From: Lacinutrix mariniflava
GTDB taxonomy: Bacteria; Bacteroidota; Bacteroidia; Flavobacteriales; Flavobacteriaceae
Length of the DNA: 64,000 nucleotides
Reading direction: 5' to 3'
Assembly (NCBI RefSeq): GCF_001418015.1
Contig: NZ_LIQG01000016.1
Location: 1-64,000, forward strand
A model generated the notes under the pieces. It saw only the letters and a program-made list of their open reading frames with translations, had not been told where the DNA came from and searched no databases. The translations under genes and the position numbers were made by a program. Positions 1 through 64,000 of the stretch are shown piece after piece. Every line of letters begins with the position of its first letter. The stretch's first letter is position 1.

Positions 1-21
1 CTTTTTTTATGCTTTTAAAAT

Positions 22-237
22 TTATTTTTGATACAAATGTCCATCGGTAAAATCGTTATACTCAACGTTGTTCTTTTGTTTATCATCCATTTCTTGTATC
101 TTTTTATCTTGAGCCTCAAGAGCTTTTAAACCTTTAAAAAACTTAATTTCTTGCTTAAAAAGAGGGACGAAAAAAATAATAGCGACTACGACAACAAGTA
201 AAATTATAGGAAATACTTCAATTAATGTTGTTGTCAT
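22..237 (-). CDS. Small single-pass membrane protein, unknown
   Basis: A 71-residue protein with one hydrophobic segment at about residues 6-27, followed by a basic, then strongly charged, probably helical cytoplasmic tail. I recognise no family. The topology resembles small accessory subunits of membrane complexes, but no residue pattern supports a specific one. It lies 42 bases downstream of the MBL-fold lipoprotein gene on the same strand and could share its transcript. An ATG start with a clear membrane segment directly behind it makes a real gene likely, though short length leaves some doubt. Confidence 0.6.
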   Translation of the reverse strand: MTTTLIEVFPIILLVVVVAIIFFVPLFKQEIKFFKGLKALEAQDKKIQEMDDKQKNNVEYNDFTDGHLYQK

Positions 238-279
238 GATTATTTTTCGCTTGATAATATCAAATATATAAATTACTAA

Positions 280-1059
280 TTACTTTTTGCTAATATTTGG
301 ATACCAATTTAATTCGGTAACCTCAATAGCTTTTGAGTTCTCATTAATAATAGACTTAAATTTTTCAATATCACTATAGCCTTCAGTACCACGGTAATGA
401 TATGGGTAAACTTGCTTTGGTTTAAAATCTAGAACTGCTTTAGCTGCATTTTCAACTGTCATAGTATACGGTAAATTCATACAAATAAAAGCTTTGTCTA
501 TATTTTTAAGTTCACGCATTTCCGAAATGTCTTCAGTATCACCAGAAATATAAACACGTTCTTTTCCAAAAGTCAAAACATAACCATTTCCTCTGCCTTT
601 AGGATGGTATTTTAAAGCTTCATCTCGTAAGTTATACATAGGTATAGCTTCCACAGAAAAAACATCATAATCCACTTTGCTACCATTAATCATAGCATTT
701 GTATGCTTTCTAAAGTCTTTTGGAAGTAATTCGTAAACAGCCTCTGGCGCAATAATTTGAGCATTGTTTAAGCTTAAACCCTCTAAAGTCTTTAGGTGCA
801 TATGGTCACTATGTATATCTGTAATTAATACATAGTCGGCTTTTGGAAAACCTTCAAAAGCTTCTTTTCCACCTGTTGGATCTACATAAATAGTTTTTCC
901 GTTATACTCTAAAACCATCGTAGCGTGCTCAATAGGTGTAATCTTTAATTGAGAAATAACAGATTCGTTATCAGGTGTGTTATCTAATATCGTTGTTTGT
1001 GTATCGTTTTTACAAGCTGAAATGCAGATGATTAAAGCAATAATAAGGTAGTGTTTCAT
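280..1059 (-). CDS. Metallo-beta-lactamase-fold hydrolase, lipoprotein
   Basis: A 259-residue protein of the metallo-beta-lactamase superfamily, closest in feel to the UlaG/YtkL-like (UPF0173) metal-dependent hydrolases. The N-terminus is a lipoprotein signal peptide ending in ISAC at residues 13-16, so the mature protein should be lipid-anchored outside the inner membrane. The metal-binding motif appears as DIHSDHMH, followed by a downstream GDTE whose Asp is the usual bridging ligand and a C-terminal YPYHY whose His completes the site. Substrate unknown. It is divergently arranged with the coiled-coil gene at 1238. The fold assignment is firm; the reaction is not. Confidence 0.85.
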   Translation of the reverse strand: MKHYLIIALIICISACKNDTQTTILDNTPDNESVISQLKITPIEHATMVLEYNGKTIYVDPTGGKEAFEGFPKADYVLITDIHSDHMHLKTLEGLSLNNAQIIAPEAVYELLPKDFRKHTNAMINGSKVDYDVFSVEAIPMYNLRDEALKYHPKGRGNGYVLTFGKERVYISGDTEDISEMRELKNIDKAFICMNLPYTMTVENAAKAVLDFKPKQVYPYHYRGTEGYSDIEKFKSIINENSKAIEVTELNWYPNISKK

Positions 1060-1237
1060 TTCTATTTTAATTAAATTATAATTTTGGTTAAAGGTAATTT
1101 CTTTATTTCGTATAATAAAATTGTAACATTTAAATAAAAGTTACCACATATAAGTAGGTAATTTATTTTAAAAGTTAGATTTTTTAACGAAATTGCTTAT
1201 TCAAAATAACGTACAACTTTAAAACACGATATATCCA

Positions 1238-2581
1238 ATGGCTGATGATTTTGACTTATTAGAAACGAATTCTCAAGAGAAAACCGAAAAAGTAGATGTT
1301 AATTGGGGAAAAGCAATAGATACCATGAAATCTAAGCTAGCCCAAGAAGACGATCCCGAAAGTCGCCAGAAAATCCTTAACGCAACTTTAGACGATGTTG
1401 TGGATATGGCCGAAAAAGACAGATCAACACTTTTGGATGCGATTAAAGATTTAACAGACTATCAAGACGAAGTTGGTATTCTTTTCGAACGTTTTTCTTC
1501 ACTTAACGAAAAGGAACAAAAAGTTATTGACGATGCTCAAAAAGCATTAGAACGTAAAAAAATAGAATTAGAAGATGCTCTAAACAAACCAGACACTTGG
1601 TGGAATAACCTTTGGGGAAGAAAAAGCAAAATTAAAGCAGCAGAAACGTCTCTAAAAGAAGCCGAGAAAGTACGTGCAGGTGCAGATAATAAAGCCAAGG
1701 CAATGTTTCAGGAACGTATTGAAAGTGCAGATATTCAAACACTTTTAAGCGAATTATCATACAAATCTCAAGCAGCTGTAACACGTTTAAAAAACCGTGA
1801 AGTAGAAATAAAAGAAGTAGAAGAGAAACTTAAAGATGCTATTGTAGAGGCTTCTAAAAACCATACAAAAGCATTAGAGAAAAAGAAAGAGACAGAAGAT
1901 AAGCTAGAAGAGCAATACGCTTTACTAAAACAAGCGCGTCAAGCACTAGAAGATGTTTCAGATAAGCAATCAGCAGAATATTCAGAAGCTTTATCTAAAG
2001 TAACAACATTAGAGCAAAAAGTAGAAGAATTAGAAGGTCTTAAAAATGCTTATACAACATTAGCAGCCTCAAAAGATAGTTTCGTACACAAGCATAACTT
2101 AACTATTAAAGTATTAACATCTTTACGTTCAAACTTACAAACGCATCGTGCAAAATTAAAGAGTGATACAGACGAGCGTCTTAAATATTACGACGGTTAT
2201 GTTGTGGCATTAAAAGCAAGAACAGATCAAGAATTTGCTGCTATTTTAGAACATTTAGGTGTTAAAACCGATGAGCATATTGGTGCAACATTAGCGTCTA
2301 TGCATACTGCAAGTGCTAAAGCAAGACAAGAAATGATGGATAATATTCCAGTTCACGAAAAAGTTATGCAAGGCGTTTATGGTAGTTACGCAGAGGCTTT
2401 ACAAGAGATTAGAGCAAAAGATAGCGACATCCAAAAGAACTTTGCAGAGCGTTACGGTATCGACATGAAAGAAATGTTCGAAGACTATTACGCGGCAGAT
2501 GCAAACGCACCTTCTGGTGAAGGTGATGCCGCTCCAGCTCCAAAAAAAGAAGAGTCTAGCGACGACGATTTATTAGGGTAA
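1238..2581 (+). CDS. Long coiled-coil protein, unknown function
   Basis: A 447-residue, highly charged protein without signal peptide or membrane segment. Residues about 75-275 and 290-345 are rich in Lys, Glu and Ala heptads and should form long coiled coils, interrupted by a Trp-rich stretch WWNNLWG near residue 121. The C-terminus is low-complexity and ends in acidic residues (SSDDDLLG), echoing the acidic FDLLE near the N-terminus. It is the first gene of a run of nine plus-strand genes that includes an AAA+ ATPase. TelA-like (tellurite/toxic-anion resistance) coiled-coil proteins are a loose structural analogue, but I could not match their motifs. A scaffold or ATPase partner role is inference. 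Confidence 0.85.
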   Translation: MADDFDLLETNSQEKTEKVDVNWGKAIDTMKSKLAQEDDPESRQKILNATLDDVVDMAEKDRSTLLDAIKDLTDYQDEVGILFERFSSLNEKEQKVIDDAQKALERKKIELEDALNKPDTWWNNLWGRKSKIKAAETSLKEAEKVRAGADNKAKAMFQERIESADIQTLLSELSYKSQAAVTRLKNREVEIKEVEEKLKDAIVEASKNHTKALEKKKETEDKLEEQYALLKQARQALEDVSDKQSAEYSEALSKVTTLEQKVEELEGLKNAYTTLAASKDSFVHKHNLTIKVLTSLRSNLQTHRAKLKSDTDERLKYYDGYVVALKARTDQEFAAILEHLGVKTDEHIGATLASMHTASAKARQEMMDNIPVHEKVMQGVYGSYAEALQEIRAKDSDIQKNFAERYGIDMKEMFEDYYAADANAPSGEGDAAPAPKKEESSDDDLLG

Positions 2582-2583
2582 TT

Positions 2584-2735
2584 GTCACGTCGAGTGATTT
2601 TTGAGGCACAAAAAAAATGTATCGAGAAGCATTATGACGTTTCCTACTTTTGCTTACAATAGCAAAAGTAGGTCAGGCTTTCCGCTATATCTTTTTGTAG
2701 AAAAAACAAAAAGGATGCCGCTACAATCCTTAACG
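2584..2735. repeat. Dispersed intergenic repeat with two hairpins
   Basis: Begins with a CGAG-containing segment (CGTCGAGTG ... TATCGAGAAG) of the kind scattered through flavobacterial genomes. It contains a perfect 12-bp stem, CCTACTTTTGCT at 2643-2654 pairing with 2661-2672 around a 6-base loop. A second 8-bp stem, CTTTTTGT at 2691-2698, pairs with 2706-2713. It fills the gap between the coiled-coil gene and the next gene. No coding potential seen. Membership of a genome-wide family is from general knowledge of these genomes and was not searched. Confidence 0.6.
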
Positions 2736-2770
2736 CACGCACTCAAGTAAAACAATTATAAGAGTAAGTC

Positions 2771-2860
2771 ATCCGTGAAAATCTGTAAAAATCCGTGTCT
2801 TTAAGTCAGGGATAATCACATAAAGAGTAGTTTAAATTAGTGTAATTCGTGTCAAAAGAA
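2771..2860. repeat. ATCCGTG-type dispersed repeat
   Basis: Contains tandem imperfect copies of a roughly 14-base word (ATCCGTGAAA, ATCTGTAAAA, ATCCGTGTC) and then TGTAATTCGTGTCAAA just before the ATG at 2866. The same vocabulary recurs at 12018-12100, also upstream of a gene of this cluster. Such words are common dispersed repeats in Bacteroidota; function unknown. Confidence 0.55.
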
Positions 2861-2865
2861 AAGAA

Positions 2866-3927
2866 ATGTCATTAAATCACATAGTAACACCATTAGATTC
2901 TGCTGTTTTAGACAGTAAAGAACAATACGTGTTCTATCATAAAAAAGTAGATTTTGCCTTAAAAGAACTCATTACAAGTGTACAATTTAATAAGCTGTGT
3001 ACAGAACATGAGATGACCTATTTTAAGCAATATTGCGATTTGCTGTTGTATTCCATAGAAGCCATGCGTGTAAAATACATGTACGACGAAGAGGATAACA
3101 TGAAAATTGATGTAACAGAATCTGGTTTTCCAAATTATTTAGAGTTTCGTTATCTATATAACGACTTGTCATTAAGAGATAATTATTTAGACAAGTTAAA
3201 AGACGTTTCCGAATTACAAGAAGAATTCCTAACGCAGTTAATGCATAAAAAAGAGCCTATAAGACGCGATAAACTTTTTCAAGCAGCATCAATTGTTTAC
3301 TATACATCTGTAGAACAAAAGTATATTTTTAATCGTTTTGTACAAGGTAAAATTATACAAGCAGCAGCAGGAAGCCAAGCAGAATATATGGTAAGTTGGA
3401 GCTTTTACGATGTGTCTTTAAACAGACCATTTGTGTGCTTTATGTATTTCTATTTCGACGGGAAAAATCCTGAAGACCAAAAAGAAGAAATTTACGAGGT
3501 TCTAAAAACCGTAGCAGATAGAAAAATGGCACTAGACACTATGGCTTATGGTATAGACAGACGCTTAAAAAACTTAAAACCAAAACACATAAAACGTATA
3601 GATTTAGGGCCATTTCATAATATTTTTGCCAAAGACGAAAACATTTTAACACACAGTATTTTAGAAAGTATTGCTAAAAAAGAGGTGCCTTTAGAATCTT
3701 ATGCGCTATCCTTTAAAATAGACGAAGTATTTTCTGGTAGCGAATTTACCGAAGGTGGTTATTTTTCTAAACAAACATTACAAAAATGGAGCGATGTTGT
3801 AAAACAAAATTATGTATTTGCACCACATCGCATCATTCAATTATTATACAATAAGAATCCTGAAATTATGAACAAGCTGGCAAAACCACCTTTTCAAGTC
3901 GCAGATTTAAAAATGAAAAATATATAA
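2866..3927 (+). CDS. Conserved-looking soluble protein, unknown
   Basis: A 353-residue protein with no signal peptide or convincing membrane helix and a balanced charged/aromatic composition, so probably cytoplasmic. I recognise no domain. The middle (about residues 175-205) is rich in aromatic residues, and the C-terminal part ends in a basic helix. It sits 284 bases behind the coiled-coil gene, in the same orientation and with repeats between. By position it is a partner candidate for the AAA+ ATPase of the cluster. The clean ATG and long uninterrupted frame make it a real gene; its job cannot be read from sequence. Confidence 0.8.
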   Translation: MSLNHIVTPLDSAVLDSKEQYVFYHKKVDFALKELITSVQFNKLCTEHEMTYFKQYCDLLLYSIEAMRVKYMYDEEDNMKIDVTESGFPNYLEFRYLYNDLSLRDNYLDKLKDVSELQEEFLTQLMHKKEPIRRDKLFQAASIVYYTSVEQKYIFNRFVQGKIIQAAAGSQAEYMVSWSFYDVSLNRPFVCFMYFYFDGKNPEDQKEEIYEVLKTVADRKMALDTMAYGIDRRLKNLKPKHIKRIDLGPFHNIFAKDENILTHSILESIAKKEVPLESYALSFKIDEVFSGSEFTEGGYFSKQTLQKWSDVVKQNYVFAPHRIIQLLYNKNPEIMNKLAKPPFQVADLKMKNI

Positions 3928-3989
3928 AAAGTAGAGTAAATAAATCGATATGTATAAAATAAAAAACAGATAAGAATAGATAAAATTAT

Positions 3990-5000
3990 ATGAAAACAAA
4001 GACAACTTTTTCTATTTTATTTTTGTTTGTATTGTTTTTTTCTTGTCAAGAAAAAGCATCAAAAAAAGCGTCCTTTTACCATTGGAAAACAAAAGCAGTT
4101 TTTTCAAAACAATATGAAACAGCAATAAATATAGCACAATCCAATGCTATTTACTTACATTATTTTGATATAGAATCGACCCAAAAATCTAACTGGCAAA
4201 GCGATGGTGTTTTCCCAACATACGTTTTACAAGACGTTGCAAAACAGTATAAAGATTTTAAAATTATTCCTGTTGTTTTTATTTCAAATAAAATATTTAA
4301 AACTAAAGACTTAAATATCAATAGTTTGTCAAACAGAATTAAAACACTTATAAATCAAATAAGTCAAAAGCATTTTAATAAAAAAATAACAGAAATTCAA
4401 ATAGATTGCGATTGGACAGAAAGCAGTAAAAACGCTTATTTTAAACTTTTAGAATCATTAAATACAGAGTATAGCATTAACGCAACCATTAGATTGCATC
4501 AAATAAAATTTAAAGATAAAACAGGAGTTCCGCCAGTACAAAGTGGTACGTTAATGGTCTACAATATTGGAGATTTAAAAGACCAAAAACAAAATTCAAT
4601 TTTAGAAAACAACATAGTCAAACAGTATATTAATCCAGAATCAACTTACCCTTTAAAATTAAATATTGCTTTACCATTGTTTTCGCAAACGGTTGTGTTT
4701 AATAACGATAACCAAATAAAGCTAATTAAAGATTCAGATCGTTCAGTTTTAGAATCAGATTTTCATTTTAAAAAAGTAGATAAAACTAATTTTCAGGTTG
4801 TTAAAGACACACTTTATAAGGGTTTTTATTTAAGTAAAGGTTATAACTTGAAAATTGAAGAGTTAAATGAAACAGAAGTAATAAATTCATATAAAACAAT
4901 TAAAGACAGTAAACTTGATGTTAATGAGCTAATTATTTATCATTTAGATCAAAACTCATTATCAAACATTAATCTAAAGTCAATGTTAAAACAATTATGA
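3990..5000 (+). CDS. Lipoprotein, possibly DUF3142-like TIM barrel
   Basis: A 336-residue exported protein. The N-terminus is a signal peptide with a lipobox-like FFSC, Cys at residue 19. The body alternates predicted strands and helices. A segment around EIQIDCDWTESS, followed by YFKLLESL, resembles the conserved core of DUF3142 proteins, which look like glycoside-hydrolase-type barrels; that assignment is tentative. Its stop overlaps the start of the next gene by four bases (ATGA), so the two should be translationally coupled and act together outside the cytoplasm. AT content is especially high here, as in the next gene, compared with the flanking AAA+ and coiled-coil genes. Confidence 0.75.
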   Translation: MKTKTTFSILFLFVLFFSCQEKASKKASFYHWKTKAVFSKQYETAINIAQSNAIYLHYFDIESTQKSNWQSDGVFPTYVLQDVAKQYKDFKIIPVVFISNKIFKTKDLNINSLSNRIKTLINQISQKHFNKKITEIQIDCDWTESSKNAYFKLLESLNTEYSINATIRLHQIKFKDKTGVPPVQSGTLMVYNIGDLKDQKQNSILENNIVKQYINPESTYPLKLNIALPLFSQTVVFNNDNQIKLIKDSDRSVLESDFHFKKVDKTNFQVVKDTLYKGFYLSKGYNLKIEELNETEVINSYKTIKDSKLDVNELIIYHLDQNSLSNINLKSMLKQL

Positions 5001-7354
5001 AAAGCACATTAAAATATCTTTTTGTACTAATTTCATTTAGTTTATTTGCTAAAATAGATAAAGGGAATGAAAACATGTTTTACTGTGGAGGTGGAGAATG
5101 GTATGACTGGATGCAATTTTATAACCTATTTGAGCAAACAAATATTTCTGCAGAAGCCTATTATCCTTTTTTAAGAGATGAAGATGATACTTTTTATGGA
5201 GAAGAAGACACATACTATAATGAAGATAGAACAATTGTTTACCCAAAAGGAAATATAAGCTTATGGAATACAATTTTAAAAGGCTGGACTAATCAAGAGG
5301 TAACAGATGCTATTTATAAATCGGACCATTTTGATTGGAGTAGTAAGACTACAGAATTAGAAAAAAGAGCAAAATTATATATTGATTTTGCTAAAAAATG
5401 TAGTACCAGTTTTAACTATAGAAACAATAGTAACTCATGGGATTACGATGTAATTTTAAAAGATAAAAGTATTGATAAAACGGAATTATTAACCGAATTA
5501 AATACACTACTTAAAACAGAAAAAAACCAACAGTTAAAAGCAAGATATTATTATCAGATTATTAGAATTCTCCATTACTCTAAATCATGGAATGAGGCTG
5601 TGCAATTTTATGAGTCAACTATTGAAGGTAAGTTACCTAAAAACGAAATTTACTATTATATAGTAGATCAAGTAGCAGGTTGTTACTATTCTATTAAAAA
5701 ATATGATAAAGCTGCCTATTTGTTTACTAAAGTACTTAATAATAGTATTGATAGAAAAAAATCTGCGTACCTAAGTTTTAACTTTTGTTCTAATAAAAGT
5801 GCAGAAGGAAAATCTTTTTTTAAAAATATTGAAGACGAAAAAGATTTGTTACTTATTAAAAGTCTAAGAGGGTTTTCTGACGAAATTAATAATATAAATA
5901 AATTTATCAAACTTGATAATAATGATAATAGAGTAGAGTTATTGTTTATGCGTGCTTTAAGCAATGTAGAGCGTAATGTTTGGCCAAAACATATTGGTTT
6001 AGATAATAAAACACTTCCATATTTAGAAGAAGATAAAAAACGAGACAAACTATTGCTAATAGCAGAACAGCAAGCAAATGCAGCTAATATTAAAAACAAA
6101 GATTTTTGGAAAATATCAAGTTCTTATTTGTCTTTTATAAACAAGGATTTAGAAAAGGCAAAAATTAAATTAGCAGAAGTTAATTCGTTTTCCAATCAAA
6201 AAAAGGTACTGTCAATAATTTATGAGGTTTTTAGTTGGGATAGTATTAAGTCAAAGGATGAGGATTATATTTATAAAGTACTTAAAGACTACCCTATAAA
6301 TGATACTAATGACTGGGTAAATGATTCAGAAAATGATGATTTCAGAAATTTTATTTTAGATAAAATTGCACATACTTATTATAAAAATGGTGAATTAGCA
6401 AAAGCTTTTTTGGTTCATAATAATTTAGATGTACTTGTTAATACAAGTTCATTACAACTTTTAAATGCCTTAAATGATTTTTATTATAAGCAAAACAAAA
6501 GCGCTTTTGAAACCCAATTACTAAACCAAGCTTCAGAGAACACAAATTTTATAGATTATATAAATGTTCAGAAAGGGATTTATTACTTATATAACGCAAA
6601 CCCAGAACAAGCTGTAGTTTACTTTAATAAAAGTAGTAGCTATTTAAGTAATGCTTATATTCCGGATACTATTTTTAGTAATAATATTAAGGAATGTTTT
6701 GATTGTGAAGAGGAAAAAGTTATGGTCGATAAAGTGTATAAAGCCAAACTGTTTTCTTTTATAAAACCTAGCTTTACTAAAAAACAATTGGCAAGTAATT
6801 TACTAGAATTAATACAGTTAACTAAAGGCACTAAACAAAGCGAAGCTAAATTAGCAAACTATTTACTAGCAAACTACTATTATAACATCTCAAATACTGG
6901 CTATTACAGAGGTTTAATATCAGGTAGAAATTCTAATTGTTGTGATTATAATTATATAAGTTATGCAGATGATAATTATAGAGAAACTAAAGTAGGATCT
7001 GATGTAATACAAAAGCAATCGGGTTACAATTTGTATAATCTTACTAATTACGGAAAGCTTTATTTTGAGACTAGTAAAACAGCACACAAATATTATCAAC
7101 AAACAATTGACATGTCTAACGATAATGAGTTAAATGCAAGATGTAGCTATTTAATTGCAAAATGCGAATTAAATAAATATTATAATGAAGGATCAAATGA
7201 TGTTTACACAATGACGATAAGTAAATATTCTGACATAGAATTACCTAAAAGTAAAGGCTTTAAATTGCTTAAAGAAAATTATTCTGACACAGAATTTCAT
7301 AAATTAATTATTAAAGAATGTAGCTATTATAAATATTATAGTTCAACATTTTAA
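4997..7354 (+). CDS. Large exported helical (TPR-like) protein
   Basis: A 785-residue protein with an N-terminal signal peptide (about residues 1-18) and no membrane helices after it. Much of the remainder is predicted helical, with repeating Tyr/Leu/Ala spacing of tetratricopeptide type, for example around AVQFYESTIEGK and KAAYLFTKVLNN near residues 200-245 and AVVYFNKSSSYL later. It is rich in Asn, Lys and Tyr. Translation probably couples to the upstream lipoprotein through the ATGA overlap. It looks like a periplasmic or surface-exposed scaffold. No enzymatic motif was seen, and the true family is unknown to me. Confidence 0.75.
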   Translation: MKSTLKYLFVLISFSLFAKIDKGNENMFYCGGGEWYDWMQFYNLFEQTNISAEAYYPFLRDEDDTFYGEEDTYYNEDRTIVYPKGNISLWNTILKGWTNQEVTDAIYKSDHFDWSSKTTELEKRAKLYIDFAKKCSTSFNYRNNSNSWDYDVILKDKSIDKTELLTELNTLLKTEKNQQLKARYYYQIIRILHYSKSWNEAVQFYESTIEGKLPKNEIYYYIVDQVAGCYYSIKKYDKAAYLFTKVLNNSIDRKKSAYLSFNFCSNKSAEGKSFFKNIEDEKDLLLIKSLRGFSDEINNINKFIKLDNNDNRVELLFMRALSNVERNVWPKHIGLDNKTLPYLEEDKKRDKLLLIAEQQANAANIKNKDFWKISSSYLSFINKDLEKAKIKLAEVNSFSNQKKVLSIIYEVFSWDSIKSKDEDYIYKVLKDYPINDTNDWVNDSENDDFRNFILDKIAHTYYKNGELAKAFLVHNNLDVLVNTSSLQLLNALNDFYYKQNKSAFETQLLNQASENTNFIDYINVQKGIYYLYNANPEQAVVYFNKSSSYLSNAYIPDTIFSNNIKECFDCEEEKVMVDKVYKAKLFSFIKPSFTKKQLASNLLELIQLTKGTKQSEAKLANYLLANYYYNISNTGYYRGLISGRNSNCCDYNYISYADDNYRETKVGSDVIQKQSGYNLYNLTNYGKLYFETSKTAHKYYQQTIDMSNDNELNARCSYLIAKCELNKYYNEGSNDVYTMTISKYSDIELPKSKGFKLLKENYSDTEFHKLIIKECSYYKYYSSTF

Positions 7355-7388
7355 ATCAAGATATAGTAATATAGAATACTAAAAAAAC

Positions 7389-9347
7389 ATGGAACACAAC
7401 TCAACTTTCCCAATAAAAAAGAATGAACTAGACATGCTTCGCGACGAAGCAAGTGGTTATCTTAAAAGTATACAATGGGAACAAGGAGCAAGAGCCAAAA
7501 ATAAAGATAAAGACGCAAAAGACGAATCTATTTTATTGTATTTGTCAAGAGCAAATAATGGAAGTGGAGCTACAGAAATTACTTCGGTTTCTAAAACAAT
7601 TTTAGCTTTAAAAAAGCGATTATTACCAGATTCTATCGCTATTCCTGTGCATTTAAACCAAACGCTTTTTGCTGTGCAAGAAGGTATTGCTTTAGGTATT
7701 TGGGTAAAAGATAGTTATTATGATGGTTCAGGATTATCAAACTTAAATGAGCGTAAATCTAGTTTAGATTCTAACGGAAAACGAGAATATGAAAGTAAGA
7801 TGCATACCTCTACAGCATTTATGTTGTTTGCTATGGCTTACAATATTCTTCATAATTTAAAACCATTGGCATCAGACGATTTATCTGTTATGAAACAGAA
7901 ATTCGCTGGCTTACCAGAAGTCTCTTTTATTACGCCTCTAAAAGGAATTGCTTGTAGTTTGTTTTATTACGATAAATATTTAGGGCATCCAGATATTGTA
8001 AAAACAGATAAAGACGTCATTGACTTTACGGTAGTATATTATGAAGCTTTAATAGCCGAAATTCAACTACGTAAAAGTAGCTTAGAATACACCGAAACTA
8101 TTATAGATAGAACCTATAAACTAGAAAATAGTGAGTTTGCAATTTCAGGTTGGGATAATGTGTTTTCTGGAACTGCAAAAAGCATTGAATTTAATAAAAT
8201 TAAGTTCGAGCAAATTGTAGGTAACAGAGATGCAAAACACTTTGCAAGACGTTTAACTGAGCGTATGCTGAGTTACGATTTCGAGGTAAAAAAGAATCCA
8301 TTTCAAGAACTTGGTGGTTTCATGCCAGTTTTCATGGGTTATGGTATTCCAGGTACAGGAAAAAGTATGTTAATTGCAGCAATCGCTACACGATTAAAAG
8401 AACATGCAGATAATTTAGATATTCCGTTTTTATTTCATCCAATGCCAGATACTTTAATTAGTACCTTTCAAGGTGGATCTGCCGAAAAAATGGTAGAATG
8501 GATGAAGCCAATGCAAGATCCTTCAAAATTAATTTTTGCACCTATTGATGATGCAGAGAATAATTTACAAGAACGTACAGCACAAGGTGTATCAGCTGGT
8601 GTAAAAGAGGTTATAGGTGTTTTTCTTCGTTACACAGAAGGAGCTTACGCAGTAAATTATGGTAATAGTTCTATTGGATTATTTACCAATTTGCCAGAAA
8701 TGTTAGATAAAGCGATAATCTCTCGCGTGCAAGGTCGTTTTAAAATTGATGGAGCACGAACAGAGCACGATTTCTTAGATCAAGATCATTTATGGTGGAG
8801 AAAATTGGAGAAAACAATGCCAGATTTCGTAAATATGTCAAGTCCAAAAGATTACGAATATCTAAAAGATCAAGGCTTAGCTAAAAACATGGGAGATATT
8901 TTGAATAGTGTCGAAAAACCAAGTGAAGTGAGAGTTTTAGAAGCTTATGACAAGGCCGAAAAATTGCATAGTACAAACGATCATTTATTCTACGCAGGCT
9001 TATATAAAGAGATTCAAAAAATATTTCCATTCTTCTCTTCTAGAGATGTTAGAAACATTCAATCTGCAATTTCGTTACGTTTAACAGATTTCGATTTAGA
9101 ACAAGATTGGTTCGATAAACCTGAGGTTTACTTTAAGCAGAATTACGAAACAAAATTTAATATGCTTCAAGAACTAATGAAAGGAAATATGAAAGGTTTA
9201 AACTTTTCAGAGATTAGAAGACAAGAAGTTGTACGTTACTTAGATAACGTGGCAACCATTGCAGATACAGACTTTAAACGTAAAGTTGATGCAAAAGTAA
9301 ACCAAATGAATATTGATTTAAAGGCAAGAGAAACGTTTGGTAATTAG
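7389..9347 (+). CDS. AAA+ family ATPase with unusual N-terminal half
   Basis: A 652-residue cytoplasmic ATPase. The AAA+ module begins near residue 300, with Walker A GIPGTGKS at residues 319-326. A Walker B-like IDDAE has its Asp residues at 387-388 and Glu at 390, one residue further than the usual DE. The segment SRVQGRF matches the arginine-finger region of AAA proteins. About 300 residues precede the module and match nothing I know; about 150 helical residues follow. The chemistry (ATP-driven remodelling) is expected from the family. The substrate is unknown, but co-directional coiled-coil and membrane genes suggest a remodelled complex. Confidence 0.88.
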   Translation: MEHNSTFPIKKNELDMLRDEASGYLKSIQWEQGARAKNKDKDAKDESILLYLSRANNGSGATEITSVSKTILALKKRLLPDSIAIPVHLNQTLFAVQEGIALGIWVKDSYYDGSGLSNLNERKSSLDSNGKREYESKMHTSTAFMLFAMAYNILHNLKPLASDDLSVMKQKFAGLPEVSFITPLKGIACSLFYYDKYLGHPDIVKTDKDVIDFTVVYYEALIAEIQLRKSSLEYTETIIDRTYKLENSEFAISGWDNVFSGTAKSIEFNKIKFEQIVGNRDAKHFARRLTERMLSYDFEVKKNPFQELGGFMPVFMGYGIPGTGKSMLIAAIATRLKEHADNLDIPFLFHPMPDTLISTFQGGSAEKMVEWMKPMQDPSKLIFAPIDDAENNLQERTAQGVSAGVKEVIGVFLRYTEGAYAVNYGNSSIGLFTNLPEMLDKAIISRVQGRFKIDGARTEHDFLDQDHLWWRKLEKTMPDFVNMSSPKDYEYLKDQGLAKNMGDILNSVEKPSEVRVLEAYDKAEKLHSTNDHLFYAGLYKEIQKIFPFFSSRDVRNIQSAISLRLTDFDLEQDWFDKPEVYFKQNYETKFNMLQELMKGNMKGLNFSEIRRQEVVRYLDNVATIADTDFKRKVDAKVNQMNIDLKARETFGN

Positions 9348-9364
9348 AAAAAACTAAAATAGAA

Positions 9365-9943
9365 GTGACAAATAGAATAAAAAATATAGTAGACGAAACG
9401 TTGCATAAAGGATGGGCAAAGTTAAGTGAAATCGCATTCGATTATAAAATGAGCGCAGGTAATTGGGTTCATAAAAAAAGAGAATCTTACAATCGCGGTG
9501 ATGGTGCTACAATTCTATTATATAATAAAAAAAAGAAGACGGTAATTTTAGTAAAACAATTTAGAATTTCTGCTTTTTTAAATGGTTGTAAACCAGGTTT
9601 TGTTATAGAATCATGTGCTGGAATGTTAGATGTAGATAGTCCTGAAAAGTGCATTATTAGGGAAACTGAAGAAGAAACGGGTTATAGAATAAAAGAAGTA
9701 AAGAAAATTTATGAAGCCTACTCTTCACCCGGAGCTTTAACCGAAAAACTATACTATTTTGTCGCAGAGTATACCGATGAAATGAAAGTAAGTAAAGGTG
9801 GTGGTTTAGAAAGTGAACAGGAAGATATTGAAGTTTTAGAAATGCCATTTAAAGAGGCATTTCAAAAAATTGAAACTGGAGAAATTATTGATGCAAAAAC
9901 CATAATATTATTACAATATGCACAGATTAATAATTTAGTATAA
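9365..9943 (+). CDS. nudK: NUDIX hydrolase, GDP-mannose pyrophosphatase NudK-like
   Basis: A 192-residue NUDIX hydrolase that closely follows the NudK pattern, hydrolysing GDP-mannose and related nucleoside-diphosphate sugars. A GNGATILLY-like stretch (here RGDGATILLYN) precedes ESCAGMLDVD and then RETEEETGY, which gives the shortened Nudix-box spacing typical of NudK. The start is GTG: the protein aligns from its first residues with NudK, and the next ATG would remove the first strands. It lies 17 bases after the AAA+ gene, so it is very likely co-transcribed with it. Why a sugar-nucleotide hydrolase sits in this cluster is unclear. Confidence 0.9.
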   Translation: MTNRIKNIVDETLHKGWAKLSEIAFDYKMSAGNWVHKKRESYNRGDGATILLYNKKKKTVILVKQFRISAFLNGCKPGFVIESCAGMLDVDSPEKCIIRETEEETGYRIKEVKKIYEAYSSPGALTEKLYYFVAEYTDEMKVSKGGGLESEQEDIEVLEMPFKEAFQKIETGEIIDAKTIILLQYAQINNLV

Positions 9944-10002
9944 TTAATATTCTATTCTCAGTTTAAGGACTAAGAATCTCAATGAAATAAAATTAAAGAT
10001 TA

Positions 10003-10014
10003 CCGCTTTTGCGG
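10003..10014. repeat. Short GC-rich hairpin before a start codon
   Basis: CCGC TTTT GCGG forms a 4-bp GC stem with a T4 loop, 7 bases before the ATG at 10022. A related word (TTTCCGAGAAAGCGGGAAT) lies at 27474. Probably a fragment of a dispersed palindromic repeat; an effect on translation is possible but unproven. Confidence 0.45.
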
Positions 10015-10021
10015 AAACAAG

Positions 10022-11257
10022 ATGCAAAAACTAAAAGAAGCAAATCTATACAGAAGCGAACTTATTCCAATTAGTGGAAAATTAGTAGAACGTTATAATA
10101 AATGCTTAGTAAAGCTTGGATTTATGCCAACTAAACTAAAAATATTTTCTATAGATGGAAAGGGATGGAGTCCAGAGATTGCTGAAGAAAAAAAGACTTT
10201 ACATTATTTAAATAATGGTGAAGCAAATCCGCATGCTATAATAATTTCTCCTTTACAAAAAGGGAAACCTGTATATGTTCCGTTTCATACTTTCGATCGT
10301 GAAATGATGCAATATATTTTTAAAACTCACGAAGCAAAGATTAATAATATTACACGAGATAGCGCCATTTGCATAGATTTCGACCAAAATATTGATGCGT
10401 TTTACGAGCCTTTAGATGTTTTAAAATACGATACAGTAAATATTAGTTTTCATTTAATTGATAACTTAGATAATGTTAGAAAAGAACAATTAGATCTTAT
10501 TCATAAATTTAAACAAGGCAATAATTTTATAGATGAAACATTACATGCTCAACTATTAAAATCGGCTATAACTTATGGCGATTTAAGGCATAGAGATTTA
10601 GAATTGCACGAACTTCAGTATACTACCAATTCCTTTTATACAAAGGCATTTGGAGGTGTTTATGTGCTAAGAGATTTTATAAAAGAAATTGTAGTTTTCG
10701 AGGATAAAAAATGGCATAAAGAAGCCATAAAAGATACAACGCACGACGTGTTGATTTATCATATTTTACAACCAGAATTAATGGATAAGTTAAGAGATCA
10801 TGTTATTATAGAATGTGATCTTGAAGTTGAAGTAAAAACAGAACGATACGAGCGTATTAAAAAGTTTGTTTTTGCAGAGACTATAAAAAATCCGCAACAT
10901 TCATTTATAGCTATTTTAAATGATAAAGTATTAACTAAGAGTTATTTAAATAAGTTGCCAATTGAAGATAGAAAACGAGTAATGAGTGTTGAGCGTTATC
11001 TTGAAAAACTTGAAGTTAGTAACGAATATAAAATTTCTGATATTGTAGATTTAAAGTTTTTTGAAGCGCTGCATAAACCACATTCGTCGTTAGACGCAAA
11101 ACATCAAGATTTAATTTGGAAGCTATTAATTAATGTTTCTGCCAAAGATGTTTTATTTTTATACTGGTATGATAAAGAACAGTTTTATAAAACGTACGAT
11201 ACTTGGAATACTTCATTAAAGGAGTGGGTAATCCAGGAGATTAGTAATAATATCTAA
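10022..11257 (+). CDS. Conserved soluble protein, unknown (DUF6638-like?)
   Basis: A 411-residue protein with no signal peptide or membrane segment. Its Lys/Glu/His-rich composition and multiple predicted helices in the C-terminal third suggest a cytoplasmic protein. I vaguely associate this size and composition with the Bacteroidota family DUF6638 but cannot confirm it. No catalytic motif is evident. It follows nudK by 78 bases and precedes two membrane-protein genes in the same orientation, so it is a member of the AAA+ cluster by position. The start is ATG, right after a small GC-rich hairpin. Confidence 0.78.
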   Translation: MQKLKEANLYRSELIPISGKLVERYNKCLVKLGFMPTKLKIFSIDGKGWSPEIAEEKKTLHYLNNGEANPHAIIISPLQKGKPVYVPFHTFDREMMQYIFKTHEAKINNITRDSAICIDFDQNIDAFYEPLDVLKYDTVNISFHLIDNLDNVRKEQLDLIHKFKQGNNFIDETLHAQLLKSAITYGDLRHRDLELHELQYTTNSFYTKAFGGVYVLRDFIKEIVVFEDKKWHKEAIKDTTHDVLIYHILQPELMDKLRDHVIIECDLEVEVKTERYERIKKFVFAETIKNPQHSFIAILNDKVLTKSYLNKLPIEDRKRVMSVERYLEKLEVSNEYKISDIVDLKFFEALHKPHSSLDAKHQDLIWKLLINVSAKDVLFLYWYDKEQFYKTYDTWNTSLKEWVIQEISNNI

Positions 11258-11386
11258 ATTTATTATAAAATAAATGTAGTTTTCAAATCCTTTGAAGTCA
11301 GGAATAAAAAACAGCAAATTAAAGATTAACTAGCAAGAGTATGAAACTTATAATTTCTAACTTGAAGCTTCAAACAAAGCAAAACT

Positions 11387-11908
11387 ATGACAATAGAGAT
11401 AATAATATTTATAGCCTCAATTCTTTTCGGAATTGTATTGTATTGGAGAGAATCTAAATCTAATAAAGTATATAGTTTTTTTAATAAATTATTTTATTCA
11501 AAAGAACTTCAAATTAAGACAGGAAGTAAAAAAGGCTTTCTATACCAGCAATCATTCTTAATGCGTTTGGTTTATATTGGTGTTTTGTTTTTATTAGGAA
11601 TAATAATACTTAGGTTTATTATACCAATAGATGTTTATACAATACAATTATTTGTAGCAAGTATTTCGGGTACTTTAGTTGGAACTTATTTAGCAAATTT
11701 CGTCTTTAAATCGTCTGAAGTATTAGACGAAAAAGGAGACTCTTTAGTAGATGCTGTAAAAGATACTGTAGAAAAAGGAAAAGATTTTATAAAAGATCTA
11801 GAAACAAAAGATACTGAAGCGATACAAGAAGCAAAAAAAGAAATTAAAGAACCAGAAGCACCAAAGAAGAGTGCTAGACAAAGGTTAAAGGATAAAGGGC
11901 ATTTGTAG
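11387..11908 (+). CDS. Membrane protein with acidic/basic tail
   Basis: A 173-residue protein with three predicted hydrophobic segments (about residues 3-19, 58-78 and 84-107) and then a charged helical cytoplasmic tail of about 65 residues. The tail is Glu/Lys-rich and ends in a basic KSARQRLKDKGHL. No family recognised. It is a plausible membrane anchor for the soluble partners of the cluster, with the tail as docking site; this is inference from topology and position only. Confidence 0.75.
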   Translation: MTIEIIIFIASILFGIVLYWRESKSNKVYSFFNKLFYSKELQIKTGSKKGFLYQQSFLMRLVYIGVLFLLGIIILRFIIPIDVYTIQLFVASISGTLVGTYLANFVFKSSEVLDEKGDSLVDAVKDTVEKGKDFIKDLETKDTEAIQEAKKEIKEPEAPKKSARQRLKDKGHL

Positions 11909-12017
11909 ATTAGTTAAAAGAGAGAAGAATTAAGAGTGAAGAGTGAAGAGTAAGTTGAACATTAGCAATTAAATTCGTAAAATAATAGTAGCAACCAACA
12001 CATGAGTAATCACGAAC

Positions 12018-12100
12018 AATCTGTGAAAATCAGTGTAATCTGTGTCAAAGAAAACAAGAGTAATCACGTAAGATAAGTGAAAATTTGTGTCATTCGTGGA
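12018..12100. repeat. ATCTGTG-type dispersed repeat, second copy
   Basis: Two clusters of the same words seen at 2771-2860: AATCTGTGAAAATCAGTG followed by TAATCTGTGTCAAAG, then a looser copy (AAGTGAAAATTTGTGTC) to 12100. It occupies most of the 244-base gap before the 580-residue membrane protein gene. No coding potential seen. Confidence 0.55.
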
Positions 12101-12129
12101 AAAAAAATATAAGTTTAATTAAAAAGAGA

Positions 12130-12147
12130 TTCCTGCCTACGCAGGAA
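12130..12147. repeat. Perfect palindrome just before a start codon
   Basis: TTCCTGC CTAC GCAGGAA is a perfect 7-bp stem with a 4-base loop, ending 5 bases before the ATG at 12153. It matches the CCTGCgtaGGCAGG-style palindromes dispersed in flavobacterial genomes (general knowledge, not searched). Because it would occlude the initiation region when folded, it could modulate translation. Confidence 0.55.
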
Positions 12148-12152
12148 ATGTT

Positions 12153-13895
12153 ATGATAAAAAATTACTGGAATAAAGGAGGGAAACAAAAGCGAATAGTA
12201 ATTGTTTTAAGTTTAATAATAATTGGATTATTATTTTTTATGCGAGATGATTACCAACCAGCTTTACTGTTTGTAAGAAAATTTATATTCATAATATTAC
12301 TTTGTGTTATAGTACTTTTCTTTGGGTTAAGAACTTTTAGAAAGCAAGCGTCTACAGGGAAACGTATTTTTATGCTTGCAATTATGGGAGTGTTTTTTGG
12401 AGCCTTATATTTTGTGGGATGGAAAATGGAATTATACGACTATATGAAAACGTATAATGTCTTCAACGATTTAAATAAGGTTAATATTTCTGAATTACCA
12501 TTAACACAAAATGAACGCATTCAGCCATTAAAAAATATTCATTCTATGGGAAATGAAAGTGTTGGTGAAACAAAAGATGTTTCATTACCACATTTAGTTC
12601 GCGTAGATGGAGAAAATAAATGGACAATGGCAATTCAACCTACCGAAAAATATTATTGGCAAGGAATGCGAGATAATACCGAAGAGGTGTTTTCTGTATC
12701 GAGTACAACGCCATTTCCACGCTTTTCTAACGAGAATAGAATTCCTGTAACATTCTCCATTGGTGAGTCTCTAAAATTTAGTAGAAACACATACAATGCG
12801 GTTGTACAACGTTTTAATCCTTGGATGCTTGTTAATTACGAACCAAGCGATACGTTTTACATGAAAAATGATACAGGACAATGGGTAGAAGTAGTTAGTT
12901 TAATAAAATGGAAAGGGTTCTTTTTTCCTTATCCTTCTTTTGGAGGTGTTATGCTTATAGAAAATGGTGAACACGATGCTAACGATTATTTAGAACGTAT
13001 TACTATTGGAAAAGGAAAATATATAGCTCCAGACGAAATGAAAAACTTTCCTTTTCTAACCAAGCAAAATACATTAGCAGAAAAAATATCGCGCTTACAG
13101 GCAGAATCTTTAAAGTTCTTAGGTGGGTTTAGCGATCCATTACCTTGGAATATGGAGACAGCTGTTAAGATTCCAGATTTAGCAGATGACCAAAACCAAC
13201 AACCATTCGTAACCGATTTTAATTTTGAAGATACAAAAATAGGTGCTTACAGTGGTTTATACCATTGGTTTGGTTTAGAACCAGTAGGAGATGAGCGCAC
13301 AAGTTTAACGTATAGTGTTTTTGTACCTGCAGATGGAACAGATAAATTATATTACTACGATCATGCAGCAAAAAAACAAGGTTATGCGGGCGTTTCTGCA
13401 ATGCCTTTAAAAGTAATAGAATCTCGTAAAGAATTCGATTGGTCTGTAAATAAGCCTGTAGAGTTTAGACCATATATAAAGGATATTGCGGGACGTAGAA
13501 GACTCTTTTTTATAGGAACAATTTCTGCAATAAGAGAAGGTTCAGATAACTTTGATGGTGCTGCAACTCCAGATTTAGCTATAATTGATAGCGAATATAG
13601 AGATGTAGTTTGGATAGATGTTAAACACCCAAGTGGTTGGGAAAAAGAGATTTATAACCAATTAAGCGAAGCTTGGCGTTCTAGCGAAGGTATTGGAGAT
13701 TATTTTGTCGAGGATACAAAAATTATTGATGTAGTTGGAGATAGCTTAAACGGAATAAACATTAAACCTTTTGAAGAAAAAACAGATGATGACCTATCTA
13801 TAGAAACACTACAGCATAAAATAGATTCAATTAAAAAACTTGAAGAAATTAAACATTTAAAACGTGAGTTAGACTCGTTGAAGCGTTTGAAATAA
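12153..13895 (+). CDS. Membrane-anchored protein with large soluble domain
   Basis: A 580-residue protein. Three hydrophobic segments lie within the first about 100 residues (near 16-30, 37-56 and 70-90). A roughly 430-residue soluble domain rich in Trp, Pro and beta-like sequence follows, and then a C-terminal coiled coil (IDSIKKLEEIKHLKREL and on). No catalytic motif or known domain was recognised. It is the last gene of the co-oriented cluster. The topology suggests a membrane-bound structural or sensor component. A different ATG five bases upstream is out of frame and closes immediately, so 12153 is the start. Confidence 0.78.
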   Translation: MIKNYWNKGGKQKRIVIVLSLIIIGLLFFMRDDYQPALLFVRKFIFIILLCVIVLFFGLRTFRKQASTGKRIFMLAIMGVFFGALYFVGWKMELYDYMKTYNVFNDLNKVNISELPLTQNERIQPLKNIHSMGNESVGETKDVSLPHLVRVDGENKWTMAIQPTEKYYWQGMRDNTEEVFSVSSTTPFPRFSNENRIPVTFSIGESLKFSRNTYNAVVQRFNPWMLVNYEPSDTFYMKNDTGQWVEVVSLIKWKGFFFPYPSFGGVMLIENGEHDANDYLERITIGKGKYIAPDEMKNFPFLTKQNTLAEKISRLQAESLKFLGGFSDPLPWNMETAVKIPDLADDQNQQPFVTDFNFEDTKIGAYSGLYHWFGLEPVGDERTSLTYSVFVPADGTDKLYYYDHAAKKQGYAGVSAMPLKVIESRKEFDWSVNKPVEFRPYIKDIAGRRRLFFIGTISAIREGSDNFDGAATPDLAIIDSEYRDVVWIDVKHPSGWEKEIYNQLSEAWRSSEGIGDYFVEDTKIIDVVGDSLNGINIKPFEEKTDDDLSIETLQHKIDSIKKLEEIKHLKRELDSLKRLK

Positions 13896-13989
13896 AGACT
13901 TCAATTTAAATATATTAGATAAAGTAATAATAATTAACTAGTTTTGCATTCGCTATTTACTAAATTATTACCAAATCTAACTTACTATT

Positions 13990-15042
13990 ATGAAATCTAC
14001 TTTTACTTTTGCATCGATTTTGATGCTTTTTGTTATGTCTTTAACTGCGCAAACAACTGTTGTAACAACAGGTACTGCAGATCCATACAGATTAGCACTT
14101 TCAGGAGATAATTTATTTGTATCAGAATTTAATAACGGACTAATATCTGTTATAGATGTTACAGCTCCATTTCCAACAACTAAGTCTAACGTTATTTTTG
14201 GATTAACTAACCCAATGGGTTTAGCTATTAAAGATAATTTTCTATACATAGCTGAATCTGGTGCTAACAAAATTTCTAAATTTGATATTACGTTGTCTTC
14301 ACCTGTATTAATAGATGTTGTTACAGGTTTAAATCAACCTTCAGGTTTAACATTTGTTGGAAATGATTTATACTTTGCCGAATTAGGAGTAAATAGTATT
14401 TCTAAATTAGATGTAACTATGGTTTCTCCAACAGTATCTTTAGTTAAATCAGGACTTTCTGCTCCATTCGATATAGAGCGTGTTGCAAATGAGTTGTTTA
14501 TAGCAGAGTCTGGTGCTAATAAAGTGTCTAAAATAGATATTTCTACTCCTGCTTATGTAAAGACAGATGTAGTTACTACAGGCTTAAATTATCCAGTAGC
14601 TTTATCTTTAAATGGAAACAATTTATATATTGCTGAATACATTGGAGATGAAATTTCAAAAATAGATATTTCTAGTGGGAGTCCAGAAGCTACTGTTGTA
14701 ACTGCAGTAACTACACCAAACGGCTTGGTAGCAAGTGTGAGTGGTTTATATATAGCTGAATTTGATACTAACAGAATTTCAAAATATGAATTTCCAACTT
14801 TAGCTACAAGTAGCTTTAATCTTCAATCAAGTTTTAGAGTGTATCCAAATCCTTCACGTGATTTTATTAGCGTTTCTGGATTAATTAACACAACAAACTA
14901 TGCTATTTATAATAGTTTGGGTGCAGAAATATTGAAAGGGAAAATTTCTAAAAATGAAAAAATAGATGTTAAAAATCTAAGTAGCGATCTGTATTTTTTG
15001 AGTTTAAATAGTGGTCATTCCTTTAAATTTTTAAAGCAATAA
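13990..15042 (+). CDS. Secreted beta-propeller protein with T9SS sorting domain
   Basis: A 350-residue exported protein. A signal peptide ends near residue 20 (SLTAQ). About six repeats follow, each carrying a motif like DNLFVSEFNNGLISVID or NNLYIAEYIGDEISKID, characteristic of an NHL/SMP-30-type beta-propeller. Residues about 280-350 form a type A T9SS C-terminal domain, beginning FRVYPNPSRDFISVSG and ending with FKFLKQ, which directs export across the outer membrane. Ligand or substrate unknown; propellers of this kind usually bind proteins or sugars. It is followed by a strong terminator, so it is probably a single-gene unit. Confidence 0.88.
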   Translation: MKSTFTFASILMLFVMSLTAQTTVVTTGTADPYRLALSGDNLFVSEFNNGLISVIDVTAPFPTTKSNVIFGLTNPMGLAIKDNFLYIAESGANKISKFDITLSSPVLIDVVTGLNQPSGLTFVGNDLYFAELGVNSISKLDVTMVSPTVSLVKSGLSAPFDIERVANELFIAESGANKVSKIDISTPAYVKTDVVTTGLNYPVALSLNGNNLYIAEYIGDEISKIDISSGSPEATVVTAVTTPNGLVASVSGLYIAEFDTNRISKYEFPTLATSSFNLQSSFRVYPNPSRDFISVSGLINTTNYAIYNSLGAEILKGKISKNEKIDVKNLSSDLYFLSLNSGHSFKFLKQ

Positions 15043-15060
15043 GCTAAAATAAATTATATA

Positions 15061-15098
15061 AAAAAAGCACTAAAGTTCTCTTTAGTGCTTTTTTTTTA
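15061..15098 (+). terminator. Intrinsic terminator
   Basis: AAAAAGCACTAAAG pairs with CTTTAGTGCTTTTT around a TTCT loop, followed by a T-run. It ends transcription of the beta-propeller gene. The remaining bases to 15425 hold no recognisable gene or RNA that I can see. Confidence 0.9.
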
Positions 15099-15425
15099 CC
15101 AATAATATTAGTTAAAACAGCCTTGTCTATAAAGCAGTATTATGAATGTTTACATGGGTTTTGGTATGTAAAGTTGAATTTATAAGTATAAAAAAGAAGC
15201 CTTTTCTAAACACATAAAAGTGTTAATACATTAGGCATTGAGCTTATTTGCTAGAGTATATAAATTGTAGCTATCTTTAAAGAATAATAAAAACCAAATA
15301 CAGTTTTAATATGGTTTGTTACACTCTTTTTTCTAATTCTAGGTGTTCTTACTTTTAATAAGATTTTAAATATAACTAACTTGGTAAGAATGTTTTTGTG
15401 AGAATAGCGGCTTTAGGTTTATAAC

Positions 15426-15893
15426 TTACCTAAAAAAATACTCCATCTTTATATCGCAACGTTGGTAAAGACAATTATCCTCAACATCAATTTCTACAAA
15501 CCCGAATTTTCTATATAAATAGATTGCATTTTCGAGCTTCGTACTAGAATAGAGTAGTAGTCTGTTAAATTCTTTTCTTTTTGCAAAAGCTATACAATGT
15601 TCCAGCAATTGCTGACCAATTTTTAATCCTCTATGCTCTGGTGAAACTGCCATTTTTGTTAGTTCGTAAGCGTTTTGTTTAGGCAATGGCATTAAAGCGT
15701 AAGTGCCAACTATAGTATTGTTTAATTTAGCAAAAAAGATGAATCCTCCTGTATTAATAATGTACTTTTCTGGATTAGAAAGCACTTCTTCATCATAAGG
15801 TTCTACATAAAAAAAGGTTTTTAGCCATTCTATATTTAGGTTGTAAAAATCTTGAGAATACTTATTGTTGTATGGGATAATTTCTAAACTCAT
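15426..15893 (-). CDS. GNAT family N-acetyltransferase
   Basis: A protein of 155 residues when started at the ATG of MSLEIIPYN; an upstream ATG adds eight residues that would overlap the neighbouring gene. The acetyl-CoA-binding signature is seen as MAVSPEHRGLKIGQQLL (Q/R-x-x-G-x-G/A type), followed by YRKFGFVEI, typical of motif B. Substrate unknown. It lies one base downstream of the 97-residue membrane protein gene, which itself lies two bases below hutG, so all three are probably one transcript. Confidence 0.88.
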   Translation of the reverse strand: MSLEIIPYNNKYSQDFYNLNIEWLKTFFYVEPYDEEVLSNPEKYIINTGGFIFFAKLNNTIVGTYALMPLPKQNAYELTKMAVSPEHRGLKIGQQLLEHCIAFAKRKEFNRLLLYSSTKLENAIYLYRKFGFVEIDVEDNCLYQRCDIKMEYFFR

Positions 15894-15894
15894 T

Positions 15895-16188
15895 TTAGCT
15901 AGAATAAGAATTTGCAATTAATAGCATCGCCATTGTTATTAAGGATATAAATAGGGTTAAAATGTAAGTAGATTGATTGTTGTTTTTCTTTCGCAAGCTA
16001 TCGATAAATGCCCAAATTGGTATAAAAACAAGTCCTAACAGTGCAGGAATAGTTAGTAATTGACCAATGACCATAATAAATTGGTATTCTAATTTAAAAT
16101 AGTAAGCTAAAAGTATTAAACAGAAATATAGGAATATTACAATAGTTACAATAAGCCTAATTTTTTCTAATTTGAGTCTATTTTCCAT
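15895..16188 (-). CDS. Small three-helix membrane protein
   Basis: A 97-residue protein with three predicted membrane helices (about residues 11-30, 37-61 and 74-94) and a short basic loop (SLRKKNNNQ) between the last two. No family recognised. It is packed two bases from hutG and one base from the GNAT gene. Its size and topology resemble the 94-residue protein beside hutI, which may or may not indicate homology. Confidence 0.7.
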   Translation of the reverse strand: MENRLKLEKIRLIVTIVIFLYFCLILLAYYFKLEYQFIMVIGQLLTIPALLGLVFIPIWAFIDSLRKKNNNQSTYILTLFISLITMAMLLIANSYSS

Positions 16189-16190
16189 AA

Positions 16191-17213
16191 TTAATTACTA
16201 TTAGCTCTAATAAAATCTGTTATTAAATATGTAATAAATTTACCTACTTGAGAGGCTGTCTTTTTTGTTGGTGCAGCTTCACAAATATGAAGATATTGTA
16301 CGGATGGATTACTACCAAAAAAGTGAACGAATTGTCGTGCTTGATTTACTGAAAAGCCAGAAGGCGTTTGTGCGCTACTTGGTATATTTGCAATAGCATC
16401 GCAATCTATCTCTATACCAAAAGTACCTTTAGAAATATATCTTAAGGCTTCTTTCATTTCATACTTAAATTCTAAGGTTTTTTCAACTTCAATAGCTTCA
16501 AATGTATTATATTTTATGCTGTTGTCAGCGTTTAAGGTGTCGTTTAAAATACTCTGTGACGTGTAGTTTTTATGAATTCCGAAGATAAAATAGCGATTCA
16601 GGAATCCTTCCGCGAAAGCGTAACTAAAACCATTTCCACTATGCCTGCCTTCGAGTGCTCGAAAATCTGTATGGGCGTCTAAATTAACAACGTTTATTTT
16701 CTTGTTTAAAGCTAAGGATGTTCCTTTTATATTACCGTAAGCGTTGTTGTGTCCTCCTCCAATTACAATTGGAATTTTACCTGCTTTAACAATATTGTAA
16801 ATTAGATTACTTACCTCTTTATCTATCTCAGAGACTAAGGCTCTAGCTTTTTTTATGTGTTTTACATTGTTTTGATCCCATTTTGATAGCTGTTCTTGTT
16901 CTTCGGAAAAGTCTAAATGACCTAATACACACAATTGTGTTGCTTGATTTAGCGTGCTATTTTGTGTATTTAACAAAACTTTAATGGTTGCATCCCAAGC
17001 ATTGCAAGCTCCTGATTTACCGTGATTTGCAAAAACGCCAACATCTTCAGGTAAACCAATTAATACATACTTAACGTCTAAATTTATTAAGTCGTCGTAT
17101 ATATTTGTAATTGATGGTAGTACAATTATTTGTTCTCCAAACTTAGACTCACCAGAGCGTGTAACAACACTTTCTTCGATTTTAGATTTGGACATTAAAA
17201 CAAGTTTACTCAT
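16191..17213 (-). CDS. hutG: Formimidoylglutamase, arginase family
   Basis: A 340-residue enzyme of the arginase/agmatinase fold, expected to hydrolyse N-formimidoyl-L-glutamate to glutamate and formamide, the last step of histidine breakdown. The binuclear Mn ligands are visible: GGGHNN at 152-157, DAHTD at 179-183 and IDCD with Asp 270 and 272. Assignment within the arginase superfamily rests partly on the nearby imidazolonepropionase gene (hutI). It heads a tight three-gene minus-strand unit with a small membrane protein and a GNAT enzyme. The first ATG is used; an internal Met at residue 7 is an alternative. Confidence 0.87.
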   Translation of the reverse strand: MSKLVLMSKSKIEESVVTRSGESKFGEQIIVLPSITNIYDDLINLDVKYVLIGLPEDVGVFANHGKSGACNAWDATIKVLLNTQNSTLNQATQLCVLGHLDFSEEQEQLSKWDQNNVKHIKKARALVSEIDKEVSNLIYNIVKAGKIPIVIGGGHNNAYGNIKGTSLALNKKINVVNLDAHTDFRALEGRHSGNGFSYAFAEGFLNRYFIFGIHKNYTSQSILNDTLNADNSIKYNTFEAIEVEKTLEFKYEMKEALRYISKGTFGIEIDCDAIANIPSSAQTPSGFSVNQARQFVHFFGSNPSVQYLHICEAAPTKKTASQVGKFITYLITDFIRANSN

Positions 17214-17290
17214 AACATATAAATGCGTTTAAAAAACTAAAATTAATGTTTTAAAAGTAAATAAAATGTATTCTAGCAAATAAAAAGAAA

Positions 17291-17298
17291 TATATTTG
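17291..17298 (+). promoter_or_regulatory. Candidate Bacteroidota -7 element
   Basis: TATATTTG fits the TAnnTTTG -7 consensus, 23 bases before the ATG at 17321. No good TTG is visible at the expected -33 distance, so this is tentative. Confidence 0.4.
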
Positions 17299-17320
17299 AA
17301 CCCTTAAAAACAAAACAATT

Positions 17321-18208
17321 ATGGCAAACAACACAGTAAGCACAGGTTTAAAAGTTGCTTTAGGAATCGCACTCGCTTTATTTATTGGATTAGGCGTATT
17401 TTCATCTTCTTTATATAAAGAGAAGCAAGAAAATGAAAAAGTTTTAATTAGTGAAAAAACGAAAGTTTTAAACGAATTAAACCAAATGGCAACGCAGTAT
17501 GATGTTGCAATGAGTGAAAATAGTGTTGTTAATCAGAATTTAGTAGATGCTAAAGAACGCATTGGAGGTTTAATAGAATCTTTAGAAGCGTCTGAAACTA
17601 ATTTAAAGAGCCTATGGAAATACAAAAAGAAGTATTTAGCATTGCAAGATGAAATGAATTATATTTTATCTGAGAATGATAAACTTAAAGTTGAAAACCA
17701 AATGCTTGCTACAACTTTAGATAGTACTAAAGTTCAATTGGTAGAGCGTGTTATGTTTACAGACTCGCTTTTAGTACAAAATACTGCTTTAGCAGATGTT
17801 GTTGAGAGTGCCGCAATATTATCGGCAAATAGTATGAAGGCTTTTGGTGTTTTAGAACGTTCTTCTGGAAAACAAATACCAATGGAAAAGGCGAGCCGTA
17901 GTGATAAAATTAAAATATGTTTTACAGTAGCTAAAAATAAATTAGTAGAATCTGGAGATAAAGAATTGTTTGTTCAAGTTATCGATCCTAAAAACAATAT
18001 TTTAGGTTCTAACGAACAGGTTATGTTTGGTGAGGAAGCTTTAAATTATAGTTTAATTAGTAAGTTTAATTACGAAAACCAAAGCTTACCAATTTGTGAG
18101 TATATTGCGAAGAAAGATAAGAAGGATGATTTTGAAAAAGGAACGTATAAAGTTAATGTTTTTAACGGTAAAGAGTTAATTACAAGTACGCAGTTCTCAA
18201 TGAGATAA
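17321..18208 (+). CDS. Membrane-anchored coiled-coil protein, unknown
   Basis: A 295-residue protein with one N-terminal membrane segment (about residues 11-30). A coiled-coil region spans roughly residues 33-160 (ELNQMATQYDVAM and on). A globular, mostly beta C-terminal domain of about 110 residues contains IKICFTVAKNKLVESGDKEL. Similar architectures are common in Bacteroidota and generally uncharacterised; the C-terminal domain would be periplasmic. It lies between, and divergent or convergent to, the hut genes, so it is not part of their operon. It is followed by a clear terminator. Confidence 0.8.
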   Translation: MANNTVSTGLKVALGIALALFIGLGVFSSSLYKEKQENEKVLISEKTKVLNELNQMATQYDVAMSENSVVNQNLVDAKERIGGLIESLEASETNLKSLWKYKKKYLALQDEMNYILSENDKLKVENQMLATTLDSTKVQLVERVMFTDSLLVQNTALADVVESAAILSANSMKAFGVLERSSGKQIPMEKASRSDKIKICFTVAKNKLVESGDKELFVQVIDPKNNILGSNEQVMFGEEALNYSLISKFNYENQSLPICEYIAKKDKKDDFEKGTYKVNVFNGKELITSTQFSMR

Positions 18209-18227
18209 GATTAACTATTTAGAATAT

Positions 18228-18266
18228 AAAAAAAAGCTTGAAAATTTAAATTTTCAGGCTTTTTTA
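18228..18266. terminator. Intrinsic terminator between convergent genes
   Basis: AAAAAGCTTGAAAATTT pairs with AAATTTTCAGGCTTTTT with one mismatched pair, with A- and T-runs on both sides. It can serve the plus-strand coiled-coil gene and, in reverse, transcripts leaving hutI. Confidence 0.8.
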
Positions 18267-18396
18267 TGTGTTTAATTCAGTAATATAAAGTTCTTGTAAT
18301 TTATTTAAATAGTATTTCTAGTAATTTTTAATGTTGTTAGAAAGTGAATTAGCTTTATAAATTGTGGCGCATTACAAGTTACCTTCAGTATTAAAA

Positions 18397-19632
18397 TTAA
18401 ATTTGGGCGCCGTTAATTATTACTTGATCAATATTGTTTTCTCCAAATGCATAAGGTAAGTAGTTGTAACTAGGCACATTTTTAGTGATGATTATATTTG
18501 CTTTTTTACCTTTTGTAATGCTGCCATATTGATTGCTAATTCCCATGGCATAAGCGCCATTTAATGTTGCCGCGTTTATGGCTTCCTCTGGTGTTAATTT
18601 CATTTTTATACAAGCAGTACTTACTACAAAGTTCATGTTTCCAGATGGCGTAGAGCCAGGATTATAGTCTGTTGCTAGGGCTAAAGGTAGGCCTGCATCA
18701 ATAATTTGTCTTCCTGGTGTATATGGAATACTTAAAAAGTAAGAACAAGATGGTAGAGCCACTGGCATTGTATCGCTACCTTTTAGAGCATTAATATCGT
18801 CTGGGCTTAATTGTTCTAAATGATCTACACTTATGGCCTTATGTTTTACAGCTAAAGCAACGCCTCCAAAAGCATTAAATTGATTAACATGTATTTTAGG
18901 TGTTAAATGATACTCTTTTGCGGCTTCAAGAATTTGCTCGGTATCCTCTAAAGAAAAGTAACCTTTTTCGCAAAAAACATCTACGTAATCTGCTAAATTA
19001 TCTTTTGCAATTTTAGGTATCATGTCTTTGATAATAAGATCTAAGTAGCCTTGTTTATTATCCTTAAATTCTTTTGGGAAAGCATGTGCACCAAGAAAGG
19101 TTGCTTTTATCTTTATAGGAAACTCCTTTTTTATGCGTTTTATAACACGAAGCATTTTTATTTCGGATGCTGTAGTTAAGCCGTATCCAGACTTTATTTC
19201 TAAAGCTCCAGAACCTAATTGCATTACTTTTTTAACGCGAGCAATAGATTGTTGATATAAATCTTCTTCGGTAGTGTTTTTAAGCGTTTTTGCGCTATTT
19301 AAAATACCACCACCTCTGTTCGCTATCTCTTCGTAAGATAATCCGTTAATTCTATCTACAAACTCTTGTTCTCGATTTCCAGCGTACACAATGTGTGTGT
19401 GTGAATCACACCAGGTTGGTAGCACTATTTTTCCAGTAGCATCAATAACTTTATCTACATTTTCATATTTGCAGTTTTCCATAATACCAAAATCTACAAT
19501 AGTATCATGCTCGATAAATACATATGCGTTTTTAAGAGAAGGAAGTGTTTTCATTTCTTGCCCAGAAACTTTTAAAACATCATGTGCTCTAATTTGTAAT
19601 AATTCTTTTATGTTTTTTATTAATAAAGACAT
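18397..19632 (-). CDS. hutI: Imidazolonepropionase
   Basis: A 411-residue amidohydrolase-superfamily enzyme that opens 4-imidazolone-5-propionate to N-formimidoylglutamate, the step before hutG. Diagnostic parts: DSHTH with metal-binding His 78 and 80, the YAGNREQEF and IANRGGGIL substrate region, SGALEIKSGYGL, IHVNQF, SVDHLEQL and ALATDYNPGS carrying the last metal-binding Asp. Length is that of the family. It starts one base after the stop of a small membrane-protein gene, so those two are a unit. hutH and hutU are not in this window. Confidence 0.95.
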   Translation of the reverse strand: MSLLIKNIKELLQIRAHDVLKVSGQEMKTLPSLKNAYVFIEHDTIVDFGIMENCKYENVDKVIDATGKIVLPTWCDSHTHIVYAGNREQEFVDRINGLSYEEIANRGGGILNSAKTLKNTTEEDLYQQSIARVKKVMQLGSGALEIKSGYGLTTASEIKMLRVIKRIKKEFPIKIKATFLGAHAFPKEFKDNKQGYLDLIIKDMIPKIAKDNLADYVDVFCEKGYFSLEDTEQILEAAKEYHLTPKIHVNQFNAFGGVALAVKHKAISVDHLEQLSPDDINALKGSDTMPVALPSCSYFLSIPYTPGRQIIDAGLPLALATDYNPGSTPSGNMNFVVSTACIKMKLTPEEAINAATLNGAYAMGISNQYGSITKGKKANIIITKNVPSYNYLPYAFGENNIDQVIINGAQI

Positions 19633-19633
19633 G

Positions 19634-19918
19634 TTAAAGTGTTTGTGAGTAATCGGTTATATAAAGATTATAAGCAGCAATGCACATAAATACTATACCA
19701 AGGAGGCTAATAATCCAATTGTACCTTTTTATAAATAGACGTGATATAAAATAGAGTAGAAGCGTGGTAATACCAATAAAAGCAGGAACCCATTTTAGTA
19801 TAATTGATGCTATTCCAGTACCGGAATAATTTGCTGTAAACGAAATAGATAGTGTAATTATTTCAACAATAATTATGGCTATAATGTTGTTTTTAGGATT
19901 GTTTAAAAGCTTAATCAT
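19634..19918 (-). CDS. Small three-helix membrane protein upstream of hutI
   Basis: A 94-residue protein with three predicted membrane helices (about residues 11-30, 37-62 and 66-88) separated by a basic loop (RLFIKRYNW). It ends one base before hutI starts, so it should share its transcript. No known family. Involvement in uptake of histidine or a derivative is a guess from position; the protein is too small for a standard permease. Confidence 0.65.
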   Translation of the reverse strand: MIKLLNNPKNNIIAIIIVEIITLSISFTANYSGTGIASIILKWVPAFIGITTLLLYFISRLFIKRYNWIISLLGIVFMCIAAYNLYITDYSQTL

Positions 19919-20095
19919 AATTCAAATATAGATAAAATGGATAAGGTTGAACAATAAAGTTCTGTTAGTTTTATATCGTTTAATGTGCAATTTATAGCGA
20001 AAATATAGTTTTAGTTTCTTAATAATTAATTACATTCCCAAAGTAAATGTGTAATTGAAATATAGTGTGCTACTTATATTTCGTAAAAAATATGT

Positions 20096-20674
20096 ATGAA
20101 ACCATACTATAAAGAAGCTTTTGATTTTATCAATACATTTCAGCCTGTACCTAAACCGGTATATGATACTTTGTATAAAATAGCAAGTTATAAAGAAATT
20201 AAGCAAGGTGAAAAACTTCTTGATTTAGGCGTAGTGCCGCAAAAAATTTATTTTATAGCTAGCGGTGTTATTCGTTCTTATATTTTGCTTACTAGTGGAA
20301 AAGAAGTCACCACAGCTTTATATAATCCATTAATGTTTTTTGCTTCTTTTAGAGCTTTGTTAAAAAAAGAACCTACTAATTTAATTTTTGAGGCATTAAC
20401 AGATTGTCATGTTTTTGAAATTGATTTCGGTGTGTTTTATAATTTATGTAAAAAGGATATTAATTTAATGACACTTTATAGTAAGTTTTTAGGATACTTA
20501 ATTTTAAGAAGTGAAGCACGATTTATAGAAATGTCTTCGAATGATGCAAAAGAGCGATACCTTTTACTAAGAGAACGTATTCCTAATTTAGATAATACTA
20601 TTGCACAGTATCAAATTGCTTCAAGTTTGGGTATTACACCAGTGCAATTAAGTAGGATAAGGGCAAAACTTTAA
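20096..20674 (+). CDS. Crp/Fnr-family transcription regulator
   Basis: A 192-residue protein. Residues about 20-125 form a cyclic-nucleotide-binding-type beta-roll (GEKLLDLGVVPQKIYFIASG). The C-terminal helix-turn-helix reads AQYQIASSLGITPVQLSRIR. The canonical cAMP-contacting Arg/Ser cassette is not obvious, which is common in Bacteroidota members, so the ligand is unknown. It is a stand-alone gene bounded by a bidirectional terminator shared with fumC. Targets cannot be read from the sequence. Confidence 0.9.
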   Translation: MKPYYKEAFDFINTFQPVPKPVYDTLYKIASYKEIKQGEKLLDLGVVPQKIYFIASGVIRSYILLTSGKEVTTALYNPLMFFASFRALLKKEPTNLIFEALTDCHVFEIDFGVFYNLCKKDINLMTLYSKFLGYLILRSEARFIEMSSNDAKERYLLLRERIPNLDNTIAQYQIASSLGITPVQLSRIRAKL

Positions 20675-20771
20675 CGTTATTAACCTATGTTAATGGTTGT
20701 TATGATTCATTGTTTTAAACTTGCATCAGATTAAAATATTTCCCTATATAATAACTAACTAGCTACAAAGC

Positions 20772-20806
20772 AAAAAACCGATTAGTATAACACTAATCGG
20801 TTTTTT
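20772..20806. terminator. Bidirectional terminator
   Basis: AAAAAACCGATTAGT pairs perfectly with ACTAATCGGTTTTTT around ATAAC. It separates the convergent regulator gene and fumC and works on both strands. Confidence 0.92.
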
Positions 20807-20827
20807 CGATTTTATTAAGTTTAGAAA

Positions 20828-22225
20828 TTATTTTAAACCTCCAACCATATTCTCTGGTTTTACCCAAGCATCATAATCTTCGGCAGTAACATAGCCTAAA
20901 TTAACAGCTTCTGTTTTTAAGGTTGTTCCGTTTTTATGAGCAGTATTTGCTATTTCGGCGGCTTTATAATAACCAATTTTAGTATTTAATGCAGTAACTA
21001 ACATTAAAGAGTTGTTTAATAACTCTTTAATAACATCGTGATTTGGTTCTATACCAGCAGCACAATTTTCTTCGAAACTTACACAAGCATCACCAATTAA
21101 TTGAGCACTTTGTAAAATGTTTGCAGCCATCATTGGTTTAAAAACATTAAGCTCGTAATGACCTTGAGTTCCACCTACAGTTATAGCAACATCATTACCC
21201 ATAACTTGAGCACAAACCATGGTTAATGCCTCACATTGTGTTGGGTTTACTTTTCCAGGCATAATAGAACTTCCTGGTTCGTTTGCAGGAATAATAATTT
21301 CTCCAATTCCAGAACGTGGTCCAGAAGCCATCATACGTATATCGTTAGCTATTTTGTTTAAAGAAACAGCAAGTTGCTTTAAAGCGCCATGAGATTCTAC
21401 GATAGCGTCGTGCGCAGCTAAAGCTTCAAATTTATTTTCTGCAGTTATAAAAGGTAAGTTTGTAAATTTAGCAATGTATTGTGCAACTAAAACATCGTAT
21501 CCTTTTGGTGTATTTAAACCGGTACCAACAGCTGTTCCACCAAGTGCTAATTCAGATAAATGTGGTAATGTGTTTTGTAACGCTTTTAAGCCATGATCTA
21601 ATTGTGATACATAACCAGAAAACTCTTGACCTAATGTTAAAGGTGTAGCATCCATAAGGTGTGTACGACCTATTTTCACAACATCTTTAAAGTCTTGAAC
21701 TTTATCGTTAAGTGTATTTCTAAGTTTAATTACTCCTGGAATAGTGTTTTCTACAATCTTTTTATAGGCTGCAATATGCATTCCTGTTGGAAACGTATCG
21801 TTAGAAGATTGCGATTTGTTTACATCATCGTTAGGTGCAATTGCTTTTTCACCTTCTCCTACAATTCTACCTGCTAATTGTTGTGCTCTATTTGCAACAA
21901 CTTCATTAACATTCATGTTAGATTGTGTTCCAGAACCTGTTTGCCAGATTACTAAAGGAAATTGGTCGTCATGTTTACCTTCTAAAATCTCGTCGCAAGC
22001 CGCAGCTATTAAATCTCTTTTATCTTCTGGTAAAACACCTAATTCGCAGTTAGTGTATGCTGCTGCTTTTTTTAAGTATGCAAAGCCGTAAACAACTTCT
22101 AAAGGCATAGAAGCTGCTGCGCCAATTTTAAAATTATTTCTTGAACGCTCAGTTTGTGCTCCCCAAAGTTTATCTGAAGGTACTTTTACTTCGCCCATTG
22201 TGTCTTTTTCTATTCTAAATTCCAT
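20828..22225 (-). CDS. fumC: Class II fumarate hydratase
   Basis: A 465-residue fumarase converting fumarate to L-malate in the citric-acid cycle. The superfamily signature [11 protein letters not shown] lies at residues 318-328. Conserved [10 protein letters not shown] is near residue 100, and [10 protein letters not shown] carries the catalytic-site His 189. Length and order of blocks match iron-independent FumC tetramers rather than aspartase, which lacks parts of the GRTHLMDA context. Single gene, ended by a bidirectional terminator. Confidence 0.97.
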
Positions 22226-22391
22226 CTGTTATTTGGTTTGTTTTAGGTTTGCTAAAATACGAAATTTTGTGTGATATTTTTGATTGGGTTGTTATATGTT
22301 TTTTAATTGAAATGATTTGATTCGGAATTTTATAAAAAGTAACTTAACTTAAGATTTTTTTCGCAATAAAGTGTAACTAATAATTTAAAAC

Positions 22392-22811
22392 ATGGCTAGA
22401 CAGAGTAAAGCAATTACTAAAGGATTTATTATTTCTGGATTAATGAATGCATCAGTTTTAATCTTTTCAAGATTGTTCTCTAATGATACCATTCCTGAAT
22501 TCGATCCAATAGTAATGTCTAATTTTGGGTTGTTAATGATTCTTATTTGGGGATTAGCTTACATAGCTATTGCACAAAACTATGAAAAAGTAAAATGGCT
22601 TGTTGCTGTTTTCGCTATAGAGAAACTTGTTTATGGTTGTATTTGGGTAAATTGGATTTTAAATAATAATGTTTTAGATGTTTATGAAAAAGATGTAATG
22701 GCAGGTGTGTTTTATTCAATTTACGGAATAAATGATTGGGTGTTCTTTATCTTCTTTATTCTAGTATTCTTTCGCATAAATAAATTGAAGAATAATGGTT
22801 TGGCTCGATAA
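22392..22811 (+). CDS. Four-helix membrane protein, unknown
   Basis: A 139-residue protein with four predicted membrane helices (about residues 10-27, 43-62, 69-88 and 105-130) and short charged ends. No domain known to me. It reads divergently from fumC and stands alone. A single ATG start and good hydrophobic periodicity support it as a real gene. Confidence 0.78.
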   Translation: MARQSKAITKGFIISGLMNASVLIFSRLFSNDTIPEFDPIVMSNFGLLMILIWGLAYIAIAQNYEKVKWLVAVFAIEKLVYGCIWVNWILNNNVLDVYEKDVMAGVFYSIYGINDWVFFIFFILVFFRINKLKNNGLAR

Positions 22812-22939
22812 TAAAAGTTAATTATAGTGAAGATTGATTAATAAGGTTTTACTAACCAAGTGCTCTAACACCGTTTTTTAATAAGCTGAAATTTTGTATG
22901 ATATAAATGAAAATAATTTAGGCTAACTTCTAAATTCAC

Positions 22940-23899
22940 CTAAAAAGTAAACCCAATTTTAATACCTCCATATTTTGCAGAACTTCCAGATTTAAATTCG
23001 CGTGTTATGGCAGAACGAGAATATTCAAAATAGAGTGTTTTTGTCTTTAAAACCAATCCATAATTGTATTGTGCAGTTATTCGTTCTATATTATTGGAGC
23101 TAATAGTATATGGGCTCTTATTGTTAAAAACACCTCCTTGTAAAGTAGCATCGTATCCAATAATATTTAGCGTAGGTTGTACGTATGCGTACAATTTAAA
23201 GCGCTTTGTGTTTTCGGGTTTAGAAAAAGGTGTATCTATAATTCCAATTACAGTATTTAAACCAACAGCTGCATTAGTAAAAAGTGTACCAAATTTAAGA
23301 TTACTATGCGCTTGAATAGCTATGAGTTTATTATAACGAAATAATTGTTTTTCGTAACCAACTTCGTAATTAATGACGAAGTCGTTTTTTATTTGATTTT
23401 TCCATCCTTTTGGTATTTTATTTCCTGTAGCTTCATGAATACCAACTTGCATTTCTTCACCAAAAGCTCCAGGTCCAATAATACCTAGGCTAAAAGAAGA
23501 CGTAAAGCGTGTTTTTTTTGCAAAGTTAGTAGAGATAACGAAACTTTTAAGCATTATTGCTGCGGAAAAAGGTCGATCTCCAATTTGAATGTCTTCACTA
23601 ACATAATCGTTAGGAGTAAAACCAATATGCTCTATCGCTAAGCCATATTTTGTAGTTGAAGATTCCGTTTTTAAAAAAAGTTTATTAATTGGGTTCTTTT
23701 CTAGACTTTTTAAAACGAGTTCAAAATTATAACCTTGTGTATAATTCTCGTCGGTAGCAGCGAAGTAGTCGTTGTCGTAATTATACCTAAAATATGAGGT
23801 GCTGTTTATATCTCGAAAAGAAGCTGAATTATCTATTTTTTGAGCATTTGATAATATGCTAATTAATAAAAATATTAAGAGTGTAAGTTGCTTGTTCAT
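22940..23899 (-). CDS. lpxR: Lipid A 3'-O-deacylase LpxR-like outer-membrane protein
   Basis: A 319-residue outer-membrane beta-barrel with a signal peptide ending near residue 19. The family hallmarks are present. NDYFAATDENYTQG has Asn 43 and Asp 44 in the position of the catalytic and calcium-binding residues. GDRPFSA follows, then IGPGAFGEEMQVGIH with His 155. The protein ends in Phe as barrels do. LpxR removes the 3'-acyloxyacyl group from lipid A. Activity in this organism is inferred from family. Confidence 0.9.
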   Translation of the reverse strand: MNKQLTLLIFLLISILSNAQKIDNSASFRDINSTSYFRYNYDNDYFAATDENYTQGYNFELVLKSLEKNPINKLFLKTESSTTKYGLAIEHIGFTPNDYVSEDIQIGDRPFSAAIMLKSFVISTNFAKKTRFTSSFSLGIIGPGAFGEEMQVGIHEATGNKIPKGWKNQIKNDFVINYEVGYEKQLFRYNKLIAIQAHSNLKFGTLFTNAAVGLNTVIGIIDTPFSKPENTKRFKLYAYVQPTLNIIGYDATLQGGVFNNKSPYTISSNNIERITAQYNYGLVLKTKTLYFEYSRSAITREFKSGSSAKYGGIKIGFTF

Positions 23900-24008
23900 A
23901 AAAGCACTTACGTTTTATATGTAATATCGGTTTGATAAAATTTGAATTAGTTTAAAAGATGTAAAAAAGTAAAAGTGTTAACAAAGCTGTTAATAATTAC
24001 AAACTTTA

Positions 24009-24041
24009 TTTTGTATAAAAAAAGAGTTTAACTTATATTTG
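24009..24041 (+). promoter_or_regulatory. Promoter, Bacteroidota sigma-A type
   Basis: TTTTG at 24009-24013 and TATATTTG at 24034-24041 (TAnnTTTG) are separated by 20 bases, close to the consensus for primary-sigma promoters of this phylum. It points at the 57-residue gene starting at 24072. Confidence 0.7.
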
Positions 24042-24071
24042 CTTTATATTTAAAATAAGACACAATCAATT

Positions 24072-24245
24072 ATGTTCGAATTCGATCAATACTTAGGCTT
24101 TTTAGCATTTTTAACAATATTAACTATAGGTTTCTGGTTAATGATATTTTTAGTTTCATTTGTTATTCCTTACTGGATTGGCGGAAGTATATTAGAACGT
24201 CTTAACGAAATTAAAGAAGAAAAGAAAGCTAAGCGTAACGCTTAA
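24072..24245 (+). CDS. 57-residue membrane protein
   Basis: A short gene with a consensus promoter upstream and a strong terminator directly downstream, hence a complete transcription unit. The 57-residue product has an acidic N-terminus (MFEFDQYLGF). One or two hydrophobic stretches cover about residues 9-38, and a charged helix follows (LERLNEIKEEKKAKRNA). No family known. A membrane micropeptide is the simplest reading; I have no functional clue. Confidence 0.78.
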   Translation: MFEFDQYLGFLAFLTILTIGFWLMIFLVSFVIPYWIGGSILERLNEIKEEKKAKRNA

Positions 24246-24264
24246 CAACTTTTGTTATAATATT

Positions 24265-24300
24265 AAAAAGGGAAACTTATTTATAAGTTTCCCTTTTTTT
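24265..24300. terminator. Terminator between convergent genes
   Basis: AAAAAGGGAAACTTAT pairs perfectly with ATAAGTTTCCCTTTTT around TT and is followed by more T. It ends the 57-residue gene and, in reverse, the DUF3781-like gene. Confidence 0.9.
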
Positions 24301-24304
24301 GTTT

Positions 24305-24559
24305 TTAAATTTTGTCTACCGTAATTATTCTAAATGTATTAGAATTAACGGTGATTCTAATAGTATTGACTTCGTTTGTTATATAGTAGTTTTTTCCGAT
24401 TTTTGTATAGAAAGAAATTTCTGTTGCTTTTAAAACTTTTAATAGATAAGCTTCAATTTCACTTTTAGAAAGTTCTAATTTTAATTTTTTATTTATCCTA
24501 GCATAAACAAGTTCTGTATAACAAATGTTATCTATTATCTTTTGTTTGTTTATTTTCAA
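24305..24559 (-). CDS. DUF3781-like small protein
   Basis: An 84-residue soluble protein whose blocks IIDNICYTELVYARI, YYITNEVNTIRITVNS and FRIITVDKI correspond to what I recall of DUF3781. The function of this family is unknown; members are short cytoplasmic proteins in Firmicutes and Bacteroidota. It lies 49 bases after the start of the receptor gene region on the same strand, so it may share transcription with the TonB receptor gene upstream. Confidence 0.8.
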   Translation of the reverse strand: MKINKQKIIDNICYTELVYARINKKLKLELSKSEIEAYLLKVLKATEISFYTKIGKNYYITNEVNTIRITVNSNTFRIITVDKI

Positions 24560-24608
24560 ATTAAATCGGCTTTAAGTTATAAAGAAGAAGCACAGTATTG
24601 CAGGTAAT

Positions 24609-27014
24609 TTATCCTTCAAAACTGTCATCTCCACCATAATCTCCACGTTGTTCACGTTTCTTTTGTTGGTTAAACCTGTATGTAAAAGATAGGTTAAAGC
24701 TGCGTTCTCTCCATTGGAATTCACTTTCGGCATCAAAAGTTGGAGTAGTGGTGGTTTGTATTCGTTTTCTACTATTAAATAAATCGTTTACGTTAAAGGC
24801 AATAGATGCTTTTTCTTGAAATAAATCTTTACTAAAAGCCATTGTTGTACTAAAAATTCCTTGTCTTGTATTTTGTGCATCTTCACTAGGTCCATTATAA
24901 TTTAAATTAGTTTGCCAATCTATATTTGCTGGTAATGTAAATTTATTACTTACACGAGCAAACCAACTCTTATTAGTGTTATCTAAAGATAAACCGTTTG
25001 GTGTGGTCCCTTTTGTCTCATTTTGGAAAAAATTAAAATTACCATTAACACGCCATTTTCTAGACGGATTATAAGTTAAGGTAAACTCAAAACCATAGCG
25101 ATCTTCGGTAGCTAAATTTATAGGTGTACGTTTTATAATTGGTAACTCTTCGCCATTTACATTGGCTGTTTCTCCTGTATCGAAACTAATATAGCTAAAG
25201 CCATCTGTAGCATGAGCATAATAAGCTGAAGTATTAAAGGTGAATTTTCCAAAACGTTTTAAATAACCTAAATCAAATTGTCCCGAGTAACTAGGGTTTA
25301 AATCTGGATTTCCTTGAAAAAAGTTAGTAACACTATTTCTAGAAGGAAAAGGGTTTAAAAAATAACCTCTTGGTCTTCTTAAACGTCTTGCATAACCTAA
25401 AGTAAGGTTCTCTTTTTCGTTAAATTCGTAACTTAAATTAACTGTTGGAAACAAGCCTGTAAAATTCTTTTTGCTTAGTTCTCCTGTTGTAGGTTGGTCT
25501 ATAGTAAATCTTGTATTCTCTAATCTTAATCCTAATAAAAATGAAAATTTATTAAATTTACTACCATATTGCGAGTAGACTGCATTAACATATTGCTTGA
25601 AATTTAATACGTTTGTTAGGTCTGAATTATTCTCGAAACTATTTGTATCTGTATTAAAATTAGAAACATTAAAATCTGTTATTGTAGTATCAAAATTACC
25701 TCTATAACCGGCTTCAAATTGACTATTCTCTCCAATAGGTAACACGTAATCTGTTTGCAATAGTATCTGACTTTGATCCTCTAAAGTAGCTACATTTTCC
25801 ACAGCGACATTGTCTACAGAAATGAGAGAGTTTTCATTCTCTTGGCTGTCTTCATATTGAAAATCAAAGGTTAGAGTATGTCCACTGTCCTCATAATTTT
25901 TTTGAAAATTTAAAGCATATTGTACTGTTTTATCTTCTTCGGTTTCTGGGTCTAAACGAGTTGTTGTCGATAATAGGTTTCTATTACTATCAAATTGATT
26001 AAGAATATTGGTGTTTAAATCGTTATCCTTACTATCTCTATACAAAATAGAAGTGGTTAATGAAGCTGAATCGTCTACGTACCATTCTACACCAAGGTTA
26101 GTAGTTAGTCCTTTTTGTTGTCTATCGTACGTGTTATTTTCATCTAAATAATTACCACTAGACTTGTAAAGAGTAGAAGAAGATGAATTTCCGGGAGCTT
26201 CTCTATAGCTATAACCAGTTGTGTTAAAAATATTGACGTTTCCTGTTCTATAGTTTATGTTTCCATTAATACCTGCTGAAGGATTGTAACCAACATTTGT
26301 AGTAATTGCTCCATTTAAACCTTGTAGCTTACTACGACGTAGAATAATATTTATGATGCCTCCTGTTCCTTCGGCATCATATCTTGCTGAAGGAGATGTA
26401 ATAACTTCAACTTTTTCTATAGACTCAGCAGGAAGCTGACGTAAAGCATCTGTAGAGTTTAAACCTACTAGACCTGATGGTTTTCCGTTAATTAAAATAC
26501 GTACGTTATCATTTCCGCGTAGCGCAACATTTCCTTCAACATCCACAGAAACTGAAGGGACATTATCTAAAACATCGCTAACGGTTCCTCCTCTAACAGT
26601 TAAATCTTTACCAACATTATAGATTTTTTTATCGAGTTTAATTTCAACTGTTGTTTTTTCGGCAATCAATTCTACTTCTTCTAAAGTTGTAGCATCTTCT
26701 TTAAGGTATATGGTTCCAAAAGAGAAATCTTTATCAATTACCTTATTACTTATGGTAACTTTTTCGAAGCTAATAAACTCAAAAGACACATTATAAGTTC
26801 CTGTATTAACAGTAAAATTAAATTCACCTTTTTCGTTAGCTGTGCCACCAGACACTATTTTTCCATCTGTATTATAGACTACTACAGTAGCCCATTCTAA
26901 AGGGATATTAGTATCTTTTTCTGAAATTTTTCCTGTAACATTTACTTCTTGTTGAGCAGTAGCAAAAAACGATAGGAAAAGACTTAAAATAATGGTAATG
27001 GTAGCTTTGTACAT
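24609..27014 (-). CDS. TonB-dependent receptor-like outer-membrane protein
   Basis: An 801-residue outer-membrane protein. The signal peptide spans about 1-20. A carboxypeptidase-regulatory-like beta domain (residues about 23-105, VNVTGKISEKDTNIPLEWA) comes next, then a TonB plug (about 125-225, with VRGGTVSDVLDNVPSVSVD and RILINGKPSG). The C-terminal beta-barrel is of the outer-membrane beta-barrel family 3 type, with a motif YNFNEKENLTLGYARR-like. No TonB box is obvious at the N-terminus. The ligand cannot be deduced; no SusD partner is adjacent, so it is not a standard SusCD glycan importer. Confidence 0.92.
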   Translation of the reverse strand: MYKATITIILSLFLSFFATAQQEVNVTGKISEKDTNIPLEWATVVVYNTDGKIVSGGTANEKGEFNFTVNTGTYNVSFEFISFEKVTISNKVIDKDFSFGTIYLKEDATTLEEVELIAEKTTVEIKLDKKIYNVGKDLTVRGGTVSDVLDNVPSVSVDVEGNVALRGNDNVRILINGKPSGLVGLNSTDALRQLPAESIEKVEVITSPSARYDAEGTGGIINIILRRSKLQGLNGAITTNVGYNPSAGINGNINYRTGNVNIFNTTGYSYREAPGNSSSSTLYKSSGNYLDENNTYDRQQKGLTTNLGVEWYVDDSASLTTSILYRDSKDNDLNTNILNQFDSNRNLLSTTTRLDPETEEDKTVQYALNFQKNYEDSGHTLTFDFQYEDSQENENSLISVDNVAVENVATLEDQSQILLQTDYVLPIGENSQFEAGYRGNFDTTITDFNVSNFNTDTNSFENNSDLTNVLNFKQYVNAVYSQYGSKFNKFSFLLGLRLENTRFTIDQPTTGELSKKNFTGLFPTVNLSYEFNEKENLTLGYARRLRRPRGYFLNPFPSRNSVTNFFQGNPDLNPSYSGQFDLGYLKRFGKFTFNTSAYYAHATDGFSYISFDTGETANVNGEELPIIKRTPINLATEDRYGFEFTLTYNPSRKWRVNGNFNFFQNETKGTTPNGLSLDNTNKSWFARVSNKFTLPANIDWQTNLNYNGPSEDAQNTRQGIFSTTMAFSKDLFQEKASIAFNVNDLFNSRKRIQTTTTPTFDAESEFQWRERSFNLSFTYRFNQQKKREQRGDYGGDDSFEG

Positions 27015-27088
27015 ATCTTATATTTTTATGAAATAAGATTACAAAAATAGCTAAGGTTTAACCGTCTTTGGTTAAAGGTTTGTTAAAT

Positions 27089-27115
27089 AAAAAAGCCTTG
27101 TAATTTACAAGGCTT
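27089..27115 (-). terminator. Terminator of the ArsC-like gene
   Basis: On the minus strand AAGCCTTGTAA pairs with TTACAAGGCTT around a 2-base loop, followed by a T-run. It lies just after the stop of the ArsC-like gene. Confidence 0.85.
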
Positions 27116-27123
27116 AATTTTTA

Positions 27124-27465
27124 TTAAATAATATCTAAAATAAGTTCAGGAGGCCTACCTATAACAGCTTTATTTCCATTAATTACAATTGGTCTTTCAA
27201 TAAGTTTTGGGTATGCAAGCATTGCATTAATAATGTCATCACCGGAAAGGTCTTTTCCTTTAAAATTAGATTTCCAAATAGCTTCGTTTTTTCTAACCAA
27301 ATTTATAGGCTGAATATTAAGCATTTTAATAAGGTCGATTAACTCTTTTTTAGTTGGTACATTTTCTAAGTATTTAATAACTTCAAAGTCTTTACCAGAT
27401 TTTTCTAAAATTTCTAGCCCACAGCGTGATTTAGTACAGCGGTTGTTATGGTATATTTTAATCAT
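27124..27465 (-). CDS. arsC: ArsC/Spx-family protein (arsenate reductase-like)
   Basis: A 113-residue thioredoxin-fold protein of the ArsC family. The catalytic Cys 10 sits in NNRCTKSR, and the conserved LIERPIV and IGRPPE supply Arg residues used for oxyanion binding. Glutaredoxin-linked arsenate reductases and the regulatory Spx/YffB-like proteins share this pattern, and isolated chromosomal copies without an ars operon are often of unknown role. No arsenite exporter is nearby, so resistance is unproven. It lies between prfB and the receptor gene on the same strand. Confidence 0.85.
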   Translation of the reverse strand: MIKIYHNNRCTKSRCGLEILEKSGKDFEVIKYLENVPTKKELIDLIKMLNIQPINLVRKNEAIWKSNFKGKDLSGDDIINAMLAYPKLIERPIVINGNKAVIGRPPELILDII

Positions 27466-27471
27466 ATTTAT

Positions 27472-27538
27472 TTTCCGAGAAAGCGGGAATCTTATTTTTT
27501 TATTTCCGTACTTCGACTGCGCTCAGCATAAACTACGA
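27472..27538. repeat. Dispersed palindromic repeat remnants
   Basis: Two pieces typical of flavobacterial intergenic repeats: TTTCCGAGAAAGCGGGAAT at about 27472, and ACTTCGACTGCGCTCAGCAT at about 27510, one arm of the common CTGAGCGCAGTCGAAGT palindrome. They fill the gap between prfB and arsC. Family membership is from general knowledge and was not searched. Confidence 0.6.
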
Positions 27539-27557
27539 AAAATTTTAATTACTGTTT

Positions 27558-28668
27558 TTACAATTGATTAGACTCCGTTGTCTGTTGTCCCATCATCATT
27601 AAATACGCTTTTAAAAACGGAGTAATCTCTCCATCCATAACAGCATCTACATTTCCGGTTTCGTGTGCAGATCTTACATCTTTTACTAATTTATATGGAT
27701 GCATTACGTAGTTTCTAATTTGGCTTCCCCATTCAATTTTCATTTTACCAGCTTCAATGTCTTGACGTTGTGCTAATTGTTTTTGTAATTCGATTTCGTA
27801 TAACTGTGATTTTAACATTTGCATAGCCCGTGATCTATTATCGTGCTGCGACCGCGTCTCACTACAAGAAATTTGTATTCCTGAAGGCTTGTGTGTTAGT
27901 TGTACTTTTGTTTCTACTTTATTTACATTTTGACCACCAGCTCCACTAGAGCGAGCCGTTACAATCTCTATGTCTGCAGGATTTATTTCAATTTCTATAG
28001 AATCGTCCACCAACGGATAAACATAAACCGAAGCAAAACTGGTATGTCGTTTGGCATTACTATCAAAAGGAGAGATACGAACTAATCTATGCACACCGTT
28101 TTCGCCTTTTAGCCAACCAAAAGCATAATCACCTTCAATTTCTACAGTAACCGTTTTAATTCCAGCAACATCTCCTGCTTGAAAGTTAAGTTCTTTAACT
28201 TTAAAGCCATTTTTTTCGGCATACATTAAGTACATACGCATAAGCATTTCTGCCCAATCGCAACTCTCAGTTCCACCAGCTCCAGCCGTAATTTGAAGTA
28301 CAGCACTTAGACTATCGCCTTCTTCAGAAAGCATGTTTTTAAACTCTAAATCTTCAATTAAAGTTTGTGCTTTTGAGAATCGGTTTTCGACATCCTTAGC
28401 AGTAGCTTCATCTTCTTTAAAGAATTCGTAAATAACTTCTAAATCTTCAATAAGCGTATTAGCAGCATTATAATCTTCAACCCATCTTTTCTTTACACGA
28501 AGAGATTTCATTATTATTTCTGCAGCCTTAGAGTCGTTCCAGAAATCTGGAGAAAAGGTTTGTTCCTCTTCATTGCTAATTTCTATAAGTTTAGCATCTA
28601 TGTCAAAGATATTGCCTTAACTTAGTCAGGCGTTGTGAGAGATCTTTAATTTGATCTTGAGTTATCAT
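27558..28668 (-). CDS. prfB: Peptide chain release factor 2, with programmed frameshift
   Basis: RF2, which releases the peptide at UGA and UAA. The coding sequence is split: codons 1-21 (28668 to 28606, starting [10 protein letters not shown]) end in CTT followed by an in-frame TGA at 28605-28603. A +1 slip skips one T and continues with GAC (28604) as DIDAKLIEI, giving about 369 residues in total. The SPF anticodon-mimic tripeptide (RISPFDSN) and the GGQ loop ([12 protein letters not shown]) are intact. The slip autoregulates: low RF2 favours frameshifting and more RF2. The product read from the downstream ATG alone (27558-28511) would lack domain 1 residues and is not the natural protein. 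Confidence 0.96.
28602..28617 (-). promoter_or_regulatory. RF2 programmed +1 frameshift site
   Basis: On the minus strand AGGCAATATCTTTGAC: the CTT TGA C slip site is canonical. The internal Shine-Dalgarno-like element is weakened to AGG (the Escherichia coli site has AGGGGG). The stop at codon 22 and the reading-frame continuation were checked base by base. Confidence 0.93.
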
Positions 28669-28850
28669 AATATTTATGTTTAAAACAAAAATAGAATTTA
28701 TAGCATGATAAATAAATTATTACCCACTTATTTTATAATTTTATACTTAAAAATATGAGATAAGAATTAAGGCTCTCTAGAGAATATTTCGAACTGAAAT
28801 ATTTAAGAACAAATTCCATCAAAAAAATATAAAAAAATAAAAGAACATAA

Positions 28851-29870
28851 ATGAAAATTGATTTAAGAAGCGATACTGTTACAAAGCCATCTGAAGGCAT
28901 GTTAAAAGCAATGATGAATGCCAAAGTTGGAGACGATGTATATAAGGAGGATGAAACTGTTAACGAGCTTGAAGCTAGAGTTGCAAAATTATTTGGAAAA
29001 TCTCATGCCATGTTTTTTCCAAGCGGAACAATGGCAAACCAAACAGCTATAAAGTTACATACTAATCCGGGAGATCAGGTAATTTGCGACAAGTATGCAC
29101 ATATTTATAATTACGAAGGAGGTGGAGCGTCCTTTAATAGTGGAGTGTCTTGTAAACTTATTGATGGAGAAAGAGGCATGTTCACTGCAAAACAAGTAGA
29201 AGAAGCTATAAATCTTCCAGATTTTTATCATAGTCCATTAACAACATTAGTTGAAATAGAAAATACAACAAATAAAGGAGGAGGAGCATGTTGGGATTTT
29301 AACGAGCTGAAAAAGATTAAAAAAGTATGTACCTCTAATAATTTAGGATTTCATTTAGATGGCGCACGATTATGGAATGCTTTAATGGTTAAGAAAGAAA
29401 CAGCACTAGATTATGGAGAGTTATTCGATACCATTTCTGTATGTTTTAGTAAAGGTTTAGGCTGCCCAATTGGGTCTGTGTTGGTAGGAGATGAACATTT
29501 AATGAAAAACGCCATAAGAATTAGAAAAATTTTAGGAGGTGGTATGCGTCAAGTTGGATTTCTTGCAGCAGCAGGGTTATATGCTTTAGACCATAATTTA
29601 GAGGCATTAGTTGAAGATCATAAAAAAGCGAGAGAGATAGCTTCCGTTTTAAAGAAAACTTCATATGTAGAGAAAGTAGAGCAGGTAGAGACTAATATTG
29701 TGATTTTTAAATTAAATAATAAGTATGACGATCAAATGTTTTTAGATTTATTAGAAAAGAAGGATATACACATAAGTAATATGGGACAACGCAAGCTAAG
29801 AATAGTTACCCATTTAGACTATACTTCTAGTATGCATGAAACAGTATTAAATGAACTAAATTCTTTATAA
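28851..29870 (+). CDS. ltaE: Low-specificity L-threonine aldolase
   Basis: A 339-residue PLP enzyme of the beta-eliminating-lyase/threonine aldolase family, cleaving L-threonine or allo-threonine to glycine and acetaldehyde. It starts with the family's MKIDLRSDTVTKPSEGM. The PLP lysine is Lys 201 in CFSKGLGCPIGS. HLDGARLWNA carries the PLP-contacting Asp and Arg. Single gene, 183 bases from the prfB start and divergent from it. No operon partner seen. Confidence 0.93.
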   Translation: MKIDLRSDTVTKPSEGMLKAMMNAKVGDDVYKEDETVNELEARVAKLFGKSHAMFFPSGTMANQTAIKLHTNPGDQVICDKYAHIYNYEGGGASFNSGVSCKLIDGERGMFTAKQVEEAINLPDFYHSPLTTLVEIENTTNKGGGACWDFNELKKIKKVCTSNNLGFHLDGARLWNALMVKKETALDYGELFDTISVCFSKGLGCPIGSVLVGDEHLMKNAIRIRKILGGGMRQVGFLAAAGLYALDHNLEALVEDHKKAREIASVLKKTSYVEKVEQVETNIVIFKLNNKYDDQMFLDLLEKKDIHISNMGQRKLRIVTHLDYTSSMHETVLNELNSL

Positions 29871-30076
29871 AACTGTAAACGTCTGATTACTAGAACGAAA
29901 ATATGTTAAGCAAATGTTAAACGGTATTTTTATACACTTTATCGAATTGTCTTAGAAATTTAGTGATTTTATGTGTTAATAGTTTGTTAACACATAATTT
30001 TACACGAAATTAGAGTATGACTGAATTTTGTTTTAGTCTATTTAACCTTAAAATAACCATTAAAATTATTAAAAAA

Positions 30077-32308
30077 ATGAAAAAAGCATTACTAACAATT
30101 TTATCTTTTGTTGTCTGTACAGTAGCATTAGCACAAGATTTACCAACAAATCCTGAACCAGGAAAATGTTACGTACGTTGTGTAACACCGGATGTATGGG
30201 TAAATCAAGATGTGACTATTCAAGTTGCACCAGCATACAAGAAGTTAAAAGTAGTACCTGCACAGTACAGAACAGAGAATGAAGAAGTTGTTGTTCAGTC
30301 TGCTGGTCAAGAATTAGCTGTTGTACCTGCACAGTACGAAACACAAACTTTCGAAGTAACTGTTCAAGGACCTGCTCAAAGACTTGAGAAGGTTGCTGGA
30401 TCTACAGATACATCGACTGAAGAAATGGTTATCCAACCAGGATACCAAGAATTAGCAGTAATACCTGCTAAGTATGAAACGCAATCTTTTGATGTTACTA
30501 CATCTGAAGGAGGTCAAACTTTATCTGTTGTACCTGCTAAATTAGGAACTGAAACTTTTGAAGTTGTGGTTCAAGAAGCTGGACAGAGATTAGAATTAGT
30601 TCCTGCACAATATGAAACAAGAACAGAAACTGTTATTGTTCAACAAGCTTACCAAAAATTACAAACAGTGCCTGCTCAATATGAGACAAGAACTGAAACT
30701 GTAGTGGTAACAAATGCTGGACAACGTATGGAAGTTGTTCCTGCTAAATGGGGAACTGAAAATGTAGAAGTTGTTGTTCAACCTGCATCTTCTAGATTAG
30801 AAATTGTACCTGCTCAATACGGTTCAGAAACTGAAACTGTTACAGTTAATAATGGAGGACAAAGATTAGAAGTAATTCCTGCTGTTTGGGGAACTGAAAC
30901 TTTATCTTATAAGAAAAGAGAATTTGGAAACACTTTAAAAGTTGTTCCTGCTAGTTTTTCTACAGATTACCAAGTTATCGAAACTAAGCCTGCAACTGCT
31001 AAATGGGGAATGAGTGATACTCCTGCTGCTGATTGTGCTTCTAGTGATCCTAACGATTGTAGATACTGGTGTTACAAAAATGTACCAGCTCAAAATATTA
31101 CTGTAAACACAACTACTTTATCTAACGATGCATCGATTATTACAACTCCTGGTTGTGATACTGCAAATGCTAACGATTCAGATTGTGGTATGGGAACTTA
31201 TACAAGAAGAGTTGTACAAACACCTGCAACAACAAGAGTAATTGATATTCCTGCTGTAACTAAAGAAGTTAAGCGTACTGTAATGACTCAGCCTTCTACA
31301 ACTAGAACGATTCCTATTCCTGCTGTAACTAAAACTATCAAGAAGACAGTATTAGTTTCTCCAGCAACTACAAAAGTTATTGATATTCCTCAAGTTACTA
31401 AAGAAGTTACTAGACAAGTAATGGTTACACCTCCAACAACAAGAGCTATCGATGTTCCTGCTGTAACAAAAGAGGTTAAGCGTACTGTAATGGTAACACC
31501 TCCAACAACAAGAGTTATAGCTATTCCTGCAGTAACTAAAACTATGAAGCGTACTACTTTAGTAACGCCAGCTACAACAAGAGTAACAGAAATTCCTGCT
31601 ACTACTAAAGCTATGACGCGTACTGTAATGGCAACGCCTCCTACAACAAGAGCTATCGATATTCCTTCTAAATCTACAACAATTAGAAAAACAGTAATAA
31701 CTCCAGAAACTACAAGATCTATTGATATTGCTGCTGTAACTAAAACAATGAAGCGTACTGTAATGTCTACACCTCCTACAACAAGAGTTATTGATGTAGC
31801 ACAAAAAACAGCTTCTTTAAAGAGAACTGTTTTAGCTAATGATGCTAGAGTTGATGAAGTAACTATTCCTGCTGTTAACAAAACAGTTACTAAAGAAGTT
31901 TTACAGAAAAAAGGTGGTTTAACTACTTGGACAGAGGTTGATTGTAAAATCGTTGATTATAACAGTCTTAACATAAACTGGAACTTAGGCTCTTCTACAT
32001 TAACTCCAGTTGCTAAAGCTGAAATTGATAAAGTATTAGTGCCAGTTCTTGCTAATGGTGTTTCTGTTGAAATTGCTTCTCACACAGATTCAAGAGGTTC
32101 TGCTTCATCTAACAAATCATTGTCTGAAAGAAGAGCTCAAGCTGTAACTAACTACTTAATTTCTAAAGGAATCAATTCTTCAAGAATTGTTTCTAATGGA
32201 TATGGAGAATCTAGATTAGATAACAGATGTTCTGATGGTGTTTCTTGTACAGAAAGAGAACACTTAGCAAACAGAAGAACTCAATTTAGAGTTATCAACG
32301 CTAACTAA
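30077..32308 (+). CDS. OmpA-family protein with two charge-opposed repeat arrays
   Basis: A 743-residue outer-membrane-associated protein. I start at the ATG at 30077, which gives a clean signal peptide ending VALAQ; the upstream ATG adds 20 residues that do not look like one. Residues about 55-307 hold eleven 23-residue repeats such as QRLELVPAQYETRTETVIV. A Cys-rich linker of about 75 residues follows. Residues about 385-613 hold ten 23-residue repeats such as TTRVIDIPAVTKEVKRTVMV. A C-terminal OmpA peptidoglycan-binding domain (about residues 625-743) contains IASHTDSRGSASSNKSLSERR. Likely an abundant surface or envelope-spacer protein. It ends at a TTCG-loop terminator. Confidence 0.9.
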   Translation: MKKALLTILSFVVCTVALAQDLPTNPEPGKCYVRCVTPDVWVNQDVTIQVAPAYKKLKVVPAQYRTENEEVVVQSAGQELAVVPAQYETQTFEVTVQGPAQRLEKVAGSTDTSTEEMVIQPGYQELAVIPAKYETQSFDVTTSEGGQTLSVVPAKLGTETFEVVVQEAGQRLELVPAQYETRTETVIVQQAYQKLQTVPAQYETRTETVVVTNAGQRMEVVPAKWGTENVEVVVQPASSRLEIVPAQYGSETETVTVNNGGQRLEVIPAVWGTETLSYKKREFGNTLKVVPASFSTDYQVIETKPATAKWGMSDTPAADCASSDPNDCRYWCYKNVPAQNITVNTTTLSNDASIITTPGCDTANANDSDCGMGTYTRRVVQTPATTRVIDIPAVTKEVKRTVMTQPSTTRTIPIPAVTKTIKKTVLVSPATTKVIDIPQVTKEVTRQVMVTPPTTRAIDVPAVTKEVKRTVMVTPPTTRVIAIPAVTKTMKRTTLVTPATTRVTEIPATTKAMTRTVMATPPTTRAIDIPSKSTTIRKTVITPETTRSIDIAAVTKTMKRTVMSTPPTTRVIDVAQKTASLKRTVLANDARVDEVTIPAVNKTVTKEVLQKKGGLTTWTEVDCKIVDYNSLNINWNLGSSTLTPVAKAEIDKVLVPVLANGVSVEIASHTDSRGSASSNKSLSERRAQAVTNYLISKGINSSRIVSNGYGESRLDNRCSDGVSCTEREHLANRRTQFRVINAN
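30239..30997 (+). repeat. Acidic 69-bp tandem repeat array (11 units)
   Basis: Eleven units of 69 bases encode 23 residues each, consensus around RLEVVPAQYETRTETVVVQ. One unit is divergent (EKVAGSTDTSTEEMVIQ). Net negative in the ET-rich half. Counted directly from the translation. Confidence 0.85.
31229..31915 (+). repeat. Basic 69-bp tandem repeat array (10 units)
   Basis: About ten units, nine of 69 bases and one of 66, encode TTRVIDIPAVTKEVKRTVMV-like repeats. The period and the V-x-IPA-x-T ... TV pattern match the acidic array, but Glu is replaced by Lys/Arg, so this array is net positive. Confidence 0.85.
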
Positions 32309-32335
32309 GATGTAATTCTTATTTCATTTATATAT

Positions 32336-32364
32336 AAAAAGAGGCCTTCGGGCTTCTTTTTTTT
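32336..32364 (+). terminator. Intrinsic terminator, TTCG loop
   Basis: AAAAAGAGGCC pairs with GGCTTCTTTTT (one G-T pair) around a stable TTCG tetraloop and runs into T. It ends the OmpA repeat gene. Confidence 0.88.
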
Positions 32365-32452
32365 GCTTAATACTAAAGCATCCGTTATAAGTTTAATTAT
32401 TAAAATTAAGTGTGTAGAATATATTTTATTATCAATGTTATATTAAAGAAAT

Positions 32453-32493
32453 AAAAAAAACCTCATTCAGCTACATGCTGAATGAGGTTTTTT
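32453..32493. terminator. Terminator for ybaB-like gene
   Basis: AACCTCATTCAGC pairs perfectly with GCTGAATGAGGTT around TACAT, with A- and T-runs on either side, so it can act on both strands. It lies just past the stop of the minus-strand YbaB gene. Confidence 0.88.
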
Positions 32494-32531
32494 ATAATGT
32501 AACTTTCTGTAATTTAAACGAACGTTGATAC

Positions 32532-32855
32532 TTATTTAAACATATCCATACCTGGAATATTTGGCATGCCATCTTGAGCTACTGCAGCTAATTCGGCTTC
32601 GTTTATTTTAGTTGCTTTTTCAATAGCTTTGTTTAATGTAAGTATTAAATAGTCTTCTAATTGCTCCTTATCCTCTAAAAGAGAATCATCTATAGTAATT
32701 GCTTTTATTGTTCTATTTGCTGTTAAAGTTACTTTTAATAAACCATCATTACTTTGTTCGTCTACTAAAACAGTGTTTAATCTTATTTTTGTGTCTTCTA
32801 CTTTTTGTTGAGTTTCTTTTAATTTACCCATCATCCCTGCTAAATCTCCAAACAT
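32532..32855 (-). CDS. ybaB: YbaB/EbfC nucleoid-associated protein
   Basis: A 107-residue protein of the YbaB/EbfC family, a small dimeric DNA-binding protein found in most bacteria. It begins with the family's [19 protein letters not shown] helix, continues through a beta-sheet with [15 protein letters not shown] and ends in a Met/Pro-rich tail ([10 protein letters not shown]). In many genomes it lies next to recR/dnaX; here it does not, and it stands alone between the OmpA gene and oligopeptidase B. Confidence 0.92.
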
Positions 32856-33025
32856 AATTTTTATTTTGTGTTATTATAATTGCAAAGCTATAAAATTCGA
32901 TAGTTAATAACCAATATAATATCTATTGAAAAATCCTATACTTTTATTGGCTATAAGTTTTACTTTTGTAGTATGTTAAATCCTTTATATAGAATATAAC
33001 ATAATCCTGTAAACAAAACCAGAAC

Positions 33026-35095
33026 ATGTCAGAATCAATAAAAGCAACTAATCCTCCAGTTGCAAAAAAAATAGCGAAGTCTTTAGAAAAACATAACGAT
33101 ATACGTATTGATAATTATTTTTGGATGAACGATAGAGAAGATCAAAGTGTTATAGATCATCTTAATGCGGAGAATACCTATACTAAATCTGTTTTAAAGC
33201 ATACAGAATCCTTTCAGAAAGACCTCTTCGAGGAAATGAAAGGTAGAATAAAAGAAGATGACAGCTCTGTGCCATACAAGCTAAATGGCTATTGGTATGT
33301 TACTAAATTCGAAAAAGGAAAGGATTATCCTATTTATACAAGGAAAAAGGGCACTTTAGACGCAATAGAAGAAATTATTTTCGATTGTAATGAAATGGCC
33401 AAAGATCATGCTTATTTTAAATTAGGAGGAATTTCTATAAGTCCAGATAATACTATGGCAAGTTTTGCTGTAGATACAGTTAGTAGAAGACAGTATATAC
33501 TTCAGATAAAAAATTTAAAGACTGGTGAAATATTTTCTGATAAAATAGAAAATACCACAGGTAGTTCTACATGGGCAAACGATAATGAGACTTTGTTTTA
33601 TACACAGAAAGATGAAGTAACCTTGCGTTCAGATAAAATTTTCAAGCATAAATTATATACAGAAGCATCACAAGATGTTTTAGTGTTTAATGAAACTGAC
33701 GATACATTTAATTCATTTGTATACAAAACAAAATCAAAAAAATATATTGTTATTGGCTCATCGAGTACGTTAACATCAGAATATCGCTTCTTAGATGCAA
33801 ATACTCCTGATGGTGAATTTAAAGTATTCCAGGAAAGAGAGCGCGAATTAGAATATTCAATTGCACATTATAAGGATAGCTTTTATATTATTACTAATAA
33901 AGACGATGCAACTAATTTTAAGCTTCAAAAAACACCTGATACTAATACTTCTAAAGAAAATTGGAAAGATGTTTTACCACATAGAAATGCCGTTTTATTA
34001 GAAGATATCGAGATTTTTAAAGACTATTTAGTGGTAAGTGAGCGCGAAAATGGACTTAATAAAATAAGAATTATTAGTTGGAATGGAGAAGAGGATTATT
34101 ATATAGCATTCGATAACGAGACATATACTGCAGGTTTAGGTAATAATCCAGATTTTGATAGTAACGAGTTGCGCTATGGATATAATGCATTAACAACACC
34201 AAGCTCTGTAATCGATTATAATTTTAAAACTAAGGTAAAAACAGTAAGGAAAGAGCAAGAAGTTTTAGGTGGAAAATTTAATAAAGATAATTACGAATCT
34301 AAACGCATTTGGGCTACAGCTAGAGATGGTGTAAAAGTACCAATGTCTATAGTTTATAAAAAAGGAATAGAGTTAAATGGAGAAAATCCTGTACTGCAAT
34401 ATTCTTATGGTTCATATGGCTCTACAATAGATCCATATTTTTCGACCATTAGATTAAGTTTGTTAGATAGAGGTTTTATTTATGTTATTTCACATATAAG
34501 AGGAGGAGAGTATTTAGGAAGACAATGGTACGAAAATGGTAAATTACTTACTAAAATGAATACTTTTACAGACTTTATAGACTGTTCTAAGTTTTTAATT
34601 GAAGAAAAATACACATCTCCTAAGCATTTATATGCCATGGGAGGAAGCGCTGGAGGATTATTAATGGGAACAGTAATTAATTTAAATCCAGAATTATATA
34701 ATGGAGTAATTGCTGCAGTACCATTTGTAGATGTTGTAACTACAATGTTAGATGATACTATTCCATTAACAACAGGAGAGTATGATGAATGGGGAAACCC
34801 AAACGATAAAAAGTATTACGATTACATGAAATCGTATTCACCTTACGATAACGTGAAGTCTAAAATATACCCAAATCTTTTAGTAACAACAGGTTTACAC
34901 GATTCCCAAGTGCAATATTTCGAACCTGCAAAATGGGTAGCAAAATTAAGAGAATTAAAAACAGATGCTAATAAATTATTATTTCATATTGATATGGAAG
35001 CGGGACATGGAGGAGCTTCTGGACGTTTTGAAAGTTTAAAAGAAGTAGCATTAGAATATGCGTTTTTACTTGATTTAGAGGAGATTAACGATTAA
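33026..35095 (+). CDS. ptrB: Oligopeptidase B-like serine peptidase (S9)
   Basis: A 689-residue prolyl-oligopeptidase-family enzyme. An N-terminal beta-propeller (about residues 80-400) precedes an alpha/beta-hydrolase domain. The catalytic triad is visible as Ser 541 in GGSAGG, Asp 626 in TGLHDSQV and His 661 in EAGHGG. DNYFWMNDRED near residue 30 is typical of oligopeptidase B, which cuts short peptides after basic residues. No signal peptide, so cytoplasmic. Single gene. Confidence 0.93.
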   Translation: MSESIKATNPPVAKKIAKSLEKHNDIRIDNYFWMNDREDQSVIDHLNAENTYTKSVLKHTESFQKDLFEEMKGRIKEDDSSVPYKLNGYWYVTKFEKGKDYPIYTRKKGTLDAIEEIIFDCNEMAKDHAYFKLGGISISPDNTMASFAVDTVSRRQYILQIKNLKTGEIFSDKIENTTGSSTWANDNETLFYTQKDEVTLRSDKIFKHKLYTEASQDVLVFNETDDTFNSFVYKTKSKKYIVIGSSSTLTSEYRFLDANTPDGEFKVFQERERELEYSIAHYKDSFYIITNKDDATNFKLQKTPDTNTSKENWKDVLPHRNAVLLEDIEIFKDYLVVSERENGLNKIRIISWNGEEDYYIAFDNETYTAGLGNNPDFDSNELRYGYNALTTPSSVIDYNFKTKVKTVRKEQEVLGGKFNKDNYESKRIWATARDGVKVPMSIVYKKGIELNGENPVLQYSYGSYGSTIDPYFSTIRLSLLDRGFIYVISHIRGGEYLGRQWYENGKLLTKMNTFTDFIDCSKFLIEEKYTSPKHLYAMGGSAGGLLMGTVINLNPELYNGVIAAVPFVDVVTTMLDDTIPLTTGEYDEWGNPNDKKYYDYMKSYSPYDNVKSKIYPNLLVTTGLHDSQVQYFEPAKWVAKLRELKTDANKLLFHIDMEAGHGGASGRFESLKEVALEYAFLLDLEEIND

Positions 35096-35165
35096 AAAAA
35101 AAGTCTTATTTTTGCAAGGTTTTAAGTTGCATTTCTAACTAAAAGTAACTGATCAAATATTGTTT

Positions 35166-36206
35166 ATGACACACGACAAACAGGTTTTTGATAATGTATT
35201 GGACTTAATTGGCAATACACCAATGATAAAACTAAAAAAAATGACTTCTGAATTTAAAGGTAACTTTTTAGCTAAGGTTGAGGCTTTTAATCCAGGGCAT
35301 TCTTCAAAAGATAGAATAGCATTATATATTATTGAACAAGCAGAGAAGCAGGGCATACTGAAACCTGGTGACACAATTATTGAAACTACTTCTGGTAATA
35401 CAGGATTTAGTATTGCAATGGTAAGTGTTATCAAAGGTTACGATTGTATTCTTGCGGTGAGCTCAAAATCTTCGGCAGATAAAATAGATATGCTGAAGAA
35501 TATGGGAGCTAAAGTTTATGTTTGTCCAGCAAATGTAAGTGCAGACGATCCAAGGTCTTATTACCAAGTAGCAAAACGTTTACATGATGAAATGAAAGGT
35601 TCGGTTTATATTAACCAATATTTCAATCAGTTAAATATAGATGCACATTACGCTTCTACTGGACCAGAAATTTGGAATCAAACGGATGGTAAAATAACCC
35701 ATTTAGTAGCTTGTAGTGGTACGGGAGGAACTATTTCAGGTACTGCGAAGTATTTAAAAGAGCAAAATCCAAATATAAAAATCATTGGTGTAGATGCTTT
35801 TGGTTCTGTATTAAAAAAATACCATGAAACTAGAGAGTTCGACGATAAAGAGATTTATCCTTATCGTATTGAAGGTTTAGGGAAGAATTTAATTCCAACA
35901 GCGACAGATTTTGATGTTATTGACAAGTTTGTCAAAGTTACAGATGAAGAAAGTGCACACACAGCAAGAGAAATTGCTAAAACAGAAGGCCTTTTTGTAG
36001 GTTATACCTCTGGAGCAGCAATGCAAGCTATAAAACAATTAAGTGCTTCTGGAGAGTTTAAATCAACAGATAATATAGTTGTTATTTTTCCTGATCATGG
36101 ATCTCGTTATATGAGTAAAGTGTATAGCGACAAATGGATGAGTGAACAAGGCTTTTTTGATAGCGTAAATGCTGAAGCAGCACAAAGTATTCAATATATA
36201 AAATAA
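35166..36206 (+). CDS. Cysteine-synthase-like PLP enzyme, candidate cysteate synthase
   Basis: A 346-residue fold-type II PLP enzyme of the cysteine synthase/cystathionine beta-synthase family. The PLP lysine is Lys 48 in HSSKDR; the substrate loop TSGNTG is at 75-80; the phosphate-binding loop is [11 protein letters not shown] start at ATG 35166; an in-frame TTG two codons earlier is possible. Generic annotation would be cysteine synthase. However, the next gene resembles cysteate acyltransferase, and cysteate synthase (phosphoserine plus sulfite) belongs to this family, so a role in sulfonolipid synthesis is inferred. The terminator after it suggests separate transcripts. Confidence 0.85.
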
Positions 36207-36230
36207 AATGAATGTTATAACGCATAATCA

Positions 36231-36264
36231 AACTGATATCTTAAAAAAGGTATCAGTTTTTTTT
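36231..36264 (+). terminator. Intrinsic terminator
   Basis: AACTGATATC pairs with GGTATCAGTT (one bulged pair) around an A-rich loop and is followed by eight T. It separates the PLP enzyme gene from the downstream acyltransferase gene. Confidence 0.75.
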
Positions 36265-36349
36265 ATATGTTATTAATTGAATGTAAAAAAAATTATGCAA
36301 AAATAGTAGAATTGCTTAATTTTGTATATTCTAAATTAACAAAGTACAG

Positions 36350-37609
36350 ATGAAAGATTTATTCGCAAAAATTTATAAAGATAAAGGACCATTAGGAAAA
36401 TGGGCTGAGCAGGCTGAAGGTTATTTTGTTTTTCCAAAGTTGGAAGGCCAAATTTCTAACCGAATGAAGTTCCAGGGTAAAGATGTTATTACATGGAGTA
36501 TTAACGATTACCTAGGTTTAGCAAACCATCCTGAAGTACGTAAGGTTGATGCTGAAGCTGCCGCCGCATATGGCTCTGCTTATCCAATGGGAGCGAGAAT
36601 GATGTCTGGTCATACCGAATTACATGAGCAACTTCAAAATGAATTAGCTGCCTTTGTTGACAAAGAAGCAGCATATTTATTAAATTTTGGTTACCAAGGT
36701 ATGGTGTCTACAGTAGACGCTTTAGTTGCTAAAGATGATGTTATTGTTTACGATGTAGATGCACATGCATGTATTATTGATGGTGTAAGATTACACCATG
36801 GTAAACGCTTTACTTACAGGCACAATGATATTGAAAGTTTAGAGAAAAACTTAGAGCGTGCTACAAAAATGGCAGAAACAACTGGAGGAGGAATTTTAGT
36901 GATTTCTGAAGGTGTTTTTGGTATGAGAGGAGAACAAGGACGTTTAAAAGAAATAGTAGAATTAAAAAAGAAATTTAATTTTAGATTTTTTGTAGATGAT
37001 GCTCATGGTTTTGGAACACTTGGTAAAACAGGAGCAGGAGCAGGAGAAGAGCAAGGTGTGCAAGATGGAATTGACGTTTATTTTGCAACTTTTGCAAAAT
37101 CGATGGCTAGTACTGGTGCATTTATTGCTGCAGATAAAGAAATTATAGATTATTTAAAGTACAACTTACGTTCTCAAATGTTTGCAAAATCACTGCAAAT
37201 GCAATTGGTTGTTGGTGCTTTAAAGCGTTTAGATATGTTACGTACAATGCCTGAGTTAAAAGAAAACTTATGGAAAATTGTTGATGCATTACAATCTGGG
37301 TTAAAAGAAAGAGGATTCGATATTGGTACAACACAAAGTTGTGTTACACCTGTTTACTTAAAAGGTAGTATTCCTGAAGCAATGGCTTTAGTAAGAGATT
37401 TACGTGAGAATTATGGTATTTTCTGTTCTATAGTTGTATATCCTGTAATACCTAAAGGATTAATATTATTACGTATGATTCCTACAGCAACACATACAAT
37501 TCAAGATGTGAATGAAACTTTGGATGCTTTTGATGCTATTAGAACACGTTTAGAGAACGGAACTTATAAAAGAATGTCTGCCGCTTTAATAAAAGCAATG
37601 GGAGAATAG
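36350..37609 (+). CDS. Alpha-oxoamine synthase; candidate cysteate acyltransferase (capnine synthesis)
   Basis: A 419-residue fold-type I PLP enzyme of the alpha-oxoamine synthase family (serine palmitoyltransferase, KBL, AONS). The PLP lysine is Lys 250 in ATFAKSMA; Asp 216 and His 219 sit in DDAHGFGTLG; SINDYLGLA and MMSGHTELH are family blocks. The beginning MKDLFAKIYKDKGPLGKWA matches the flavobacterial protein that I recall as cysteate-fatty-acyl transferase of Flavobacterium johnsoniae, which condenses cysteate with acyl-CoA to 3-ketocapnine. Gene databases would label it glycine C-acetyltransferase. The sulfonolipid reading is knowledge-based inference. Confidence 0.85.
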   Translation: MKDLFAKIYKDKGPLGKWAEQAEGYFVFPKLEGQISNRMKFQGKDVITWSINDYLGLANHPEVRKVDAEAAAAYGSAYPMGARMMSGHTELHEQLQNELAAFVDKEAAYLLNFGYQGMVSTVDALVAKDDVIVYDVDAHACIIDGVRLHHGKRFTYRHNDIESLEKNLERATKMAETTGGGILVISEGVFGMRGEQGRLKEIVELKKKFNFRFFVDDAHGFGTLGKTGAGAGEEQGVQDGIDVYFATFAKSMASTGAFIAADKEIIDYLKYNLRSQMFAKSLQMQLVVGALKRLDMLRTMPELKENLWKIVDALQSGLKERGFDIGTTQSCVTPVYLKGSIPEAMALVRDLRENYGIFCSIVVYPVIPKGLILLRMIPTATHTIQDVNETLDAFDAIRTRLENGTYKRMSAALIKAMGE

Positions 37610-37890
37610 TTTGTATTTAATATATAAACAATAAAAAAATCAAGCATTAGTAATGAGTATTTTTTTTTGTTAAAGAAACAGAATGTATCAGTTTTAAAGT
37701 CAATTTTTATAATTAAAAATAATTTACTTTACTACGCAACCTTTTGTGTTTTTTTACATCTATTAAGTAATAGCTTATCAAAATCAAATTCTAAGTAAAA
37801 CTGCTCGAATTCTAATTTAAAGGTTTTTCACTAAAAGTTTCTGTCATATTTGATTAGCAATAAAATCGTAAACTTTTAAAGACTAAAACT

Positions 37891-40800
37891 ATGACCAACT
37901 ACTTCAAAATTCAGTGCTTTTTTACTTTTGCCTTTCTATTTTTATGTAGTGTATTACAGGCGCAATCTACAGTTTATATATCTGGAACAGCAAATAGTTA
38001 CAGTGTAATAGAAGGAGATACCTATTCGTTTAATATTAACTTATATAGTGTTAGTTCAACTCCTATTGTCGTTGATGTATCTATTACATCTGGAACAGCA
38101 GATGCTACAGACTATACGCCAATTACTACAACGGTTACAATCCCAGCTGGGCAATTGTTTTTAAGCACACCATTAAATCTAATAACAAATAATGATGCTA
38201 TAATTGAACCTAATGAGAATTTTATAATTCAGGCAGATATTACTTCTGGAAATACTACAAATACATCCACAAATCGATATATTCAAATTATAGATAACGA
38301 TACACCACCAACAGTTTCTGCATCTTCTAATACAAGTATAACAGAAGGAAACTCGAGATTTATAAACTATGGCTTATCAAATCCTTACAGTTCAGATATT
38401 ATACTAAATATAGCTACAAGTAATGGATCTGCTGATAATTCTGATTATAATACTGTAAACACTACAGTAACATTTGTAGCAGGTGAAACAAGTAAATCTC
38501 AATCTTTTTTGGCTATAGATGATACACTTGTTGAGACAGATGAGACCTTTATTATTACAGGCTCAATTACTTCTGGAAACACTAATAACGCGACTGTTGT
38601 AACTACTGCAACCATTAGGGATAATGACACTACACCAATGTTAAGTATAGGAACACCATACGATAGAACAGAAGGGCAAAACGTTGTGTTTTCTGGCAGG
38701 TTAGATAGAGTTTTTAATGCAGATGTAACAATACAGTTTACAACAAGTAATGGTACAGCAGGAACAAGTGATTATAATACAACAACAATAGTAGAAACAA
38801 TTCCCGCAGGAAATATCTCTAAAACTATTACAGTACCTACTATAGATGATAACCTTGATGAACCGCAAGAAACATTCACATTAACAGGTATAGTTACTTC
38901 AGGTAATACAACCAATGCCTCAGCTTCTGCAACAGCTACAATTGTAGATAATGACGGTTTACCAGATTTCAGGATTTCTTATAGCTCAAATTTTCAAGGA
39001 GAAATAAATGAAGGAGAAGATGCAAGATTTAGTGTCTCGTTAACTCATGTAAGTTCAACCGATACATCAATCCAACTTTTAACAACAGCAGGAACAGCTG
39101 GATCTTTAGATTATTTAGCTTTAAATACAACTATAGTTATTCCTGCAGGTCAAACATACTATAATGCAACTAATTTAATTGTGCCGACGGTTCTAGATCA
39201 ATTACAAGAAGCAGACGAAACATTTGTTGTAAATGCTGTTGCAACTTCTGGAAATACATTTAATACAAGCGAATCATTAGTTTTTACAATTTTAGATGAT
39301 TATAATGTGAATGCACATAGTGATACTTTTTATCCAGTAATGGAAGTTGGTGGTAGTTTTCAAGTACTAACTAATGATACTTTACATGGTTTAGCATTAA
39401 ATGCTTTAGATGTAACCATTACTTTAGAAGCCAATACTATTGGAGCAACACTTGATGCTTCGGGTATTTTAACAATACCCAATACAGTTTCAGGATATCA
39501 GAATCAATTAGAATATACAATTTGTGAAACAGCTAATCCTAGTATATGTGATACTGCAACGATTTACATTTATATAGTTTCACCATTAGAAATAAAATAT
39601 ACACCAACATATTCAGATTATAATGGAGATGGTTTTACAAGTGTTGGAGATATAATAACCTATCAATTTAGTGTTACAAATAATGGTAATACGCCAATTA
39701 CAATTATTGATTCTGATAATCAATATTCTAATTTAAATGTAATTGGAGGACCAATAGCTTCTTTAGCTCCGGCTCAAACAGACTCTGTAACGTTCTCTGC
39801 AACTCATATTATAACTCAAAATGAAATTAATTCTGGTTATTTTACGGGAGAATTAATTGAACATTTTTTTACAGGAATGTATTATGGGTATGAAGTTTAT
39901 GGTCTTGTTGAACTTGAAACACCATTAAGTTTATCTTTTTCTGATGGAATAGAGTTCAATGCCTTTGTAGATACTAATACAAACGGTATTCAGGATAATG
40001 CTGAAATAGATTTTCCTTTAGGTCATTTTGAATATGAAATTAATAATGATGGCGTTATTCATAACCTCCTTACAACTCCATTTTATTTATATGAATCTAA
40101 TCCTACAACTAGCTATAATTTAAACTATGTTGTAGATAGTGAGTATGCTGGAAACAATGTGTGTACAGTTAATTATTCAGGTGTAACTGTGGCTTCAGGT
40201 TCTGGCATTACTACTTATAATTTTCCAGTTACTGTAACACCTTACGAAGATTTATCTGTAAGTTTAAATAATTACAATGCACCGCCAAGACCAGGTTTTA
40301 GTTATATAAATTATATTACTTATACAAATAACTCTAATCAAACTGTAACTTCAGGTACTGTGGATTTTGTATTAGATAGTGATTTGTCTATTCTAGAGGC
40401 CTCAGATGGTGCTGTGATTACTAGTACAGGACTTACTTATGCTTTTACAAATTTGGAGCCATATCAAACAAGATATATTTGGATAAAAATGAATGTTCCA
40501 ACAATACCAACAGTTGCCTTAGGAGATTTAGTAAATAATTCGGCTTCAATAAATGTGCCTACTGGAGATATTTTACCGCTAAATAATACATCTAGTTTAA
40601 TACAAACTATTATAGGAGCATACGATCCAAATATAAAAACTGAAAAGCACGATGGACAAATTGTGCATTCTACTTTTACAGATGACGATTTTTTAACCTA
40701 TACCATTCAATTTGAAAATACAGGAACAGCCAATGCTATTAATGTTAAAGTTGAAGACTTTCTTGATGATAAATTAGATGAAACAACATTAAGAATGGTT

Positions 40801-41295
40801 GATGCTAGCGCAACTTATGCTCTTGAAAGAGTTAATAATCATTTAATTTGGAATTTTTATGGTATTAATTTACCTCCATCTGTAGAAGACACAGATATTG
40901 GTCATGGTTATTTCACATTTAAAATCAAGCCAAAAACCGGGTATTTACTTGGAGATATTATACCAAATGTTGCAGAAATATATTTTGATTTTAATCCTGC
41001 AATTATAACAGATGTTTGTAATACTGAATTTGTGGAAACATTATTAAGTGTAGACGATTTTACTTTTTCAGATTTCAATTATTATCCAAATCCTGTAAAA
41101 AACACATTGTTTATTTCAAACACTTCAAAAATTGAAACAATTGAAATTACAGATATTTTAGGAAAAGTAGTGAGCTCTAAAAAGATGAATGCAATGCAAA
41201 CAACTCTAGATTTGTCTTCATTTGCTAACGGAGTTTATTTTGCTAAAATAGAATCCGGAAGGCAAACAAAAACAATTAAGATTTTAAAAGAATAA
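37891..41295 (+). CDS. Calx-beta adhesin with T9SS sorting domain
   Basis: A 1134-residue secreted protein with a signal peptide ending at about residue 25. Residues about 28-475 are four Calx-beta domains, each ending in a recurring ITSGNTTN-type segment and carrying calcium-binding ENF and TDET acidic loops. Further beta-sandwich regions follow, with calcium-loop-like DYNGDGFTSVGD and DTNTNGIQDNAE. A domain typical of T9SS adhesins has YDPNIKTEKHDGQIV and FTYTIQFENTGTAN-like blocks. The C-terminal sorting domain starts near residue 1060 (FNYYPNPVKNTLFIS). Probably a cell-surface adhesin; the target is unknown. Confidence 0.9.
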   Translation: MTNYFKIQCFFTFAFLFLCSVLQAQSTVYISGTANSYSVIEGDTYSFNINLYSVSSTPIVVDVSITSGTADATDYTPITTTVTIPAGQLFLSTPLNLITNNDAIIEPNENFIIQADITSGNTTNTSTNRYIQIIDNDTPPTVSASSNTSITEGNSRFINYGLSNPYSSDIILNIATSNGSADNSDYNTVNTTVTFVAGETSKSQSFLAIDDTLVETDETFIITGSITSGNTNNATVVTTATIRDNDTTPMLSIGTPYDRTEGQNVVFSGRLDRVFNADVTIQFTTSNGTAGTSDYNTTTIVETIPAGNISKTITVPTIDDNLDEPQETFTLTGIVTSGNTTNASASATATIVDNDGLPDFRISYSSNFQGEINEGEDARFSVSLTHVSSTDTSIQLLTTAGTAGSLDYLALNTTIVIPAGQTYYNATNLIVPTVLDQLQEADETFVVNAVATSGNTFNTSESLVFTILDDYNVNAHSDTFYPVMEVGGSFQVLTNDTLHGLALNALDVTITLEANTIGATLDASGILTIPNTVSGYQNQLEYTICETANPSICDTATIYIYIVSPLEIKYTPTYSDYNGDGFTSVGDIITYQFSVTNNGNTPITIIDSDNQYSNLNVIGGPIASLAPAQTDSVTFSATHIITQNEINSGYFTGELIEHFFTGMYYGYEVYGLVELETPLSLSFSDGIEFNAFVDTNTNGIQDNAEIDFPLGHFEYEINNDGVIHNLLTTPFYLYESNPTTSYNLNYVVDSEYAGNNVCTVNYSGVTVASGSGITTYNFPVTVTPYEDLSVSLNNYNAPPRPGFSYINYITYTNNSNQTVTSGTVDFVLDSDLSILEASDGAVITSTGLTYAFTNLEPYQTRYIWIKMNVPTIPTVALGDLVNNSASINVPTGDILPLNNTSSLIQTIIGAYDPNIKTEKHDGQIVHSTFTDDDFLTYTIQFENTGTANAINVKVEDFLDDKLDETTLRMVDASATYALERVNNHLIWNFYGINLPPSVEDTDIGHGYFTFKIKPKTGYLLGDIIPNVAEIYFDFNPAIITDVCNTEFVETLLSVDDFTFSDFNYYPNPVKNTLFISNTSKIETIEITDILGKVVSSKKMNAMQTTLDLSSFANGVYFAKIESGRQTKTIKILKE

Positions 41296-41314
41296 TACTA
41301 ATAATGGTAGTAGC

Positions 41315-41349
41315 AAAAAAAATCCGATTCATTTGAATCGGATTTTTTG
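41315..41349. terminator. Terminator between convergent genes
   Basis: AAAAAATCCGATTCA pairs perfectly with TGAATCGGATTTTTT around TT. It separates the adhesin gene from the minus-strand GNAT-like gene and can work both ways. Confidence 0.9.
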
Positions 41350-41367
41350 TTTATCTTCTTTTAAAGA

Positions 41368-42495
41368 TTATTCTATATTTTTTCTATAAGTCTTTCTACG
41401 TTTAACGACAACAGTTTCAATATGCTTCCATATTTTGTGAATAGCTTCATTGTCTTCTAATTCAGGAGTTCTATAGCAATTAATGATTCCTTTTTGTCTG
41501 AAGGTTTCGTAATATTCATTAAAAATTACAGCATGAATACCTTTGTTTTGATATTCTGGATGTACACCAATTAGGTAGAAAACAACATCTTTACTGTGTT
41601 TCTTAGCCTTTAATAATTTTGCAAAACCAAACGGGAATAGTTTACCATTCATTTCCTGTAAAGCAGATGCAAATCTTGGCATTACAATGGCAAAGGCAAC
41701 CATGTCATCGTTTTCATCTACCACAAATTTTATATATTCTGGATTTACAAATGAAATAAATTTCTTTTTAAAATAAGCTTTTTGTATATCTGTTATTTCA
41801 ACAAAAGAAGATAAACTTTCATAGGAAGCATTGAACAAATCGAACATTTTATCAACATAAGGCATTACCTCAGATGTTTTTGTAAGTTGTAAAGCTGTAA
41901 GTTTATAACGTCTTTTTATAAGTTCTTGTGCTTTTTTAAAGTTTTCAGGTTTTACATTTACAAAAGGAAACTTACTTTCGGAGTAGCTTTTTTCAACAGT
42001 ATAGCCTAGTGCTTCATAATGTTTTACATAATATTCATGGTTATACCAAGTTATCATATTACTAATCTGGTCAAAACCTTCAGTCATTAGCCCAACTTTA
42101 TCTAAATTAGAAAAACCAACCGGACCTTCTGTATATTCTAGATTATGTTGTTTTCCAATTTTATTGACTTCATCTATAAGCACTTTAGAGACTTCTAAAT
42201 CGTCTATAAAATCAAACCATCCAAAACGCATTTTAAGATGTTTTTGGTTATTTATTTCTAACCAATTAATTATCGCAGCTACACGGCCAACAAGTTGGTC
42301 TCCTTTATAAGCAAGAATTAATGTGGCTTCGGCATCATTAAAAATAGGATTCTTGTCTTTATTAAAAGTTTCCATTTCTTGGCTAATAATAGGAGGGACC
42401 CAATATTTGGAATCCTTATATAGCGAAAACGGGAATTTTACAAAGGTTTTTAAGTCCTTTTTGGTCGTTACTAGTTTAGTTGTAATCATAGGCAT
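41368..42495 (-). CDS. GNAT-superfamily acyltransferase, candidate lipid N-acyltransferase
   Basis: A 375-residue protein of the tandem-GNAT type. An N-terminal segment KFPFSLYKDSKYWVPPI opens it. A central GFSNLDKVGLMTEGFD block resembles that of large bacterial N-acyltransferases. The C-terminal GNAT motif is LIGVHPEYQNKGIHAVI. No membrane segment. The family includes, as I recall it, bacterial ceramide synthases; the nearby acyltransferase gene makes sulfonolipid N-acylation an attractive but unproven role. Its ATG overlaps the unfused stop of the upstream gene (TAATG) if that gene's frameshift is repaired. Confidence 0.8.
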   Translation of the reverse strand: MPMITTKLVTTKKDLKTFVKFPFSLYKDSKYWVPPIISQEMETFNKDKNPIFNDAEATLILAYKGDQLVGRVAAIINWLEINNQKHLKMRFGWFDFIDDLEVSKVLIDEVNKIGKQHNLEYTEGPVGFSNLDKVGLMTEGFDQISNMITWYNHEYYVKHYEALGYTVEKSYSESKFPFVNVKPENFKKAQELIKRRYKLTALQLTKTSEVMPYVDKMFDLFNASYESLSSFVEITDIQKAYFKKKFISFVNPEYIKFVVDENDDMVAFAIVMPRFASALQEMNGKLFPFGFAKLLKAKKHSKDVVFYLIGVHPEYQNKGIHAVIFNEYYETFRQKGIINCYRTPELEDNEAIHKIWKHIETVVVKRRKTYRKNIE

Positions 42496-42511
42496 TACTC
42501 ATCATCAAAAT

Positions 42512-43543
42512 CTATATCCTGAGTTTCTTTTTTACGTTTGTTATCTCCATCAGGAGAAGCGTCGTCACCTTTCTTCTTATTTTTTTCTTACGCTTTTTAT
42601 TAGCTTTACGTTCTGCTTCTTCTTCGGCAGATGTTCCATTATCCATTCCTGGATCTTTATGGAAGTCTAAACGGTAAGAGACACCAAGATTTAGGCTAAA
42701 TACAGAAGGAGTGTCTTTAGTGTTAAATGTTACAGCAGTATCTAATTGAAAGTCTTTACTCCATAAATAAGCACCTCCAAATCTAAAAAGGTTATCAGCA
42801 TAAAAATCGCTATGTATTCCTTGTGTTTCTCCAAACAAAACCCATTGTTCGTTAATGGCTTTGGTTAAAGTAAGTATGTACTGGAAATCTGAAAAATCTG
42901 TTCCTATTCTATCCTTAGACAGGTTCATTACAAATACCCAACCGCTAGCAAAATTATTTTGTGTAGCAATCATTACTTTAGGGCTGAAACCTTCTACTCC
43001 AGGAGCTGTATAAGGATTATCTGAAGAATCAAAATTAGCACCAACATAAACAGCAACAGCAGGAATTAAACTACTCCATTTAAAACGTTTATTGGCGTGA
43101 TAGCTAAAAATGTTGGGTTTTTCTTCTTCTGCATTTTTATAAGGATCGTAAACAAGATACTTAGCACCAAGTGTTAAATTCTTAAAATTAGAACGTTTTA
43201 GGTCTGAAGGGATTGTAGAACGGTAATCTGTTTGTGTATCATTTTGATAAATACCTTCAATATTTATTTCTAACTGTGGTAAAAGTAAACCATAGCGTGC
43301 AGCAAAATCAACTCCAAAACCGGAAACATCGTATTTTAGTGGTGTGTGCTCTTCTTTTACTGTGTAAGGACCAGCTTCAAACTGTACTACATTTGTACCA
43401 ACAGAAAAAGCAGACCTGGAAACTCCAGGACGATTAGAATTAATAACTTCGGTGTATTGTGCATGCGCTGTTAAACCAGCTATACATAAGACTATTGTTA
43501 AATAGGTTTTATTTAAAAACATAAGTTTTAGGTTTAGCTTCAA
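42512..43543 (-). CDS. Outer-membrane transporter-like protein with frameshifted tail
   Basis: A protein of 343 residues as read, with a signal peptide ending near residue 28 (TAHAQ). A beta-barrel of about 285 residues resembles the Phenol_MetA_deg/transporter-type families. The last 31 residues (KKKIRRKVTTLLLM) are out of frame. In the +1 frame the tail reads KKNKKKGDDASPDGDN and ends DIDFDDE at a stop at 42495, which overlaps the next ATG. The slip is at an A7 tract (T at 42580-42586). Either the tract varies or the base call is wrong; the true length is about 350 residues. Confidence 0.75.
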   Translation of the reverse strand: MKLNLKLMFLNKTYLTIVLCIAGLTAHAQYTEVINSNRPGVSRSAFSVGTNVVQFEAGPYTVKEEHTPLKYDVSGFGVDFAARYGLLLPQLEINIEGIYQNDTQTDYRSTIPSDLKRSNFKNLTLGAKYLVYDPYKNAEEEKPNIFSYHANKRFKWSSLIPAVAVYVGANFDSSDNPYTAPGVEGFSPKVMIATQNNFASGWVFVMNLSKDRIGTDFSDFQYILTLTKAINEQWVLFGETQGIHSDFYADNLFRFGGAYLWSKDFQLDTAVTFNTKDTPSVFSLNLGVSYRLDFHKDPGMDNGTSAEEEAERKANKKRKKKIRRKVTTLLLMEITNVKKKLRI

Positions 43544-43640
43544 ATATAGAGATTTTATATATTTTTTAAGTAAATAAATCTGAAATTACTCAACAAGAGT
43601 TGTATTTTTGTATTACAACTTTTAATATTTGGATTTTTCT

Positions 43641-43904
43641 ATGGGATTAATAAAGACCATACTTATTATATTATTATTTTATTATGGATTCAAAATCTTA
43701 TCCAGACTTTTTGGGCCATTTATACTAAAATATTTCACCAAAAAAGCAGTAGAGCGTTTTGGTGGTCAATTTAATGATGCTAAAAAGCAAAGACAGCAGC
43801 AACAACCGGAAAAGGAAGGTGAAATATCTATAGATAAGATGCCTGAAAATAAAACTTCAAACAAAACGGTTGGTGAATATGTAGATTACGAGGAAATTGA
43901 TTAA
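43641..43904 (+). CDS. DUF4834-like membrane protein
   Basis: An 87-residue protein with an N-terminal hydrophobic segment (about residues 3-17) and an amphipathic stretch YFTKKAVERFGGQF typical of DUF4834. A Gln-rich linker and an acidic C-terminus (YVDYEEID) follow. Function unknown. It starts at the ATG at 43641; an upstream TTG would add only four residues. It is 30 bases before yfhO and so probably forms an operon with the envelope genes that follow. Confidence 0.82.
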   Translation: MGLIKTILIILLFYYGFKILSRLFGPFILKYFTKKAVERFGGQFNDAKKQRQQQQPEKEGEISIDKMPENKTSNKTVGEYVDYEEID

Positions 43905-43934
43905 TTTTCGGTTTTAAGAATCATTCTATTATTT

Positions 43935-46406
43935 ATGCAATCAACTTTAAAAAAAATCTTGCCACATATACTTGTGTTTGTAGGATTTATTATACTCTCA
44001 TTAGCCTATTTTAGTCCTGTCCTACAAGGAAAACAAATACTGCAAAGTGATATTTTGCAATATAATGGCATGGCTAAACAGCAACGCGATTTTAAAGCAA
44101 ACACAGGCGAAGAAGCATATTGGACGAACAGTGCTTTTGGAGGTATGCCAACTTATCAATTAGGAGCAAGATATCCATATACTTACATTAAAAGTTTAGA
44201 TTTAGGACTTCGTTTTTTGCCACGTCCTGCAGATTATCTTTTCTTATATTTAGTTAGTTTTTACATATTATTATTGTGTTTAAAAGTAGATTATAAACTT
44301 GCAGCACTTGGAGCATTGGCTTTTGGTTTTTCTACCTATTTAATAATTATTCTAGGAGTAGGACATAATAGTAAGGCACACGCTATTGCCTATATGCCTT
44401 TAGTTTTAAGCGGAATAGTTCTTACTTTTAGAAAGAAATATGTAATTGGTTTTGTAGTTACTGCCATTGCTATGGGATTAGAATTGGTAGCCAATCATTT
44501 TCAAATGACGTATTATTTAATGCTATTGGTTATCGTGCTTGGTATTGTGTATTTAATAGATGCTTACAAGAAAAAAATATTGCCACATTTCTTTAAATCT
44601 GTCGGCATATTGTTAACAGCAGTTGTCCTTGCTATTGGCTTAAATGCTGCTAATATTATGGCAACACAAGAATATGCCAAAGAAAGCACGCGTAGTAAGA
44701 CTGAATTAACAACAAATGCTGATGGCTCCCCTAAAAAAGACATTAGTTCTGGTTTAGCAAAAGAAAAAATAACAGAATACAGTTATGGTTATCTTGAAAC
44801 GTTTAACCTTTTTATCCCTAGGTTTTTAGGTGGTGGAATGGGTGAGGACTTGGGTAAAGAATCTGAATTTTACAAATTTTATAGAAGTCAAGGTGCTCCG
44901 CCTTTAGATGCAGCAGATGCCGCAAAATCTGTGCCTACGTATTGGGGAAACCAACCAATTGTAGAAGCACCAGCTTATGTTGGAGCCGTTGTATTATTCC
45001 TTTTTGTTTTCGCTCTATTTCTTGTAAAAGGCAAATTAAAATGGTGGTTGGTATCAGGATCAATTTTAGCATTATTATTATCTTACGGAAAAAATCTAGG
45101 TTTTTTAACTGACTTTTTTATCAATTTTGTGCCGTTTTACGACAAGTTTAGAGCAGTAACGTCAATACAAGTACTATTAGAACTTTGTATTCCTGTATTA
45201 GCAATTTTTGGATTGGTTAAATTATTTAACGCTTATAATAAGGAGGAAGATAAACTTAAAGCATTAAAATTTTCAACAATTATTACAGCAGGATTATGTG
45301 TAATATTCTTATTATTTAGATATGCAGGAATTGTTTTAGATTTTGAAGGAATAAGAGATGCAGGTTGGGCTCAAGGAGGAGGACAACCATTTGTAGATGC
45401 TATTGTAGCAGATAGAAAATCAATTTTTACAAAAGATACGTTACGTACTTTATTGCTTGTGTTACTTTCAGCAGGAGCAATTTATATGTTTTTAAAACAG
45501 AAGCTTTCCGAAGGTAAAGTTGTTATTGTTTTTGCCGTCTTAATTCTTTTCGATTTGGTAGGTGTTGATAGGCGTTATGTAAATACCGAAAACTTTGTAT
45601 CGAGTAGAGAAGTGCAAACACCATTTAAACAAAACAATGCAGATAAGAAGATACTAAGCGAATCTGGTAATTTTAGAGTTTACGATGTAAGTTCTGGAGC
45701 AGGAAGAGCAATTTCTCAAAAAGTCGATGCTATGGCTACAGGTTCTACATCTGCACCATATTTTCACAATACTATTAACGGTTATCATGCTGCAAAGTTA
45801 AAACGCTTTGACGAGCTTTCTGATTTCTTTCCGTTTGCAAGGCATCCAGAAATGCTTAATATGTTTAATGTTAAGTATATTATAAGTGAAGACGAAAGTA
45901 AGCAGCCTTATCCATATTTAAATACAGATGCTAATGGCAATGCTTGGTTTGTAGAGAAAATAAAGCAGGTTAATTCGGCAGATGAGGAAATGTTATCTTT
46001 ATTAGATTTGGATACTAAAAAAGAAGCTATAAGTACAAATTTTGCAACTTCAGACATAGAAATAAACCAATTTAAAGTAGATTCTATTGCTTCTATTAAG
46101 GTTCAAGATTACCAACCTAACTACATAAAATACGAAGCGAATAACATAAACGATGGTTACGCAGTGTTTTCAGAAATGTATTATAAAAATGGATGGAATG
46201 CTTATATTGATAATACTAAATCTAATTACAATCGTGTAAATTACCTTTTAAGAGGTATGAAAATACCTAAAGGAAAGCACATTATCGAGTTTAAGTTTGA
46301 ACCACAAGTTGTAAAAACAGGAGGGTCTATTGCTTTGATAAGTTCTATTTTGTTGGCTTTAATAATTGTAGGCGGATTATTTTTTCAGTTTAAAAAGAAA
46401 CAATAA
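43935..46406 (+). CDS. yfhO: YfhO-family membrane protein
   Basis: An 823-residue integral membrane protein with about 12-13 predicted helices and a C-terminal extracytoplasmic domain (about residues 560-795). The early GGMPTYQLGAR loop is a family hallmark. YfhO proteins resemble GT-C glycosyltransferases and are needed for glycosylation of teichoic acids in Gram-positives; their substrates in Bacteroidota are unsettled. The position just ahead of a cytosolic glycosyltransferase and a flippase supports a glycan-transfer role in the envelope. Confidence 0.9.
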   Translation: MQSTLKKILPHILVFVGFIILSLAYFSPVLQGKQILQSDILQYNGMAKQQRDFKANTGEEAYWTNSAFGGMPTYQLGARYPYTYIKSLDLGLRFLPRPADYLFLYLVSFYILLLCLKVDYKLAALGALAFGFSTYLIIILGVGHNSKAHAIAYMPLVLSGIVLTFRKKYVIGFVVTAIAMGLELVANHFQMTYYLMLLVIVLGIVYLIDAYKKKILPHFFKSVGILLTAVVLAIGLNAANIMATQEYAKESTRSKTELTTNADGSPKKDISSGLAKEKITEYSYGYLETFNLFIPRFLGGGMGEDLGKESEFYKFYRSQGAPPLDAADAAKSVPTYWGNQPIVEAPAYVGAVVLFLFVFALFLVKGKLKWWLVSGSILALLLSYGKNLGFLTDFFINFVPFYDKFRAVTSIQVLLELCIPVLAIFGLVKLFNAYNKEEDKLKALKFSTIITAGLCVIFLLFRYAGIVLDFEGIRDAGWAQGGGQPFVDAIVADRKSIFTKDTLRTLLLVLLSAGAIYMFLKQKLSEGKVVIVFAVLILFDLVGVDRRYVNTENFVSSREVQTPFKQNNADKKILSESGNFRVYDVSSGAGRAISQKVDAMATGSTSAPYFHNTINGYHAAKLKRFDELSDFFPFARHPEMLNMFNVKYIISEDESKQPYPYLNTDANGNAWFVEKIKQVNSADEEMLSLLDLDTKKEAISTNFATSDIEINQFKVDSIASIKVQDYQPNYIKYEANNINDGYAVFSEMYYKNGWNAYIDNTKSNYNRVNYLLRGMKIPKGKHIIEFKFEPQVVKTGGSIALISSILLALIIVGGLFFQFKKKQ

Positions 46407-46509
46407 TTTCCATTCTTATACTTTTAAGAGATTTAATTTTTCAGCGTAAGCGATAAACCATAACAAGCAAGTTAATATTTTAAATTCTTGTTTTATAGGA
46501 AAGATAGAG

Positions 46510-47796
46510 ATGGAAAAAAAGAAAGTTTTAATCATTACTTACTATTGGCCACCAGCTGGAGGACCAGGAGTACAACGTTGGTTGAAATTTGTAAAATACT
46601 TACCACAGTTTGGTGTTGAACCTATTGTTTATTGTCCGTCAAACCCTATTTATCCTCAAACAGACGATAGTTTATTAGACGAAGTGCCAAGCGGAGTATC
46701 AATATTAAAACAGCCTATTAACGAGCCTTATAAACTTGCAGGATTCTTTTCTAAAGACTCTAAAACGATAAGTAAAGGCATTATTCCAGAAGAAAAGAAG
46801 CAAAGTTTTGTTCAAAAAGCAATGCTCTTTGTTCGTGGTAACTTTTTTATTCCTGATGCCCGAAAAAACTGGATAAAACCTTCTGTACGATATCTATCAA
46901 CCTACATTAAGGACTTTGGTATAGATACCATAATTACAACAGGTCCACCGCATAGCCTCCATATTATTGGTTTAAAACTGAAAGAACAATTAGGTGTTAA
47001 TTGGATTGCCGATTTTCGAGATCCTTGGACAACCATTGGTTATCACAAACAATTAAAGCTAACGCAAGCTGCAAAAAAAAAGCATAAAGAATTAGAGCGA
47101 GAAGTGCTTAATTCAGCAGATACTATTATCGTTACAAGTGCTGTAACCAAAATAGAATTTAAAGCCTTAACTAATAAACCGATAGAAGTTATCACTAATG
47201 GATATGATGTTTCGAAAAGTAAAGTTGAAACACTAGATCTACATTTTACATTAGCACATATTGGATCATTTTTATCTAAACGAAATCCCAAAATTTTATG
47301 GCAAGCTTTAGAAGAATTAGTAACAGAGAATCAAGATTTTGCTAAACAATTTAAACTTAATTTAGTGGGATTGGTAGGCGAAGAGATTCTAAAAAGTATA
47401 AAAAAGTATAATTTAACTAATTATTTAAACAATATAGGTTATGTTTCTCATATTGAATCTGTTGGTTTTCAAAAAAAAACACAAGTTTTGCTTTTAATTG
47501 AAATAGATTCTGAAGATACAAAAGCAATTATTCCAGGAAAACTATTTGAGTACATGGTATCTAATAGACCAATAATAGCTATTGGTCCAACTGGTTCGGA
47601 TGTAGAAAAAATAATAAAAGAAACAAACACCGGAGATTATTTTTATTATGATGCTTTAGTTGAATTAAAAACCAAAATTCTTAATCATTTTGAAGCCTTT
47701 AAGTCGGGAAATTTAAAAGTGAATCCAGTAGGAGTTAATCAATATAGTAGAGAAAATCTAACTAAAAAATTATCTGAAGTTATTCTTAAAGAGTAA
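46510..47796 (+). CDS. Glycosyltransferase, GT4-like
   Basis: A 428-residue GT-B-fold glycosyltransferase. The N-terminal ITYYWPPAGGPGVQRWLKF is the glycine-rich nucleotide-sugar-proximal loop seen in flavobacterial GT4 proteins. The C-terminal IPGKLFEYMVSNRPIIAIG is the EX7E-like donor-binding region. Cytoplasmic. It follows yfhO by 103 bases and precedes the flippase by 30, and all are on one strand. Donor and acceptor sugars cannot be named. Confidence 0.9.
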   Translation: MEKKKVLIITYYWPPAGGPGVQRWLKFVKYLPQFGVEPIVYCPSNPIYPQTDDSLLDEVPSGVSILKQPINEPYKLAGFFSKDSKTISKGIIPEEKKQSFVQKAMLFVRGNFFIPDARKNWIKPSVRYLSTYIKDFGIDTIITTGPPHSLHIIGLKLKEQLGVNWIADFRDPWTTIGYHKQLKLTQAAKKKHKELEREVLNSADTIIVTSAVTKIEFKALTNKPIEVITNGYDVSKSKVETLDLHFTLAHIGSFLSKRNPKILWQALEELVTENQDFAKQFKLNLVGLVGEEILKSIKKYNLTNYLNNIGYVSHIESVGFQKKTQVLLLIEIDSEDTKAIIPGKLFEYMVSNRPIIAIGPTGSDVEKIIKETNTGDYFYYDALVELKTKILNHFEAFKSGNLKVNPVGVNQYSRENLTKKLSEVILKE

Positions 47797-47826
47797 ATTT
47801 TTATAATTTTTAATTTTTTGGAATAC

Positions 47827-49290
47827 ATGGGAATTGTAATAAAGCAGTCTATTCAAAACACTATCACGACCTATTTAGGTTTTGCAATAGGTGCTGTAAA
47901 TACATTATTTCTTTATACTAAATTTTTAACTCCAGAATATTTTGGGTTAATTGGTTTCTTGCTTTCTACGGCTAATGTAATGATGCCCTTTTTTATGTTT
48001 GGTGTTAGTAATACATTGGTAAAATTCTACTCTTCTTTTAAAACTAAAAAACAACAAAATAGTTTTCTTACCTTAATGTTGTTTTTGCCTTTACTGGCTA
48101 TTGTTCCTATTGGTTTTGTTGGTATTTTGTGTTACCAGTCTATAAGCAATTGGTTAGCTTCAGAAAACACTATTATTAAAGATTACACCTATTTAATTTA
48201 TATTATTGCTATCGCAATGGCTTATTTTGAAGTATTCTTTGCTTGGAGTAAAATTCACTACAAAAGTGTATTTGGAAATATTATGAAAGAGATATTTCAT
48301 CGTATTTGTATTTTTGTATTACTCATAACATTGCATTATAATTTAATTACGGTCGAGCAGTTTATAATCGGTATAGCTATAATTTATATTGTAAGAATGG
48401 TGATTATGAAAATCTATGCTTTTAGTCTTAGATTTCCTAAGATAGATTTTAAATTTGGATTCGAAGTTTCTTCAGTATTAAAATATAGTGTCTTAATTAT
48501 TATAGCTGGCTCTGTTGCAATGTTCATGTTGGATTTAGATAAGTTTATGCTAGGTAAACTTATTGATATTGAGAATATTGCATATTATAATGTTGCAATA
48601 TTTGTAGCTACAGTAATTGCTGTTCCGGCTAGAGCTATGCATCAAATTACATATCCTTTAACTGCCAAGTATTTAAACGAGAATGATAAAGCTTCATTAG
48701 CAAGTTTGTATAAAAAATCGTCTTTAAATCTTCTTATTGTAAGTGGACTTATTTTTATTTTAATTATTGTTAATATCAATGAGCTATATATTATGTTGGC
48801 TCCAGAATATAGCCAAGCTCTATTTGTGGTAATAATTATCGCTCTTGTTAAATTAATAGATAATCTTTTAGGTATTAATAACTCTATAATATTTAATTCT
48901 AATTACTACAGAATTATCCTTTTTTTTGGTGTTTTAATAATTGTATTGGCGGTTATTCTAAACTACATGCTAATACCAATTTACGACATTAATGGAGCAG
49001 CAATAGCTACCTTTTTATCTATGCTATTATATGGTTGTTTAAAAGTTTGGTACGTAAATAAGAAGTTTAAAATACATCCGTTTTCAGTAAATACATTATT
49101 TTCATTATTACTAATTCTGGTATTATCAACTTCCTTTTATTTGTGGGAATTTAGTTTTCAACCACTATTAAATATTGTCTTAAAATCGGTGTTAGTCTCT
49201 GTTATTTATGGATTGGTAGTGTATTTCTTTAATCTTTCAGAAGATATAACTATCATCCTGAATAAAATTTTGAAAAGGAATAACCACTAA
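47827..49290 (+). CDS. Oligosaccharide flippase (Wzx/MATE-like)
   Basis: A 487-residue membrane protein with about 14 predicted helices, in the polysaccharide transporter (MOP/PST) superfamily. The first block GIVIKQSIQNTITTYLGFAI matches the conserved start of such flippases. I use the ATG at 47827; an in-frame TTG three codons earlier exists. It would move lipid-linked sugars to the periplasmic face, consistent with the preceding glycosyltransferase and YfhO. Confidence 0.9.
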   Translation: MGIVIKQSIQNTITTYLGFAIGAVNTLFLYTKFLTPEYFGLIGFLLSTANVMMPFFMFGVSNTLVKFYSSFKTKKQQNSFLTLMLFLPLLAIVPIGFVGILCYQSISNWLASENTIIKDYTYLIYIIAIAMAYFEVFFAWSKIHYKSVFGNIMKEIFHRICIFVLLITLHYNLITVEQFIIGIAIIYIVRMVIMKIYAFSLRFPKIDFKFGFEVSSVLKYSVLIIIAGSVAMFMLDLDKFMLGKLIDIENIAYYNVAIFVATVIAVPARAMHQITYPLTAKYLNENDKASLASLYKKSSLNLLIVSGLIFILIIVNINELYIMLAPEYSQALFVVIIIALVKLIDNLLGINNSIIFNSNYYRIILFFGVLIIVLAVILNYMLIPIYDINGAAIATFLSMLLYGCLKVWYVNKKFKIHPFSVNTLFSLLLILVLSTSFYLWEFSFQPLLNIVLKSVLVSVIYGLVVYFFNLSEDITIILNKILKRNNH

Positions 49291-49301
49291 TTTTTCAATA
49301 A

Positions 49302-49345
49302 AAAAAACTGCTACTTGCTTTGGGTAGACAAGTAACAGCTTTGGT
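49302..49345. terminator. Weak terminator-like hairpin
   Basis: CTGCTACTTG pairs imperfectly (one mismatch) with CAAGTAACAG across an 11-base loop, with A-run before and a short T stretch after. It lies between the convergent flippase and repeat-protein genes. Confidence 0.4.
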
Positions 49346-49365
49346 AAAATAGTGTATAATTAATT

Positions 49366-50445
49366 TTATCTACGATTACTACTACTTCTAGTCGATGTAC
49401 GTTTTGAACTTGATGCAGCTTTAGTCGATCTTGATTGTGTGTTTCTGTTTGTAGATACCACTCTTGTTTGACTTCTTTTTGTACTACTTTTTTGAGTAGT
49501 TCTATTTGCTCTAGGAGCTGAAGTCGTGCTATTACTTCTAGTTCTAGGAGTTGAAGCAGTACTATTACCTCTAGTTCTAGGAGTAGAAGTAGTTCTATTA
49601 CCTCTAGTTCTAGGAGTTGAAGCAGTGCTATTACCTCTAGTTCTAGGAGTAGAAGTAGCGCGGTTACCTCTTGTTCTAGGAGTAGAAGTAGCGCGGTTAC
49701 CTCTTGTTCTAGGTGTAGAAACTATACAAGTTCTTCCGTCTGTTCTAGATGCATAACTTCTATTTCTTGTTACCGTATTACCTCTTCGGCCTGCCACAGC
49801 AGTACCACGTCTGTAGTTATTTACATAAGGTCTATTATAGCTATAACGAATAGGTGTATAATGTTGTCTATAAGGTCTGTTAAAAACAACACAGTAGTTA
49901 AAACTTGGTACAGCATAGTATCTGTGCCATGGTCTGTAAACATAAGATCTATTGTAAGCGTTTATAAAACCTGTGTAATGATCGAAAACATTGTATCTAT
50001 TATAATGAATATATAATCCACCAACACGAGTTACGTAACCTCGGCTATTATAGTTTACGTGCACATCACCAGCTTGGCTTATTCTACCATAATAGTCGTA
50101 GTAGATAGGTGTGTTTTCAATTTGAATGATTGCTCCATATTCATCGTATTGTACATAAGCACCATAATCGTAACCAGAATTAAAACTTATATTTACATTG
50201 GGAGAACCAATAGAAACATTGACATTAGGACCATAATTTGGCATGTAAAAGTCAAATTGACCATCAGCATAAATTGAAAATTCGATGCCTTGTTCATTAA
50301 ATATAAAAGATTTGCCGTAGTCTCTGTAAGAAGTAGAATTGTTAGATTCTAAAGTATTTGATGTATTTGTTTCGTCTGCATTAACAGTAAAACTCGTAAG
50401 GAGCATAGCTGAAAATAAATAGATTAAGTGTCTCATAATATTCAT
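49366..50445 (-). CDS. Secreted Arg/Thr/Ser-rich repeat protein
   Basis: A 359-residue exported protein, signal peptide ending near residue 23 (VNADE). The N-terminal domain (about 40-160) contains FNEQGIEFSIYADGQFDFY and GRISQAGDVHVNYNSRG. The remaining about 150 residues are very basic and low-complexity, with an 11-residue repeat TPRTRGN plus four residues, seven copies. It shares its N-terminal domain with the 244-residue protein at 51283-52017, so the two are paralogues. Function unknown; a basic tail of this kind could bind polyanions or cell-wall material. M4 is an alternative start. Confidence 0.8.
   Translation of the reverse strand: MNIMRHLIYLFSAMLLTSFTVNADETNTSNTLESNNSTSYRDYGKSFIFNEQGIEFSIYADGQFDFYMPNYGPNVNVSIGSPNVNISFNSGYDYGAYVQYDEYGAIIQIENTPIYYDYYGRISQAGDVHVNYNSRGYVTRVGGLYIHYNRYNVFDHYTGFINAYNRSYVYRPWHRYYAVPSFNYCVVFNRPYRQHYTPIRYSYNRPYVNNYRRGTAVAGRRGNTVTRNRSYASRTDGRTCIVSTPRTRGNRATSTPRTRGNRATSTPRTRGNSTASTPRTRGNRTTSTPRTRGNSTASTPRTRSNSTTSAPRANRTTQKSSTKRSQTRVVSTNRNTQSRSTKAASSSKRTSTRSSSNRR
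49508..49740 (-). repeat. 33-bp tandem repeats in the secreted protein gene
   Basis: Six to seven units of 33 bases encode STPRTRGNRA(T)-type repeats. The last two full units (about 49658-49723) are identical, suggesting recent duplication and copy-number instability. Confidence 0.85.
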
Positions 50446-50563
50446 TTTTAAGATTGAATATTAACTAAAAAGCAAGCATCGTGCCAAAAACTAAAAGCAT
50501 GTAGTTTTGTAAACCGAAGAATAACACGTAGTTTCGCATTATACTTAATATTAGCAAGCATTT

Positions 50564-51175
50564 ATGTCTTTTAAAAAATTAAACCCAGAAATTTTAGAAG
50601 CTTTAGAAATTAATAATTTTGAAGCTCCAACGCCATTGCAAAAAAAAGCATTACCTGTTATAAAAGGAGGTGCAAACGTATTCTGTATTGGTAGTAAAGG
50701 TTGCGGAAAAACGACTACTATTATTATTAGTGTGCTACAAAAATTAAAGTGTCAAGCAGAAGGAGATGCACCTAGAGCTTTAATTTTAGTTGAAACCAAA
50801 GCGCAAGCTCTTAAGCTTAAAGAAGAATTCGAGAAATTTATAAAACCAAGAACACTTAGAGTATACACGGCTTACGACGAGCAAACATTAGATCAACAGC
50901 GTGAGGAGATTTATTATGGACAAGATATTTTAATTGCAACTCCAAAGCGATTAAATAAACTTTATTTAATGAATAGTTTAGATTTAAGTCAATTAAAACT
51001 ATACATTATAGAAGATGCGGAATTTGCAGAAAAAGGACTTTATTTTGCAGCGATTAATCGTATTCCTGAAAGTATAGATAAATGTCAATACCTTGTTTTT
51101 TCTGAAAAATTAAGCCCAAGATTAAAGCGTTTTGAAGAAACTTTTATGTTTCGTGCTCAGGTTGTTAAGGTTTAA
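50564..51175 (+). CDS. One-domain DEAD-box-like helicase
   Basis: A 203-residue protein that equals only the N-terminal RecA-like domain of a DEAD-box RNA helicase. A Q-motif FEAPTPLQKKALP leads to motif I GSKGCGKTT at 43-51 and ATPKRL near 125. Motif II is EDAE at 150-153 where DEAD would be. The SAT motif is replaced by VFSEK. There is no C-terminal helicase domain after the stop and no visible frameshift to restore one. Such a half could bind RNA or ATP as a dominant partner rather than unwind; that is inference. Confidence 0.85.
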   Translation: MSFKKLNPEILEALEINNFEAPTPLQKKALPVIKGGANVFCIGSKGCGKTTTIIISVLQKLKCQAEGDAPRALILVETKAQALKLKEEFEKFIKPRTLRVYTAYDEQTLDQQREEIYYGQDILIATPKRLNKLYLMNSLDLSQLKLYIIEDAEFAEKGLYFAAINRIPESIDKCQYLVFSEKLSPRLKRFEETFMFRAQVVKV

Positions 51176-51229
51176 TGCTGTTATTTAACTGAAGACAGTT
51201 TGTATATTATCATTATTTTTTTTGTTTAT

Positions 51230-51267
51230 AAAAAAACTCCCACAAAACTAAATTCGTGGGAGTTTTT
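51230..51267. terminator. Bidirectional terminator
   Basis: AAAAACTCCCAC pairs perfectly with GTGGGAGTTTTT around a 12-base loop. It lies between the convergent helicase-like gene and the secreted-protein gene. Confidence 0.87.
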
Positions 51268-51282
51268 ACATTTATAATTATT

Positions 51283-52017
51283 TTACTTACTAGTTTTTAG
51301 TTTTTTCTGCTTAACAACTTTTCCATCTTTTTTATAGTAGAAATGGTCATTATCGTTATTCCAACTATTATCCCAATCGTTATTTTGTTGAGAAGAATTA
51401 GGAAAATGATTTGTAGAGCAAGACGATCCTCCACAGATACCACAACCTTGATTATGGTAATTAACTTGACCAACCAATTTAATTAATTGTCCTTGCCTGT
51501 TGTATTTTAACTGTAAGCCTCCAACTTGCGTTAAAGTACCTCCTCGAGTGTATCTCATATAAACACTACCTAATCGTTTTACTTGTCCAATGCGGTTGTA
51601 GTTTACAAACACATTACCAATACGTCTAACTTTTCCGCTAGCATCGTGAGTAATTATAGTTCCTCTACTTTTTGGAGCCGAATATTGTACACGAGTTCCT
51701 GGAGCACCATAAGTAGTGTTTATAGAGCGCCTTCGAGTATTTGATCTTCTGTAATATTCATTATCATAACCATTGTCATATGTATTATTTTCAATAGGCG
51801 TATTAAAATCGAAGGTTCCATCTGGAAATATTAAAAACTCTACACCACGTTCTGTAAATTGGATTGGTTGTGCGTAATTATTGTAGCGATTGTTTGTTAA
51901 ATCTTTAGCTGCAATATCAAGACCTTGCGTCTGGAATGCAGATTCAACTTTTTCTGCTGCCGTTACAGTTGTTAATCCTATTAACAAACCTGTAAATAAT
52001 AGTAGTTGTTTTTTCAT
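51283..52017 (-). CDS. Secreted protein, paralogue of the 49366 gene
   Basis: A 244-residue exported protein, signal peptide ending around residue 20 (TTVTA). The segment FTERGVEFLIFPDGTFDFN and the repeating RRIGNVFVNYNRIGQVKRLG pattern match the corresponding part of the 49366 protein, which marks them as paralogues. It lacks the TPRTRG array. Instead it has a Cys-rich tail piece GCGICGGSSC and an Asn/Asp-rich segment before a basic end (KQKKLKTSK). Function unknown; four closely spaced Cys could bind metal or form disulfides. Confidence 0.8.
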   Translation of the reverse strand: MKKQLLLFTGLLIGLTTVTAAEKVESAFQTQGLDIAAKDLTNNRYNNYAQPIQFTERGVEFLIFPDGTFDFNTPIENNTYDNGYDNEYYRRSNTRRRSINTTYGAPGTRVQYSAPKSRGTIITHDASGKVRRIGNVFVNYNRIGQVKRLGSVYMRYTRGGTLTQVGGLQLKYNRQGQLIKLVGQVNYHNQGCGICGGSSCSTNHFPNSSQQNNDWDNSWNNDNDHFYYKKDGKVVKQKKLKTSK

Positions 52018-52234
52018 AGTATTAAGGTTTTAGATTTTGTGAGAAATTCCAAACGATTTGGAATGGTTTTTAACCTTCACAATATGTTTAAGTAGTTCCA
52101 ATTCGCGTGCCAAACTTGTTAGACGTTGATTTTACTGATGTCTATAGGATATTCGTAATGATCATTTTAGTCAATTTAGAAGGTGAAAATTCAATTTTAA
52201 TATTATATTTACAGAGAGTAACCACCACTATTCT

Positions 52235-53302
52235 ATGTCAATTCAATACAAAACATGTAAAAATTGTGAAAGCGATTTTAGAAGTAACTTCGATTTCTGT
52301 CCTCATTGCGGAATGAAAGAAAAAGAAGAATTAACTTTAACAGTATTGTTTTATAATACAATAGGTAATTACTTCTCTTTCGATGCTCGTTTTTTTAAGA
52401 GTTTTATTCCATTATTAGTGAAACCGGGTTATCTAGCTGCAAAATTTGTATCGGGAAAACGTTTGTTGTATTTACATCCTGGACAAATGTACCTTTTTGC
52501 AGCTGTTTTGTTTTTCTTTCTATTTTCTTTTAGTGCAAAAAAAGGAGCAAGAGCATTCGATGAAGGCTTGTCCGAATCGTTTATAAGAAACACAAAAGTA
52601 GATTCATTTTCAGCAGAAGCGTTAGAAATTAGGAGAAAGACAGATTCAACTTTAAGGGAAGAAGCGCGTTCAACACTCAAAAATAATTCGGTTTATACAG
52701 GAATGACAGCACATGAAGTAGATTCTATAGTTGATAGTGAAAGCTTTAATACTAATAAGAATAATATTAGCTTTACGAGTAAAAAAACAGATTCCTTAAT
52801 AAAAATTGAAGCTCCTGATACAGAGATTTTAAAAGAAATGGGTTTAGAAGAGGAGGATAGTGCTTTTACAAAACGATTGTATAGTCAGGCATTAAAGTTT
52901 CTTAAATCTAAACAAGGAGGAGGTATTCTATTAGCATTTTTAGATGCTGCACCAATTGCAATGTTTTTTATATTACCAATTTTTGCTTTAATATTGAAAT
53001 TATTTTATAGAAAACGTGGCCGTTATGCGCATCATTTGGTGTTTAGTTTTTACTATTTTGCCTTTTTATTTACTGTTTTTAGCCTTCTAGTTGGTGTTAA
53101 CTATATTACAGATATTTCAGGTTCTTTAAATTTCTTAATTATTTTATCTGTTTTTATTTATCTAATAATAGCACTTAAAAAGTTTTACAAGCAAGGTTGG
53201 TTTAAAAGTTTTTTAAAAGGAAGTTTAGTTACAATGTTCTTTTTTCCTATTTTACTTATAGTGTCTCTATTCGTGTTGTTTTTTGCGATTATGTTTTATT
53301 AG
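52235..53302 (+). CDS. DUF3667-like membrane protein with zinc ribbon
   Basis: A 355-residue protein. An N-terminal zinc ribbon (Cys 8, 11, 22 and 25 in CKNCESDFRSNFDFCPHCG) precedes an amphipathic region and four to five membrane helices (about 85-105 and 225-350). This matches DUF3667, a common Bacteroidota family of unknown function. The middle soluble part (about 110-215) is Ser/Glu/Lys-rich. Its last 14 bases overlap the end of the convergent gene at 53289. It stands alone. Confidence 0.85.
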   Translation: MSIQYKTCKNCESDFRSNFDFCPHCGMKEKEELTLTVLFYNTIGNYFSFDARFFKSFIPLLVKPGYLAAKFVSGKRLLYLHPGQMYLFAAVLFFFLFSFSAKKGARAFDEGLSESFIRNTKVDSFSAEALEIRRKTDSTLREEARSTLKNNSVYTGMTAHEVDSIVDSESFNTNKNNISFTSKKTDSLIKIEAPDTEILKEMGLEEEDSAFTKRLYSQALKFLKSKQGGGILLAFLDAAPIAMFFILPIFALILKLFYRKRGRYAHHLVFSFYYFAFLFTVFSLLVGVNYITDISGSLNFLIILSVFIYLIIALKKFYKQGWFKSFLKGSLVTMFFFPILLIVSLFVLFFAIMFY

Positions 53303-53876
53303 ATTTTGCATGCCAAATAGGAATATTTAAGAATTCGCTTAAAATTTCGGCGTCGTCTATTATTTTGTCTAAATTCCCATGATCTACAACGTTTATTCTT
53401 GAAGCATCATTTAACACTAAATTAATTTCAAAACTTTTATAATGGCCATCATCATCTTCAATAGTTTCTCCAATAATTTGAAGCGCTATAATGTTATTCA
53501 AAGGTATGTTGCTTTTGGAATGCCTATTATCTTTATTTCCAAAACCTTTATAAAACCTGTTTGTGTTTTTATTAAATACTCTTGGCTTAAAAAAATGAAA
53601 TAAAAAATAAAATCCAGCAGCAGAAAACACCGAGCCTACTAGAATTTGCATTAGATATTTAAAATATTCATTGTTAATAATTAAATAATAACAACCTCCA
53701 ACGAGTAATGAGATACCTACAATTATGAATATTAAAGTAAATAAGATTGCACCAATTGAAGCTTTAAATGCATAGCCTCTGCTAGTTTTAGCTAAATAAT
53801 GTGTTTTAAAGTTTGCTCCACCATCAAAACATGGTTTTGTAGATACATTTTGTTTTATGGTTTTAATATCTAGCAT
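53289..53876 (-). CDS. Two-helix membrane protein downstream of uvrA
   Basis: A 195-residue protein with two predicted membrane helices (about residues 40-61 and 75-95) and a soluble C-terminal domain rich in beta strands and acidic residues. No family recognised. It begins one base after the uvrA stop and so probably rides on its transcript. Its role in repair, if any, is unknown. Confidence 0.75.
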   Translation of the reverse strand: MLDIKTIKQNVSTKPCFDGGANFKTHYLAKTSRGYAFKASIGAILFTLIFIIVGISLLVGGCYYLIINNEYFKYLMQILVGSVFSAAGFYFLFHFFKPRVFNKNTNRFYKGFGNKDNRHSKSNIPLNNIIALQIIGETIEDDDGHYKSFEINLVLNDASRINVVDHGNLDKIIDDAEILSEFLNIPIWHAKSNKT

Positions 53877-53877
53877 T

Positions 53878-56664
53878 TTAAATCTTATCCTTCAAATACT
53901 TTCCAGTTTCTGACGCTTTAACTTTTACAATTTCTTCGGGAGTTCCAAAAGCAACCAATTGTCCGCCATATTCTCCACCTGTTGGACCTAAATCTATAAT
54001 GTGATCTGCACACTTAATAAGTTCTAAATTATGCTCTACAACAATAATAGAGTGGCCTTTTTCAATTAAAGCATTAAGCGATTTTAATAGCTTTTGAATA
54101 TCATGAAAGTGCAATCCTGTTGTAGGTTCATCAAAAATAAATAAAGCCGTTTCTTTAGTGTTTCCTTTTCCTAAAAACGAAGCTAATTTAATACGTTGTG
54201 CTTCTCCTCCAGAAAGTGTAGAAGAGCTTTGCCCAAGTGTTACATAACCTAAACCAACATCTTGTAAAGGCTGTAGTTTATTTTTAATTTTAGTAACATG
54301 ATTATCCTCAAAAAATGCAATGGCATCGTCGATAGTCATGTTTAAAATGTCGTCTATATTTTTATCTGCAAAGGTCACTTCAAGTACTTCTTTCTTAAAA
54401 CGCTTGCCTTTACAGGTTTCACATTCTAAATGCACATCGGCCATAAACTGCATTTCTATAGTTACTTGTCCTTCACCTTTACAAGTTTCGCAACGTCCAC
54501 CATCTACATTAAAACTAAAATGCTTTGCAGCGTAATTTCTAATACTACTTAGTTTTTGTTTACTATAAAGGGCACGAATATCGTCATAAGCTTTTATGTA
54601 GGTTACAGGATTTGAGCGAGACGAGCGACCAATAGGATTCTGGTCTACAAACTCAATATGTTTTACATTACTATAGTTTCCTTTTAATTCTGAAAACTGT
54701 CCTGGTTTATCTCCAAAGCCAGTCAATTGTTTTTGTATTGCAGGAAATAATATTTTCTTTACTAATGTACTTTTTCCACTTCCAGAAACACCAGTAATAA
54801 CAGTTAACATGCCTAAAGGAAAACTAACGTCTATATTTTTTAAATTGTTTTCTCTAGCACCTTTTATGTCAATACTGTACTTGGAAGTACGTCGTTTCTT
54901 TGGAACTTCAATTTTAAGTGTTTCATTTAAATATTGAGCAGTTAAGGATTCTGAAGCTAAAATAGCTGCAAAGTTTCCTGTGGCAACCACATGGCCGCCT
55001 AATGTTCCTGCTTCCGGTCCAATATCAATAATTTCGTCTGCTTCTTTCATGATGTCTTCATCATGCTCAACAACAATTACTGTGTTTCCTAAATCGCGTA
55101 AAGCTTTTAATACTAAAATTAACCTTTCCGTATCTTTTGGGTGTAATCCAATACTTGGTTCATCTAAAATATACATAGAGCCTACCAAACTACTACCCAA
55201 TGAGGTGGCTAAATTTATTCGTTGACTTTCTCCACCAGATAGCGTATTAGATTTTCTATTTAACGTTAAATAATTCAATCCTACGTTAGTTAAAAAATCT
55301 AAGCGATTTTCAATTTCTTTTAAAAGGCGTTTTGCAATTGTTGTATCATGCTCATTTAACTCTAATTCTTTAAAGAATACAGTTAATTTATCTAAAGGCA
55401 TCTCAACCAAATCGGTTAAAGTAGCACCGGCTATTTTTACATAATTTGCTTCTGGTCTTAAACGCTTACCATTACAAATCTTACATTTTGTTTTTCCTCT
55501 GTAACGTGAAAGCATTACTCGGTTTTGTATTTTATAGGCTTTGCTTTCAAGTTCTGCAAAGAAGGTCTTTAAACCTTCAAAATACTTATTACCAGTCCAA
55601 ATTAAATCTTTGTCTTTTTGTTTTAATTCAAAGTATGGCTTATGAATAGGGAATTCGAAATGATGAGAATTATTAACTAATTGATCACGATACCAGCTCA
55701 TACTTTCTCCTCTCCACGGAAATATAGCATTTTCGTAAACAGATAAAGCTGTATTTGGGATTACTAAATCGTCGTCAATACCAATTACATCTCCATAACC
55801 TTCACATTTAGGGCAAGCGCCATAAGGGTTATTAAAACTAAATAAATGTACGTTGGGTTCTAAAAAAGTAATACCATCTAATTCAAATTTATTAGAAAAC
55901 TGTCTGGTAGTATTATCAGTCAATTGTTCTATAAAACATTCACCTTTACCTTCAAAAAAGGCAGTTTGTATAGCATCTGCTAATCTATTATAAAAATCCT
56001 CATCATCTTTGGTTACAATACGATCGACAACTAAAAAAAGGTCTTTAGTTTTTTCTGTAATACCATCAGCTTTATCCAAACGGAGTACTTCTCCATTAGC
56101 TTTTATTCTGGCATAACCTTGTGCATTTAAAGCTTTTAGTTTGTCGCTCATTTCACGGCCTTCTTCTAAATGAATAGGAGCGAGGAGTAGGAGTTTTTCA
56201 CCTTGTGCTATTGCTTTTATGTAATTTAAAACATCTGTAACACTATCTTTTTTTACTTCTTGTCCAGAAACAGGAGAAATAGTTTTACCAATTCTAGCGA
56301 ATAACAATTTAAAATAATCGTAAATCTCTGTAGTTGTACCAACTGTAGAACGTGGGTTTGTAGAATTTACTTTTTGTTCAATAGCAATGGCAGGTGCAAT
56401 ACCTTTTATATAATCTACTTTTGGTTTATTTAAACGCCCTAAAAATTGTCTAGCATAACTAGAAAGGCTTTCTACATAGCGTCTTTGACCTTCGGCATAT
56501 AAAGTATCGAAGGCTAAACTCGACTTTCCAGAACCAGATAAGCCAGTAATTACTACTAATTTATTTCTAGGTATAACGACATCAATATTTTTTAAGTTGT
56601 GCAATCTAGCACCTTTTATAATGATGTTATGTTTAGGGTTTACTTCGGAAAGCTTAGTGTTCAT
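53878..56664 (-). CDS. uvrA: Excinuclease ABC subunit A
   Basis: The 928-residue damage-sensing ATPase of nucleotide-excision repair. Two ABC ATPase modules are present: GLSGSGKS at 41-48 and a second GVSGSGKS near 630, with LSGGESQRI and LSGGEAQRI signature motifs. Zinc-binding Cys pairs appear as CPKCEGYGD, CKICNGKRL and CETCKGEG/CETCKGKRF. It starts from the ATG of MNTKLSEVNP, and the length is normal for UvrA. A two-helix membrane protein gene follows with a one-base gap. Confidence 0.97.
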   Translation of the reverse strand: MNTKLSEVNPKHNIIIKGARLHNLKNIDVVIPRNKLVVITGLSGSGKSSLAFDTLYAEGQRRYVESLSSYARQFLGRLNKPKVDYIKGIAPAIAIEQKVNSTNPRSTVGTTTEIYDYFKLLFARIGKTISPVSGQEVKKDSVTDVLNYIKAIAQGEKLLLLAPIHLEEGREMSDKLKALNAQGYARIKANGEVLRLDKADGITEKTKDLFLVVDRIVTKDDEDFYNRLADAIQTAFFEGKGECFIEQLTDNTTRQFSNKFELDGITFLEPNVHLFSFNNPYGACPKCEGYGDVIGIDDDLVIPNTALSVYENAIFPWRGESMSWYRDQLVNNSHHFEFPIHKPYFELKQKDKDLIWTGNKYFEGLKTFFAELESKAYKIQNRVMLSRYRGKTKCKICNGKRLRPEANYVKIAGATLTDLVEMPLDKLTVFFKELELNEHDTTIAKRLLKEIENRLDFLTNVGLNYLTLNRKSNTLSGGESQRINLATSLGSSLVGSMYILDEPSIGLHPKDTERLILVLKALRDLGNTVIVVEHDEDIMKEADEIIDIGPEAGTLGGHVVATGNFAAILASESLTAQYLNETLKIEVPKKRRTSKYSIDIKGARENNLKNIDVSFPLGMLTVITGVSGSGKSTLVKKILFPAIQKQLTGFGDKPGQFSELKGNYSNVKHIEFVDQNPIGRSSRSNPVTYIKAYDDIRALYSKQKLSSIRNYAAKHFSFNVDGGRCETCKGEGQVTIEMQFMADVHLECETCKGKRFKKEVLEVTFADKNIDDILNMTIDDAIAFFEDNHVTKIKNKLQPLQDVGLGYVTLGQSSSTLSGGEAQRIKLASFLGKGNTKETALFIFDEPTTGLHFHDIQKLLKSLNALIEKGHSIIVVEHNLELIKCADHIIDLGPTGGEYGGQLVAFGTPEEIVKVKASETGKYLKDKI

Positions 56665-56761
56665 AGGTGTTTTTGTCTATAAGAAGAGCAAAGATAACAC
56701 TTAAATAGGAGCTTATAAAACACATTATTGCACAATAAAATGTTAAAAATTTAAATTTTTA

Positions 56762-56793
56762 TTGTTTTTTCGGAATGATTGTTGTTATATTTA
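56762..56793 (+). promoter_or_regulatory. Candidate promoter of the ECF sigma gene
   Basis: TTG at 56762-56764 and TATATTTA at 56786-56793 are 21 bases apart; the -7 box departs from TAnnTTTG only in its last base. It is 98 bases from the start codon. Confidence 0.4.
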
Positions 56794-56891
56794 CCTCAAT
56801 ATTAATAAACTAATTGTCAAGCCTATAACATAACATTACTTTTTAAATTAATTAACCCAAGCCGAAGCCCTAACTTCTGCTATTAAAAGTA

Positions 56892-57482
56892 ATGATTATG
56901 CGTAAAGAACTTATCTCAGATGCTACACTAGTTAGTAGTTATATTGAAGGCGACGAATCTTCTCTAGAAATTTTAATTAAAAGACATAAACAACGTATTT
57001 ACAGTTTTATCTATTCGAAAGTTTACGATAGGGATGTAGCAGAAGATGTTTTTCAAGACACTTTTATAAAAGTCATTCGTACATTAAAATTAGGGAAATA
57101 TAATGAAGAAGGTAAGTTTTTACCGTGGGTAATGCGTATAGCTCATAATTTAGTTATAGATCATTTTAGGAAGAATAATCGCATGCCTAAATTTCAAAAT
57201 AGTGGTGATTTTAGTATTTTTTCTGTTTTAAGTGATTCGAGCTTAAATGCAGAAAAGGCAATTATCAAGGAACAGGTAGAAGAGGATGTTAGGCGTTTAA
57301 TTGAAGAATTACCAGAGGATCAAAAAGAGGTTTTGGTAATGCGCATGTATCAAGATATGAGTTTTAAAGAGATCTCAGAACGTACTGGTGTTAGCATCAA
57401 TACGGCATTAGGGCGTATGCGATATGCGTTAATTAATATGCGTAAGGTTATTGAGAAGCATAATATTATTTTAACTAATTAG
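56892..57482 (+). CDS. ECF-type sigma-70 factor
   Basis: A 196-residue sigma factor. Region 2 (DVAEDVFQDTFIKVIRTL, with the DNA-melting region around WVMRIAHNLVIDHFRK) and region 4 (LPEDQKEVLVMRMYQDMSFK ..., helix-turn-helix FKEISERTGVSINTALGRMR) are complete, so it is an alternative sigma factor. The family usually pairs with an anti-sigma factor, but none of the usual kind is adjacent. Instead a 47-residue gene follows 59 bases on. The regulon is unknown. Confidence 0.93.
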   Translation: MIMRKELISDATLVSSYIEGDESSLEILIKRHKQRIYSFIYSKVYDRDVAEDVFQDTFIKVIRTLKLGKYNEEGKFLPWVMRIAHNLVIDHFRKNNRMPKFQNSGDFSIFSVLSDSSLNAEKAIIKEQVEEDVRRLIEELPEDQKEVLVMRMYQDMSFKEISERTGVSINTALGRMRYALINMRKVIEKHNIILTN

Positions 57483-57541
57483 GGTTTATACAATATTAGA
57501 ATAAATTTGCCGTTATCTATTTGAAAAAAACAAACAAATAC

Positions 57542-57685
57542 ATGGCGAAAATTTACTCTGAAAATTCTAAAATGAACAAAAAAATGATTCCTAAAGATGA
57601 GACCATTAATTTCGTTCTTAATTATTCCAAGGCTTTAAGTGTTATAAGTTATAAAAACCTGAAGTTTGAAGCACTTCTGAATTAG
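57542..57685 (+). CDS. 47-residue protein following the sigma factor
   Basis: A small gene that starts 59 bases after the sigma factor stop and ends 5 bases before a strong terminator. The product begins MAKIYSENSKMNKKM and ends LKFEALLN. It is soluble and basic, with a helical middle (INFVLNYSKALSVI). Clean fit between neighbour and terminator supports translation. I believe similar short followers exist behind this sigma factor in other flavobacteria but could not check. It is too short to be a membrane anti-sigma factor. Confidence 0.7.
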   Translation: MAKIYSENSKMNKKMIPKDETINFVLNYSKALSVISYKNLKFEALLN

Positions 57686-57690
57686 ACTAG

Positions 57691-57724
57691 AAATCCTGAT
57701 TAGTTATAATCAGGATTTTTTTTT
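57691..57724 (+). terminator. Intrinsic terminator after the sigma unit
   Basis: AAATCCTGATTA pairs perfectly with TAATCAGGATTT around GTTA, followed by a T-run. It closes the sigma factor and 47-residue gene unit. No gene is seen from here to 57903. Confidence 0.9.
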
Positions 57725-57903
57725 AAGTTTTTTTAAGGATGATGTTATTTAATAATAATAATAACTGATGATTGAGTACTTTTGTATTTAATGAAATAGC
57801 TTTACATTTTATTTTAAACTCTCCGATTCTGTTTCACAAAATCACCGCTCTTTAACTAAAGAGAGGAAATGATTATTCATGTTTTTCAATTTCTACTATA
57901 TAA

Positions 57904-58560
57904 TTATTTTCTTGACTTCTCATACTCTTGCAATACAGTACTTCTACCTATTGTTTTAGTAATAATATCTTTATCTAAATCCCAACCTCGAGCAGGAGAA
58001 TACTCTCTTCCATACCAAATTATCTGGAGATGTAAGTCGTTCCAAGTCTCTTCTGGAAACAAACGTTTGGCATCTTTTTCGGTTTGGGTTACGTTTTTAC
58101 CATTGGTTAAATTCCATCTGTACATTAATCTATGAATATGAGTGTCTATAGGAAAAGCAGGTACACCAAATGCTTGAGACATAACGACACCTGCAGTTTT
58201 ATGTCCTACAGCAGGTAACTCTTCTAAATATTCAAAACTTTGTGGCACTTCTCCATTGTGTTTGTCTATAAGAATATGAGAAAGCCCGTGAATACCTTTA
58301 CTTTTCATTGGTGATAATCCACAAGGTCTAATAATTTCTTTTATCTCTTCAACACTCATTTTTATCATATCGTAAGGATTATCTGCTTTAGCAAAAAGAA
58401 GCGGTGTAATTTTATTTACACGAACATCTGTGCATTGCGCAGATAATAAAACAGCAACTAATAAGGTGTACGGATCTTTGTGATCTAGAGGTATAGGTAT
58501 TTCTGGATATAATGTATTTAACGTATTTATAACGAAATCAACCTTTTCTTGTTTAGTCAT
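57904..58560 (-). CDS. nth: Endonuclease III-like DNA glycosylase without Fe-S cysteines
   Basis: A 218-residue HhH-GPD DNA glycosylase. The helix-hairpin-helix LPAVGHKTAGVV holds the catalytic Lys 121, and FPIDTHIHRL holds the catalytic Asp 139, so base excision of oxidised pyrimidines with AP-lyase action is expected. The C-terminal C-x6-C-x2-C-x5-C cluster of endonuclease III is absent: only Cys 43 and Cys 80 exist in the whole protein, and the end reads GREYSPARGWDLDKDI. The [4Fe-4S] cluster must be missing. It lies back to back with bcp. Confidence 0.93.
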   Translation of the reverse strand: MTKQEKVDFVINTLNTLYPEIPIPLDHKDPYTLLVAVLLSAQCTDVRVNKITPLLFAKADNPYDMIKMSVEEIKEIIRPCGLSPMKSKGIHGLSHILIDKHNGEVPQSFEYLEELPAVGHKTAGVVMSQAFGVPAFPIDTHIHRLMYRWNLTNGKNVTQTEKDAKRLFPEETWNDLHLQIIWYGREYSPARGWDLDKDIITKTIGRSTVLQEYEKSRK

Positions 58561-58630
58561 TAGTTGTATTTTTGAAGAATACCAATCTTATAAAAATATT
58601 GGTAATAGAATAAAAATCAAAATTACAACT

Positions 58631-59086
58631 ATGAATACATTAAAACAAGGAGATAAAGTACCAGATTTTACAGTAAACGATCAAGATGGAAATGCAATTT
58701 CCTTAAGTGATTATAAAGGTAAGAAATTAGTTGTTTTCTTTTATCCTAAGGCAAGTACACCAGGTTGTACTGCAGAAGCATGTAATTTAACAGATAACTA
58801 TAAAGCGCTACAAGAAAAGGGTTACGAAATTTTGGGAGTAAGTGCAGATAGCGAAAAGAGACAATCGAATTTTAAAACTAAATACGAATTTCCATTTCCC
58901 TTGTTAGCAGATGAAAACAAGGAGGTTATTGAAGCTTTTGGAGTTTGGGGAGAAAAGAAATTTATGGGTAAAACTTATGATGGCATTCATAGAAAAACAT
59001 TTTTGGTAGACGAGAATGGAGTGGTTGCTCATGTTATTGATAAAGTGAAAACTAAAGATCATGCTGCGCAGATATTAGAATTTTAA
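58631..59086 (+). CDS. bcp: Thioredoxin-dependent thiol peroxidase (Bcp/PrxQ)
   Basis: A 151-residue peroxiredoxin of the Bcp/PrxQ class. The peroxidatic Cys 46 and resolving Cys 51 lie in STPGCTAEAC, the atypical 2-Cys spacing of the class. FFYPKASTPGC is the family signature. It reduces organic hydroperoxides and hydrogen peroxide at the expense of thioredoxin. It reads away from nth and is closed by a terminator. Confidence 0.95.
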   Translation: MNTLKQGDKVPDFTVNDQDGNAISLSDYKGKKLVVFFYPKASTPGCTAEACNLTDNYKALQEKGYEILGVSADSEKRQSNFKTKYEFPFPLLADENKEVIEAFGVWGEKKFMGKTYDGIHRKTFLVDENGVVAHVIDKVKTKDHAAQILEF

Positions 59087-59108
59087 TATTTTTGATATAA
59101 ATGGTTAT

Positions 59109-59137
59109 TAAAAGCACTCTTAGGAGTGCTTTTTTTG
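59109..59137 (+). terminator. Intrinsic terminator after bcp
   Basis: AAAAGCACTC pairs perfectly with GAGTGCTTTT around TTAG and is followed by T. The rest of the gap to 59358 shows only AT-rich sequence and no clear promoter consensus. Confidence 0.9.
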
Positions 59138-59358
59138 TTATTATTTTAATTTATAAATAGCTATTTATCTTAATTTTATGTTAAAAGTAGAAAAATTTAA
59201 AACCTAGTTTTAAATTTTTACGTAGGTATTTGGTCTTTAGGTATTTTAGTTAAAATGAATTTTTTATACTTAGGTAATATTAAGATTCGATTATCTTAAT
59301 AGGTTTAAGTAAGCATATTTAAAGGCAAGTTTTATTTATTAACCAAACACCTTTTAAA

Positions 59359-62300
59359 ATGAAAAACAAAACTACTTTATTGATTGCTTTTGTCTTAGCA
59401 ATTTTCACAACAACAACTTCATTCGGTCAGCTCGTTACGAGTTCTGCAGATGATGGATCTCCAGGAACGCTTCGAGTGGAAGTAGCAAATGCTGCTGCAG
59501 GAAGCACTGTAACATTCGATCCCGCAGTGACTGCAATTACTTTAATTTCAGGAGAAATATTAATAGATAAAAATCTAACTATTTCGGGTGCATCAAGTTC
59601 TACAATATCTGTAGATGCAAATAACACAGGAAGAATATTTAATATTACAGCAGGTTCTGTAGTATTAGAAAACTTAAATTTAACAAATGGCTTAGCTGAT
59701 AATGGTGGAGCCATTTTTATTTCTAATGCATCTGTAACTATTAGTGATTCAGTACTAACAGGAAATATTGCAAACGGTACACCTGGTTCAGGTGGTGCAA
59801 TTTTTAATGATGTTGGTGGAGTCTTAATAGTTAATGATACGGAGATTTCGTCAAATCAAGCGAATAGAGCTGGTGGTGGTATAGAAGATAACTCAGGAAC
59901 AGGATTAGCAATTACTCTAAACAATGTGAATTTAGATAATAATAATGCAGGAGTTGCACCGGCAACAGCAGCTCCAGGAAATGGAGGAGGTTTACATATT
60001 ACTGGACCGGGAAGTGCTATTGTAAATGATGGAACTGTAATAGGAAATACTGCTGCTCGAGAAGGTGGTGGATTATGGAATGGAAGTGGTCTTTTAGATT
60101 TAAATGGTGTAACTATATCGGGTAATTCAGCAGTTGGAGATGTAACTGGAGGAGGAGCATTATTTAATAATGGTAGTGGAACAATAGATATTGATGCCAC
60201 AACAACATTAACAGGAAACATAGCAATGGGAGCTACACCAGGAGGTCGTGGTGGAGCGATTTTTAACAATGTAGATGGTATTTTAAATTTAGCCAATGGA
60301 TTATCTATTACGGGAAATTATGCTAGTAGAGCTGGAGGAGGTATTGAAGATTCTTCTGGAGGAACATTAACTTTAGATGGTGTAACACTTACTGGAAACT
60401 CAGCAGGTATGGATATTGGATTAGGAGCGATGGCGAACCCAGGAAATGGAGGAGCTGTTCATTTATCTGGAACTACAAATGCGACAGTTTCAGGGTTTTC
60501 TACGATTTCGAATAACTTAGCAGCAATCGAAGGTGGTGGACTATGGAATAATTTAGGAACTATGGATGTAAGTTTTACATTTTTAGATAATAATATCGCT
60601 TCGGGTGATGCTGCAGACGATGGTGGAGGAGCAATTTTTAATAACGGAGGAACATTAGTTGTTGGAAATGCTTCTGCATTAACAAATAATATAGCAGATG
60701 GAACAGCGGGTTCTGGAGGTGCTATTTTAAGTACTGATGGCTCAGTAAATATAATAGATGCTGTATTAGCTTTTAACAGATCTAATCGTGCAGGTGGTGC
60801 AATTGAAATTATAGACGGTTCAATAGCTATGTCTGGTAACTTTAACATAAACGGAAATAATACTGGTGTTGCACCAGCTGTAGCTAGTCCTGGAAATGGA
60901 GGAGGTCTTCATATAAGTGGAAGTGGAACAGCTGTGATAACAGGTGGTACTATTAGTAATAATATGGCTGCGAGAGAAGGTGGTGGTTTATGGAATAGCA
61001 CAGCAGCAATGACTGTAAATGGAACTACTTTAAATGGAAATGATGCACAAGGCGTTACCGCGAATGATGGAGGTGGTGCCATTTTTAATAATGGAGGCAC
61101 CTTAACAGTAGAAAACGGAACAACGATAACTAATAACACAGCAACAGGAACTTCAGGTTCTGGTGGTGGTATTATGTCAACCGATGGAATAGTTACTGTT
61201 GTTGGTTCTACAATTACATCTAACACGTCAAACAGAGCAGGTGGAGGAATTGAATTAATAGAGGGAACATTAAATTTAACGTCTACAACTTTAAATTCAA
61301 ATGCAACAGGATCTGCACCAGGAAATGGAGGAGGACTTCATATAACAGGAGCAGCGAATTCTAATATTACAGGAGGAACTGTTAATATGAATACAGCAGC
61401 AAGAGAAGGTGGAGGATTATGGAATGGATCAGGAATCATGACTGTTGATGGAGTAATTATAGATGGAAATACAGCAAGTGGACCTGCATCAGATGATGGT
61501 GGAGCAGGAATTTTTAATAATGGAGGAACACTTGTAGTACAAAACATGACTACGATTAGTAATAATATAGTTGATGGAGCTTCAGGATCTGGAGGTGGAG
61601 TTTTTAGTACAGGAGGAGATGTTACAGTTAATGGATCTTCAATTACAATGAATCAAGCCAATAGAGCTGGAGGAGGAATTGAGTTAGCAGGAGGTATTTT
61701 AAATCTTGTTAATGTTACATTAGATAATAATAATGCAGGAGTTTTACCGGCAGTAGCCGCTCCAGGAAGTGGAGGAGGATTACACGTAACTGGATCTGCG
61801 ACAACTAATATAACAGGAGGAACAACTAATGGAAATAGTGCCGCAAACGAAGGTGGAGGTCTATGGAATGGTTCAGGAATAATGACTGTATCAAACCATG
61901 CGGTAGATGGTAATACAGCATCAGGAAATGATGGAACAACACCTGGAGCAGCTGGAGGTGGAGGAATCTACAACGAAGGCGGAACATTAAATTTATCAGG
62001 ATCTACTTCTATAGTAAATAATGTTGCAGATGGCGCACAATCTACAGGTGGAGGAATATTAAATGCAGCAGGAACATTAAATGCAGATGGTATTATAATA
62101 ATGGATAATACTGCTAACAGAGCGGGTGGAGGAATAGAAACAAATGGAGGTGGAGCAGTAACGCTTACCAATGTTAGTTTAAATTCTAATGATGCAGGTA
62201 TTGTTACAGGAGCAGGAGCACCAGGAAATGGTGGAGGTTTACACGTAAGTGGAAATAGTGCTATTACTTTAACAGGTGGAACAGTAAATATGAATACTGC

Positions 62301-64000
62301 AGCATCAGAAGGAGGAGGACTATGGAACGGAATGGGAACATTAACTATCGATGGTACAACTATAGATGCTAATACAGCAAGTGGAGCAACAGCTTCAGAA
62401 GGTGGTGGAGGAATCTACGCATTAACAAATGGAACAGTAAACCTTGTAAATGGAGCGATAGTTTCAAATAACATAGCAGATGGAACTTCTGGTTCAGGAG
62501 GAGGAATCTTAGTAGATGGAGCAAGTCTAAATGTTGATGGTTCTTCAATTATAGGAAACCAAGCTAACAGAGCAGGTGGAGGAATAGAAATCGTCGCTGG
62601 AGCTGGAACAATTATGTTAATCAATACGACTCTAGATAATAATAATGCAGGAGTTTCACCAGCAGTCGCTGCTCCAGGAAGTGGAGGAGGATTACATATT
62701 TCAGGAGCTCAAGATATTTCAATTTCTGGAGGAACAGCAAATGGAAATAGTGCAGCTAATGAAGGTGGTGGATTATGGAATGGTTCTGGAATAATGACTG
62801 TTTCAAATTATACAGTAGATGGTAATACAGCATCAGGAAATGATGGTACAACACCAGGAGCAGCTGGAGGTGGAGGAATCTACAACGAAGGCGGAACATT
62901 AGATTTATCAGGAACAACTGCTATAATAAATAATGTTGCAGATGGTGCACAATCTACAGGTGGAGGAATATTAAATGCAGCGGGAACATTAATCGCAGAT
63001 GGTATTACAATAATGGATAATACAGCTAACAGAGCAGGCGGCGGAATTGAAACAAATGGAGGAGGAGCAGTAACGCTTACCAATGTTAGTTTAAATTCTA
63101 ATGATGCAGGTATTGTTACAGGAGCAGGAGCACCAGGAAATGGTGGAGGTTTACATGTAAGTGGAAATAGTACTGTTACTTTAATAGATGGAACAGTAAA
63201 TATGAATACTGCAGCGTCAGAAGGAGGAGGACTATGGAATGGAATGGGAACATTAACTATTGATGGTACAACTATAGATGCTAATACCGCGAGTGGAGCA
63301 ACTGCTTCAGAAGGTGGAGGAGGAATTTACGCTTTATCAAATGGAACAGTAATCCTTGTAAATGGAGCAACAGTTTCAAATAACATAGCAGATGGTGCTT
63401 CTGGTTCAGGAGGAGGAATCTTGGTAGATGCAGATGCTAGTTTTAGCGCAATAGATTCGTTTATAACTGGAAACAGAGCGAACAGAGCAGGTGGAGGAAT
63501 AGAAGTTGTAGCTGGTATAGGAACAGCTTTATTATCTAACACAGCATTAAATAACAACAATGCAGGAGTCTCTCCGGCAGTAGCAGCACCAGGAAATGGT
63601 GGTGGACTACATATTTCAGGAATGCAAGACTTTACAATTACAGGAGGAACTGTTAATGGTAACTCTGCTGGTCGTGAAGGTGCAGGACTATGGAATGGTA
63701 CGGGAGTAATGTTAGTAGATGGTGTAACTATTGATGCTAATATAGCATTAGGTAGTGCAGCCAATCAAGGAGGAGCAGGAATATTTAACAATGGAGGAAC
63801 ATTAAACGTAGTAAACGGAACAATAGTTTCTAATAATATGTCTACAGGAACTTCAGCTTCTGGTGGAGGTTTATTAAGTACTGCAGGAGCTGTAACTATT
63901 ACAGATTCTACTTTCGATTCTAACGCAGCAAATAGAGCTGGTGGTGCAATTGAGGTTATTGATGGTACATTAATTTTTATGAGTTCTTCAATGTTAAATA
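59359..64000 (+). CDS. Giant secreted beta-helix repeat protein (5' part, cut by window)
   Basis: One uninterrupted frame of 1547 codons from MKNKTTLLIAFVLAIF (signal peptide to about residue 24, SFGQ) to the window edge. It consists of short beta-helix rungs with GG-x-I/L-x-N and N-x-A type turns, of the polymorphic-membrane-protein kind. Five alternating rung types recur in fixed order: GGGLWNG, GGAIFNNGG or GGGIYNEGG, GSGGGI, NRAGGGIE, and APGNGGGLHISG. One cycle averages about 151 residues, and NRAGGGIE-type words occur ten times. It is extremely low in Lys, Cys and aromatics. A T9SS sorting domain is expected beyond the edge but not seen. Probably a cell-surface filament or adhesin. Confidence 0.9.
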   Translation, partial: MKNKTTLLIAFVLAIFTTTTSFGQLVTSSADDGSPGTLRVEVANAAAGSTVTFDPAVTAITLISGEILIDKNLTISGASSSTISVDANNTGRIFNITAGSVVLENLNLTNGLADNGGAIFISNASVTISDSVLTGNIANGTPGSGGAIFNDVGGVLIVNDTEISSNQANRAGGGIEDNSGTGLAITLNNVNLDNNNAGVAPATAAPGNGGGLHITGPGSAIVNDGTVIGNTAAREGGGLWNGSGLLDLNGVTISGNSAVGDVTGGGALFNNGSGTIDIDATTTLTGNIAMGATPGGRGGAIFNNVDGILNLANGLSITGNYASRAGGGIEDSSGGTLTLDGVTLTGNSAGMDIGLGAMANPGNGGAVHLSGTTNATVSGFSTISNNLAAIEGGGLWNNLGTMDVSFTFLDNNIASGDAADDGGGAIFNNGGTLVVGNASALTNNIADGTAGSGGAILSTDGSVNIIDAVLAFNRSNRAGGAIEIIDGSIAMSGNFNINGNNTGVAPAVASPGNGGGLHISGSGTAVITGGTISNNMAAREGGGLWNSTAAMTVNGTTLNGNDAQGVTANDGGGAIFNNGGTLTVENGTTITNNTATGTSGSGGGIMSTDGIVTVVGSTITSNTSNRAGGGIELIEGTLNLTSTTLNSNATGSAPGNGGGLHITGAANSNITGGTVNMNTAAREGGGLWNGSGIMTVDGVIIDGNTASGPASDDGGAGIFNNGGTLVVQNMTTISNNIVDGASGSGGGVFSTGGDVTVNGSSITMNQANRAGGGIELAGGILNLVNVTLDNNNAGVLPAVAAPGSGGGLHVTGSATTNITGGTTNGNSAANEGGGLWNGSGIMTVSNHAVDGNTASGNDGTTPGAAGGGGIYNEGGTLNLSGSTSIVNNVADGAQSTGGGILNAAGTLNADGIIIMDNTANRAGGGIETNGGGAVTLTNVSLNSNDAGIVTGAGAPGNGGGLHVSGNSAITLTGGTVNMNTAASEGGGLWNGMGTLTIDGTTIDANTASGATASEGGGGIYALTNGTVNLVNGAIVSNNIADGTSGSGGGILVDGASLNVDGSSIIGNQANRAGGGIEIVAGAGTIMLINTTLDNNNAGVSPAVAAPGSGGGLHISGAQDISISGGTANGNSAANEGGGLWNGSGIMTVSNYTVDGNTASGNDGTTPGAAGGGGIYNEGGTLDLSGTTAIINNVADGAQSTGGGILNAAGTLIADGITIMDNTANRAGGGIETNGGGAVTLTNVSLNSNDAGIVTGAGAPGNGGGLHVSGNSTVTLIDGTVNMNTAASEGGGLWNGMGTLTIDGTTIDANTASGATASEGGGGIYALSNGTVILVNGATVSNNIADGASGSGGGILVDADASFSAIDSFITGNRANRAGGGIEVVAGIGTALLSNTALNNNNAGVSPAVAAPGNGGGLHISGMQDFTITGGTVNGNSAGREGAGLWNGTGVMLVDGVTIDANIALGSAANQGGAGIFNNGGTLNVVNGTIVSNNMSTGTSASGGGLLSTAGAVTITDSTFDSNAANRAGGAIEVIDGTLIFMSSSMLN
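61720..63543 (+). repeat. Two adjacent near-identical 912-bp modules
   Basis: The segments starting at 61720 and 62632 are offset by exactly 912 bases (304 residues, two five-rung cycles), checked at several landmarks (for example the TACAACGAAGGCGG word). They are most alike over about 61830-62400 versus 62742-63312. A third, diverged copy begins at about 63547. Confidence 0.85.

What the first reader, a model, noticed from the sequence alone, without database searches (positions are those of the whole stretch)
1238..13895. Nine-gene AAA+/coiled-coil/membrane cluster of mostly unknown genes
All nine genes point one way and combine a 447-residue coiled-coil protein, an AAA+ ATPase with a novel N-terminal half, a NudK-like hydrolase 17 bases behind it, two soluble unknowns, an exported coupled pair and two membrane proteins, one with a docking-like charged tail and one with a large outer domain. 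This composition looks like an ATP-driven remodeller linked to a membrane platform. I know of no described system with this set, but it may just be poorly annotated core flavobacterial biology.
Basis: partly seen in the sequence, partly recalled or inferred. Interest (0 to 1): 0.7.

Follow-up and report, generated by a model that had tools for sequence, protein, structure and literature searches.

The report
Undescribed six-gene AAA+ membrane-linked module
Six of the nine reported genes form a strongly conserved and apparently undescribed bacterial gene module built around a probable ATP-driven remodelling enzyme; four of the six are also kept together in rhizobia and Vibrio, which points to an unstudied cellular system.

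Summary
The nine genes exist as described but are not one unit. Genome comparison gives a six-gene core: A (coiled coil), B, E (AAA+), G (DUF6638) and the membrane proteins H and I. Their order is intact in 73 of 80 Flavobacteriaceae loci and in 15 of 17 loci chosen as divergent or oddly spaced. B, E and H occur in the same 51 of 149 family genomes, I in those plus one. Two genomes with a broken cluster still keep the genes. A-B-E-G occurs in the same order in all six proteobacterial loci read, of ten found, with non-circular profile support. C-D gave no hit in 100 relatives' stretches and NudK is a frequent passenger.

Best reading: E is a classical AAA+ polypeptide remodeller (with an unusual Asp-Asp Walker B) working with a coiled-coil partner, two adaptor-like proteins and a membrane pair. 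Substrate and role are unknown; an ESCRT/Vps4-like action is untested. No open-library paper holds DUF6638 or PF20343.

The parts
1238..2581 (+). A: 447-aa acidic helical/coiled-coil protein, core gene
   Evidence: next to B in relatives; proteobacterial homologue by non-circular hhalign P 4.3e-10, reversed control 0.12
1238..1264 (+). A N-terminal motif M[SA]DDFDLLE before a short linker
   Evidence: 86 of 94 flavobacterial A proteins match; 7 others differ by one residue; L088 was read from an internal start by the script, its match beginning 81 bases upstream, and is not assessed
2561..2578 (+). A C-terminal acidic motif ending DDLL[S/G] after a linker of variable length
   Evidence: 93 of 94 match [DE]D[ML]L[SG] at the end
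2866..3927 (+). B: 353-aa soluble protein of no known family, core gene
   Evidence: same 51 of 149 genomes as the AAA+ gene; proteobacterial homologue P 1.5e-19, reversed control 0.25
3990..5000 (+). C: 336-aa exported lipoprotein-like protein (my reading of its start); inserted passenger, not part of the module
   Evidence: no hit in 80 and 20 relatives' stretches; GC 0.253
4997..7354 (+). D: 785-aa exported TPR-like protein, overlapping C; inserted passenger
   Evidence: found in 2 of 148 family genomes; the other one (G365) has C upstream of D and no AAA+ gene
7389..9347 (+). E: 652-aa AAA+ ATPase with a helical N-terminal half, core gene
   Evidence: Pfam AAA 7.2e-9; 85-95% identity in the 80 kept genome hits; proteobacterial homologue P 1.1e-52
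8337..8363 (+). Walker A GxGxPGTGK (residues 317-325)
   Evidence: invariant in 18 of 18; 97 of 97 flavobacterial
8457..8474 (+). pore-loop-like IS[T/S/E][F/Y]QG (residues 357-362)
   Evidence: I, S, Q, G invariant in 18 of 18; 96 of 97 flavobacterial match IST[FY]QGG
8544..8552 (+). Walker B end IDD (residues 386-388), second acid Asp instead of the usual Glu
   Evidence: 18 of 18; 97 of 97 flavobacterial
9365..9943 (+). F: NudK-like Nudix hydrolase; frequent passenger of the operon, not core
   Evidence: ORF in 51 of 80 loci, overlapping E in 26 of the 51; 0 of 17 further loci
10022..11257 (+). G: 411-aa DUF6638 protein, core gene
   Evidence: PF20343 106 bits, cut-off 27; proteobacterial homologue P 7.8e-31
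11387..11908 (+). H: 173-aa membrane protein with charged tail, core gene in Flavobacteriaceae
   Evidence: same 51 of 149 genomes as the AAA+ gene
11870..11899 (+). H C-terminal motif SAR.RLK.KG
   Evidence: 84 of 89 H proteins; the other 5 differ by one residue
12153..13895 (+). I: 580-aa protein, three N-terminal TM helices then a large domain inferred to lie outside the membrane, core gene in Flavobacteriaceae
   Evidence: 52 of 149 genomes: the 51 with the AAA+ gene plus G408; TM-like segments 15-33, 38-56, 72-90

Best explanation
A-B-E-G-H-I is one functional module. E is a classical AAA+ ATPase, probably a hexamer, that pulls on a protein through its pore (F/Y-Q-G loop). The coiled-coil protein A is its most likely substrate or recruited scaffold; B and G are non-catalytic adaptors; H and I anchor the complex at the inner membrane, H through its cytoplasmic tail and I with a periplasmic domain. 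In rhizobia DUF2333 may take the place of the membrane part. ATP hydrolysis would assemble or dismantle an A-containing structure at the membrane. Shown here: gene content, order, co-inheritance, motifs, cross-phylum homology. Inferred: hexamer, threading, substrate, contacts, topology and membrane role.
For: Order conserved in 73 of 80 and 15 of 17 loci; B, E, H in the same 51 of 149 genomes, I in 52. G360 keeps A-B-E, G-H and I at three separate places and G390 keeps A-B-E-G and H-I on two contigs, so co-retention is not only proximity. A-B-E-G in the same order in all six proteobacterial loci read, of ten records found, with B and E within 10 bases of each other in the four rhizobial ones; homology by non-circular profiles. 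AAA+ motifs invariant; nearest solved relatives by sequence are a VCP-like ATPase (4.8e-5), then Vps4 and Rpt4 at 0.001-0.002. A and E are about as conserved as UvrA in the same 17 genomes (A 72-89%, E 68-85%, UvrA 74-87%). H and I have TM segments; DUF2333 follows G in three of the four rhizobial loci with the module.
Against: No interaction, ATPase or localisation data. Walker B has Asp instead of the usual Glu, so hydrolysis may be weak. The AAA part of the E model is low confidence (mean pLDDT 62.5, AAA mostly under 50) and Foldseek found nothing at E 0.001 or better; the I model is poor (37.9). A has no TM segment and no family over a Pfam cut-off. I has no relative in the plasmid collection and H was not searched there, so no membrane partner is shown for Vibrio. 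G408 keeps I without the rest. Co-occurrence counts are inflated by shared ancestry, which I did not correct for.
Confidence: 0.45

Rival explanations
1. E and A act on DNA or the chromosome: A is an SMC/Rad50-like coiled coil without its ATPase heads and E is its motor, with the membrane proteins as an anchor for segregation or repair.
For: A's best NCBIfam and PADLOC scores, all insignificant, are to Rad50, SMC and MukB/JetC-like coiled coils (E 0.006-0.06). Phage profiles of a DnaC-like loader (window E) and a clamp loader (Vibrio E) overlap the AAA domain.
Against: Those hits are coiled-coil and P-loop generic. Nearest solved AAA relatives are protein remodellers. No DNA-binding family is over its cut-off in the proteins scanned; the closest are TMF_DNA_bd, E 0.016, in the Vibrio A and SAD_SRA, E 0.012, in E.
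Confidence: 0.12
2. The module is a stress or defence system (tellurite/Ter-like, phage shock-like or anti-phage) that is dispensable in most relatives.
For: Patchy: 51 of 149 family genomes and 4 of 296 phylum genomes; present on Vibrio megaplasmids.
Against: PADLOC gives only weak, generic overlaps: IetA on the AAA domain (3.6e-5) and JetC on the coiled coil (0.008 at best). A is not TelA by profile. E at 68-95% identity within the family and a fixed gene order are unlike fast-changing defence genes (general knowledge). Neighbours look like ordinary chromosomal genes (my reading). No phage-record relative of E or G and one weak AAA-domain hit in viral contigs.
Confidence: 0.2
3. The operon is a looser group: E, A, B and G form one complex while H and I do something separate.
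For: No relative of I was found in the plasmid collection that holds the proteobacterial A-B-E-G, and G408 keeps I and NudK while E, B, H and G are absent from its genome and A from the 19 kb around I.
Against: H and I accompany E in 51 of 51 carriers, also in the two genomes where the cluster is broken.
Confidence: 0.18

Closest known systems
Classical AAA ATPases (PF00004): Vps4/CdvC, CDC48/VCP, FtsH, proteasomal Rpt
   Same: Walker A, Arg-finger region, F/Y-Q-G pore-loop-like motif, AAA domain over the Pfam cut-off
   Different: Asp-Asp Walker B; its own N-terminal half and long C-terminal part; scores far under the cut-offs of the NCBIfam AAA models it touches
ESCRT-III/Vps4 and PspA/Vipp1 with AAA+ partners (PMC11237479, passages seen)
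   Same: a coiled-coil protein encoded near a classical AAA+ ATPase
   Different: no Snf7, PspA or MIT match in Pfam; A against PspA gives P 5e-4 for the flavobacterial profile (reversed controls 0.02 and 0.027) but 0.14 for the proteobacterial one
TelA (PF05816), found beside a TerD-like gene in L119 (my reading) and xpaC in L147
   Same: helical protein of similar size in an operon of unclear biochemistry
   Different: profile comparison of A with TelA gives P 0.047 to 0.56
DUF6638 (PF20343)
   Same: G is over the curated cut-off, and so are the counterparts in one rhizobial and one Vibrio locus scanned
   Different: the family has no assigned function

Membership tests
classical AAA ATPase (PF00004) | AAA domain over the curated cut-off | tested here: met
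   36.6 bits, cut-off 21.2
classical AAA ATPase (PF00004) | Walker A GxxGxGK[ST] | tested here: met
   GIPGTGKS; pattern G.G.PGTGKS in 97 of 97
classical AAA ATPase (PF00004) | Walker B ending in Asp-Glu | tested here: not met
   Asp-Asp in 97 of 97 flavobacterial and 6 of 6 proteobacterial rows; still acidic, so activity is not excluded
classical AAA ATPase (PF00004) | Arg residues of the second region of homology | tested here: met
   R446 and R450 invariant in 18 of 18 and 34 of 34; the stricter pattern RVQGRF in 91 of 97; the role is assigned from general knowledge
Vps4 | N-terminal MIT domain | tested here: not met
   no MIT match up to E 0.1 in the three E proteins scanned
ESCRT-III / PspA (for A) | Snf7 or PspA_IM30 homology | tested here: inconclusive
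   no Pfam match; hhalign P 5e-4 and 0.14 against one PspA group, 0.23 and 0.096 against the other; no Snf7 profile was compared
TelA (for A) | PF05816 homology | tested here: not met
DUF6638 (for G) | score over curated cut-off | tested here: met
   106 bits, cut-off 27
NudK equivalog (for F) | NCBIfam equivalog cut-off | tested here: not met
   222.3 bits, cut-off 234; subfamily TIGR00052 met, 171.7 against 79.55
known anti-phage defence systems | PADLOC match specific to a system | tested here: not met
   only weak generic overlaps with IetA and JetC in the module, PDC-S07 for NudK
AAA+ protein remodeller | ATP-dependent unfolding or disassembly of a protein | not testable with these tools
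   needs biochemistry

The most novel reading that the evidence does not exclude
A forms a filament or coat at the inner face of the membrane, held by H and I, and E dismantles it by binding short acidic Leu-Leu motifs at A's ends and threading A through its pore: an ESCRT-III/Vps4-like membrane-remodelling machine of independent origin, with its A-B-E-G core shared by Flavobacteriaceae, rhizobia and Vibrio, and not yet described.
Probability: 0.13. Interest if true: 0.85.

Novelty: new variant of a known kind. Interest (0 to 1): 0.55.

Why it matters
A closely co-inherited AAA+ module, with A and E about as conserved as UvrA and its core shared by two distant phyla, for which these searches found no paper under its family names, points to a missing piece of bacterial cell biology. 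It can be tested at once: a Sinorhizobium meliloti strain and many named marine flavobacteria carry it, and the gene set is now defined (six genes, four of them shared by both phyla, three of the nine excluded).

Tried and rejected
Nine-gene unit: rejected, because C-D gave no hit in the relatives' stretches compared and NudK is facultative. C-D is an independent rare pair (D in 2 of 148 genomes; C beside D in the second one).

A as TelA: no profile support. A as PspA: one weak score, not supported by the proteobacterial profile. The A1 against A11 comparison is circular because A1 already holds proteobacterial rows, so I replaced it with flavobacterial-only profiles. Single-sequence BLASTP of A against its proteobacterial counterparts is weak (best 1.2e-5 with Vibrio, 0.29 with S. 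meliloti), so A's homology rests on the profiles and on its position. B and G as relatives of each other, and I as a relative of DUF2333: no support.

Profile searches of the PDB with A, B, G and I gave nothing usable (the best is B against an 80-residue stretch of a Csm6, E 0.0047). Structure prediction: I failed; E is good mainly in the N-terminal helical bundle, residues about 67-231; Foldseek found nothing. Viral contigs: no relative of B or G and one weak AAA-domain hit for E. Phage records: none for E or G. Plasmids: none for I. With the flavobacterial query G was found in only 6 of the 10 records, not in Vibrio; in the two Vibrio records read it is annotated as DUF6638 and one was confirmed by Pfam.

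Literature: DUF6638 0 papers and PF20343 0; DUF2333 1 paper, listing only; DUF2333 with AAA 0; S. meliloti gene numbers 1 and 0; keyword searches gave 0, 1, 0 and 2 papers (the one seen in passages, the two as listing only). Subscription papers are mostly not held and bioRxiv is not. A single Bacteroidota-type promoter pattern on the + strand printed no site in the first 16 kb; the sigma-70 scan gave 90 sites against 80.8 expected, so nothing can be said on promoters.

Not done: correction of the co-occurrence counts for phylogeny; search for A in the 149-genome set; G in that set (searched in five genomes, and as PF20343 in the 296-genome phylum sample); H in the plasmid collection.
Full report
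WHAT IS THERE. I name them A (447 aa, coiled coil), B (353), C (336), D (785), E (652, AAA+), F (192, Nudix), G (411, DUF6638), H (173, membrane) and I (580, membrane). Of the nine, Pfam puts over its cut-offs only the AAA domain of E, the Nudix domain of F and DUF6638 in G. The window is G000:C16:1-64000 of a 3.97-Mb genome; the nearest named relative found is Lacinutrix algicola, 95% identical in E.

SIX GENES ARE THE UNIT IN FLAVOBACTERIACEAE. A scan of one genome per species with E gave 303 relatives, of which the best 80 were kept; the titles name Flavobacteriaceae or genera that I recall as belonging there (one is titled Flavobacteriales), 85-95% identical in the best segment. In 73 of the 80 loci A, B, E, G, H and I are all present in that order on one strand. 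Of the other seven, L018, L019, L054, L063, L081 and L083 are cut by a contig end, and L060 has G about 9 kb further on at the edge of the stretch. To reach more distant members I took 20 stretches from 18 family genomes, chosen for low scores or unusual spacing and so not a random sample. Of the 17 of these genomes with E, 15 have all six in order; G360 and G390 are split. One of the 17 (L142, 85%) could be a species already among the 80. C and D gave no hit in the 80 or the 20 stretches, a few of which are too short to show the B-E gap. F has an ORF in 51 of the 80, overlapping the end of E in 26 of the 51, and in none of the 17.

ALL OR NOTHING. In 149 family genomes, E is found in 51, B in 51, H in 51 and I in 52. 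The E, B and H lists are the same genomes; the extra one for I is G408, which has no E, B, H or G in its genome and no A in the 19 kb around its I, but keeps NudK there. Read from the tables, E and I start within about 9 kb of each other in 49 of the 51 carriers; the exceptions are G360 and G390. G360 has A-B-E at 1.83 Mb, G-H at 2.58 Mb and I at 2.68 Mb; G390 has A-B-E-G and H-I on two contigs. These two matter most, because the genes are separated yet none is lost. A Fisher test of E against I gives p 2e-39 but ignores shared ancestry and should not be read as a probability. In the phylum sample, E and DUF6638 were each found in the same 4 of 296 Bacteroidota genomes, all in this family.

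FOUR GENES CROSS PHYLA. The plasmid collection holds relatives of E (27-28% identity, best E-value 3e-54, at least 80% of the query covered in 9) in 10 records of Sinorhizobium, Shinella, Rhizobium and Vibrio. B, searched with the S. meliloti protein, is in the same 10. G, searched with the window protein, was found in 6, not in Vibrio, where it is annotated as DUF6638 and passes Pfam in the one scanned. I read six of the ten. In all six, homologues of A, B, E and G follow in the same order on one strand, with B and E within 10 bases of each other in the four rhizobial loci. Two of the six carry an endonuclease-like gene between E and G, one of them with an IS4 transposase as well. Several of these 'plasmid' records are 3.5-4.6 Mb, that is chromosome-sized. 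Homology was tested without circularity, flavobacterial profile against proteobacterial profile: A P 4.3e-10 (reversed control 0.12), B 1.5e-19 (reversed control 0.25), G 7.8e-31, E 1.1e-52. For A alone single-sequence BLASTP is weak (best 1.2e-5). In three of the four rhizobial loci with the module DUF2333, which I read as a membrane protein, comes right after G. A further Rhizobium plasmid has an A relative (32% identity) beside DUF2333, and that record was not among the hits for E, B or G.

WHAT THE PROTEINS SAY. E has GxGxPGTGK, IS[T/S/E][F/Y]QG (where AAA remodellers have their pore loop), IDD at Walker B, N434 and R446/R450, invariant in 18 of 18 aligned rows apart from the choices shown. 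Over 97 flavobacterial sequences the Walker A, pore and IDD patterns match in 97, 96 and 97, and the stricter pattern RVQGRF around the arginines in 91. The Asp-Asp Walker B is a constant departure from the common Asp-Glu. The best solved relatives by sequence are a VCP-like ATPase (4.8e-5), then Vps4 and Rpt4 at 0.001-0.002. The N-terminal half is modelled as a helical bundle with good confidence (residues about 67-231), but the AAA part of the model is poor. A has no TM segment, is acidic (net -23) and carries a near-constant start M[SA]DDFDLLE (86 of 94) and end [DE]D[ML]L[SG] (93 of 94) around linkers of changing length, which is what docking motifs look like. H has two clear TM segments and a third weak one (my reading), then a charged tail ending in SAR.RLK.KG (84 of 89). 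I has three TM segments; by the positive-inside rule (inference) its large C-terminal domain is periplasmic. Mean column identity of I is 79% over 17 sequences. Against UvrA in the same 17 genomes (74-87%), A (72-89%) and E (68-85%) are about equally constrained.

MECHANISM. The best-supported reading is a membrane-linked AAA+ protein remodeller. Shown: the motifs, the fixed gene set and the co-inheritance. Inferred: that E is a hexamer, that A is its substrate or scaffold, that B and G are adaptors (I saw no catalytic signature in the invariant columns), and that H and I (perhaps DUF2333 in rhizobia) hold the complex at the membrane. The role in the cell is open.

COMPARISON WITH KNOWN SYSTEMS. 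E is a member of the classical AAA group by Pfam, but one textbook feature (Walker B Glu) is not met, and the scanned members pass no NCBIfam cut-off. A is not TelA by these tests. The PspA/ESCRT-III question stays open: one weak score (P 5e-4, reversed controls 0.02 and 0.027) for the flavobacterial profile, none (0.14) for the proteobacterial one. The PSP survey PMC11237479 (passages seen) describes PspA and Snf7 next to several AAA+ types; in the passages I saw, nothing matches this set. DUF6638 and PF20343 appear in no paper of the open library.

VERDICT. The mechanism is plausible but unproven.

Noticed in passing
2667-2752, - strand: Flavo-1 RNA (RF01705, 57.7 bits) lies between A and B, antisense to the operon; it sits in the same A-B gap in 3 of 6 relatives searched: L009, L048, L061.
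   Followed up: partly
3990-7354: C-D exported pair inserted between B and E; GC 0.25-0.26 against 0.315 for the window; a distant copy of the pair in G365 (L152), a genome without the AAA+ gene.
   Followed up: partly
L138 (G408): A genome that keeps I and NudK but lacks E, B, H and G, with no A near I: a natural partial loss, useful for asking what I does alone.
   Followed up: partly
L122 (Rhizobium leguminosarum pSK03): Thymidine kinase, a diverged A homologue and DUF2333 side by side; the record is not among the hits for E, B or G.
   Followed up: partly
L090, L094 (Vibrio megaplasmids): A-B-E-G on 0.88-0.93-Mb replicons, directly followed on the same strand by an mfd gene.
   Followed up: no
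own genome and six other Flavobacteriaceae: No PspA/Vipp1 (PF04012) in 7 of 7 same-family genomes among the 80 sampled; of these seven only the own genome carries E, so this is no replacement pattern by itself.
   Followed up: no
about 2780-2865 and 12030-12110: Similar stretches with repeated TGTGTCA/CGTGTCA words in two intergenic gaps of the cluster, perhaps a dispersed repeat (seen).
   Followed up: no
PMC3687685, Table 1, fragment F9: A ChvI-bound intragenic fragment in S. meliloti SMc02733 (section read). By recalled numbering it may lie in this locus, which would tie it to an envelope regulator; not verified.
   Followed up: no
59856-63764, - strand: Several Pro-rich ORFs opposite what may be a long repetitive gene running off the window end.
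   Followed up: no
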